A model generated the notes under the pieces. That model was given only the letters and a program-made list of their open reading frames with translations, was not told where the DNA came from and ran no database searches. From an archaeon (lineage in GTDB: Archaea; Nanobdellota; Nanobdellia; Woesearchaeales; GW2011-AR15): a stretch of DNA of 45,441 nt. Location: contig JABHHN010000005.1 in NCBI GenBank assembly GCA_018671515.1, forward strand, positions 1 to 45,441. Direction: 5' to 3'. Positions 1-45,441 of this stretch are shown here, piece by piece (the stretch's first letter is position 1; each line of letters begins with the position of its first letter). A program made the translations under genes and the position numbers.

Positions 1-79
1 TCATAAAACTCAAAAAGTAGAATTTCTGACAAGAGTAATTGCATTTAATATAGATCGATTGATAAGATTGAACAAAAAA

Positions 80-105
80 GTTATTCTGATAATAATCAGA
101 ATAAC
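80..105 (-). terminator. Perfect 11-bp stem, 4-nt loop hairpin followed by a T-run on the minus strand
   Basis: GTTATTCTGAT-AATA-ATCAGAATAAC; on the minus strand followed by TTTTTTG; lies just downstream of the 171-398 minus-strand ORF. Confidence 0.55.
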
Positions 106-170
106 AAGGGTTTCATATTAGCCGTAAATATTTATATTAGAATTTAAAAATAATTAAAATAATAATAATA

Positions 171-398
171 TTAGAAACCTGATCCATCAGAAACACCATC
201 ACCTGAGTTAGGTGCAGGACCTGGTGAATCTATGCTAGGTTCTCCATTTTGAATTTGGGATTCCATTCCAGATCCATCAGGAATTCCATCACCTGAATTA
301 GGTGCAGGACCAGAACTAGCAATTACATTTCCACAAAACATGGTTACTACAAGTAGTGCCACCATTAATACCAATTTTTTTCTCATTTTTTCCACCAA
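171..398 (-). CDS. Small secreted peptide with an internal duplication (GPAPNSGDGxxDGSG)
   Basis: N-terminal hydrophobic signal MRKKLVLMVALLVVTMFCGNVIA, then two copies of PGPAPNSGDG[IV][PS]DGSG; start is probably the internal Met. Confidence 0.6.
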   Translation of the reverse strand: MVEKMRKKLVLMVALLVVTMFCGNVIASSGPAPNSGDGIPDGSGMESQIQNGEPSIDSPGPAPNSGDGVSDGSGF

Positions 399-658
399 AT
401 TTTATTTTATTTTATTAAGGGTTTCAACCCTTTTTTTTATTTAATTGTTAAATATATAATGTGGAACAACATATAATATTTAGCCGGAATAATGTGGAAC
501 AAGAGGGAATAATTATTCATTGATACTTAATAAATTAGATATTTTTTTTATATTTTAAGGATTTGTAAGAATTAAATAATTATATTAGAAATTAACAGTA
601 ACATCATCAAGTAAAAATAATAGGTGATATATAAAAAAGATTTTTGTTTTTTAATACA

Positions 659-1006
659 TTACCAATTATCTATTTTTTTTTCAACTTTTTCAGACCAATT
701 TCGAATAATATTTTTTATAATTTTTCTAATTTCAGATTTTGAATTACATTCATAAGTATATATGTAACCACCTTTTTTAAGATTGATCTGGTGTCTTCTT
801 ATAATTTTTTTTTCTGTTAATTTTTTGACTGCTTTTTGTATTGTAGTCAAATTTAATTTTAATTTTTTAGATATGGAATTTGTTGTACATTTTTTATTTG
901 TAATATTAAGAAAATAATTCATTATTAAAAGTTCAGTTCTTGTTAATCCTAATCCACATTTAATAATATCATCTAAATTAAATTGTTTACATGCAAAATC
1001 AATCAT
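659..1006 (-). CDS. Winged-helix (TrmB/MarR-like) transcriptional regulator
   Basis: GLTRTELLIMNYFL...SISKKLKLNLTTIQKAVKKLTEKKII wHTH pattern. Confidence 0.7.
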   Translation of the reverse strand: MIDFACKQFNLDDIIKCGLGLTRTELLIMNYFLNITNKKCTTNSISKKLKLNLTTIQKAVKKLTEKKIIRRHQINLKKGGYIYTYECNSKSEIRKIIKNIIRNWSEKVEKKIDNW

Positions 1007-1061
1007 TTTTATTAGTTCTTATTACAATTTTATTAATTTTATTATTTTTTTTAAATATTAA

Positions 1062-1529
1062 TTATTTTTTAATTAGCTCATTAATCGTATAAACCATTTC
1101 GTTCATTGTTTTTTCATTTCCACAAGATGACATTTTAACATTACCAAATTTATCAAGTATGATCCATGAAGGGACATATTTACATTCAATATTTGTTATT
1201 TTTTCAAAATCAATTTCTTCATTAAAACCTTGTGGGATATCAGTTATATCAAAATAATCATTATTTATTACATTAATCCATATATTTATTTCTTTATTAT
1301 AAACATTATATACTTTTTCTTTAAAAATTGGAAGGGCTTCTTTACAATGACTACAATAAGTTGAACCAAATAAAATTATAGATGGTTTTCCATAAAAATC
1401 AATTAATGTGGAATATGTGTCAATATTATTGTTTTCTATTATTTTATTATTAGAAATTTGACAATTACTTTGAAAAGAAATAAAAAAAATTAAAAAAATT
1501 AAAAATAAAATTTTATTTTGAAATTTCAT
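1062..1529 (-). CDS. Secreted/lipoprotein thioredoxin-fold protein
   Basis: Signal peptide with lipobox-like Cys; LFGSTYCSHCKEALPIF CxxC motif. Confidence 0.7.
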   Translation of the reverse strand: MKFQNKILFLIFLIFFISFQSNCQISNNKIIENNNIDTYSTLIDFYGKPSIILFGSTYCSHCKEALPIFKEKVYNVYNKEINIWINVINNDYFDITDIPQGFNEEIDFEKITNIECKYVPSWIILDKFGNVKMSSCGNEKTMNEMVYTINELIKK

Positions 1530-2866
1530 TTTTTATTGATTCTACTTAGTACATCTGATTCTGTTATTACACCTTTTAGATTTCCTTTTTCATCAGTAAT
1601 AAGTACTTTATATTCATGCTTTCTTTTCATTGCATTAATAACTTTTTTCAAAGGTACTTTTTCACTGAATTTCAAAGCAGGAATTAATTTTATTGTACTT
1701 AATTTTTGTGTTGTTTTAATTCCATCAGCAAGTAAATTGATAATCATTTCTGATGTAATTAATCCAATTGGATTTTCTTTATTATCCAAAATTGCAACTG
1801 AATGGATATGTTCTTCATCAAGTATTTTAATTGCATCATGCAATATTGAATTTTTGTGAAGAGCAAATACTCCTTCTTCCATAATATCTTTTGCAATGTC
1901 TTCTCGAGCAGGACCAAATATCATATCTGTAAATTTAACATACCATGCAGCAGTCTGAACTTGAATTATATATGCCATAGCTATTATTAATGCAATATCT
2001 GAACCTTGTTTTCCAAATACAGTCATTGCTATTGCTAGAGCAATTGATAAATTTCTCATAACTGTTCCATATACTAATGCAATACTTTCTTCTCTTTTAA
2101 AAAAGAGTTTTCCAACTAATGTACTTAGTAAATAGTTAAATCCATATAGTATTATTAGAGGTATAAATAAGTCAATTAACATTGTTGGTTGAGAAAGTAT
2201 TGTTTTAGCTTTTAATGCCATAGCGACAAAGACAATACCTAATACACCTACAATTGATAGCATAGGAAATTTTTTCTTTATATCTTTTTGATATTTTGCC
2301 ATTCCATATTTCCAAATAACAAATTTTTGAGTCAATTGACCTGCAATCATTGGTAAAAATACTACTAATACAATTTGTTTAAATACATTTGCAAGTGGAA
2401 TTTCTACAACAGTTCCCATTAGCCATTTTGCATAAAGAGGTGTAGCAAGAGACCCTACAATTAATCCAATAACTGTCATTTTTATTGCTTCATTTAAATT
2501 ACCTTTAGCAAATCCTGTCCATGAGATTGTCATTCCGCTTGTAGGTAAAAGTGATGCAAGTAATAATCCTAAAGCAATTAATGGCTTATCAGAAAAAAAT
2601 ATTTTTCCAAGCCCAAATGCAATAAAAGGTATAATTGCAAAATTAATAATTTGAGTCACAATTTGCACTTTTGAATTTCCTTTTAAAAATAATTTTTTTA
2701 TTTGTAAATTAACCATCATTGGATATACCATTAAAAAAGTTAAAGGTAGAATAAAACTTTTTAAAAATTCAGTATTGAAATTTGCACCAAACACAATTCC
2801 AAAAATCATAAAAAAGGGAATAGAAGTTACTAAATTTTTTTTAAGAAAAGATATTTGTTTCCACAT
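1526..2866 (-). CDS. ACR3/BASS-type arsenite or bile-acid:Na+ symporter-like permease with C-terminal CBS pair
   Basis: About 10-TM BASS-like region (LLPTSGMTISWTGFAKGN; RNLSIALAIAM) followed by two CBS motifs (SVAILDNKENPIGLITSE; VLITDEKGNLKGVITESDVL). Confidence 0.75.
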   Translation of the reverse strand: MWKQISFLKKNLVTSIPFFMIFGIVFGANFNTEFLKSFILPLTFLMVYPMMVNLQIKKLFLKGNSKVQIVTQIINFAIIPFIAFGLGKIFFSDKPLIALGLLLASLLPTSGMTISWTGFAKGNLNEAIKMTVIGLIVGSLATPLYAKWLMGTVVEIPLANVFKQIVLVVFLPMIAGQLTQKFVIWKYGMAKYQKDIKKKFPMLSIVGVLGIVFVAMALKAKTILSQPTMLIDLFIPLIILYGFNYLLSTLVGKLFFKREESIALVYGTVMRNLSIALAIAMTVFGKQGSDIALIIAMAYIIQVQTAAWYVKFTDMIFGPAREDIAKDIMEEGVFALHKNSILHDAIKILDEEHIHSVAILDNKENPIGLITSEMIINLLADGIKTTQKLSTIKLIPALKFSEKVPLKKVINAMKRKHEYKVLITDEKGNLKGVITESDVLSRINKK

Positions 2867-2878
2867 TTTTAAATTACC

Positions 2879-3313
2879 TCATTGGATTGCTTCATCAACT
2901 ATTTTTTTAAGAGTTCCCATAATTTTTTTTGACATTGGTGCAATATTTAAATCTGGAAACATCATACCTACCATTGCAGGTTTCATTTTCATAAATCTTA
3001 ATGTAGTTTTTCCATCTTCTCTTGCAATGATTATACTTTTTGGCATCATTACTCCCATATCGTAACTTAATTTTGTAAGTGCTTTATGAGAACTTTTAGC
3101 ATTACATAATTGAACGATTGTATATTCAAAATCTTTATCAAGCGGTAGATTTGCTTTTGTATAAGTTTTCTTTAAATCATGGATTCCTGGAATTGAAAAA
3201 TTATTATTTTTTATTGATTTTTCTAAATCTTTAAATGTAATATCAAATGATTTATCTGTTTCTACTTTATATACAATCTTTCCAATTATAGCTTTTGAAA
3301 TAAGTTTTTTCAT
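2879..3313 (-). CDS. DUF302 family protein
   Basis: KVETDKSFDITFKDLEKSIKNNNFSIPGIHDL...YTIVQLCNAKSSHKAL...MMPKSIIIAREDGKTTLRFMK resembles DUF302. Confidence 0.65.
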   Translation of the reverse strand: MKKLISKAIIGKIVYKVETDKSFDITFKDLEKSIKNNNFSIPGIHDLKKTYTKANLPLDKDFEYTIVQLCNAKSSHKALTKLSYDMGVMMPKSIIIAREDGKTTLRFMKMKPAMVGMMFPDLNIAPMSKKIMGTLKKIVDEAIQ

Positions 3314-3401
3314 TTTTTATACCTCTGGGAAAAATTTGAAAATATTTTATTTTCATTTTCCTCATTTTTTTATATTAAATTATTATTTTATGGTAATATC
3401 A

Positions 3402-3426
3402 AGTACTGTTTAAAATTACCAGTACT
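3402..3426. promoter_or_regulatory. Inverted repeat AGTACTG-N11-CAGTACT upstream of DUF302/permease operon
   Basis: 7-bp perfect arms; a third AGTACT at 3461-3466; next to an AT-rich TATA-like element (~3432-3439) on the minus strand. Confidence 0.35.
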
Positions 3427-3547
3427 GATAAAATTTATATGTATTATATAAACCTTTTTGAGTACTTATAAAAATATAATGAAAAAAGAAATACTTCTTT
3501 GATTTTTGAATTATTTTATTCAATAAATGATTTGAAAAATAATCTTT

Positions 3548-4144
3548 TTAACTCATTCCACTAAATAAAGTAACCAGAAATGGAATTAATATTGTAAGAA
3601 TTACTCCACTCATTATTGAAATAAAAGCTATTTCATCATTAGTATATTTTTTTATTACGCCTAAAGCAGTGTCCATTGCAGGTGCACCACCAGAAGCAAC
3701 AGCACTTAATTTACCAAATAATTTTACAAATAATGGTGTGAAAATTATTGTAATGACTTCTCTAAACATATTTGTAAGAAATGCAATAGCACCAATCATT
3801 GGGCCCATTGCGTTTGTTATAATAATACTTGATAATGAATAATATCCCATTCCTGAACCAATAGCTAATGTTTCCCAAATAGTAAGTTCAGAAAAAAAAC
3901 TTATTAAAACTGAAAATAATAAACTTCCTATTGCAATTCCTATAGGAATCAGAATTATTTTTAATCCTTTTTTTTTTAAATCAATAAAGACTTTTTTATT
4001 TCCACCAACATCAAATCCAACAGTAAAAAGCATTATCATTAATACTATCTGTGTAAGATTATCAAGGAATGGAATATTTGGAATAATACTAAAATAAGAT
4101 AAAAGAATTCCTAAAATCATTGAGCCAATAATAAATACTATCAT
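3548..4144 (-). CDS. lysO: LysO-family lysine exporter, large part
   Basis: DUF340/Lys_export motifs: MLFTVGFDVGGNKK, GMGYYSLSSIII, FLTNMFREVITIIFTPL, ASGGAPAMDTAL. Confidence 0.8.
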   Translation of the reverse strand: MIVFIIGSMILGILLSYFSIIPNIPFLDNLTQIVLMIMLFTVGFDVGGNKKVFIDLKKKGLKIILIPIGIAIGSLLFSVLISFFSELTIWETLAIGSGMGYYSLSSIIITNAMGPMIGAIAFLTNMFREVITIIFTPLFVKLFGKLSAVASGGAPAMDTALGVIKKYTNDEIAFISIMSGVILTILIPFLVTLFSGMS

Positions 4145-4428
4145 TTTGTTGCCCTTTTAGTTTCTATTTTTAAAATAGTTTTATCAATTAATTTTACAAA
4201 AATTATACTTCCTGCAATAGATATAACTGCTAATGAAAATGATAAAAGACCAATTTTTCCAATATTTGAAAATATTTCTTTATTTTGTCCTATTCCAATT
4301 CCCATTAAAAATAATAATGCTAGTACTGAAATATAATATCCTTTATCTACTACTTTTCTTAATTTTTTAGATTTTAGAAAAAATCCAAGAATCATACCTA
4401 AAAATAAAGATAATAAAATTAAAAACAT
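4141..4428 (-). CDS. lysO: LysO-family lysine exporter, small N-terminal part
   Basis: GYYISVLALLFLMGIGIGQNKEIFSNIGKIG; 4-nt ATGA overlap with the downstream large-part ORF. Confidence 0.75.
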   Translation of the reverse strand: MFLILLSLFLGMILGFFLKSKKLRKVVDKGYYISVLALLFLMGIGIGQNKEIFSNIGKIGLLSFSLAVISIAGSIIFVKLIDKTILKIETKRATK

Positions 4429-4429
4429 T

Positions 4430-5593
4430 TTATTCAGATAAAACTTTTTTTAGTTTTTCAATAACCAAGTCAACATGCTCTTTCTGGAATGTAAGTGCAG
4501 GTAAGAATCTAATTACTGTACTAACTGATGGGAATGCAAGTATACCTTCATCTTGCAGGGCTTTAAGATATTTAGTTGCCCTTGTTTTTAAGTCAAGACC
4601 AATCATCAATCCCATTCCTCTTACTTCTCTAATTAGAGGTGAATCAATTGCTCTAATTTGTTCCATGAAATAATTACCAACTTCCTCTGCGTTTTCAAGA
4701 CATTTATTTTCATCAATATAATCTAAAACTGCTAAACCTGCAGCACATGCAAGTGGATTTCCACCAAAAGTATTTGTATGTGCACCTTTGAAAAGTTTTT
4801 CTGAGACTTTATCACTAATTAATGTCATACCAATAGGTACACCATTTGCAGGACCTTTTGCAAGACACATTATATCACATGATACACCAAAATGAGTATG
4901 TGCAAATAATTTTCCAGTTCTTCCCATTCCAGTTTGGACTTCATCAAAAATAAGAAGTGTTCCATTTTCATCACATATTTTTTTTACTTCTTCTAAAAAT
5001 TCTTTTGTTGCAGGTTTAATTCCTCCTTCACCTTGAATTGGCTCTAGAATTACTGCAGCAGTTTTTTCAGATATAATTTCCTTTAATGACTGTGCATCAT
5101 TGTATGAAAAATGATTGACATCTTCTAGAAGTGGCATAAAAGCATTATTATATTTTGGAGCTGTTTTTGTAAGTGATAAAGCACCCATTGTCTTTCCATG
5201 ATAACCCATTTTTGTTGCAATTATTTCAGGTCGTCCTGTTGTTGCTCTAGCAAATTTTATTGCAGCTTCAACAGATTCAGTACCTGAATTACAATAGAAA
5301 ACTCTTGTTAAATAATCAGGCGCAGCTTCAACAATTCTTTTTGAATATTCTGCTCTGATATCACTGATAAATGATTGATGAAGATTCATTAATTTATCAA
5401 TCTGATTTTTTATTGCGTCATTAATTTTAGGATTTGCATGACCTAATATTGTAACACCCACATTTGAAAAACAATCTAAATATTTTTTGCCTTGATCATC
5501 ATATAAATATACACCTTCTCCACGTACAAGAGTTATTCCTCTTTTTCCATAAGTTGGAGCAATATAATTCATTTCCATTTCTTCATGATTCAT
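4430..5593 (-). CDS. lysJ: [LysW]-lysine/ornithine aminotransferase (acetylornithine aminotransferase family)
   Basis: FCNSGTESVEAAIKFAR, LIFDEVQTGMGRTGKLFA, HTNTFGGNPLACAAGLAVLD; lysine cluster context. Confidence 0.9.
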   Translation of the reverse strand: MNHEEMEMNYIAPTYGKRGITLVRGEGVYLYDDQGKKYLDCFSNVGVTILGHANPKINDAIKNQIDKLMNLHQSFISDIRAEYSKRIVEAAPDYLTRVFYCNSGTESVEAAIKFARATTGRPEIIATKMGYHGKTMGALSLTKTAPKYNNAFMPLLEDVNHFSYNDAQSLKEIISEKTAAVILEPIQGEGGIKPATKEFLEEVKKICDENGTLLIFDEVQTGMGRTGKLFAHTHFGVSCDIMCLAKGPANGVPIGMTLISDKVSEKLFKGAHTNTFGGNPLACAAGLAVLDYIDENKCLENAEEVGNYFMEQIRAIDSPLIREVRGMGLMIGLDLKTRATKYLKALQDEGILAFPSVSTVIRFLPALTFQKEHVDLVIEKLKKVLSE

Positions 5594-5686
5594 TTTCTAT
5601 CACCAGTTTAATTTTTTTTATTATTATAATAGTTTTATTTTCTATTTTTTAAATTTCTAACTTTTTTACTTTTTATATTTTAATTT

Positions 5687-5758
5687 AAGACCCTTTGGGT
5701 CTTTTTTTATATGTAAGTTTTTTAGAAAAAAACTTACTAAGGGAAGGGTCGAAGACCC
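5687..5758. repeat. Chain of three tight-loop hairpins (A)
   Basis: AAGACCC-TTT-GGGTCTT (5687-5703), GTAAGTTTTTT-AGA-AAAAAACTTAC (5713-5737), GGGTC-GAA-GACCC (5746-5758). Confidence 0.75.
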
Positions 5759-5817
5759 AAATTGTTGATGAAACATTTTTATCTGAAAAACAAAATAATT
5801 TTTATTCAGAAATGTAT

Positions 5818-6621
5818 TTATCCTATTACTGTTCCATTACCTTCTAATGCAGATGTCAATGGTTTTTCAATTCTTGCATCACCAAAATAGATTTTTCCTG
5901 CACCTTTATCAAATGCTTCTTTTGCATGAAGTATTTTTTTTTTCATTCTTCCTTTTGCATGTTCAAGCATTGACATTATATCATTCTTTTCTATTTTTTT
6001 AATCAATGTTGATTCATCAGTATAATCTTTTAATAATCCAGGTGCTTCAAATAAACTTACAATTTTTTCAGCTTTTAGTGCTCCTGCAATTGCAGCTACA
6101 ATTCTATCATTATCTGTATTTATTCCATCTCCTTCAAAACTTATTGCAGGCGGACAGATTACAGGTGTATATCCTTTTTCTAATAAAGTATTTAGAAGAT
6201 CAGTATTGACATTTTCTACAGTTCCTGTGTAATTTCCACGTAGCATTTTTACTTTATCTCCTTCAACTACTTTTACTCTGTCTTTTCTTCTGCCTTCTAA
6301 AAGCTTACCATCCATTCCACTAAGACCTAATGCATTTATACCTAATTTTTGTAATTTAGTTACAATTCTTTTATTTGCAATTCCGCAATATACCATCATG
6401 AAAATCTCAAGAGTTTTTTCATCAGTAAATCTTGATGAATATCCACTTGGGCTTTTTACAATTTTTTCAGGATTTCCTAATTTTTGAGAAATTTCTTTCA
6501 TCTCATGATTAGCACCATGGACAATTATGATTTTTTCATCAATTGTAGAAACGTCTTTTAGTATGTTATCTAGGTTGTCAGTTACTCCTTTGCCTCCACC
6601 TATTTTTAGTATGATTACCAT
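5818..6621 (-). CDS. lysZ: [LysW]-aminoadipate/glutamate kinase
   Basis: Amino-acid kinase fold: ILKIGGGKG, IIVHGANHEM, INTDNDRIVAAIAGAL; next to LysY and LysJ. Confidence 0.9.
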   Translation of the reverse strand: MVIILKIGGGKGVTDNLDNILKDVSTIDEKIIIVHGANHEMKEISQKLGNPEKIVKSPSGYSSRFTDEKTLEIFMMVYCGIANKRIVTKLQKLGINALGLSGMDGKLLEGRRKDRVKVVEGDKVKMLRGNYTGTVENVNTDLLNTLLEKGYTPVICPPAISFEGDGINTDNDRIVAAIAGALKAEKIVSLFEAPGLLKDYTDESTLIKKIEKNDIMSMLEHAKGRMKKKILHAKEAFDKGAGKIYFGDARIEKPLTSALEGNGTVIG

Positions 6622-6633
6622 TTAGATCACTAA

Positions 6634-7686
6634 TTATATAGGATGAAGTCCAGGGAATTCAAGACCTGTTTCTTCATCAAATCCACACATGATATTCATG
6701 CATTGTATTGCTTGTCCTGCTGCACCTTTCATTAAATTGTCTATTGCACTCATAATAACAACTCGATTTGAATGAGGATCTTTTTCAAAACCTACATCAC
6801 AATAATTTGATCCAGCAAGAATTTTTGGTTCAGGATATCTATATACTCCATGTCTTTCTTTGACAATTCTTATGAATGGTTCATCACTATATTCTTGTCT
6901 GTATATTTTCCAGATGTCTTTGTCTTCTAGAGGTTCTTTTAAGAATACATGAGATGTTGCAAGGATTCCTCTGACAAGATCGGTTGAAGTTGCACTAAAA
7001 TGAATTGTATCTGTTTTTAATTCTTGTAGTGCTTCTGCCATATGTCTATGTCCTGTTGGTTTATAGCTTCTAAGTACATCTTTTCTTTCAGGATGGTGTG
7101 ATCCTAATGAGGGTTTGTTTCCACCTTCGCTTGATCCACCTTTTACTTCAACAACAGTTTTTCCATGTTCAATAAGATTATTTTTATATAATGGATAAAG
7201 ACCAAGAATTGTTGCAGTTGCATTGCATCCTGCAGCAGCTACATACTTTGCATTTTTTATTTCTTCTCTATGTAATTCAGGGATTCCATAAACAAATTTA
7301 TCTAAAAATTCTGGGTTTGGGTGATCATAATTATACCATTTTTTATAATCTTCAATTGTATTTAATCTGAAATCTCCACCTTTGTCAATTATTTTGTCTG
7401 CATATTCTGATAGGCTTTCAATTTTTTCTGAACTTACTTTATGTGGAAGTCCAAGTAGCATTACATCAACTTTCTGTAAGTCATTAATGCTTGTGAATTT
7501 CATTTTTGTCTTTTTTCTTAAATTTGGATGTACAATATGCACAAATTTTCCAATATTACTCTCAGATGTAACTTGTACAACTTCTACAAATGGGTGTGCT
7601 AATAGAAGTCTTAATGCTTCTCCACCAACATAACCACTTCCACCTATGATTGAAACTTTAATTTTATTTTCCATTTTAATTATCAC
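6634..7686 (-). CDS. lysY: [LysW]-aminoadipate 6-phosphate/glutamyl-phosphate reductase
   Basis: SIIGGSGYVGGEALRLLLAHP, AAAGCNATATILGLYPL, KGGSSEGGNKPS (ArgC/LysY family). Confidence 0.92.
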   Translation of the reverse strand: MIIKMENKIKVSIIGGSGYVGGEALRLLLAHPFVEVVQVTSESNIGKFVHIVHPNLRKKTKMKFTSINDLQKVDVMLLGLPHKVSSEKIESLSEYADKIIDKGGDFRLNTIEDYKKWYNYDHPNPEFLDKFVYGIPELHREEIKNAKYVAAAGCNATATILGLYPLYKNNLIEHGKTVVEVKGGSSEGGNKPSLGSHHPERKDVLRSYKPTGHRHMAEALQELKTDTIHFSATSTDLVRGILATSHVFLKEPLEDKDIWKIYRQEYSDEPFIRIVKERHGVYRYPEPKILAGSNYCDVGFEKDPHSNRVVIMSAIDNLMKGAAGQAIQCMNIMCGFDEETGLEFPGLHPI

Positions 7687-8386
7687 CTAATTCAATTTCA
7701 ATATTTTCTTTAGTTAGTATAAACTGTTTTGATTCTCCACCACAATATTGATTTATATTGTCTGACATTTCATCAAGGATTGTATTTAATTCATCAATTG
7801 AAACTGGTTCAAGTGCTTCTACAACCAAAGTTGCATTTTTTGTGTTTTCTGTCATTTTGCTTTTATCACATTCTCTCCAGTTCCATCTTCTGCATAGTAC
7901 TTCATTATCATCACAATAAACCACTTCACCTTCTTTTGGATTTGATTCTTCTAATGAATTTAATTGTATGAATTTTTCATTACCTTCTGCAAACTTTAAT
8001 GTGATGTTTCCATCAACATGATCAATATCATCTCCACCAACAGGAATCATGTATTTTAGTGATATATAATTGTAAATATCAACTAGTTTACTATAGTGTT
8101 TTAAATCAATATCATCTAAAATCATTCTATATAAATTTTCTACAGAACATTTATACTTTTTAGGTTTTGCACCAAATGAAGAATATGCTTTTCTCCAAGC
8201 TGCAATCTTTGGATTTTCTGAAAGTGTAGGTTTTGAATGATTTTGTCTTATTTTTTCGATTTCATCTTGGACTTTTTTTAAAATTTCGTCATCTTGTCCA
8301 GTATTATCAATATCTTTTACTACAATGATTCCAATTTTTAATTCTGGATATTTTTCAAATATTTCATTTTCAATCTTGAATTTCAT
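7676..8386 (-). CDS. B3/B4 (PheRS beta-like, tRNA-editing-type) domain protein
   Basis: IAAWRKAYSSFGAKPKKYKCSVENLYRMIL...YNYISLKYMIPVGGDDID...LCRRWNWREC pattern of stand-alone B3/B4 proteins. Confidence 0.75.
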   Translation of the reverse strand: MKFKIENEIFEKYPELKIGIIVVKDIDNTGQDDEILKKVQDEIEKIRQNHSKPTLSENPKIAAWRKAYSSFGAKPKKYKCSVENLYRMILDDIDLKHYSKLVDIYNYISLKYMIPVGGDDIDHVDGNITLKFAEGNEKFIQLNSLEESNPKEGEVVYCDDNEVLCRRWNWRECDKSKMTENTKNATLVVEALEPVSIDELNTILDEMSDNINQYCGGESKQFILTKENIEIELGDN

Positions 8387-9177
8387 TATAATAAACCTCT
8401 GATTCTTCCACCATCAACAGATATTGTTGTTCCTGTAATAAATGATGATTTAGGGGATGATAAAAATGTGACAATTGAACCTATATCTTCAGGAGTTCCA
8501 ACACGTCCAACAACTGAATTATTTTTGAATTGTTCATACATTTCTTTCACAGTTTTTCCAGATTTTGAACCCCAATTTTTTGCTAATTCTTCTTGTCTTT
8601 CTGTATCTATATGTCCAGGTGCAATATTATTTATTGTAATATTATCTTTTCCAACTTCATCTGCAATTGTCTTTGCAAGACCAATAATTCCAGGTCTTAT
8701 TGTATTTGAAAGTACAAGTCCTGCTATTGGTTGTTTAACTGACATTGATGTAATATTTATTATTCTTCCAAAATTATTTTTTTTCATTATAGGTAAGACA
8801 TGATCATATAATCTTATTGTACTAAGTAAAGTTTTTTCAAATGCAAGAATCCAGTCTTCTTCATTTACATCAAAAAATCCACCAGATTTTGGACCACCAG
8901 TGTTATTTATTAAAATATCAATTTTTTTATGAGCATTCATAATTGTGTTGATAAGATTTTTTATTTGTTTTTTATCAGTTATATCACAAGATATTATTTC
9001 AACATCTTGTTTTGTTTCACTTTTTATTTTGATTGCTGCCTTTTTAAGATTGGCTTCATTTCTTGAAGATATGATTACATGACAACCTTCTTTTGCTAAT
9101 TCTTTTGCACATCCAAATCCAATTCCTTTTGATGCGCCCATTACAAGTGCAACTTTATTTTTTAATTCAAGATCCAT
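8386..9177 (-). CDS. SDR-family oxidoreductase (3-oxoacyl-ACP reductase-like)
   Basis: ALVMGASKGIGFGCAKELAKEG, INNTGG, ITINNIAPGHIDTERQ, ITGTTISVDGG; Tyr of the usual YxxxK is not obvious. Confidence 0.85.
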   Translation of the reverse strand: MDLELKNKVALVMGASKGIGFGCAKELAKEGCHVIISSRNEANLKKAAIKIKSETKQDVEIISCDITDKKQIKNLINTIMNAHKKIDILINNTGGPKSGGFFDVNEEDWILAFEKTLLSTIRLYDHVLPIMKKNNFGRIINITSMSVKQPIAGLVLSNTIRPGIIGLAKTIADEVGKDNITINNIAPGHIDTERQEELAKNWGSKSGKTVKEMYEQFKNNSVVGRVGTPEDIGSIVTFLSSPKSSFITGTTISVDGGRIRGLL

Positions 9178-9236
9178 TTTTGTTACCTTTTATTGACTAT
9201 TTGATTGCATAAAATATAAATTACTTTTTAAAGTAA

Positions 9237-9252
9237 TGTTATTTAAATAACA
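9237..9252. promoter_or_regulatory. 16-bp perfect palindrome TGTTATTTAAATAACA (putative lysine-regulon operator)
   Basis: Direct sequence; 60 bp upstream of the SDR start; preceded by TTACTTT-TT-AAAGTAA at 9221-9236; related motifs at 19666, 19961 and 20047. Confidence 0.5.
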
Positions 9253-9261
9253 ATTTGTTTT

Positions 9262-9346
9262 TCAACTATTTTTTAGTGTGAAATCTACCATCAATTTTGG
9301 AATATCAATATCATAAGTCTTCAGACTTTTTCTGAACTCAGTCAGC
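9262..9346 (-). pseudogene. Degenerate 3'-end remnant of a LysX-family gene
   Basis: Translates TEFRKSLKTYDIDIPKLMVDFTLKNS* versus the C-terminus of the 9426-10265 LysX, VTEFRKSLKTYGIDIPKLMVDYILN*; nucleotide similarity over about 60 bp. Confidence 0.8.
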
Positions 9347-9425
9347 CTTTTAAATCGCTCTTAAAAACATTCGCTAAAACGCTGGCGAAAACAAGTGCGT
9401 TTCCTCACTCTGTTCGTCAAGCCCA

Positions 9426-10265
9426 CTAATTCAATATGTAATCCACCATCAATTTTGGAATATCAATACCATAAGTTTTCAAACTTTTTCTAAATTCTGT
9501 CACACCATTTACTTCATTTACTAATATTCCATTATCAGATTCTAACAAATCAATTGAAACAATATCTCCATTTACTGCCCTTTTAGCATTGATTGATAAT
9601 TCAATAATTTCCTGATTTAGATTACATAAAGTAGTTGTAGCACCAGTAGCAGTATTTGTTTTCCAGTCATCTGAATTTCTAAATATTGCGCCAATTACTT
9701 TGTCTCCAATTACAATTGTTCTTATGTCTCTTCCTGGTTTTTTAATATACTCTTGAATGTAATAAATATTATGATGGGTTGAACCAAGATGTTTTTTATG
9801 TTCAAGTATTGCTTTTGCAGAATCTACATCATTTATTTTTGATATCATTCTACCCCATGATCCTGTAACAGGTTTAATCACACATGGAAATCCAATTTCT
9901 TTCATTAATTCAATTGCAGATTTTTCATCAAGTGCCACTCCTGTTTTAGGAGTTGGAATATCATGCTCAATTAATTTTAATGATGTAAGATATTTATCAC
10001 CACATGTTTTTATGCAATCATATGAATTAATTGTTTTTACACCAATTGTTTCAAAAAACTTTGACCATACAAGAGCATTTCTTAGAGATATGCTTCTAAT
10101 TAAAACTACATCTAAATTTTTATATTCATTAATAGTTTTTTTATCAAATTTTATTTTATTTGATTTATCATCTATCTTGATTATATTTTCATTTGTTTTT
10201 CTTAGTTCATTTAATATGAGTTTTTCTTCTTCTCGTATTAATGTGTATAAAAAACCAACGTTCAT
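9426..10265 (-). CDS. lysX: LysX-family ATP-grasp ligase, paralog A (LysX or ArgX-like)
   Basis: CGDKYLTSLKLIEHDIPTPKT, VIKPVTGSWGRMISKI, YIQEYIKKPGRDIRTIVIGD; ATGA overlap with upstream LysW. Confidence 0.88.
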   Translation of the reverse strand: MNVGFLYTLIREEEKLILNELRKTNENIIKIDDKSNKIKFDKKTINEYKNLDVVLIRSISLRNALVWSKFFETIGVKTINSYDCIKTCGDKYLTSLKLIEHDIPTPKTGVALDEKSAIELMKEIGFPCVIKPVTGSWGRMISKINDVDSAKAILEHKKHLGSTHHNIYYIQEYIKKPGRDIRTIVIGDKVIGAIFRNSDDWKTNTATGATTTLCNLNQEIIELSINAKRAVNGDIVSIDLLESDNGILVNEVNGVTEFRKSLKTYGIDIPKLMVDYILN

Positions 10266-10423
10266 TCTCCCCAGTCCTCTTCTACTTCTGGTGCTTCTTG
10301 CAATAAAACAGGATTAATTCTGATTACTTCATATTCTTTTGCACAATCACTACAAGTGATTAATTCACCAGTTTCTATTCCTTTATGAAAAACAAATTCA
10401 CATCCACAATCATTACATTCCAT
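10262..10423 (-). CDS. lysW: LysW amino-group carrier protein, copy 1 (53 aa, not in ORF track)
   Basis: Manual translation MECNDCGCEFVFHKGIETGELITCSDCAKEYEVIRINPVLLQEAPEVEEDWGE*; CxxC zinc motifs and terminal EDWGE hallmark. Confidence 0.92.
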   Translation of the reverse strand: MECNDCGCEFVFHKGIETGELITCSDCAKEYEVIRINPVLLQEAPEVEEDWGE

Positions 10424-10583
10424 TTTAGTACCTCAAATAATTAAATAAATAGAATTGTTCTAATTTTATTTTTAAGTATATCGACTAGAAGAAGACACAA
10501 TTAGACATGTTTGTTTAGAATGAGACAAATGAGATTTTCAAAAATTCATAAGATTTATTAACTATTTTATTATTAATTGAGTT

Positions 10584-11735
10584 ATGAAAAACAAAAATAA
10601 CAGAATAAAATTAACTATTATCATGGTAATTACATTAGTATTATTATCTAATTGTTCATCTACTGATTCACCTGGGCCTACTACAGCAACTGAACAAGTA
10701 GTTGCTCCGAGTTTTCCAGAAGAATTACCTGCTGTAGCAGAACCTTCAACAGATAGATGGAATTTTCTTAGGGATGTAAATGTAAAAAATGTTGTTTTTG
10801 AAAATTTAGTACAAATAGAACCTTTTATTCGATTTAATGGTGCAGATGAAATCTACTTAAATAATCAAATATCTGATGAAAATATTAAATCATTTAATGA
10901 AAAAAATCCAAATTTAAAATATGAATATTTAACTGTTGTAGAAGTGACTTATTTAATTCCAGAAGAACAAATTTATAAAAATAATATATTAAGTTTTGTT
11001 GATGGAGTATTTAATTATATGTATGAAAAAGTTCCAATTATTGAGGAATTACCTATAAATAATAAAATATTTATTGAAGAAGGTCAAGATTATTCAGTAT
11101 CCTATTATAATAATTTATATATGGTTCATAGTAGTATAATTTTATATGTATTAAAAGGAGTTAATGATGATAATGAATTAGTAGGAATTCCTGCACCTGT
11201 ATTAATTAAAGAAGATGCAATCATGTCTTTTGTTAGGACTGGACATTATACAAAACCTAATGATATGTATGTTGTATTATCTTCTGGAGACAAACATACA
11301 ATTATTTCAGGTCCATATTCTGAAGCATTTGGTTATACTACAAGTTTAGTTTTAACAGATTTTGTTTTAGCAAAGGGAAATGAAAAATATAAAGAATTTT
11401 ATAGAATTATTGTAGAGTCAATTAGTGAAGGTCTGTCAATAGCTTTAATGGATGAATATAGAAAAGTTGTTGAAATTCCGGGTACAGATAATTATATTGA
11501 GAATGCTATTAATAGTTTAGAAAATTTTGATTCTTTAATTTATGGTTTTGTTAGAGAGGGATATGATTGGGTTTCTAGTTTTGATACAGTTGAAGAAGCA
11601 TATAATGCATTTATTGATTCACCTGAACAATTCATCCAAGATGTTGGTCTTGATAAATATGAATTAACAGAACAAAGTCAAAGTGAAAAATTTGCAAATC
11701 TAAAAGTTTATGATGAAGAATATGGTTTAATATAA
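10584..11735 (+). CDS. Putative lipoprotein of unknown function
   Basis: MKNKNNRIKLTIIMVITLVLLSNCSS lipobox; no recognised domain. Confidence 0.65.
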   Translation: MKNKNNRIKLTIIMVITLVLLSNCSSTDSPGPTTATEQVVAPSFPEELPAVAEPSTDRWNFLRDVNVKNVVFENLVQIEPFIRFNGADEIYLNNQISDENIKSFNEKNPNLKYEYLTVVEVTYLIPEEQIYKNNILSFVDGVFNYMYEKVPIIEELPINNKIFIEEGQDYSVSYYNNLYMVHSSIILYVLKGVNDDNELVGIPAPVLIKEDAIMSFVRTGHYTKPNDMYVVLSSGDKHTIISGPYSEAFGYTTSLVLTDFVLAKGNEKYKEFYRIIVESISEGLSIALMDEYRKVVEIPGTDNYIENAINSLENFDSLIYGFVREGYDWVSSFDTVEEAYNAFIDSPEQFIQDVGLDKYELTEQSQSEKFANLKVYDEEYGLI

Positions 11736-11752
11736 AATAAAAATATATATAA

Positions 11753-12448
11753 TTAATTACCTGCCCCTACTTCACCAGTTGGTGTATTTTCTAAAAACAA
11801 ATTATACAGGTATTCTGATAATTTTTTATTTAATATTTTTCCATGGTTATTAATATTTTGTTGATCTAAATCAAATTCTAAATTGGTAAAAACTGATGCA
11901 TAAATGGAACCAATTTTATATGGGGAATGAAAATGCATACCTTTATAATCATATAATTTCCAATTTACATCTCCGGTTGCTTTATCAAAAAATGGTCCAA
12001 TTCTTAATATTATTTCAAACTCTTTAGGTTCTTCATCTTCATTGGATTCAACTAAATTCTTTATTCCAATCCAACCTTTATGTTCTCCTTTAGGAATAGA
12101 ATAAGATCCATCAATAATTTTATTACTAAAATCTGAATAAGATTCTTCATATGTTTCATAATGTGTTATTTCACCAATTTTAATAGAGAATTCAAAATCT
12201 CCTGGAGTTCCATCATAACTTTTTCCAACAATAACGGCATATGCATTATCTGGAAGAGTAGTTGGAAAATCTTCAGTTGTTAATAGAGTAGTATATGTTT
12301 CAGAAGTTTCTGTTTCTGTAGAAATAGGTGTTTCAGTAGGAATAGGTGTTTCAGTAGGAATTTGCGTTGTAGTAGGCTGTTCACAGCTTATTATAACTAT
12401 ACTAATCAATAGCATAGATAGATAGATAGATATATTTTTGGTTTTCAT
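11753..12448 (-). CDS. Putative lipoprotein with TPTETPI-type Thr/Pro repeat stalk
   Basis: Signal plus Cys (SIVIISCEQ) and QIPTETPIPTETPISTETETSET linker. Confidence 0.65.
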   Translation of the reverse strand: MKTKNISIYLSMLLISIVIISCEQPTTTQIPTETPIPTETPISTETETSETYTTLLTTEDFPTTLPDNAYAVIVGKSYDGTPGDFEFSIKIGEITHYETYEESYSDFSNKIIDGSYSIPKGEHKGWIGIKNLVESNEDEEPKEFEIILRIGPFFDKATGDVNWKLYDYKGMHFHSPYKIGSIYASVFTNLEFDLDQQNINNHGKILNKKLSEYLYNLFLENTPTGEVGAGN

Positions 12449-12543
12449 AGTATTGCATAATTTGCTTTTTAGTATTTAATACTTTCTATATTTATTTAAA
12501 AATTATAATTTCATTTGATTCATCATTTCAGAAAGTATATTTT

Positions 12544-13182
12544 CTAAAACAAATTACCTATCATATCAAAAATATACTTCCAATATATTCCGAAGAATTC
12601 AAGTCTTTTGTATGGGTGAGAATATGTTATAGCAATAATTATTGATGAGACATTTACAAATAGTGCAAAACCAAGTCCAATATGAAGGTAAATCTTTTTT
12701 TCTCCTTTATACAATTTATTTAGAACAAAAAACATTATTATTCCTAGAAATGGCGCAATAATTGTAGAAATTATAATGTATAACATAAATCCCTTTGCAC
12801 CAATATGCCATGCATGTTCATCTATTTTATTCCAATTTTTTTTATCCATACTTTCTTTTTCGTTCTTGCTAATTGTTTCTTTTATTTTGGGATATTTGAA
12901 TTCATCAGAAATCTCTGTTTTCTCACCAATAATTTTTATTGATTTACCTTTGTATTTTTTTAGAAGTTCATAATCTGGTTTGTCAAGATAAATTTCTGCT
13001 CTATTTCCTTCTTCAATTTTATTAACAGTTCTGGAATGCATTTGAATTGATTTTATTGTAAATTTTTTATTTTCAATTGAAAAAGTAAAACCTTTTTCAA
13101 TAATTCCAGAGGATACAACAATTACAGGAACAACACCTTTATTTTTGATGTTGTAGACACTTTCTATTTGGAATTCTATCAT
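12544..13182 (-). CDS. Membrane protein with N-terminal beta-rich domain, unknown function
   Basis: Soluble N-terminus followed by two to three hydrophobic segments. Confidence 0.5.
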   Translation of the reverse strand: MIEFQIESVYNIKNKGVVPVIVVSSGIIEKGFTFSIENKKFTIKSIQMHSRTVNKIEEGNRAEIYLDKPDYELLKKYKGKSIKIIGEKTEISDEFKYPKIKETISKNEKESMDKKNWNKIDEHAWHIGAKGFMLYIIISTIIAPFLGIIMFFVLNKLYKGEKKIYLHIGLGFALFVNVSSIIIAITYSHPYKRLEFFGIYWKYIFDMIGNLF

Positions 13183-13256
13183 ATTTGTATTATTAAAATA
13201 ATCTATATTTAATTTTAACTAAATAAAACTAATTAAAAAATTATAAAAAAATAATT

Positions 13257-14105
13257 TTACTTTCTATTCCTTACTTGTTCTTCGACGTAATCAATCATCT
13301 TAGCTGGAATATTTACACCAGTTGTTTGGATTGAATTTCGATATTCCATTGCATGATTTATTTCATTTACAATAAGTCCATTTTCAGATTCAAATAAATC
13401 AATTGCAACAATTCCACCACCAACTGCCTTTGCAGCATTTAGACATATTTCATTCATTTCAGGTGTTACTTGACAATTTGATGCTTCTCCACCACGTGCA
13501 GTATTTGTAATCCAGTGTTCAGATTTTCTATATATTGCACAGATTGTTTTGTCCCCTATAACAAATGCTCTGATATCACGCCCAGGTTTGTCAATGAATT
13601 CTTGTATGTAGAAAATTGAATGATGATATGTTCCAAGAACTGCCTTATGTTCAAGAAGACTTTCAGCAGAAGTTTTGGATTCTACTTTTGAAATTAATCT
13701 TCCCCATGATCCAACTCCTGGTTTTAAAACAACAGGATATCCTAATGTTTCAATTGCTTTCATTGCTGATTTTTCACTAAATGCAACTCTAACTTTTGTT
13801 GTAGGAACATTATTTTTATCCAGTAGCAATGATGTAAGAACTTTATCTCCACAGTTTTTTATTACTTCATATTTATTTATTGATAAAATATTTCTATCTT
13901 GTAAAATTTTTGTAATATAAAGTGAATGTGTATGACTTATACTTCTATCAATTATCGCATCAGTTTCATAGAAATTATCTTTTTCTAAATCAAAGACAGC
14001 TTTTCTTGTGTCAATCTGGATTAGTTCATGTCCTCTATTTCTTATTTCTTTAAAAAGAAGTTTTTCTTCAGGTCTGATTCTTGAACATAAGACTCCGATT
14101 TTCAT
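13257..14105 (-). CDS. lysX: LysX-family ATP-grasp ligase, paralog B (best candidate for the aminoadipate-LysW ligase)
   Basis: NCGDKVLTSLLLDKNNVPTTKV, VLKPGVGSWGRLISKVES, AIYRKSEHWITNTARGGEASNC; most canonical LysX motifs of the three paralogs. Confidence 0.9.
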   Translation of the reverse strand: MKIGVLCSRIRPEEKLLFKEIRNRGHELIQIDTRKAVFDLEKDNFYETDAIIDRSISHTHSLYITKILQDRNILSINKYEVIKNCGDKVLTSLLLDKNNVPTTKVRVAFSEKSAMKAIETLGYPVVLKPGVGSWGRLISKVESKTSAESLLEHKAVLGTYHHSIFYIQEFIDKPGRDIRAFVIGDKTICAIYRKSEHWITNTARGGEASNCQVTPEMNEICLNAAKAVGGGIVAIDLFESENGLIVNEINHAMEYRNSIQTTGVNIPAKMIDYVEEQVRNRK

Positions 14106-14938
14106 GAAGACACCTCCTCATTTTTTTTTTCAACATGGTCGATTATTTCTTTAGATATATCTAATCCAAATTTTGAAAATTCAACAGTGTAATTAATTTC
14201 ATTAACTAAGATTTTTCCATCTTTTTCTAGCATATCAATTGCAATAATATCACCAAAAACAGAATCTTTAGCATCAAGTGCTAATTTTTTGATTTCATCA
14301 GTTATTTCACATTCTGTTATTTTTGTTTTATTTTCTAAACTAGTCATCCAATGTTTTGATGATCTGTAGATTGCACTAACTACTGTATCTCCAACAATAA
14401 AAACTCTTATGTCTCTTCCTGGTTTGTTTACATATTCTTGTATGTAATAGACGGAATGATGATAACTACCTAATTTTTCTTTATGGTCAATTATAGCTTC
14501 TGCAGCTTCTCTGTCATTTATTTTTGCACATAGAGTTCCCCATGTACCAATCGCAGGTTTCAAGACAATTGGATAACCCATTTCTTCAATTGCGGACAGT
14601 GCTGCGTCTTTTGTAAAAGCAATTATTGTTTTAGGAGTTGGAATATTATTTTTTTTAAGATTTTCTGTAACAAGAAATTTACTTCCACATATATCTGCAC
14701 ACTTTGATGAATTAATTGTAGGGATACCTTGTTCATTAAGAATTTTCATAGCATAATATGCTTTAGAATGACTGATACACCTTTCAAGAACAATGTCTAC
14801 ATCTACTTCATTTTTTTCTAGTTTAAAGAAAATTTCATTGTCATTTAGAAGAACTATTTCATGTCCTCTTTTTTTAGCTTCTTCAATTAAGGCTTTTTCA
14901 TCCTTTCTTATTCTTTCATATAATATTCCAAGTTTCAT
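14102..14938 (-). CDS. LysX-family ATP-grasp ligase, divergent paralog C
   Basis: Same fold and motifs (CGSKFLVTENLKKNNIPTPKT; YIQEYVNKPGRDIRVFIVGD), but GSWGR becomes GTWGT and WITNTARGG becomes WMTSLENKT. Confidence 0.85.
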   Translation of the reverse strand: MKLGILYERIRKDEKALIEEAKKRGHEIVLLNDNEIFFKLEKNEVDVDIVLERCISHSKAYYAMKILNEQGIPTINSSKCADICGSKFLVTENLKKNNIPTPKTIIAFTKDAALSAIEEMGYPIVLKPAIGTWGTLCAKINDREAAEAIIDHKEKLGSYHHSVYYIQEYVNKPGRDIRVFIVGDTVVSAIYRSSKHWMTSLENKTKITECEITDEIKKLALDAKDSVFGDIIAIDMLEKDGKILVNEINYTVEFSKFGLDISKEIIDHVEKKNEEVSS

Positions 14939-15078
14939 TTTGATTCCTTTTATTTGATATTAGTTTTTTGTCAAATTTCTTTTATTCTTAAATCATTTCT
15001 TTTTTTTATTTCATGCTAAAAAAAGTTAAATCTTTTTTGGCATCCCGAAAATCCTTAATTTTTGATTTTCATGATTTT

Positions 15079-15134
15079 GGCAATTTCAAAAAAGAAATTG
15101 CCTATGTAGAGTGAGTTTCAAAGAAAATCACTCT
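15079..15134. repeat. Pair of hairpins (B)
   Basis: GGCAATTTC-AAAAAA-GAAATTGCC (15079-15102) and AGAGTGAgTTTC-AAA-GAAAaTCACTCT (15108-15134, one mismatch). Confidence 0.7.
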
Positions 15135-15177
15135 TAATAATGAATCAATTGCACAATTTGAAAATAATAATCAAAAA

Positions 15178-16200
15178 TTATCCTTTGTTCAATAAAGTCC
15201 TCATATTTCCAATTATCACGTCAGTCATATCAGTTGTGCTAAGTGTTCCACCTAAATCTTTAGTTGTTTTTCCTTCACTAATAGTTTTTAACACTGAATC
15301 TTCAATAATCTTTGCATATTTTACTTCTCCAAGATTTTGCAACATAAATTTAGCAGCTAGAATCATTGCTGTTGCATTTGCTACATTTTTTCCAGCATAT
15401 TTTGGAGCACTTCCATGAACTGGTTCATATACACCAAAATTATTATCACCAATATTTCCTGAATATGCTAAACCAAGACCACCAACAAGCATTGAGCATT
15501 CATCACTTAATATGTCACCAAACATATTTGTTGTAATTATTACATCAAATATTTCGGGATTTTTTATTAGTTGCATTGTCATTGCATCCACTATTCTTTC
15601 ATCATATTCAATTTCAGGATATTCTTTTGAAATTTCTTGTGACATTCTTAAAAACATTCCGCATGTCTCTCTCATGACATTTGCTTTGTGGACAAATGTT
15701 GCTTTTTTTCGTCCATTCTTTTTTGCAAGTTCTAGACCATATCTAATTATTCTTTCACATCCGGTTTTTGTAAAGACTCTTTCTGTAATTACTCTATTTC
15801 CACCATCTTCGACTCTTTCAATTCCAGAATATAATCCTTCTGTATTTTCTCTTACAACAATTATATCAATTCCTTCTCTTGAAATAGATGTGGGGAATGT
15901 CTTGCAAGGTCTTACATTTGCATAAAGATTAAGTCTTTTTCTAAGAGTAACAATAGGAGATTTGTAACCAGGAATATTTGGAGGAGTTGTCACAGCACCA
16001 AAAAGTGCAGAATCAGAATTTTTAACAAGTTCAACTGTTTTATCTGGAAGTGCTATTCCACTTTTTTGATATGTCTCATATCCAATATCTCCATGAACAA
16101 ATTCAAAATCTATTGGAAGTTCTTTTAGTACTTTGATACTCTCAGGCGCGACATCTTCTCCTATGCCTTCACCAGGTAAAACTGCTATTTTATATGTCAT
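15178..16200 (-). CDS. Homoisocitrate/isopropylmalate dehydrogenase family (lysine pathway)
   Basis: IAVLPGEGIGEDVAPE, VVRENTEGLYSGIE, NMFGDILSDECSMLVGGLGLAYSGNIG, EPVHGSAPKYAGKNVANATAMILAA. Confidence 0.9.
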   Translation of the reverse strand: MTYKIAVLPGEGIGEDVAPESIKVLKELPIDFEFVHGDIGYETYQKSGIALPDKTVELVKNSDSALFGAVTTPPNIPGYKSPIVTLRKRLNLYANVRPCKTFPTSISREGIDIIVVRENTEGLYSGIERVEDGGNRVITERVFTKTGCERIIRYGLELAKKNGRKKATFVHKANVMRETCGMFLRMSQEISKEYPEIEYDERIVDAMTMQLIKNPEIFDVIITTNMFGDILSDECSMLVGGLGLAYSGNIGDNNFGVYEPVHGSAPKYAGKNVANATAMILAAKFMLQNLGEVKYAKIIEDSVLKTISEGKTTKDLGGTLSTTDMTDVIIGNMRTLLNKG

Positions 16201-16202
16201 TA

Positions 16203-16754
16203 TTATTCACCATCATTATTATTTTTTATATTATTATTTTCATTATTTTTATTGTTTTCATTCTCTTTTTTTATGTGATTTATTAATCCATCATCTTTGA
16301 TTAATTGTAAAACAAATTCAGGATATTTTGATATTTTTATTTTATTATCGTTGTTGATTATTATTTCTCCGTTAACAAGGTCAATTTCAACATCATCTTC
16401 ATTTTTTATTGCGTCGACTGCTTCGTTAGATTCTATTACAGGAAGTCCTATGTTTATTGAATTTCTATAAAATATTCTTGCAAAAGATCTTGCAATAATT
16501 GCTTTTATTCCAGAATATTTTAAGCATTCAGATGCCTGTTCACGTGATGAACCGCATCCAAGATTTTTTCCTACAACTAATATTTGATGTGATTTAGCTT
16601 TATTTTTAAAATCAGGATCATATGTTTCCATTGCATATTTATGCATCTCTTCTTTTGGAATTTGAACATAAGTATATTTACCTGGCCAAATGACATCAGT
16701 ATTTATATCATCTGCATTAGATTTATATTTTAGTACTTTTCCACTTATTTTCAT
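16203..16754 (-). CDS. lysU: Homoaconitase small subunit with an Asn-rich C-terminal tail
   Basis: VVGKNLGCGSSREQASECLKYSGIKAIIARSFARIFYRNSINIGLPVIE; tail KKENENNKNNENNNIKNNNDGE. Confidence 0.9.
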   Translation of the reverse strand: MKISGKVLKYKSNADDINTDVIWPGKYTYVQIPKEEMHKYAMETYDPDFKNKAKSHQILVVGKNLGCGSSREQASECLKYSGIKAIIARSFARIFYRNSINIGLPVIESNEAVDAIKNEDDVEIDLVNGEIIINNDNKIKISKYPEFVLQLIKDDGLINHIKKENENNKNNENNNIKNNNDGE

Positions 16755-16826
16755 TTTGATATTTATTTATAATTTTTTTATTTAATTTTTTTGTTACTAT
16801 TTTTTTCTTTTTTTAATAATTATTTT

Positions 16827-16887
16827 GGGCTTTGCCCTAACCTCGCCACAACTTTGTTGTGGCAATACTTAATTGCCAAAGGCAATT
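16827..16887. repeat. Chain of three perfect triloop hairpins (C)
   Basis: GGGC-TTT-GCCC (16827-16837), GCCACAAC-TTT-GTTGTGGC (16845-16863), AATTGCC-AAA-GGCAATT (16871-16887). Confidence 0.85.
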
Positions 16888-16957
16888 TATGGGGTTGAAT
16901 TGATTATGAAACTTTTTTGTAAATTTTATTTTTGTGTGTCTAATTTTATAATAATTA

Positions 16958-18214
16958 CTAACTATATTTTCTTGGGTCTGCTATTTTCCCTTCAATGCAA
17001 CTAGCAGCAACAGTTGCTGGACTTGCTAAATATACAAATGAATTAGGAGATCCCATTCTTCCTTTGAAATTTCGGTTTGATGATGAAATGCAGATTTTTT
17101 TATCAAGTAGAGTTGGTCCAATTGCACCAAAACATGGACCGCATGACGCAGTCATTATTTTTGCACCTGCTGTTTCAAGTATATTAAGTATTCCAAGTTC
17201 TTTTGCTTCATTCATTATTTCAATTGATGCAGGATATACATAAAGGCTAGTTCCATCTTTGATTTTTTTATCTTGCAATATATTTGCAGCAATTTGTAAA
17301 TCTTCAATTCTTCCATTTGTACAACTCCCTAGATATGCTTGGTCAATTTTTATTTCATCAATTTGATTTATTGATTTTATATTATCAACTTTATGAGGAA
17401 ATGCAATTTGTGGTTCTAGGTTTTCTACCTCTATATTTATTATTTTTTCAAAATTTGCATCTGGATCATTAAATATTGGATGATATTTTTCGTCAGTTTT
17501 TGATTCAATATATTCTTTAGTTTTATGATCAAATGTGCAGATTCCTGCTTTTGCTCCAAGTTCAACTGCCATGTTAGATAATGTCATCCTTGCTGATATA
17601 CTCATGTCTGAAATTGTTGTGCCTGTGAATTCCAGAGTTTTGTAAGTTGCACCTTCTGATTTAATCATATCGAGAAGTTTTAGTAAGATATCTTTTGAAT
17701 ATACTCCATTTGGTAATTTTCCATTTATGATTACTTTTATTGTTTCAGGAACTTTTAACCATATTTTTCCAGTTGCCCATATTCCTGCCATTTCAGTTCG
17801 ATTTATTGGGATACCAAGTGCGCCAAGACTTCCATATATTGTTGAATGTGAATCTGCACCCATTGTGATGCTTCCCGGAAGTACAAAACCTTTTTCTAAC
17901 ATTACTTGATGTGACACACCTGCTTTAGTATCAAAAAAATTTGTAATTTGTTGTTCTTTTACAAATTCTCTTGCTTCATCATGGTTTTTTTTGTGTTCTG
18001 GATTTTTTGCTGGGACTGTATGATCAAAAATAATTACAATCTTATCTTTATTCCATACTTTTTTAACTCCTGTATTCTTGAATTTTTTTATTATGAATGC
18101 AGAATTATCATGAGACATGACTCTATCTGGTTCTATAATTACTATGTCTCCTGGTTTTACATGATTTTTACCAGAATATTTCATTAATATTTTTTGACTT
18201 ATTGTGTATGGCAT
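16958..18214 (-). CDS. lysT: Homoaconitase large subunit
   Basis: GADSHSTIYGSLGALGIPI, AYLGSCTNGRIEDLQIAANIL, SCGPCFGAIGPTL, SSNRNFKGRMGSPNSFVYLASPATVAAS. Confidence 0.92.
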   Translation of the reverse strand: MPYTISQKILMKYSGKNHVKPGDIVIIEPDRVMSHDNSAFIIKKFKNTGVKKVWNKDKIVIIFDHTVPAKNPEHKKNHDEAREFVKEQQITNFFDTKAGVSHQVMLEKGFVLPGSITMGADSHSTIYGSLGALGIPINRTEMAGIWATGKIWLKVPETIKVIINGKLPNGVYSKDILLKLLDMIKSEGATYKTLEFTGTTISDMSISARMTLSNMAVELGAKAGICTFDHKTKEYIESKTDEKYHPIFNDPDANFEKIINIEVENLEPQIAFPHKVDNIKSINQIDEIKIDQAYLGSCTNGRIEDLQIAANILQDKKIKDGTSLYVYPASIEIMNEAKELGILNILETAGAKIMTASCGPCFGAIGPTLLDKKICISSSNRNFKGRMGSPNSFVYLASPATVAASCIEGKIADPRKYS

Positions 18215-18235
18215 TTGTCCTTGGTTTAGTTATAA

Positions 18236-19627
18236 TTATTTAGATTTACCATTGCTCTCGTGCTTTTTAAGAACAATTTTTGTACTTGTTGTTTTAATTC
18301 CTTGAACAGTTCTTAATTCTTCAATTAGTGTATTTAATTCTGCAGTATTCTGTACTTTTATATATGCTGAAATATCATGTTCCCCTGTAATTTCAAATAC
18401 ACTTTTTATATGCTTGAAATTTTTCAAATGTCTGACAACAGTTGTTGTATAAACTTCTGCTTCAACAGAGATAAGGATAAGTGCATTTATACCTTTAGGT
18501 ATAACATCTGATGTTCTATTTGTAACTTTTTCAGCTATTTCAATTATATCTGTATCATGAAGAATTTTTCTATCATCGCCAACATTTTTTATCTCTTCAA
18601 TGATTTTTCTTAATTCTTCATCATTTACTTCAATATCATAGTGTTCTAGTTTTGATAGAACTGCTCTTTTTCCAGTATATTTGTCTACGATGATTGTTCT
18701 TTCTCGTCCTATTAATGAAGGCTCAAAAGCTTCATATGTACTTGGATTCTTTAAGACTCCATCTGTATGGACTCCAGATTTATGTGAAAATGCATTTAAT
18801 CCAGTTATAGGATTATTATTTGGTATGAAAAACCCTGATGCTCTTTCTACATATTCAGAAACTTCCATTATATGTTCGATGTTATATTTTTCAAGTTTTT
18901 CAAGAATATGATAAGACATAATTGTTTCTGCTAAATCTGGAACACCAGTTCTCTCTCCTAATCCATTAACACAGACATGAATACAATTTGCACCAGCTCT
19001 TATTCCTGCCATTCCATTTGCAAGTGCAAGACCAAAATCATCATGGCAATGTAAATCCATTTCACAAGGTAGAATTGTATCTTTTAGTTTTTTTACTTTG
19101 TCATAAAAAATATGTGGTTGCATTATACCAAGTGTGTCTGCATAACTGATTCTGTCAGCTCCTGCGTTTATTGCAGCATTACATGCTCTAACTAGAAAAT
19201 CAAATTCAGTTCTAGTAGCATCTTCAGGTGTAAATCTTACTTTTAATCCAAGACTAACTGCATATTTAATGTGCTCTTCAATAATTTGAATTGCTTCATC
19301 TTCTGTCTTATAGACTTTTGTTTCAAGATGTATTTTTGATGTAGGATATAACACAACAACTCTATCGACTCCACATTCTTTTGCTTTGTCAATTCCTGGT
19401 TTTTTGGCTAATGAATGGGCTAAAATTTCTGCATTTAGATTTAATGATGCAATTTTTTTTATTGCTTCATATATCTTTGGAGAAACGCTTGGATCTCCTG
19501 CTTCAATCATATCAACTCCAATTTTGTCAAGGAGCTTTGCAATTTCAACTTTTTCATCCACTGTAAAATTTACATACGGTGTTTGTTCTCCATCTCTTAG
19601 TGTAGTATCTAGTATTTTAAGTTTCAT
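18236..19627 (-). CDS. hcs: Homocitrate synthase with C-terminal RAM (Lrp/AsnC ligand-binding) domain
   Basis: LDTTLRDGEQTP, DLHCHDDFGLALANG, VNGLGERTGVPDL, FSHKSGVHTDGVLKNP; C-terminus INALILISVEAEVYTTTVVRHLKNFKHIKSVFEITGEHDISAYIKV is RAM-like. Confidence 0.9.
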   Translation of the reverse strand: MKLKILDTTLRDGEQTPYVNFTVDEKVEIAKLLDKIGVDMIEAGDPSVSPKIYEAIKKIASLNLNAEILAHSLAKKPGIDKAKECGVDRVVVLYPTSKIHLETKVYKTEDEAIQIIEEHIKYAVSLGLKVRFTPEDATRTEFDFLVRACNAAINAGADRISYADTLGIMQPHIFYDKVKKLKDTILPCEMDLHCHDDFGLALANGMAGIRAGANCIHVCVNGLGERTGVPDLAETIMSYHILEKLEKYNIEHIMEVSEYVERASGFFIPNNNPITGLNAFSHKSGVHTDGVLKNPSTYEAFEPSLIGRERTIIVDKYTGKRAVLSKLEHYDIEVNDEELRKIIEEIKNVGDDRKILHDTDIIEIAEKVTNRTSDVIPKGINALILISVEAEVYTTTVVRHLKNFKHIKSVFEITGEHDISAYIKVQNTAELNTLIEELRTVQGIKTTSTKIVLKKHESNGKSK

Positions 19628-19665
19628 AGTGGACTCAGGAGATTATAGAATATATAAAAACATAA

Positions 19666-19681
19666 TGTTATTATGGTAACA
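19666..19681. promoter_or_regulatory. Imperfect palindrome TGTTATTATGGTAACA upstream of homocitrate synthase
   Basis: TGTTA/TAACA arms; lies just upstream of a TATA-like element (about 19650-19659) on the minus strand. Confidence 0.45.
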
Positions 19682-19735
19682 AATCAATATAAAATAAAAA
19701 TTAATTAAAAAATTTAGAAAAAAATTAATTTAGTT

Positions 19736-19900
19736 TCACTCTCCCCAATCTTCTTCTTCTTGAGGTGCAAGTTCTAGTTTAAGTGGTTGTAAATCGGTTA
19801 TTTCCAATTCTGCTCCGCAGTCTTGGCATGTAAGGATTTCTCCTACTTCAACAGTTTCTTTAATTTCAATATCTGCTCCACATTCTGGACATTCAGCCAT
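19736..19900 (-). CDS. lysW: LysW amino-group carrier protein, copy 2 (54 aa, not in ORF track)
   Basis: Manual translation MAECPECGADIEIKETVEVGEILTCQDCGAELEITDLQPLKLELAPQEEEDWGE*; GGAGG ribosome-binding site upstream. Confidence 0.95.
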   Translation of the reverse strand: MAECPECGADIEIKETVEVGEILTCQDCGAELEITDLQPLKLELAPQEEEDWGE

Positions 19901-19960
19901 AATCATTACCTCCGTACTATATTATTGAATTTTAGTTATTATGATGGTATTTAAAAATTA

Positions 19961-19976
19961 TGTTATTGAAATAACA
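19961..19976. promoter_or_regulatory. Palindrome TGTTATT-GA-AATAACA in the lysW2/ACT divergent intergenic region
   Basis: 7-bp perfect arms, same core as 9237-9252. Confidence 0.5.
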
Positions 19977-20046
19977 TTTAAAATTAAAAAATATTTAATA
20001 TTTACAATATTAATTGTAATATATTTTGTCACGAATTTAAACAAAA

Positions 20047-20062
20047 TGTTTATAAAATAACA
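20047..20062. promoter_or_regulatory. TGTTTATAAAATAACA, motif overlapping the TATA box of the ACT-domain gene
   Basis: TGTT/AACA ends; contains TTTATAAAA about 25-30 bp upstream of ATG 20081 (probable leaderless transcript). Confidence 0.45.
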
Positions 20063-20080
20063 ATTTATTCTATCTTCACC

Positions 20081-20740
20081 ATGGTAACTATAAGTCATAT
20101 TGTTAAGAAGAAGATAGAAGGGAATCCACTAATTTTTGAATCATTATGTAATAAGATTGCGTCATATGCAAATTTGGCAGAATATCTACAACCATCAATT
20201 GAAGAAGAACTTGGAAAAGATGTAAGGCTTCCAGCAGTTGTGATGGCTATAAGAAGATATTCTGAAGGTCTTATAGAAAAAAACACTCTTAAATCAGATT
20301 TTAAGTTTGATACTGAGATTATTATGAAAACAGGACTTGTTGATGTTACAATAGAAAAGACTCCATCATCAATTGAAAAAATAAAGAAAATATATCAGGC
20401 AATTGATTTTGGTAAAGGGTATACACTAAATATTATTCAGGGAAATTATGAAATAACATTTGTTTTTTCAGATAAGTATGAAGATAAAATAATTAAAATA
20501 TTGGATGGTGAAAAAATCTTAAGTAGAGAAAAAGATCTTGTTTCTCTTACTATGTCATTTTCAAAGGAATTCTTATTTACTCCTGGAATTATTGCAACAG
20601 TAACAAGAAAGATTTTTTGGGAAGGAATTAACATATATGAAAATATTTCTACAATGACTGAGCTGATATATATAATTCATAAAAAAGATGTTTTAAAAGC
20701 ATATAAGGCACTTGAGAGTTTAGTTGAAGAAACTCAATAA
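20081..20740 (+). CDS. HTH-like plus ACT-domain protein, putative amino-acid-responsive regulator
   Basis: N-terminal helical block IFESLCNKIASYANLAEYLQPSIEEELGKDVRLPAVVMAIRRYSEGL; C-terminal ACT-like MSFSKEFLFTPGIIATVTRKIFWEGINIYENISTMTELIYIIHKKDVLKAYKAL. Confidence 0.7.
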   Translation: MVTISHIVKKKIEGNPLIFESLCNKIASYANLAEYLQPSIEEELGKDVRLPAVVMAIRRYSEGLIEKNTLKSDFKFDTEIIMKTGLVDVTIEKTPSSIEKIKKIYQAIDFGKGYTLNIIQGNYEITFVFSDKYEDKIIKILDGEKILSREKDLVSLTMSFSKEFLFTPGIIATVTRKIFWEGINIYENISTMTELIYIIHKKDVLKAYKALESLVEETQ

Positions 20741-20773
20741 GAGTTAAATATATGCATTAATTATAATTTTTTA

Positions 20774-21307
20774 TTGAAAAATAGAATTTATTTAAGAAAC
20801 AGGATAAATTGGGGTATTTTTAATATATTACCAATAATAAGTATATTATTATTATTGACGTCATTATATTATATGATTCGTTTGATTTTTGTTGGAGATA
20901 TAATAAGCTTCTTTATTTTTATTATGGGTTTGATTCCAGTCTTAATACTAAGCTATGGTTCATATCCAATAATTAGATCTTGGTCAGATAAAAAATCAGA
21001 CTTTGTAATTTCTAAAGAAGGAATCAAAATAAAAAAAACATTTTTGGAATGGAAGCAAATAAAGAGTATTAGTCTTAATACGAATAGAATGAAATCAAAA
21101 ATACCATATTATATGAAAAATTTTTCATTACCAACATTACAGGAGATTTATATTTTGGATAAAAAAGGAAAGGAATATTTTACTAACATAGATATTGATT
21201 ATTCTTTCAAAAAAAACAGGATTACAAATAATTATGTTAAGATAAGAGATGTATTAATTGATATGGATAAAATTGTTTTGATGAGTGACTGGGCTCAGAA
21301 AAGATAG
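20774..21307 (+). CDS. Two-TM membrane protein with PH-like C-terminal domain
   Basis: TTG start; two hydrophobic segments then beta-rich SDFVISKEGIKIKKTFLEWKQIKSI. Confidence 0.5.
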   Translation: MKNRIYLRNRINWGIFNILPIISILLLLTSLYYMIRLIFVGDIISFFIFIMGLIPVLILSYGSYPIIRSWSDKKSDFVISKEGIKIKKTFLEWKQIKSISLNTNRMKSKIPYYMKNFSLPTLQEIYILDKKGKEYFTNIDIDYSFKKNRITNNYVKIRDVLIDMDKIVLMSDWAQKR

Positions 21308-21375
21308 TTAAACTTTTTTTTAAATTGTTTTAGATAAATATATTAAACATATTAAATATCTTTCATAGATTTGGG

Positions 21376-21867
21376 GTGATTTTATTGGGTAAAAAATCAA
21401 GAAGAAAATTCAAATCAAAAGAAAATATTCAAAAAGTAATTGAAGAGGAAAAAAATAATTATACAAGGCCAAAACCTTCATTTAATGGTAAAAAATATAC
21501 ATCTTATTTAGTTATATTTGCATTAATTGTCAGTGCAGTTTTTTTAGTTAGATATGTAAATTCACTTCCTGGAAAACATGATTCATTTGCACAATGTGTT
21601 GTTGATTCTGGTTCAAAAATGTATAGTGCTTGGTGGTGCTCACATTGTAGAGAACAGAAAGCGTTGTTTGGAAAATCATTTAAAATAATTGAAAAAGGTG
21701 GAGCACATGTTGAATGTAGTCCAGATGGTACACAAACATTTTCTCAATATTGTATTGATCAAGGTGTTCAAGGAACACCAACATGGATGTCAGCAGATGG
21801 AGAAGTTTTAGGTAATAGAATGTCTCTAGAAGAATTATCATCTAAAACAAACTGTCCTTTAAATTAA
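21376..21867 (+). CDS. Membrane-anchored thioredoxin-like protein (VKOR-associated type)
   Basis: One TM; CVVDSGSKMYSAWWCSHCREQKALFG...QGTPTWMSADGEVLGNRMSLEELS. Confidence 0.75.
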   Translation: MILLGKKSRRKFKSKENIQKVIEEEKNNYTRPKPSFNGKKYTSYLVIFALIVSAVFLVRYVNSLPGKHDSFAQCVVDSGSKMYSAWWCSHCREQKALFGKSFKIIEKGGAHVECSPDGTQTFSQYCIDQGVQGTPTWMSADGEVLGNRMSLEELSSKTNCPLN

Positions 21868-21870
21868 AAA

Positions 21871-21987
21871 TTAGCTTTTTACTTTTTTTTCTTTACAAGC
21901 TACACAATATAGTGATCCAGCATATTTTGGAAAGAATACTTTGCCACAAAGATGGCATTTTTTTCTCACTTTGTATAATTTTGCCAT
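21871..21987 (-). CDS. 38-aa zinc-ribbon microprotein (not in ORF track)
   Basis: Manual translation MAKLYKVRKKCHLCGKVFFPKYAGSLYCVACKEKKVKS*; two CxxC pairs. Confidence 0.65.
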   Translation of the reverse strand: MAKLYKVRKKCHLCGKVFFPKYAGSLYCVACKEKKVKS

Positions 21988-22030
21988 TTTTTTTTGAAAA
22001 AAGACTTCCATTATAAATCTTTCTTAATAA

Positions 22031-23041
22031 CTAGGTGAATTTAATATAATTGTCTTTAGATAAGTCATTTCTATATTCAGATTCTTCTTTTTCTTCGTTT
22101 TTTACTTTTTTTTCAAGAACTCTTGCAACACTTTCCTCTTCTTGAATTTCTAATTCATGCTTTGATTCTTCTTCCATTATAATTTTTCTATTTTTTTCTA
22201 TCTGTTCAATTTTTTCAAAGAATTCTTTTTCTTTTAGTGTTTTATCACAAAATTCTAAAATTTGATTTGAATAATCTTCAGATATTTTTTTAATTTTTGA
22301 CAATTCAGATAAAAGATTTTCAGAATTGATATCCTTGATATCCTTTGACATATTTTTTAATATTTTATTTTGTGATTCTATATGGACTAAAAAAGAATCA
22401 AATAAATTTTCAGATTTTATTTTTTCAATGAATTGTTCATCAAGTTTGATGTCTGATTCAATTTTTGATTCTTCTTTTAATTCATCTTTATCAATTTTAA
22501 TTTTTTCTTCAGTAAATTCTTCATCTTCTTGATCAAATGATTCGTGGAATAATTTTTCTTCTTTTTCTTCATTTATTAGTTCATCTTTATTTTCTTCTTC
22601 AAGTTTATCTATTATTTTTTCTTCTTTCTTATCAATTTTATAATCTTCTTCTATTCTTTTTTTTGTATCTTTAAATTCATCTTTTATTCTGACATTTAGA
22701 AGAAGAACATTAATTAGAGAAGTTTTTGTTTCATTGATGACATTATCTGAAATATTTTCAGCATTAAATAATTTAAAATTGTTGGAGATGGTATTAAAAT
22801 CTTCAATTTTTTTCTCTGTTAGTTTCAAACCTGTGTCAAGATCAGAAATAGATTCATTGATATCAGTTATTTCATCACTAATATCTTTTTGTAATTCATT
22901 TATTTCTTTCATCTCTTCTTCTCTGTCTTTATCTTCTCTTTTTAATTCTTTTTGTAGAGTTTTGTCTTCTTTTTTAAAAGGTCTTCCAAATGCTTTATCT
23001 GCACCAAGAATTCTTTTTATTGATTCAATTATCCAATTCAT
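22031..23041 (-). CDS. Highly charged coiled-coil protein
   Basis: Long heptad-like E/K-rich helices throughout. Confidence 0.55.
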   Translation of the reverse strand: MNWIIESIKRILGADKAFGRPFKKEDKTLQKELKREDKDREEEMKEINELQKDISDEITDINESISDLDTGLKLTEKKIEDFNTISNNFKLFNAENISDNVINETKTSLINVLLLNVRIKDEFKDTKKRIEEDYKIDKKEEKIIDKLEEENKDELINEEKEEKLFHESFDQEDEEFTEEKIKIDKDELKEESKIESDIKLDEQFIEKIKSENLFDSFLVHIESQNKILKNMSKDIKDINSENLLSELSKIKKISEDYSNQILEFCDKTLKEKEFFEKIEQIEKNRKIIMEEESKHELEIQEEESVARVLEKKVKNEEKEESEYRNDLSKDNYIKFT

Positions 23042-23115
23042 AGAATTATTATTGATGCTTTATATTATAACTTTTTCGGAAAAGTATTTAATTTCTAGAT
23101 GATTCATTTATTGCA

Positions 23116-24708
23116 ATGGGAAATATTGAACCTAAAAAAAAAAGTAGATTTAAAAAAAATATTGATGTCCTTAAGTTACCAAAAAAAACATATAAGACTG
23201 CAAAAAAAATTGCAAAAAAAGGATTGTCAAAGTCAAATTTAGCATTAGCAAGTGGATTGGATATATTTTTAGAAAAAGAAATTGGAGTTAGGAAGCAATT
23301 TTTTGGATTTTTAAATTTTATACCTCATAAAATAAGAAAATATAGTAAAATTTTATTTCCTTTGGCATTAATGTTTTTAATACTAAAATGGGATTTACCA
23401 ATTCCAATAGACATAAAAAAAGCATTTGCATTATTTATCTGCATAGGATTATTATGGGGACTTGAATCTTTACCTATGGTAGTAACTGCAATAATGGTTC
23501 CTGTATTGATAGTTTTATTAGGATTAGGAAATCAGACAGAAGCATTATCTTCTTTTTCAAATCCTGTCATATATCTTCTATTTGGAGGTCTTATTTTAGC
23601 AGTAGCTTTTAGAAAAAATGGATTAGATCGAAGATTTGCTTTTAAATTATTATCATTATCAGGAGGAGATTCTAAAAAAATTCTGTTTTACTTTATGTTA
23701 TCATCAGCCGTATTAGGTATGTGGATGTCAAATACTGCTACAGTTGCACTTTTAGTGCCAATTGCTATTTCAATTTCAAGTTATATTAAAAAAGAAGATA
23801 ATAAAAAATTTATTTCAGTTCTAATATTATGCATAGGGATAGGAAGCTCAATTGGTGGGATGTCAGCTATTACAGGAAGTACACCAAATGCAATAACTTC
23901 TGCATTTATTAATGAAAATAATATATTTAGTTTTTCCCAGTGGATGCAGATTGGTGTACCAATTTCAGTTATTTGTTTTATGTCTGCATACTTTTTATTA
24001 ATTAATATGTTTAAAATAAAAAGTAAAAATATAATTGAAAATTCTAAAGAATTTTTTAAGATAGATGAACCTTTGACATATAATCAAAAAAAGACTATTG
24101 CAATTTTTTTACCTACAATTATTTTTTGGATATTTGGAAAAGATATTGCAATATATTTTAATCTGAATCCAAATATCTTTAGTTCAACTATTGTGAGTCT
24201 TATTGCTGTTATTTTTTTATTTAGTGTGAAAATAATATCATGGAGTGATGCAAGATCAATTGCTTGGGAAGTTCTTTTATTGATAGGTGGAGGTTTAGCA
24301 TTAGGAAAGGTATTGATCAATACGGGTGCTTCAAAGTTATTTTCTGATTTTATCCTTTCATATTTTACAGGAATTCATCCATTGATTGTTTTGATGGTAA
24401 TAATGTATATGGCAATATTTTTAGCAAATTTTGTTAACAATTCTTCAACAGTAATAATACTTGTTCCTACTTTGATGGCGTTAGGTGATTCTATGAATCT
24501 TAGTCCTATAATGCTTGCTTTAGCAGTAGCACACGCAGTAGCTTTATCTTTTATTACACCAATAAGTATTCCTGCATTTTCAATAATCTATAGTACACAT
24601 TTAGTTGATAGAAAAGATATGATTAAATCTGGATTGATTATTGGTTTTATTAACACAATAATTGTTTCATTCATATTAATATTATATTCAACATGGAGGG
24701 GTTTCTAA
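23116..24708 (+). CDS. DASS/SLC13-family Na+/dicarboxylate or sulfate symporter
   Basis: PMVVTAIMVPVLIVLLG, MWMSNTATVALLVPIAI, GGMSAITGSTPNAITSAF, FVNNSSTVIILVPTLMAL. Confidence 0.85.
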   Translation: MGNIEPKKKSRFKKNIDVLKLPKKTYKTAKKIAKKGLSKSNLALASGLDIFLEKEIGVRKQFFGFLNFIPHKIRKYSKILFPLALMFLILKWDLPIPIDIKKAFALFICIGLLWGLESLPMVVTAIMVPVLIVLLGLGNQTEALSSFSNPVIYLLFGGLILAVAFRKNGLDRRFAFKLLSLSGGDSKKILFYFMLSSAVLGMWMSNTATVALLVPIAISISSYIKKEDNKKFISVLILCIGIGSSIGGMSAITGSTPNAITSAFINENNIFSFSQWMQIGVPISVICFMSAYFLLINMFKIKSKNIIENSKEFFKIDEPLTYNQKKTIAIFLPTIIFWIFGKDIAIYFNLNPNIFSSTIVSLIAVIFLFSVKIISWSDARSIAWEVLLLIGGGLALGKVLINTGASKLFSDFILSYFTGIHPLIVLMVIMYMAIFLANFVNNSSTVIILVPTLMALGDSMNLSPIMLALAVAHAVALSFITPISIPAFSIIYSTHLVDRKDMIKSGLIIGFINTIIVSFILILYSTWRGF

Positions 24709-25109
24709 TGCTTGATAAAAAAGTTCAATTAAAAAAACATATTAAAGAAGATCCATCTAAAAAGATGAAAATACTTGTAATAGGTTGTGGTTCATTGGGG
24801 AGTAAAGTTATTGCACAATTACAGAAAAATGAAAATATTAGGATTATAACATCTGATATTAAAGAGAATCCAGAAGCAGTCAGATTGGGATTGATAAAAA
24901 AAGTAAATATTGTAGAACATATAACTGTAGTAAATATTCGTGATATTGCAAAAAGATATAGGCCTGATTTAGTTTTTATTGCAAGAACAGTGGATGATTG
25001 GGGTCATGATGATACACAATTAGGATCTCAACTGATGACACGAATGGAAGAGGAACTTAATGTTTTGCATATTCCAATAATACCTGTATCAGATATAATT
25101 GATTTTTAA
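24693..25109 (+). CDS. Stand-alone Rossmann NAD(P)-binding domain protein
   Basis: MKILVIGCGSLGSKVIAQLQKNENIRIITSDIK; overlaps the end of the transporter gene. Confidence 0.65.
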   Translation: MEGFLMLDKKVQLKKHIKEDPSKKMKILVIGCGSLGSKVIAQLQKNENIRIITSDIKENPEAVRLGLIKKVNIVEHITVVNIRDIAKRYRPDLVFIARTVDDWGHDDTQLGSQLMTRMEEELNVLHIPIIPVSDIIDF

Positions 25110-25205
25110 TTTCATTTTAATTTTCTCATACTTTATACGACCACCTAAATATTTATAATAATTAAACCAGTCCTATTTATTCTTTATAATGTGAGGTAGA
25201 TATAT

Positions 25206-26441
25206 ATGGATGTATTCAAAAATGTTGAAAAACAAATAAATAAAGTATCAAAAATAATGGATTTTGATGAAGAAACAGAATTTCTCTTAAAAAACCCTAA
25301 AAGACAATTAACAGTCAATCTTTCTACTAGGATGGATGATGGACAGGTAAAACATTTTGTTGCACATAGAGTTCAATTTAATGATGCAAGAGGCCCTACA
25401 AAAGGAGGAATAAGATTTCATCAGAATGTAAATATTAGTGAAGTAAAATCACTTGCTTTTTGGATGGCAGTAAAATGTGCAGTTGTAGGTATTCCTTATG
25501 GTGGTGCAAAAGGTGGTATTGAAGTAAACCCAAAAGAGTTATCAGAAACAGAACTTGAAAGTTTATCAAGAGCATTTATAAAAGCAATACATCCTATTGT
25601 TGGTCCTACAAAAGACATTCCAGCACCAGATGTATATACAACACCTCAGATTATGGCATGGATGCTTGATGAATATGAAAAGATTACAGGAGAACATCAT
25701 CCAGGATTAATTACAGGAAAACCATTAGAACTTGGTGGAAGCTTGGGAAGAGGATATTCAACTGCACAAGGTGGAGCATATGTTCTTAGAGAAATGTCAA
25801 AAGAATTTGGATTTGTTCCTGAAAGTACTAAAGTTGCAATTCAAGGATTTGGAAATGCAGGTCTTAATATGGCAAGAATTTTAGATGGGTGGAATTATAA
25901 AATAATTGCAGTAAGTGATTCAAAAGGTGGAATTTATGATGAGTCAGGTTTTGATGTTCCTGCATTAATAAAATACAAAAAAGAAAAAGGAACAGTAGTC
26001 GGATTTGGTGGAGATGAAATAACAAATGAAAACCTTCTTGAATTAGAATGTGATGTTTTAGTTCCAGCAGCACTTGAGAATCAGATAACTGAAGATAATG
26101 CAGAAAATATTAAAGCAAAATATATTGTTGAACTTGCAAATGGACCAATCACACCAGAAGCAGATGAAATTCTTCATAAAAAAGGAGTATTTAGTGGACC
26201 TGATGTATTAGCAAATGCTGGTGGAGTTACAGTATCTTACTTTGAATGGGTTCAGAATCTTTATGGTTATTACTGGACTGAAGAAGAAGTTAATGAAAGG
26301 TTAGAAAAGATAATGGTGAAAGCATTCTCAGAAGTATATAATAAAGCAAAAGAAAATAATACACATATGAGAAATGGTTCATATATTTTAGCTTTGGAGA
26401 GAATCTTGACCGCTGAAAAACTAAGAGGAAATCTTAGTTAA
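25206..26441 (+). CDS. gdhA: Glutamate dehydrogenase
   Basis: GPTKGGIRFHQNVNISEVKSLAFWMAVKCAVVGIPYGGAKGGI, APDVYTTPQIMAWMLDEYE, VAIQGFGNAGLNMARIL. Confidence 0.95.
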   Translation: MDVFKNVEKQINKVSKIMDFDEETEFLLKNPKRQLTVNLSTRMDDGQVKHFVAHRVQFNDARGPTKGGIRFHQNVNISEVKSLAFWMAVKCAVVGIPYGGAKGGIEVNPKELSETELESLSRAFIKAIHPIVGPTKDIPAPDVYTTPQIMAWMLDEYEKITGEHHPGLITGKPLELGGSLGRGYSTAQGGAYVLREMSKEFGFVPESTKVAIQGFGNAGLNMARILDGWNYKIIAVSDSKGGIYDESGFDVPALIKYKKEKGTVVGFGGDEITNENLLELECDVLVPAALENQITEDNAENIKAKYIVELANGPITPEADEILHKKGVFSGPDVLANAGGVTVSYFEWVQNLYGYYWTEEEVNERLEKIMVKAFSEVYNKAKENNTHMRNGSYILALERILTAEKLRGNLS

Positions 26442-26512
26442 TTTTTTTAATTTATTTTTTATATTTCTATTTATTTTATATTTAAATATAACTTTATTAT
26501 TCTTAAATTTAT

Positions 26513-28061
26513 ATGGTCGAGAATAAAGTAGGATTAATTGCATATGCTGATAGGTTTGGAAGCGGAAAAATAAGGGATTTCAGTGAGATAATCAAAGAGC
26601 ATTTTAATGGATATTTTGGCCATATTCACCTTCTACCAACAATATTCCCACATGGTGGAAAAGACGCAGGTTTTGATTGTATAACTCATCTACAGATAAA
26701 CCAATTATTGTCAGAAAAAAAAGAGGGTAAAGTATTGGATGGTTGGGAAGAGATAAAAAATATTACTGGAAAAGAAAGAAATTCACCTGGTGTAGACGTG
26801 ATGGTTGATGTGATTATTAATCACATTTCTTCAAAAAATCTTATGTTTCAGGATGTTCTTGAAAAAGGTGAAGAATCTAAAATATTGGGATTCATTTTTA
26901 CGTAAGGATTCTAGATTTGATGGAAATGTATTTACACCACAAGAAATAGAAAAAGTCTATAGGCCACGTGATGGATTGCTATTTTCAAAAAAAACAATCA
27001 GAAAAGAATTGAAAGGAGTAAGAGAGGTTGATTTTTGGACTACTTTTACACCTGATCAGATTGATGTAAATATATCTGATAAACATATAGAAAAATATTT
27101 TGATGACACATTAGAAAAATTAGCACAAAATGGTGTATCTCAGATAAGGCTTGATGTTGCAGGATATATTTCAAAAAAACCTGGAACTGATTGTTTTTTG
27201 ATTCCTGAAGCATATCAATATATTGAAGAATTTTCAAAAAAAGCAAAAGTAAAAGATATAGATGTCTTAGTTGAATTACATTATCATCATGAAAAAATTC
27301 TTGATGTTGCAGAAAGAGTAAAAAATTATGCTTATGTTTATGATTTTCAGCTTCCACCATTGATTTTAGATGGTATTTTTAGAGGTGATGCACAAAATAT
27401 TGAAAATTGGTTGAAAATTAGACCTGAGAAAACATATACAGTTCTTGATACACATGATGGGATAGGTATAATAGATTCTGAGGATTTACTTGGAAATCAA
27501 AGTCTTCCAGAAGAAAAAAAGAAGGAGCAGGACATAACTAGAAGAGAACAACTCATAAGAAAAATACATGAAAATACCAAAGGAAATAGTGAAAAAGCAA
27601 GTGGAGGTAATGCAAATAATTTAGATTTATATCAAGTGAATACAACATTTTATGATGCTTTAGGAAGAGATGATGGTGCATATTTATTAGCAAGAGCAAT
27701 ACAATTTTTTACACCTGGTATTCCACAAGTATATTATACAGGTCTTTTAACTGGAGAAAATGATGTGGATATTTTAAGATATACACAAGAAGGAAGGGAT
27801 GTGAATCGACATTGGTATTCAAAGAAAGAGATTTCTCAAGCATTGGAAAAACAAGTTGTAAAAGATCAATTAGAGCTTATTGAGTTTAGAAATAATCATC
27901 CAGCATTTGATGGAAGTGTATTCAATTATTCTTTGATTGATAATCATACACTTAAATTCAATTGGACAAATAGAGAACATCATGCTATTCTAATAGCTGA
28001 TTTGAAAAAGAAAAATTATAAAATAGAATATTCAAATGATGGCAAAAAGTATAATGTTTGA
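26513..28061 (+). pseudogene. GH13 sucrose-phosphorylase-like gene interrupted by a frameshift (ORFs 26513-26905 and 26853-28061)
   Basis: YADRFGSGKIRDFSEIIKEHFNGYFGHIHLLPTIFPHGGKDAGFD...NHISSKNLMFQDVLEKGEES joins to KYWDSFLRKDSRFDG...QIRLDVAGYISKKPGTDCFLIPE; one extra A in the A4 run at 26879-26882 accounts for the break. Confidence 0.85.
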
Positions 28062-28069
28062 TTTATTTT

Positions 28070-28456
28070 TTATTTCAAATCTTTCTCATTTCCATATTCT
28101 GCAAAATTTTTATGATGTGGTGGTTCTTTGAAATTTTTTGACTTTTGGTGTTTTATTGCACACCAATACCCTTCAGTATCTCCTGCAATTTCAAAAGCAT
28201 AATGAATAAAACCATTAGCATAACCACAATACATACAATTTAATTTTTCAATTGGATTAAGATATTTTAATTTTTGTCTATCTATTCTGATATAAAGAGA
28301 TCTTTTTCTAAGAGGTATTTGATATAATCTAAAACAAACATTGTGATATATTTCCAAAAATAAGTCAAATATAATTAAAGGAATAATCATCATGTGGATG
28401 AATGGCGTTGAAATTAAATGTCTAAAAAATTTTTTTGGATGTTTATTTGATTTCAT
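28070..28456 (-). CDS. Conserved uncharacterised protein with a Cys-rich YWCxIKH motif
   Basis: LNCMYCGYANGFIHYAFEIAGDTEGYWCAIKHQK resembles a widespread unnamed family. Confidence 0.6.
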   Translation of the reverse strand: MKSNKHPKKFFRHLISTPFIHMMIIPLIIFDLFLEIYHNVCFRLYQIPLRKRSLYIRIDRQKLKYLNPIEKLNCMYCGYANGFIHYAFEIAGDTEGYWCAIKHQKSKNFKEPPHHKNFAEYGNEKDLK

Positions 28457-28525
28457 ATTACAGAAAAATGTATTTGTTTTCTATATAAATTTTACTGAAA
28501 TGAAAAATAGAATTAAATAAAATAT

Positions 28526-28897
28526 TTAATTATACAAAGGATTAATATCAATATAAATTTGGTATTTTTTTATTAAATTATTCTGTAATCTAAAAACGTT
28601 TACAAAAGGAATAGAAATTTTAGAATTATTTTTTCTAGTATATGTAACAATTCCTTCAGTAATTAATATATCATCAATTTTCCACTCATATTCAATTTTA
28701 TGAGAAAGATCAGAAATTGTTGAAAAAAAATTATCAACAGATTTTTTTATTTCCTCTTTACCAACAGATTCTGGAAAATTTCCAAATTTAAATATTACAT
28801 CTTCAGTTAAAAAAGAGATAAATTTTTTAGAATCCATTTTATCAATGCTTGTGAATAGTTCATTAATTTTCATTTTATACTCTTTCGTAATCAACAT
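28526..28897 (-). CDS. SnoaL-like (NTF2 fold) protein
   Basis: DSKKFISFLTEDVIFKFGNFPESVGKEEIKKSVDNFFSTISDLSHKIEYEWKIDDILITEGIVTYTRKN. Confidence 0.7.
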   Translation of the reverse strand: MLITKEYKMKINELFTSIDKMDSKKFISFLTEDVIFKFGNFPESVGKEEIKKSVDNFFSTISDLSHKIEYEWKIDDILITEGIVTYTRKNNSKISIPFVNVFRLQNNLIKKYQIYIDINPLYN

Positions 28898-29534
28898 ATC
28901 CTTTTGTTATTAATTTACCAAGAGGACTTAATTTTATCTCTAGTTTAGTCTGATTTCTTTTTGTTTCAACAAGGCCCATTGATTCTAAACCTTGTTTATT
29001 TCTTGTTCCTCTTATATGATATGAAACAAGTGGAAGACTCATTTTGATTACTTTGCTTAAAGCTTCTGTAGATTCAAAAGTTCCTTTTTCATAAATTTTT
29101 GTTAATATCATCAATTTTTTATCACTTAGTGCATTATAATAATTAAATTTCATAATTGGATATGCAATAATTTCATCTTTCATTACACCTATTGCTTGGA
29201 TTCCATTTACAAAAGCAGATGATAGTGCAAGACAACTTGAAAGGTAATCTGTGTCTACATTGATAAGGATTTTTTTATCAAAATATTTGTCTTTTACCCA
29301 TCTGATTTTTCCAAATATCTCTTCTAAAGATTCTTTATTATTGATAAATACAGTCTCTACTGGGATCTTAAATTTGTTAAGATCTTTTTCTATAGCTTCG
29401 CATTTATTTTCAAATTCTTTTTTTGTAATAAGAACAACTTTTTCTGCAGGAAAATCTTTCATTCCCATATATAAAATATCTGACGCATCCTTATCTTCAC
29501 CAATCACACCAACAACTGTAAACATTTTTTTCAC
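28875..29534 (-). CDS. CARF-like (Csa3/HFX_2341-like) plus winged-HTH regulator
   Basis: Rossmann-like N-terminus (FTVVGVIGEDKDASDILYMGMKDFPAEKVVLIT...KILINVDTDYLSSCLALSSAFVNGIQAIGV) plus C-terminal wHTH (STEALSKVIKMSLPLVSYHIRG...LVETKRNQTKLEIKLSPLGKLI). Confidence 0.6.
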   Translation of the reverse strand: MKKMFTVVGVIGEDKDASDILYMGMKDFPAEKVVLITKKEFENKCEAIEKDLNKFKIPVETVFINNKESLEEIFGKIRWVKDKYFDKKILINVDTDYLSSCLALSSAFVNGIQAIGVMKDEIIAYPIMKFNYYNALSDKKLMILTKIYEKGTFESTEALSKVIKMSLPLVSYHIRGTRNKQGLESMGLVETKRNQTKLEIKLSPLGKLITKGYVDYERV

Positions 29535-29580
29535 CTTTATATATTTTTTAAAATTAAAGTTTAATATTTAAACTATTATT

Positions 29581-29602
29581 TAACTACAAATTTATGTAGT
29601 TA
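29581..29602. promoter_or_regulatory. Inverted repeat TAACTACA-AATTTA-TGTAGTTA upstream of the CARF-like gene
   Basis: 8-bp perfect arms; contains a 16-mer that also occurs at 33701-33716 upstream of feoA. Confidence 0.4.
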
Positions 29603-29702
29603 TATAAATATATCGTTTTTTGATTAAAATTATAATTATTTATTGTTTTTTTTGTAAATTATTGAGAAAGATTTATATTGTTCAATATAATTATTTTATA
29701 AT

Positions 29703-30026
29703 ATGGGTGTGAAATATTGTTATTTAGTAGTAGTTTTAATCTTAATTTCTTCTTGTGCCGTACCTGCAGAATTACGAGCTAGTCCAGAACCTATATATAT
29801 TGAAGCAGAGGAACAATCAGATGTTAATACTATTGATTCACAACCTTCAAATACACCTATTCCTAAACCTGAACCTATTGTAGCTCCAGTTCCAAATTTA
29901 GATGAAAATTCAGAATATATTGGTGATATATCTACTACAAATCCAGTACCCATTCCTACTTCAGCTCCATCTCCAGATCTTATTGAACCTCCAGCTTCAG
30001 GGACACCGAATGTAGTGCAGTCATAA
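29703..30026 (+). CDS. Small proline-rich putative lipoprotein
   Basis: YLVVVLILISSCAVP lipobox, Pro/Ser/Thr-rich remainder. Confidence 0.55.
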   Translation: MGVKYCYLVVVLILISSCAVPAELRASPEPIYIEAEEQSDVNTIDSQPSNTPIPKPEPIVAPVPNLDENSEYIGDISTTNPVPIPTSAPSPDLIEPPASGTPNVVQS

Positions 30027-30109
30027 TTTTTTTCAAGAAGGTAACTTTTATTCTTTATTTCAAAAAAACACTTAAACCATACTTTTTTAAACATTCAATT
30101 TCTCTTTTT

Positions 30110-30454
30110 TTGAAACAAAAATATAAGGTGGTTATAGTGATATTAGAATTAAATAGTGAAAATTTTGAGTCAGTTGTAGTAGATTCTGACAAACCAGTCA
30201 TAATAGATTTCTGGGCAGAATGGTGTGGACCATGTAAGATAGTTGGACCAATATTTGAAGAATTATCAACAGATATGACGAATATAAAATTCTGTAAAAT
30301 AAATGTAGATAATAATCAGGATTTGGCAGGAAAATTTGCAGTAAAAAGTATTCCAACTTTGATTGTCTTCAAAAATGGTGAAGAAGTTGATAGGATAGTT
30401 GGTGCATTAGGAAAAGATGATCTTCAACAAAAAATAAAAGAAATAATTAGTTAA
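30110..30454 (+). CDS. trxA: Thioredoxin
   Basis: VIIDFWAEWCGPCKIVGPIFEEL...VKSIPTLIVFKNGEEVDRIVGA; start may lie slightly downstream of the annotated one. Confidence 0.92.
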   Translation: MKQKYKVVIVILELNSENFESVVVDSDKPVIIDFWAEWCGPCKIVGPIFEELSTDMTNIKFCKINVDNNQDLAGKFAVKSIPTLIVFKNGEEVDRIVGALGKDDLQQKIKEIIS

Positions 30455-30873
30455 TATCCAACGTATCCTTGATTAATTAATTGTCCATTTAGATGAGGAG
30501 CAACAGTACCTAATATAATTGAACTATAAGGGATCAATAAATTGTCATTAATGTTTATATTTTTATTAAATATTTCGATTTTTTCAATTCTATCACTTAA
30601 AATTCTTTTTTTTATTGGAATTTTATTTTTTTCATACATTAGGTGTGTTTTTATATCATGAAATTCAGTTATTGAAATATTTAATTTCATATTTTTATAT
30701 TTTTTATTAAAACAGTTTATCTGCTTATTTATCTTTTTTAGATATGAATAATATTTTTGCTCTAACTTATGTCCAATAAATTCAACATTTTTAATATTTT
30801 TTCCATATCTAACTAAAAATTTTACTAGTTTTTCTTTTTCATCCATTTTAACCTCCTTACTGATTTTTATCAA
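30451..30873 (-). CDS. Hypothetical protein
   Basis: ORF only; convergent with thioredoxin. Confidence 0.4.
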   Translation of the reverse strand: MIKISKEVKMDEKEKLVKFLVRYGKNIKNVEFIGHKLEQKYYSYLKKINKQINCFNKKYKNMKLNISITEFHDIKTHLMYEKNKIPIKKRILSDRIEKIEIFNKNININDNLLIPYSSIILGTVAPHLNGQLINQGYVGY

Positions 30874-31229
30874 AAAGAAAAATTTAGTTAGAAGAGCATT
30901 CCATTTATTGATGAATTAAATTTGTCAGAATTTAATATGATAGAGTTAGCTCTAATTTTTTCAATATGCAATTACTGGATATTGAAACCAAAAAAAACAT
31001 CATAATATTATTATGTTAATTATTTGTTTTTTTAGGCAAATTATTAAGAATTAATTAGAAGTTGGTGAAGGTGCATTTAATTTGATTAATTTATTTATTT
31101 CAATATTTTGATTTATATACATTTATATCACTTATTATAATATATGTTAAACTTATATTTAAATATGTTTGAAAAATTTATTCTTCTTGGAATATATTTA
31201 TATAATATTATCACTAAACATTCTATACA

Positions 31230-32609
31230 ATGAAAAAAACTAAAATTTTAGCAACAATTGGTCCATCATCTATTGATAAAAAAATCATGAAAAAAATGAT
31301 TGATGTAGGTATGAATGCAATAAGGATAAATACATCACATGGTAATTTTGAACAATATGAAAAAATTATTAAGAATTTAAGGTCTATAAAAGATATTCCA
31401 ATAGTTCTTGACACACAAGGTCCAGAAATAAGATTGGTATCTAAAAAAAAGTATGATGTAAATATAGGAAAAAAAGTTACTATTGGTTTTAGTGATGAGT
31501 CTGAAACATATTTTACAAAAAATTTTTCACAACAGGTAAAAAAAGGGGATAGTGTCTATGTTGAAGATGGTATACTCAATCTTAAAGTAATAGAAGTAAA
31601 AGACAATGCTCTCTACCTTGTGGCATTGACTGAAGGGAGAATAAGGAATGGTGCTAGAGTAAACATTCCAGAAGTTAATTATGATAAAGATATCCTTTCT
31701 AAAAATGATAAGAAAGTAATTAAATTTGGAATAAAAAATAATGTAGATTTTATTGCACTTTCATATACTAGGGATGCAAAGGATGTAAATTATTTAAGAA
31801 GAAAATTAGAAAATTCAGATATTGGAATTATTTCAAAAATTGAAAATTCAAAAGGAGTAGAAAATATTGATGAAATAATTGAAGTAAGTGAAGGTATTAT
31901 GGTTGCAAGAGGAGATTTAGGTGTAGAAATTTCTTCTGAAAAACTTCCATTGATACAAAAAAAAATAATTAAAAAATGTAATCAAAAAGGAAAGTTAGTA
32001 ATTATTGCAACTCAGATGTTAAAATCAATGGAAAATAGTTCTATTCCTACAAGGGCAGAGACAAGTGACGTAGCAAATGCAATCTTAGATGGAACTGATG
32101 TAGTTATGCTTTCAGGTGAGACTGCAGTTGGAAAATTTCCAAGATTAGCAGTAAAAGAGATGTCAGAAATTGCAAAAGAAATTGAAGGAAGTGTAAAATC
32201 AAATGTAGTGATAGATAGTTGCAATACTATTTCTGAAGCTATTTCAAAATCTGTTTATGATATGACTAAAATACTTCCAATTTCTAAAGTTATTTCATTT
32301 ACAAGGACAGGTTGGACAGCAAAGATTATTTCAAGATTTAGATTGGATGTACCTATTTTAGCTATTGCATCAGATAACAAAGTCAAAAATAAACTTCAAT
32401 TATATTATGGTGTAGAATCAATTGTATTTCCAGATATGCCTACATCTCAGAGAATTAAGAAAGTCACAATGCTTCTTTATAAAAAAGAGATAGTAAAATC
32501 TACAGAATTACTATTATTTTCAGGAGGAGTTTTAATAAAAAAACAAGGTTCAACAAATCTTATTGAAGTACATAGATGCAAAGATATTCTAGAGATAAAT
32601 AGAAAATAA
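31230..32609 (+). CDS. pyk: Pyruvate kinase
   Basis: TKILATIGPSSIDKKIMKKMIDVGMNAIRINTSHG, VMVARGDLGVEIS, ATQMLKSMENSSIPTRAETSDVANAILDGTDVVMLSGETAVGKFP. Confidence 0.95.
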   Translation: MKKTKILATIGPSSIDKKIMKKMIDVGMNAIRINTSHGNFEQYEKIIKNLRSIKDIPIVLDTQGPEIRLVSKKKYDVNIGKKVTIGFSDESETYFTKNFSQQVKKGDSVYVEDGILNLKVIEVKDNALYLVALTEGRIRNGARVNIPEVNYDKDILSKNDKKVIKFGIKNNVDFIALSYTRDAKDVNYLRRKLENSDIGIISKIENSKGVENIDEIIEVSEGIMVARGDLGVEISSEKLPLIQKKIIKKCNQKGKLVIIATQMLKSMENSSIPTRAETSDVANAILDGTDVVMLSGETAVGKFPRLAVKEMSEIAKEIEGSVKSNVVIDSCNTISEAISKSVYDMTKILPISKVISFTRTGWTAKIISRFRLDVPILAIASDNKVKNKLQLYYGVESIVFPDMPTSQRIKKVTMLLYKKEIVKSTELLLFSGGVLIKKQGSTNLIEVHRCKDILEINRK

Positions 32610-32629
32610 ATAATTTTTTTGTAATTTTT

Positions 32630-33199
32630 TTAATGTTTATGTTTTTTATGATTATCATAACTTAGAATATTTATGGATATCAAAGCTCCAAATAATTGCA
32701 TTATGAACATTATGTAGAACATTATTTTAAATCCAAAATAAGTCACAATTATTCCTCCTATAAGAGCTGAAGTACCTAACATAATTTTTTCTCCACCTTC
32801 CCATAAAGACCATTCATAGCTTTCTCGTCCTTTATCTTCATCTTTTGAAAATATTGTTTTAAATGCTGGATTTAATACTGCAACACCTATACCATTTATT
32901 ATTTGTACGATAAATAATTGTGTCTTGTCTTGGACGAATGCATATGATAGGATACCAAATGCAAGTATGAAATACCCAATAACAATCATTTTTCTTTTAT
33001 TTAGAATTTTATCTTCTAGTTTTCCAAAAATTATGATTAGTACACCCATTACAAGACTATATATAGCCCAACTAAGACTTGTGTCAAGTATTGTTCCTCC
33101 TATCTCTTTAACATAGAGTGCATAAATTGGTCCAAAAAAACCAAATCCAAAAATATTGAAATAACTGGCAATTAGGAGAATATTTAGCTCTTTTTTCAT
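32630..33199 (-). CDS. Half-size (about 6 TM) MFS transporter-like protein
   Basis: LNILLIASYFNIFGFGFFGPIYALYVKEIGG...LEDKILNKRKMIVIGYFILAFGILSYA; only 189 aa. Confidence 0.7.
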   Translation of the reverse strand: MKKELNILLIASYFNIFGFGFFGPIYALYVKEIGGTILDTSLSWAIYSLVMGVLIIIFGKLEDKILNKRKMIVIGYFILAFGILSYAFVQDKTQLFIVQIINGIGVAVLNPAFKTIFSKDEDKGRESYEWSLWEGGEKIMLGTSALIGGIIVTYFGFKIMFYIMFIMQLFGALISINILSYDNHKKHKH

Positions 33200-33284
33200 A
33201 ATATTGTTTTTTTATAAGTTGAAGTTTAAAAAATTTTAGTTTTTTTTATAAATTTAAATATATGTACTTCTTATCTTTTTTTTT

Positions 33285-33692
33285 ATGGCTAAAAGACTTC
33301 ATAAGAATCAGAAGGAAAGAATTTCAACTGATATGTATTTAAAATCAATTTTAGAATATGAATTAGATAATGGAAAAAAGTCTAAACCTATTGAAATTGT
33401 TAAATCATTAAATCTGACAAAAGGAAGTGTTTCAGAGATGATAAAAAAATTAGAAGAAGAAAATTATATCAAATATGAGTCTTATGGTGAAATTAATCTT
33501 ACAGAAAAAGGATTGAAAAGAGCAAAAAATGTTAAAAAAAAATATGTAGTGATAAAGAAATTTTTAGATGAAGTATTAAAATTTGATACTTCAAAATCTC
33601 ATATAGAAGCATGTAATTTGGAGCATGCATTTTCTGATGAATCAATAACAAAATTAAATACATTACTAAAATTTTTGGAAAAGAATAAATGA
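33285..33692 (+). CDS. DtxR/MntR-family metal-dependent repressor
   Basis: YLKSILEYELDNGKKSKPIEIVKSLNLTKGSVSEMIKKLEEENYIKYESYGEINLTEKGLKRA...HIEACNLEHAFSDESITKL. Confidence 0.85.
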   Translation: MAKRLHKNQKERISTDMYLKSILEYELDNGKKSKPIEIVKSLNLTKGSVSEMIKKLEEENYIKYESYGEINLTEKGLKRAKNVKKKYVVIKKFLDEVLKFDTSKSHIEACNLEHAFSDESITKLNTLLKFLEKNK

Positions 33693-33718
33693 TTCTTAAT
33701 TACAAATTTATGTAGTAA

Positions 33719-33746
33719 CTTATTTAAACTGTATGGTTATCCTAAC
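33719..33746 (+). promoter_or_regulatory. feoA promoter: TATA-like TTATTTAAA plus DtxR-type operator GTATGGTTATCCTAAC (33731-33746)
   Basis: Reverse complement GTTAGGATAACCATAC matches GTTAGGATATCCGAAC at 35903-35918 at 13 of 16 positions; ATG at 33752. Confidence 0.6.
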
Positions 33747-33751
33747 TCTGT

Positions 33752-33994
33752 ATGTGTGATATTTTAAAATTGTCTGAAGTAGATAATTGTTCAAATGGTT
33801 CTTCATTATTTATTACTTCTATTTCAGATGAATTAGATTCTAAAGCAAAACTTGAATCATTGGGCTTTTATAAATCTTCTAAATTAAATATTATAAAAAA
33901 TGAGCCACCATCTCCTATGATTATTAGGATAAAAGGGTCAATAATTTCAATTTCGAGAGATATTGCACACAAAATTTTCGTTAAAAATGAATAA
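33752..33994 (+). CDS. feoA: FeoA-like protein
   Basis: About 80-aa SH3-like ORF (SDELDSKAKLESLGFYKSSKLNIIKNEPPSPMIIRIKGSIISISRDIAHKIFV) overlapping feoB. Confidence 0.85.
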   Translation: MCDILKLSEVDNCSNGSSLFITSISDELDSKAKLESLGFYKSSKLNIIKNEPPSPMIIRIKGSIISISRDIAHKIFVKNE

Positions 33995-35777
33995 AATTAA
34001 TGTAGCAATTGTTGGAAATCCAAATTCAGGTAAATCAACATTATTTAGTACTTTGACTGGTTTTCATCAGGAAGTTGGGAATTGGCCAGGAAAGACAATT
34101 GAGAAAAAAGAAGGTTGCACTTGTTTTAGAAATCAAAAAATAAATTTTGTAGATCTTCCAGGTATATATAGTTTAAACACTGATACGCAAGAAGAAAAAA
34201 TTGCTAAAAAATTCATAGAATCAAAAAAATATGATGTTATTTTAAATATAGTTGATGCGTCAAATATTGAAAGAAATTTATTTTTAACAATGCAGTTAGC
34301 TATGTATACAAATAATATGATTATTGTTCTTAATTTAAACAAATATGCTAAAAAAATTGGTTATGATATAGATATTGATAAATTATCAAATAAATTAGGA
34401 ATTCCAATAGTGCCAATGGAAGCAATAGATGATATTAAAAAAAATATATTACTTTTAAAAATTTTTAATCATAAGAAAAAATTAATAAAACCTAAAAAAA
34501 ATAAATTAAAAGCAGAAGAAATATTCAATCAAATTGAAAATATATTAAAATCTTGCATAAAAAAAAAAGATAAAAATATTTTTTCAAATAAATTAGATAA
34601 GTATTTGACAGATAACTATTTTGGGATGTTTATTTTTTTTGTTGTGATGTTTTTCATATTTTTTTTGACATTTTATTTATCAGAACCAATAGTAAAATTA
34701 CTAGAAAAATCAATATTCATTTTATCAAATATAATTGGATCTATTCTTATAAAAATTTCAGCACCTGATTTTTTTATTTCTCTAATAAATAATGGAATTA
34801 TTTCAGGAATAGGTTCTGTATTAGTATTTTTTCCAAGTATATTTATTTTATTTTTTTCATTATCTTTATTGGAAGATACAGGATATCTTGCAAGAATTGC
34901 TTTTATTATGAATAATATTATGTCTAAATTGGGTCTTTCTGGAAAAGCATTTATTCCTCTTCTTTTAGGTTTTGGATGTAATGTTCCAGCAATACTCTCA
35001 ACAAGAACACTTTCTAAAAAAGAAAATAGAATTTTGACTATGTTAATTACACCATTTATGTCATGTAATGCGAGATTGCCTGTATTCATATTAATTGCAG
35101 GGGCATTATTTGACAAAGGTCAACCAATTATTATTTTTTCATTATATTTTTTAGGAATTTTAATTGCAATGATTTCATCTAAACTAATTTCAAAAATTTT
35201 ATTGAAAAATTCTTCTTCAAGTTTTATTATTGAATTTCCACCTTATAGGATTCCAAGAATAAAATATGTTTTATATTCTGCTTGGTTGAAATCCAAGGAT
35301 TTTTTGAAATCTGCAGGAACTATCATAATTAGCATGGTGTTATTGATATGGTTTTTTGCAAGTATGCCATATGGTGTGGAATATGCATCAGAAAATAGCT
35401 TGATTGGTATTTTAGGAAAATTTATTTCTCCAATTTTTAGACCATTAGGATTTTCAAATTGGAAAATAGCAGTTGCACTTATATTTGGTTTTATTGCAAA
35501 GGAAGTAATTATAGGAACTCTTGGAACATTATTTAAAACAACAAATGTTGGTGGTTTAAAATCAAGTATGTCAGAGGTATTTACTCAACCATCTGCGATA
35601 TCATTTATGGTGTTTGTTCTTTTATATGTTCCATGTCTTGCAACACTTAGTGCAATGAAAAAAGAATCAGGTTCTTGGAAATGGCCCATATTTTCAGTAT
35701 TATTTTCACTTGCAATTGGTTGGATATTTTCATTTTTAATATATAATATTATTAATTTGGTGATATTATGGAATTAG
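33963..35777 (+). CDS. feoB: Ferrous iron transporter FeoB (likely start at 33987)
   Basis: VAIVGNPNSGKSTLFSTLTGFHQEVGNWPGKTIEKKEG, FVDLPGIYSL, LLGFGCNVPAILSTRTL, TPFMSCNARLPV. Confidence 0.95.
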   Translation: MHTKFSLKMNKINVAIVGNPNSGKSTLFSTLTGFHQEVGNWPGKTIEKKEGCTCFRNQKINFVDLPGIYSLNTDTQEEKIAKKFIESKKYDVILNIVDASNIERNLFLTMQLAMYTNNMIIVLNLNKYAKKIGYDIDIDKLSNKLGIPIVPMEAIDDIKKNILLLKIFNHKKKLIKPKKNKLKAEEIFNQIENILKSCIKKKDKNIFSNKLDKYLTDNYFGMFIFFVVMFFIFFLTFYLSEPIVKLLEKSIFILSNIIGSILIKISAPDFFISLINNGIISGIGSVLVFFPSIFILFFSLSLLEDTGYLARIAFIMNNIMSKLGLSGKAFIPLLLGFGCNVPAILSTRTLSKKENRILTMLITPFMSCNARLPVFILIAGALFDKGQPIIIFSLYFLGILIAMISSKLISKILLKNSSSSFIIEFPPYRIPRIKYVLYSAWLKSKDFLKSAGTIIISMVLLIWFFASMPYGVEYASENSLIGILGKFISPIFRPLGFSNWKIAVALIFGFIAKEVIIGTLGTLFKTTNVGGLKSSMSEVFTQPSAISFMVFVLLYVPCLATLSAMKKESGSWKWPIFSVLFSLAIGWIFSFLIYNIINLVILWN

Positions 35778-35890
35778 AAAAAATTATTTTTTACTTAATT
35801 GGATTTCTTATAGTTTATTTTTTCATAAAAACAATTAAAAATTCATTCTCACCACAAAAAAAATGTGGGAAATGTTGTAGCAATAAGTAA
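35768..35890 (+). CDS. FeoB-associated Cys-rich membrane microprotein (40 aa, not in ORF track)
   Basis: Manual translation MELEKIIFYLIGFLIVYFFIKTIKNSFSPQKKCGKCCSNK*; overlaps the feoB 3' end. Confidence 0.8.
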   Translation: MELEKIIFYLIGFLIVYFFIKTIKNSFSPQKKCGKCCSNK

Positions 35891-35892
35891 GT

Positions 35893-35918
35893 TTTATAAA
35901 TAGTTAGGATATCCGAAC
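35893..35918 (+). promoter_or_regulatory. ftr1 promoter: TATA-like TTTATAAAT plus operator GTTAGGATATCCGAAC (35903-35918)
   Basis: Near-perfect palindrome sharing GTTAGGATAwCC with the feoA site. Confidence 0.6.
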
Positions 35919-35945
35919 TTATAAGTTTTGTTAAATAAATATTAG

Positions 35946-36788
35946 GTGATAAATATAATTGCAATTTTTTTGATAACATTTAGAGAAACTCTTGAAGCAT
36001 CACTTATAATTGGAATAATGCTTGCTTATTTGAAGAAAACTAAAAATACAAGATATAATAACATTGTCTATATAGGAATTTTTGCAGGTATATTTGGAAG
36101 TTTTTTATCTGCATTTTTATTTAATAAATTGGCAGGTGGGTTTACTGGGCGTGCTGAAGAAATTTTTGAAGGAGTAATTATGTTGGTTGGTTCAATTCTT
36201 TTGACAAGTATGATATTATGGATGATGAATCAAAAACATGTTTCAAAAGAAATTGAAAATAAAATATTAAAAGATATAAATAGAAAAGATAAATTTGGCT
36301 TATTTATGCTAGTTTTTTTTTCGGTATTAAGAGAAGGAGTAGAAACAGTAATATTTTTGGGTTCTGCATCATTAATTTCTAAAAATAATGGTTTTTTTGG
36401 AGGAATTTTAGGGATAGGAGTTGCTATGTTTTTGGGATATTTAATTTTTGTAACATCAATAAAAATAGATGTAAAGAAATTTTTTAACATATCAAGTTTA
36501 ATACTTATATTTTTTGCAGCAGGACTTACTGCACATGGGATACATGAATTACAAGAAGCAAAAATAGTTCCAACTATTATTGAACATGTATGGGATGTAA
36601 ATCCAAAAGCACCTATAGCAGAACAAGGAATTTATCCAGCATTACATGAAAACGGAGCTATTGGAAGCATAGGGAAAGGATTATTTGGTTATAATGGAAA
36701 TCCATCTTTAATTGAAGTGATATCATATTTATTATATTTAGGAATAGTATTTTTTGTTTATAGAAATATTGAAAAAAACAAATTTTAG
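35946..36788 (+). CDS. FTR1-family iron permease
   Basis: GTG start; FLITFRETLEASLIIGIMLAYLKK and FFSVLREGVETVIFLGSAS contain the REGxE-type motifs. Confidence 0.88.
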   Translation: MINIIAIFLITFRETLEASLIIGIMLAYLKKTKNTRYNNIVYIGIFAGIFGSFLSAFLFNKLAGGFTGRAEEIFEGVIMLVGSILLTSMILWMMNQKHVSKEIENKILKDINRKDKFGLFMLVFFSVLREGVETVIFLGSASLISKNNGFFGGILGIGVAMFLGYLIFVTSIKIDVKKFFNISSLILIFFAAGLTAHGIHELQEAKIVPTIIEHVWDVNPKAPIAEQGIYPALHENGAIGSIGKGLFGYNGNPSLIEVISYLLYLGIVFFVYRNIEKNKF

Positions 36789-37129
36789 ACTAATTTAAGA
36801 TCTCTAGTTATAAGGTCAATTTTTTCTTCATCATCAGGACCTATTCCTACACATGTTTCAGTTCCAGGTGCAATGACAGTTTTTCCTGCATCAGTGATTA
36901 GTGCTGTAGTTAAACCAGAATCTTTTGCTATTTGATTAATTTTGTATAATTCTTTTTTATCAATTACTTTGACTACAATTTTTGCAGATCCATTATTTCT
37001 CCATTTTTTTACTTTATCTTTATCACTTCGAAGAGTGGATTCAACAGAAGCATGTGCAGCTTGTGCAGCCATTTTTCCTTTTGGAAGTTTTAAATCTCCC
37101 CTTATTACTAACACTTGTTTAAATACCAT
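36785..37129 (-). CDS. pth2: Peptidyl-tRNA hydrolase Pth2
   Basis: FKQVLVIRGDLKLPKGKMAAQAAHASVES...TTALITDAGKTVIAPGTETCVGIGPD. Confidence 0.95.
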   Translation of the reverse strand: MVFKQVLVIRGDLKLPKGKMAAQAAHASVESTLRSDKDKVKKWRNNGSAKIVVKVIDKKELYKINQIAKDSGLTTALITDAGKTVIAPGTETCVGIGPDDEEKIDLITRDLKLV

Positions 37130-37219
37130 TTTTAATACCTTATTATTTTAACATTTTGTAATGTATTTAAAAGTTCTTCTTTTATTTTTGGATAAGTCTC
37201 ATATATTTTTGTTTTTATA

Positions 37220-37408
37220 TTATTTTTGAGTATTGGGAATTTTTTCATAATTTAATTTTATATTATCAATTATTCCAATTATGTTTTCAATTTCATTTAT
37301 TGCTCCATATATTTGGTGTTGTCTTTCAATTTTTATTTCACCATTTTCCATAAGGTTAATAAGTTTCTCTTTTCTATCAATATACAATTTTTTAATATTT
37401 TCAACCAT
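37220..37408 (-). CDS. Small helical hypothetical protein at the end of the giant-protein operon
   Basis: 62-aa ORF overlapping the 37401-41471 ORF stop. Confidence 0.45.
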   Translation of the reverse strand: MVENIKKLYIDRKEKLINLMENGEIKIERQHQIYGAINEIENIIGIIDNIKLNYEKIPNTQK

Positions 37409-40400
37409 TGTTTTCTTTTCTCAATGCATCAAGATAATCTATGATTTCTTTTTTATTTTTAAGTCTTGCAATATTAAATGCAATTTCTCTAAAATCAAGT
37501 GATCCAGAAATCCATAATGAAAAGTCATTTCTTTGAGGAGTCACATATTTTTCAAATTCATCAGTAGTTGCAATATTTAACCAATGATAAAGAGAATCAA
37601 TACTTTTTAATTTTTTTCCGTCATCAAGGACAAATTCATTTCCAGGAGTAGATTTTCTGATAAAAATATCATGACTATATTCATCAATTGTCTCTTCTTC
37701 TTCTGATTCTTTTTTTTCATTAGTGGTTTCTTTTTCTTTCTCTTTTTGTACAATAGGTTTTGCAGGTTTTTCTGTAGATTTTATAGGTTCAACTGGTTTT
37801 TTCTCTACTTTTGTTTCTTCTTTTACAGGTGTTTTTGGTACTTGTTTTTCTTGTTCAACTTTTTTAATATTTTCATTTTTTGGAGATTCAGTTGTTTTTT
37901 CTGGAGTAGTTTTTTCCTGAGTTACTTCTTTTTTCCCTTCTGTTTTGGATGTTTCATCTTTTTTCTCTTTTTTCTTTTCTTCTTTTTTTGGAGCAGATCT
38001 ATCAATTATTTTTGCTGGTTTAAAATCTTTAACTTTATCATTTTTAATTGCGTCAAGGAATTTTACAAAATCATCTTTTTCAATTATTGTATCAGCAATT
38101 TTTGCCCATTCTTCATTTTCAATTGCTGTTCTTATCCAATCTGCAAAATCACTTTTTTCTTCATTTACATGTTGGGCAAAATCTTCTTCTTTCATAGCTG
38201 CAACTTCATCATATAGACTTGCAAGTGTCAGGCATAACATACCATTTACTAAATTTAGAATTTGTTCAGGTTTGACATCATCAGTATATCCTAATCCTTT
38301 TTTTTCTTCTTTTCCATCATCCTCTTTTTTTTCAGGGTTATTTTTCTCAAATTCTTCTCTCTCTGATTTTGCTTTATCTAAGTCTGCCTGAAGTTCTTCT
38401 TCAGATACTAATTCAATTTCTTTTTTTAATGGTGTTTTTCCAATTGCATCCCAAATTTTTTGAATTCTTGGTTTAAGACCTTCAAGATAAATTTCTACCA
38501 TATTAAAAGAGCCAGATTTAATTTTATCTAAAGATAATTTTAATTCTAAGTTCAAATCAAAAACATCTTGTCCTTCTTGTTCTAATTGATTTAATTGATA
38601 TTGAAGATCTTCAACTATAGCATTGTATTTATTATAATTATTAAGTTCTTCATCTGAAAGACGTTTTACACTGTGCAAGATAGGTCTAAATGTAACATAA
38701 TATGGATGACCTCTATTCCATGCTGAATTTTGAACTAATCCTGAACCTACTGGTGATTTAACTAATTCCTGGACAAAACTTGCACCATATCTATCTTTAA
38801 TTCTATTCAAATCTCCTTCATCTCTTGTTTTCATCTGAACTTCCGTGTTGATGTTAGCTTTAATTTGTCCCATGAAATCAGATAATACCTGAGATACCAA
38901 CATTACTCCAACACCCCACTTTCTGAATTCTCTGCAAGCCCTTTCTATCTGGACAAAACCTTCTCCTGATCCACCGAACTTAGGTAGGATTCTGTGGATC
39001 TCGTCATAAACTAGCATAAATCTTAATCCTCTATATTCCTGAAGATTTGAATTGAAAATAGTTCTAACTGTATTTGCAACAAAAGTATCGAATTCTGCAG
39101 GTTTAAGTTTATTAACTGTAAATACTTGAATTTCACCTGGTTTCATATAATCAAAAATTTTAATTTTCTCTCTAGGATTATCAATTGATTTGACATTTCC
39201 ATTAAATGCTCTAGCGCTCTTTTTAGTAAGATGATATCTTGGATAGAATTGCAGCATCTTTGCATCTTCAAGTTTTCTTAGCATTCCAGACCATTGTGCT
39301 GTCGGATCAAAGACTACTACGCCTACATCTTTTAATAGGCATTCTTCAATAATAACTTGTGCTGAAATGGATTTACCTCCTCCTGTTGAACCTGCAACAA
39401 TTGAATGAACTGTTAATAAATCCATGTCAAAATATGTGTCATTTGTAGTTTCAGCAATTTGTCCGACATATAATGATCTAGGTCCTTTTTTTGGCAAGAG
39501 TTTATATTCTATTTTTACGTGGAACCTTTTATTTGCTTCAATCCTTTTCTTAATTATTAATCCTATTAATAGTAGTAATGATAATATGAATAGTATCAAC
39601 AATAATTTCCAAAGTTCAATCAAACCGAATACTGAATACATGTATAGTGGTTCATAAACCTTAAAATGAGTAATTACTTGTGATGTAAGATCTAAATATT
39701 CTGCATCTACAATGACTGCATAATCTCCTTTTGGCCAGTCTTTAGGTATATCAAATGATTTTATTTGTGACGAAGCAGTCAATAATTCAATTGAATCATT
39801 TCCAATGTACATTGAATAGTTAGAAGTTATAGGCTCTACACCTATGATATTATAATCTAATGAAACATTATATTGTTCTTCTGTTAGCATGTTTTGTAAA
39901 TTAAGACGAAATTTGAATTCGTCACTAGCATAAGGTCTAAGAGTAAGTAATTCAAGTTGCATTAAGAGTGCTTCAATTGGAAGTTTATCTTCATCAGTTA
40001 CAATTATTCTAACGGGAATAGAATCATTGAAATCTCCACCAATATCAATTGAACCTGTATATGTTCCTAGTTCAGATCCTAATACTCTTATTGTAAAATT
40101 TTCAAAACTACTTGGATCTACAGTAATAGAATCTCTATTTAATTCAGCTATTTCTGAAACATTACCTGAAATACTAACTGTGACTTTGGCAGGTATTTCT
40201 CTAAAACTATATATCATTATAGAATCTTGAAAGAAATTACCTAATCTGATTTTTTTATATAATTTTTCTAAAGATACCCAATGGTCAACACCTGGTTCTC
40301 TAGGTTCTTCTAAAAATGGTCCAATTCCAGGTCCAATTCCAGGTCCAATTCCAGGTCCTTCTCCAGTTTTAGATTTTGTTTTATCACCTGGATCATCCTC

Positions 40401-41471
40401 ACCAGTACCTACACCTGATCCAGTTCCAGTCAATTCTTGGATATCTACAAATGGTTCCATATAAATATCATGGAAAGTTTCATTTCCAGAAATTACTGTT
40501 ACATTAGCAATATAGTTGATATAGCCCTCTTTTGTAGCTACAAGTTTGTATGTTCCTGCAGGAACTTCTGTTACATTATAGAAACCAATTGAATCAGAAT
40601 AATCATTACTAATACCAACAAATACTACTGCAACATCAATTGGAAGACCTGTTTGATTATCTCTAACAATACCAGAAACACGACCAGCTCCAAGAGCTTC
40701 GTCTTCACCTTCTGGACATTCATCATATGGGTCTGTATATATATAATATTCTTCAGTTCCACTAGCAACAGGAATCATTATCTGATAATTTACTAATCCA
40801 AGTATTGAAATTGGTGCATAACCTTCATCAAAACCATTAATTTCTTTTGTTACATAAATAAGATTTGTTCCGTCAGTTAAAATTCCAACTGGATAATCTA
40901 CACTATCAGTGTCATTGTATTTATAGGTATAAACAACAGGAATATCACTTATAGTAGTTCCACCAAGAGATATTGACATTGTATAATGAAATGTCTGTTG
41001 TGCACTCATATTATTTTCTCCAGTTGTACCTAAATAAGCATCAACTTCAGCAGCTGTACCTGCAGTGACTGATGCCCAATTTATTGTTCCAGGTGTTGCA
41101 GTAGATACATATAATTCATGAGTGACACCTGGTTGAAGACAATCAAAAAAGAAATTCTTTAATTCAACATCACTAGATTTTGCAGTAACAGTGGGTTGAG
41201 CACTAAAACCTGGAAATCTAAGTATAAGACCTGCCATTCCATACCAATATGTTGCAGGGTTTTCTTCTCTTATATCTAATTCAGATATTGTTCCAGCTCT
41301 TGCATTATGATAAGTAGCATAACCAATATAATCTCCAATTAATATTAATGAAATTATAGAAGTGGTAATTAGTAGTACAAGGAAACTATTATTTAGGATT
41401 GCATCTAGATCAATCCTTTTTTTACTGATAGTTTTCCTTTTTACTATTTTTTTTGATCTTTTTTTCTTCAT
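37401..41471 (-). CDS. 1356-aa membrane protein: extracellular beta-rich region with CarboxypepD_reg-like domain, TM, cytoplasmic HerA/DUF87-like ATPase, two C-terminal helical repeats
   Basis: TM (LVLLITTSIISLILIGDYIGY), TM (LWKLLLILFILSLLLLIGLII), Walker A AGSTGGGKS, Walker B-like LRFMLVYDEIHRI, MLVSQVLSDF; SGIVRDNQTGLPIDVAVVFVG...GTYKLVATKEGY. Confidence 0.85.
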   Translation of the reverse strand: MKKKRSKKIVKRKTISKKRIDLDAILNNSFLVLLITTSIISLILIGDYIGYATYHNARAGTISELDIREENPATYWYGMAGLILRFPGFSAQPTVTAKSSDVELKNFFFDCLQPGVTHELYVSTATPGTINWASVTAGTAAEVDAYLGTTGENNMSAQQTFHYTMSISLGGTTISDIPVVYTYKYNDTDSVDYPVGILTDGTNLIYVTKEINGFDEGYAPISILGLVNYQIMIPVASGTEEYYIYTDPYDECPEGEDEALGAGRVSGIVRDNQTGLPIDVAVVFVGISNDYSDSIGFYNVTEVPAGTYKLVATKEGYINYIANVTVISGNETFHDIYMEPFVDIQELTGTGSGVGTGEDDPGDKTKSKTGEGPGIGPGIGPGIGPFLEEPREPGVDHWVSLEKLYKKIRLGNFFQDSIMIYSFREIPAKVTVSISGNVSEIAELNRDSITVDPSSFENFTIRVLGSELGTYTGSIDIGGDFNDSIPVRIIVTDEDKLPIEALLMQLELLTLRPYASDEFKFRLNLQNMLTEEQYNVSLDYNIIGVEPITSNYSMYIGNDSIELLTASSQIKSFDIPKDWPKGDYAVIVDAEYLDLTSQVITHFKVYEPLYMYSVFGLIELWKLLLILFILSLLLLIGLIIKKRIEANKRFHVKIEYKLLPKKGPRSLYVGQIAETTNDTYFDMDLLTVHSIVAGSTGGGKSISAQVIIEECLLKDVGVVVFDPTAQWSGMLRKLEDAKMLQFYPRYHLTKKSARAFNGNVKSIDNPREKIKIFDYMKPGEIQVFTVNKLKPAEFDTFVANTVRTIFNSNLQEYRGLRFMLVYDEIHRILPKFGGSGEGFVQIERACREFRKWGVGVMLVSQVLSDFMGQIKANINTEVQMKTRDEGDLNRIKDRYGASFVQELVKSPVGSGLVQNSAWNRGHPYYVTFRPILHSVKRLSDEELNNYNKYNAIVEDLQYQLNQLEQEGQDVFDLNLELKLSLDKIKSGSFNMVEIYLEGLKPRIQKIWDAIGKTPLKKEIELVSEEELQADLDKAKSEREEFEKNNPEKKEDDGKEEKKGLGYTDDVKPEQILNLVNGMLCLTLASLYDEVAAMKEEDFAQHVNEEKSDFADWIRTAIENEEWAKIADTIIEKDDFVKFLDAIKNDKVKDFKPAKIIDRSAPKKEEKKKEKKDETSKTEGKKEVTQEKTTPEKTTESPKNENIKKVEQEKQVPKTPVKEETKVEKKPVEPIKSTEKPAKPIVQKEKEKETTNEKKESEEEETIDEYSHDIFIRKSTPGNEFVLDDGKKLKSIDSLYHWLNIATTDEFEKYVTPQRNDFSLWISGSLDFREIAFNIARLKNKKEIIDYLDALRKENNG
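40318..40358 (-). repeat. 12-bp tandem repeat (GGTCCAATTCCA) encoding GPGIGPGIGPGIG
   Basis: Three full units plus a partial unit, in frame. Confidence 0.85.
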
Positions 41472-41473
41472 TT

Positions 41474-44400
41474 TTATGAGTTGATTAATGCTACTAATTC
41501 ACAGCATTTTGGATATATTTCTTCTCTTGTTTTTGGATCAAGATTTTTGTATTCTTTATTTATAACTTCGTATGCAGATAGTGCTTCTTCATAGTCTTCA
41601 TTTCCTAGATGTATGAATGCTTCATCAATCATCGATGACACATATCTTTGATTTATATGATGACATTTTTCTGCAATATTATCATAAAATTGATCTTTTA
41701 GATTAATTGATAAATCTCTAAATAAAACTTTTAGTTCCGTATATTTCATACCTGCATCATAGAGTAAATTTGAATCAATGAGTATAGTTATTTCAGATAT
41801 TAATTCGTTGATTTTATTTATGATATTAGAATCAAAATTACTTAACATTTCATCTCTAACACCATTTATAGGTACTGTACTATATTTAAGATTATTATAA
41901 ATGAATATTCCTGAGAGTATGAATATTATTATTATTTGTACAAAAAATATTTTTTTACTATTTTCACTTATACCTACTTTATCTAAAACTGCAAAACCAG
42001 TTATTCCTGATAATGTTCCAGATTTTTCTATTTCATTTGTTATAAGTAATGTTTTTACTTGAGGTAGGACTTCTAATGCAAGTTTTCTATTTATATAATA
42101 AGAATAATCTTTTGTTTCTTTGGAAATTTCAAACATTGGATCTTTATTTATTATTTCATAATCTTCAAATAAGAAACTTATTTCATCCGTGTTTGTTATA
42201 ACTTCTTTAGGTATGAATTCTACTATTTTCATATCGTCATAAATTGGATTAAAATCAAGTCTTTTTGCAATTATTGTGATATCTTCTTTCCTTCCAGTCA
42301 TATATTCAATATGTACGTTATAACCTCTTGTATTTACTGTAACTTTTTTCTGAAGTAATAAATTTGTTTCTATGAAATCCTTTTTTTCACCTTTTGACAT
42401 TTCAATATTTTTTGATTCAATATATAATTCAAGAAGTTCTATTGCATCTTCATCATTAATATATTTTACATATTCGTTGTCTTTTTCAATTACAAGAACC
42501 ATAGGTATTGAATTTTTAATTTCTTCAATTTGGGATAATAATGCATTTCTTTCATCTAATACGTCAATTGCATTATCTTTATATCTAAGATTGAATAAAT
42601 CTCTATTTGCTTTTTCAAGATCTTTTTTTAGGTCTTTTATTCTATCATCAAAATTTAATAATTCTATAACTTTTCTTTGCTCTGGCGAGTATAAACTAAA
42701 ATCAGGTAACAAATCAAGTACTTCAGACACTGCTGTGTATGTTTCATTAATTTCTTCTTTACTGTTATTATTTACGTTGGATGATGAAGCTCTCGCTCCA
42801 CTTTCACTATTTGTATTATCTGCATCATTATTTGTTTCATCATTATTTGATCCTACATAATTATTATCAATAGTGAATTCTCTTGTTGCACTAAATACTT
42901 CAATTTCTTCTACGTCAATACATTCAAGTTTCCAAAAATAAGTACCTTCATCAAGTTCAATATTGAATTCATAATTAGTATTTGGGACTAGTCCTGTTTT
43001 TGTTTCTTCTTCAGACCACCATCCATCACCTTGAGAAATATACAAAGTACAATTTGTATTTTGTTCATCATTTACTTTAAATTCTAGGTTTGGAGAACTT
43101 GAAAATGTTTCACCATCATCAGGATATAAAAGTGAAATCAAAGGTGGGAATGAATTATCTTCAGGAACTAACGAAACACTTATTTCATCTGATCCATTTA
43201 TCTGTATATCTTCTGAATACGAATCATAATCGCTATGAGTGACCTTTAATTCATAAGTTTCATTACTTAATCTAAAAACAACATCTCCTGTTTCATTTGT
43301 ATAATTATCTAATGAATCAAATCTTACTTTTGCATCATCTATTGGTGAACCATTAACATTATTTTTGACTTTTATTTTTACATCATAACTTTCCTTGATT
43401 TTTATTTCTTTAACTATTGAAAAATCATTATCTTCTGAATCAAGTATTATTAAAATTACATGGTATTTTCCAGCAGTAGAATATGTATGACTAGGATTTA
43501 GTTCTGTACTTTGTGTGCCATCTCCAAAGTCCCAAAGATAAGATAATGCACCTACACCACCTGAAATAGAAGGAGTGAATTTTATATTTTCATATTCAAA
43601 ATAATTATTTTCAAAATTTAGGATTGCATTTAGATTATTATCAACTTCAAAATGGTTTGTCTTTGTAACGGTAAAGTCATCATATGTATTTATTGCTTCA
43701 ATATTATATGTGCCAGATTTTCCAGTAAATGTAAATAATTGTTGCAATGGATATGTTGCATCATTGAATATATATACATATGAAAAATTTGTAGGTGAAT
43801 CTATTGTAAGATATGTATCTGATCCAGGAGGTGCTGCTACTGTTACCATTACTTGTTCATTAGGGATGTAATTTTGTTTGTTAGTTACGATTTCAAGATT
43901 GATATAATCAAGAGTTGCAGGATTGCAATCATCATCTATACTATTGTATAGGATTTCACTCATACCTGGGTTTATATTTGGATTGTTATCATCACAATCA
44001 ACTTCTATGTCATATCCATCATTATCATTATCGTTCTCTGTTGTATTTGTATCATTTTGAATTATTTTTTCAAAATGCGATATATTAATGGTATCAAATT
44101 CAACTTTATTGTCAAAACCTTCAACATAACAATTTACATTATAATTGAATGTGCCGTCATTTTGGAATGTAGTTTCATATACATGAAGATTAAGATTAAT
44201 GTCAAAATGCATGACACCTAATATTGTAGAATTATCAGTATATAGACAGCTATTTGCAATACTTATGATTTTTGTTTCATTAGTATAATTTGCATATATG
44301 GTTGTAATATTTGTTGGATATGTTATATTAAAATCAGTTGAATCATAAATTACAAGTGATGAATTATAAATTTTTGTTGTGTTTGTAATAGTTTCATTTG

Positions 44401-44755
44401 TTTCTGGTTCTGTTTCATTTATTATAGATTCATTATTTGTTTGATTTATAGTCTCATTTATTGTTTCGTTTACTGTTTCATTTATTGTTACGTTTAAATC
44501 TAAGACAATTAAATCTAATGAAGCACTTATTCCACCTTGGTCATCTATTATTATTTCTGAAATATTAAGTTCTTCTTCTATTGTTGTATTTAGTGTTTCA
44601 TTTATTAAAATTTCAATATCTTCATACATGCCATTTTCATCTTCAACTGTCATGTTAGTTTCATTAGTTTGAGAATAAGCAAATGAAATTGTAAGTGATA
44701 GTATGATAACTAAGATGATTCTACTTGTCCATCTATTTGTATCATTATATTTCAT
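41474..44755 (-). CDS. 1093-aa surface protein: signal peptide, sequon-rich stalk, MopE-like motif, PKD domain, CarboxypepD_reg-like domain, coiled coil, TM, cytoplasmic helical domain
   Basis: NETVNETINETINQTNNES; DNDGYDIEVDCDDNNPNINPGMSEILYNSIDDDC; ALSYLWDFGDGTQSTELNPSHTYSTAGKYHV; IFFVQIIIIFILSGIFIYN. Confidence 0.8.
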   Translation of the reverse strand: MKYNDTNRWTSRIILVIILSLTISFAYSQTNETNMTVEDENGMYEDIEILINETLNTTIEEELNISEIIIDDQGGISASLDLIVLDLNVTINETVNETINETINQTNNESIINETEPETNETITNTTKIYNSSLVIYDSTDFNITYPTNITTIYANYTNETKIISIANSCLYTDNSTILGVMHFDINLNLHVYETTFQNDGTFNYNVNCYVEGFDNKVEFDTINISHFEKIIQNDTNTTENDNDNDGYDIEVDCDDNNPNINPGMSEILYNSIDDDCNPATLDYINLEIVTNKQNYIPNEQVMVTVAAPPGSDTYLTIDSPTNFSYVYIFNDATYPLQQLFTFTGKSGTYNIEAINTYDDFTVTKTNHFEVDNNLNAILNFENNYFEYENIKFTPSISGGVGALSYLWDFGDGTQSTELNPSHTYSTAGKYHVILIILDSEDNDFSIVKEIKIKESYDVKIKVKNNVNGSPIDDAKVRFDSLDNYTNETGDVVFRLSNETYELKVTHSDYDSYSEDIQINGSDEISVSLVPEDNSFPPLISLLYPDDGETFSSSPNLEFKVNDEQNTNCTLYISQGDGWWSEEETKTGLVPNTNYEFNIELDEGTYFWKLECIDVEEIEVFSATREFTIDNNYVGSNNDETNNDADNTNSESGARASSSNVNNNSKEEINETYTAVSEVLDLLPDFSLYSPEQRKVIELLNFDDRIKDLKKDLEKANRDLFNLRYKDNAIDVLDERNALLSQIEEIKNSIPMVLVIEKDNEYVKYINDEDAIELLELYIESKNIEMSKGEKKDFIETNLLLQKKVTVNTRGYNVHIEYMTGRKEDITIIAKRLDFNPIYDDMKIVEFIPKEVITNTDEISFLFEDYEIINKDPMFEISKETKDYSYYINRKLALEVLPQVKTLLITNEIEKSGTLSGITGFAVLDKVGISENSKKIFFVQIIIIFILSGIFIYNNLKYSTVPINGVRDEMLSNFDSNIINKINELISEITILIDSNLLYDAGMKYTELKVLFRDLSINLKDQFYDNIAEKCHHINQRYVSSMIDEAFIHLGNEDYEEALSAYEVINKEYKNLDPKTREEIYPKCCELVALINS

Positions 44756-45005
44756 TTAATTCCTCAAGTATCCTTTTTAATTCTGACTTTAGATGTTTCA
44801 TTTTTTTTGGAGCTTTTAACTCATCAATTTGTTCACTGATTTCACTTAATGGTTTAGAATAAGGGTATCTATGATCAAGCATCTTATTTCTAAGAACTGA
44901 TCTCATTTGTTCACTTAAGTCTAAATAGTGGTTTTTACCTGCTAAGTTTTTTAATTCAGATACCATTGAATTTGGCATCCTTACAGAAATAATTTTTTCT
45001 GCCAC
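44745..45005 (-). CDS. Ribbon-helix-helix protein (GTG start)
   Basis: ISVRMPNSMVSELKNLAGKNHYLDLSEQMRSVLRNKM. Confidence 0.75.
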   Translation of the reverse strand: MAEKIISVRMPNSMVSELKNLAGKNHYLDLSEQMRSVLRNKMLDHRYPYSKPLSEISEQIDELKAPKKMKHLKSELKRILEELNEI

Positions 45006-45157
45006 TATTTATCTCTCTCCTCAAATACATATTGCCTTGCAAATTCCCTAATCGCCTCAGAACGGGAAGAATATATTTTTTTTTTGACAAGTTTATCTAG
45101 AAAGAGTATGATATCAGGAGGAAGTCTTACATTTACAACTGTGATTTTTTGAGGCAT
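45005..45157 (-). CDS. Second ribbon-helix-helix protein (50 aa, not in ORF track)
   Basis: Manual translation MPQKITVVNVRLPPDIILFLDKLVKKKIYSSRSEAIREFARQYVFEERDK*; TAGTG one-nt overlap with the next gene. Confidence 0.85.
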   Translation of the reverse strand: MPQKITVVNVRLPPDIILFLDKLVKKKIYSSRSEAIREFARQYVFEERDK

Positions 45158-45181
45158 TTGTGTTCAATAAGTGTACATTAT

Positions 45182-45196
45182 ATCTATTAAATAGAT
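45182..45196. promoter_or_regulatory. Perfect palindrome ATCTATT-A-AATAGAT over the TATA-like region of the RHH operon
   Basis: Direct sequence; about 25-39 bp upstream of the RHH ATG; flanked by TGTACA at 45172-45177 and 45235-45240. Confidence 0.45.
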
Positions 45197-45441
45197 TCTA
45201 ATGTGGTAAAATATGACACTTGTATGATATTTTATGTACATGTGTAGTATATAAATATTGTGATTTTGTATGTTGTATTTTGTATGTATTATATATGTAT
45301 GACTGAAGTATTATTTAATTTATTCAAAAAATATAATAATAATATTTTGATAATTTATATAGAAAGTAATTTATAGAAAAAACGTTTTATCATTTATTAA
45401 TATGATTAAATTTAATAAAATATTAACATTTTTATTATTAA

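Follow-up and report, generated by a model that had tools for sequence, protein, structure and literature searches.

Giant archaeal surface proteins that carry a C-terminal, membrane-anchored ATPase resembling VirB4 and TraG have been described under the name SPEARE (PMC6642349, PMC10266531). They comprise a signal peptide, a tandem of Ig domains, a transmembrane (TM) segment, the VirB4/TraG-like ATPase and a coiled coil, with a second ATPase gene downstream, and they have been proposed to inject effectors (PMC10266531). A SPEARE protein has been detected by proteomics, and sequences similar to the intracellular part of SPEARE were reported in Woesearchaeota (PMC6642349). CedD, a protein of Sulfolobales with a TM segment and a HerA-like ATPase, is needed for the import of DNA, not for its export (PMC11868833). 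We analysed an archaeal operon whose main product resembles these proteins in several respects.

The window that we studied is a whole contig of 45,441 bases (contig C8 of genome G000), from an assembly of 1.88 Mb. Its minus strand holds, from 45157 to 37220, a single close-packed operon of five packed or overlapping open reading frames (ORFs), all of which were found at the coordinates given in a preliminary description of the locus. The first gene encodes RHH1 (45005-45157), a 50-aa ribbon-helix-helix (RHH) protein and probable repressor subunit whose homologues head many operons in relatives. It overlaps by 1 nt with the gene of RHH2 (44745-45005, GTG start at 45005), an 86-aa RHH protein with a C-terminal extension. 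There follow, after an 11-nt overlap, the gene of PART (41474-44755), a surface protein of 1093 aa, and, 2 nt further, that of the ATPase protein proper (ATP, 37401-41471), which combines an ectodomain, a TM segment and an ATPase in 1356 aa. The assignment of both large proteins is based on Pfam, hydropathy, sequons and a structural model, and for ATP also on profiles. The last gene (37220-37408) overlaps the end of the ATP gene by 8 nt and encodes a 62-aa protein that is conserved only among close relatives (43-47% identity in G001, G002, G006 and G008). The operon consists of the RHH, PART, ATP and 62-aa protein genes only; genes for a channel, a relaxase, a pilus or a recognisable effector were not found in it. 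No further gene lies upstream up to the contig end.

Downstream of the operon are genes for a peptidyl-tRNA hydrolase (PTH2), an FTR1 iron permease and a FeoB-like protein. The adjoining region 33285-36788 is an iron cluster, with a DtxR-like regulator and the FeoB-like protein (both by eye) besides the FTR1 permease (Pfam). Elsewhere in the window, 5818-19627 contains genes resembling the alpha-aminoadipate lysine (LysW-type) or arginine pathway, assigned by eye except for the LysX matches; three LysX/RimK-like ATP-grasp genes are present (9426-10265, 13257-14105 and 14102-14938), and such completeness is unusual among DPANN archaea. At 26513-28061, two ORFs that overlap in different frames seem to be pieces of a single broken gene, which by eye resembles a sucrose phosphorylase and has no Pfam match, with a frameshift or sequencing error near 26853-26905.

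Pfam detected in ATP a DUF87 domain at residues 668-771 (2.3e-10) and one CarboxypepD_reg domain (1.4e-8). Two hydrophobic segments were apparent from hydropathy (about 24-50 and 609-646), and an AlphaFold2 model of residues 1-1060 (mean pLDDT 79) contained a helix at 22-48, a beta-rich outside part, a helix at about 620-647 and a RecA-type domain. The layout of the protein is, in order, an N-in TM segment (22-48), an ectodomain (55-606), a second TM segment (about 620-647) and an FtsK-HerA-type ATPase (665-995), followed by helices and an acidic/lysine-rich linker bearing two DUF5752-like motifs. The ectodomain is made of an N-terminal domain with invariant C111 and C252, the CarboxypepD_reg domain and a juxtamembrane Ig pair (400-606). 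A fold search with the model matched the ATPase to HerA chains and the outside part to generic proteins with Ig tandems; such tandems were among the top rows, and the TM-scores were low because the model was aligned in part.

The preliminary description had allowed that the supposed extracellular segment might prove cytoplasmic. It looks extracellular: there are 2.16 N-glycosylation sequons per 100 aa outside vs 0.14 inside (12 in 556 residues outside, vs 4.0 in shuffles, and 1 in 717 residues inside). The density was higher outside than inside in 40 of 40 homologues, and 128 collected ATPase proteins, a set that includes duplicate records, gave 3.9 outside vs 0.28 inside per 100 aa. This asymmetry supports the topology independently of the model. 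The ATPase core, for which an incomplete HerA/VirB4 fold had been considered, is of FtsK-HerA type, complete and strongly conserved. The Walker A motif is AGSTGGGKS (residues 693-701) and the Walker B motif VYDEIH (821-826); the Walker A lysine, the Walker B DE (D823 and E824, over 40 homologues) and the CREFRKWG...SQ segment are invariant. That the operon encodes a surface-anchored ATPase machine is well supported at the sequence level.

A profile of 29 relatives, when compared with the PDB, matched best with HerA structures (9x1l, 2e-13; 4d2i, 2e-13) and more weakly with FtsK (2e-4), the DotL coupling protein (1e-3) and VirB4 (0.01). The same genome encodes a separate, soluble HerA-like protein (on contig C74), which scored 87 bits on the profile of the ATPase core vs 584 for ATP. 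ATP had no match at E<=1 to the Pfam coupling-protein families, scored 14.6 bits with the NCBIfam model SXT_TraD (cut-off 366) and did not match the VirB4 N-terminal domain (PF03135); VirB partner genes are absent from the operon. By these tests and those with Ced models given below, and as far as sequence can tell, ATP falls outside the HerA, VirB4 and Ced proteins.

In PART, Pfam recognised a PKD domain (1.6e-13), a MopE-like motif (7e-7) and, weakly, CarbopepD_reg_2 (0.005), and no ATPase domain is present. Its hydrophobic segments are at about 9-27 and 932-957. The order is a signal or TM segment, an Ig/PKD tandem, a membrane-proximal alpha-beta domain (about 672-908), a TM segment and a cytoplasmic helical tail (about 962-1092). 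The outside part contains 3.53 sequons per 100 aa (32 observed vs 16.5 in shuffles) and the inside part none; the model (mean pLDDT 78) matched generic Ig-tandem proteins. The alpha-beta domain gave 67 matches in the loci examined, all in PART-like proteins and none in ATPase proteins. We therefore rejected the idea that PART and ATP are fused in relatives (a Rosetta stone), as ATPase proteins never carry the PART membrane-proximal domain and share with PART only Ig repeats and the tail domain. This tail domain is also C-terminal in nine collected longer ATPase sequences (some of them duplicate records) and occurs in some small proteins encoded nearby. Because it is shared with the longer ATPase forms, PART and ATP probably meet inside the cell.

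The RHH-PART-ATP order recurs across Candidatus Woesearchaeota. Of the ATP genes that encode 1100-1450 aa, 33 had 4.5 kb or more of sequence in front of them; PART lay directly upstream in 28, and an RHH gene was present too in 24 of those 28. The synteny of the two large genes, on which the earlier proposal depended, is thus conserved in relatives. The commonest junctions in these operons are overlaps of 4-14 nt. Among the best 80 matches listed, the nearest ATPase relatives were from metagenome-assembled genomes (MAGs) whose titles name Candidatus Woesearchaeota or Nanoarchaeota, so that the source is presumably a DPANN archaeon and most likely a woesearchaeote. The ATPase match scores in genomes around a record titled Diapherotrites were the same as the earlier ones, so that no new lineage is shown. 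A pair of ORFs of 587 and 716 aa (locus L038 of G050) was considered as a natural split of ATP and set aside, a frameshift or assembly error being equally likely.

Two further families, D1 and D2, which the preliminary description does not mention, recur downstream of the ATP genes of relatives. D1 is cytoplasmic and has DUF5752-like motifs; D2 is a coiled-coil protein of about 370 aa, for which no solved-structure relative was found. In G000 they lie side by side on contig C2 (about 22,464-24,701), not behind ATP, and D1 carries a PAS domain. Over 60 genomes, D2 and the ATPase agreed in 58 (22 with both, 36 with neither), with one genome having D2 alone and one the ATPase alone (22/1/1/36); G014, whose contig ends inside the ectodomain, was scored as ATPase-positive in this table. 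Outside the window's family, where nearly all genomes belong to different families, the corresponding numbers were 13/1/1/35. The Fisher values, which ignore descent, were 4e-14 for all 60 genomes and 5e-10 outside the family. In G050 (L038:559-4932), a 1457-aa PAS-array gene follows D2. At three loci (L089, L092 and L106), a regulator of about 215 aa, ArsR-like by eye, is encoded downstream of short ATPase forms, together with surface proteins that share the N-terminal ectodomain of ATP.

ATPase proteins with the same end, i.e. Ig pair, TM segment and ATPase, range from 689 to 15,809 aa. Counted from Walker A, the juxtamembrane Ig pair occupies about -293 to -88 in 116 of the 128 proteins collected. 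Given this constant register across such a range of lengths, motor, TM segment and first outside layer are a fixed unit, the remaining outside part varying freely. The longest form, on contig C41 of G032 (L044, L043, L042, L142), is a single ORF of 15,809 aa with the ATPase at its end (15,467-15,795). It exceeds the 9,409 aa of the protein called the largest in cultivated archaea (PMC10266531), with the proviso that misassembled repeats in MAGs could change the precise lengths of giants. Its hydrophobic segments are only near residues 16 and 15,417, and it has 578 sequons outside and 1 inside. It is followed by a 699-aa ATPase and then by a 696-aa protein with a D2 match. Two further giant ATPase frames, of 9,175 and 11,928 aa, were noted on contigs C97 and C93 of the same genome. 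The term 'giant', previously applied to both large proteins of the window, suits the relatives and is loose for PART and ATP themselves.

At four loci (L040, L041, L042 and L045), the tree pairs the giant or long ATPase with its short neighbour as mutual nearest kin. This could be due to recent duplication or gene conversion, and the tandems could reflect concerted evolution of the subunits of one ring. In a quick ATPase tree, most of the loci with giants fall outside the clade of compact forms; we did not retain the giant forms as the older state, since the HerA outgroup branch is long and the root therefore unsure.

RHH1 matched Pfam RHH_1 with an E-value of 2.1e-7. RHH2 gave a weak match (0.018; 15.4 bits vs a cut-off of 20.5), and has family homologues in relatives; those that share MxxxIxSVRMP back the 86-aa start. 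TACA counts and pattern scans pointed to a candidate operator, absent from the preliminary description, at 45274-45299 on the minus strand. It has three TACA half-sites in exact 11-bp phase (TACATATATAATACATACAAAATACA) and precedes the start of RHH1 by 117-142 nt; more TACA sites are found between it and the start codon. The mean count of TACA per 150 nt was 5.0 upstream of 23 RHH1 genes vs 0.56 upstream of 155 control genes. Forty neighbouring TACA pairs were spaced by exactly 11 bp before RHH1 genes, and none in the controls among the spacings listed. Inverted palindromes were rejected as the operator, as they were only mildly above shuffles, the signal being the direct 11-bp repeat.

When 40 whole genomes were scanned for WTACANNNNNMWTACANNNNNMWTACA, eight matches turned up at seven loci, of which G014, G025 and G039 are the only independent ones, the pattern having been derived from operons partly within the scanned genomes; the backward-read version yielded three matches. 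One of the seven loci is the window, and in the other six, which were inspected, an RHH1 or RHH2 homologue was present within about 350 nt (6/6). A PART-like gene follows in five of these six (weak matches in G014 and G039), and the RHH1 gene alone was seen at the G025 locus. The array is thus found upstream of these operons and almost nowhere else, and the claim that the operon has its own RHH control is now strongly supported: the RHH pair probably binds the phased TACA array, and self-regulation of the operon by its RHH genes has strong computational support. A looser three-unit TACA pattern found one locus besides the operon in G000. Four TACA sites in 11-bp phase are present there (C11:54781-54817; L170:8781-9356) before genes for a protein of 83 aa that by eye resembles RHH proteins and for a 97-aa homologue of YafQ/ParE-like toxins. 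The pattern suggests that other RHH proteins may use the same 11-bp TACA phasing.

The preliminary description had proposed a machine for contact-dependent translocation, adhesion or cell-cell interaction. Our preferred reading, which in our judgement has about an even chance of being right, is that the operon encodes a compact contact machine of the SPEARE kind, a surface-anchored and probably hexameric pump acting at cell-cell contacts. ATP would form an FtsK-HerA-type ring under the membrane. Each subunit would contribute two TM helices and a large outside loop, i.e. the topology of a coupling protein with the loop enlarged to an adhesin-like ectodomain. PART would be a second surface protein, with a tail that probably contacts ATP inside the cell, and D2 and D1 (the latter with PAS in this genome) would be cytoplasmic subunits. 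Engagement of another cell by the ectodomains might be the trigger, and ATP hydrolysis would drive a polymer, protein or DNA, in one direction or the other through a pore formed by the ring of TM helices, the RHH pair presumably regulating the production of all this by binding to its array.

Alternatively, the ring might take in DNA from neighbours or from the medium, to be recombined or salvaged for its nucleotides, much as CedB and CedD import DNA in Sulfolobales. CedD was indeed the best-scoring NCBIfam DNA-translocase model (7.7e-7 for ATP and 4.5e-11 for a short paralogue), and its role in import is a precedent (PMC11868833), but the scores of 28.1 bits for ATP, from the Walker A region only, and 42 for the paralogue are to be compared with a cut-off of 600, and the operon has no CedA-like channel or nuclease; we consider a DNA importer unlikely. 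Also improbable, in our opinion, is that ATP is no pump at all but an adhesin or receptor, the ATPase of which would control the assembly, clustering or conformation of the ectodomain, or relay contact through D1 and D2. The most conserved outside part is the juxtamembrane Ig pair, in register with TM segment and ATPase, the partners in the cytoplasm are of coiled-coil and PAS/DUF5752-like type and not parts of a channel, and PART has no ATPase domain, all of which would suit such a receptor; on the other hand, all catalytic motifs of ATP are invariant, and the FtsK-HerA fold is, to our knowledge, a pump fold in the families characterised.

A septal role in which ATP, tethered to the surface layer by its ectodomain, pumped chromosomes as FtsK does or served in cell division would agree with the membrane-anchored HerA/FtsK fold and with the FtsK structures matched above; it is made very improbable by the patchy distribution of the ATPase, which within the phylum was found in 66 genomes out of 371 (in 48 out of 243 when only those of high quality are counted) and is missing from many complete genomes, among them G004, a one-contig genome of the window's own family. 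Finally, an anti-phage defence system with a HerA-like ATPase hardly deserves credence, as the matches to PADLOC mad8 (55 bits) and to HerA models come from an ATPase with a sequon-rich ectodomain, no matching effector partner is in the operon and no defence effector is linked among relatives, and IMG/VR contigs encode no relative, which also speaks against a viral origin.

A contact-dependent pump of this kind would bear on the ways in which DPANN archaea adhere to their hosts and trade material with them. The compact operon is a SPEARE-type design cut to an ATPase protein of 770-1400 aa plus PART, D1, D2 and a regulator for which a DNA site is predicted, and its small size and defined parts make the proposed pump testable in the laboratory. 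The results also suggest that the giant surface proteins have as their base a fixed motor-membrane-Ig unit, which is common in Woesearchaeota, and the TACA operator pattern provides a way to find such operons from the DNA sequence alone. More tentatively, and with somewhat less confidence than doubt, we propose that DPANN archaea possess a class of self-contained contact-dependent translocation machines, in which one polypeptide would unite adhesin, membrane pore and ring motor. The motor-TM-Ig part would be fixed and the outside part would vary from about 250 to 15,400 residues, with D2 as partner, PART in the compact form and the RHH/TACA switch.

In comparison with known proteins, ATP shares with HerA the RecA-like FtsK-HerA core, Walker A and B, the RK..G...SQ segment and the best PDB sequence matches, but has a TM segment and an ectodomain in place of the N-terminal barrel, and no HAS-barrel match in Pfam. 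It resembles type IV coupling proteins (VirD4/TrwB/TraD, DotL) in being N-in, with a TM segment, an outside loop, a second TM segment and a cytoplasmic ATPase, and differs from them by the length of its external loop (about 560 aa). Like CedB and CedD of Sulfolobales (PMC11868833), it would be a membrane-anchored ATPase of the HerA clade acting between cells, but it is far below the family cut-off, and the Ced proteins have no described giant ectodomain. The closest likeness is in layout. As in the nanohaloarchaeal SPEARE proteins, for which a role where archaeal cells touch has been proposed, a signal or TM segment, an Ig-rich outside part, a TM segment near the C-terminus, a cytoplasmic VirB4/TraG/HerA-type ATPase and a helical end follow one another, and the giant relative on G032:C41 also has a second ATPase gene directly after it, whereas the window has none. 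ATP differs from SPEARE by its size (1356 aa vs 4,000-9,400 aa for most SPEARE proteins), with about 560 aa outside vs thousands of residues, and Pfam found no LamG or protease domain in it. We know of no description, for SPEARE, of an RHH-PART-ATP operon with a phased operator and D1/D2 partners. The preliminary description, which had called the apparatus undescribed, was thus partly right, the architecture itself being already published as SPEARE (PMC6642349, PMC10266531). We class the operon as a variant of SPEARE that is compact and regulated, a kinship that is based on the published architecture and on the statement about Woesearchaeota in PMC6642349.
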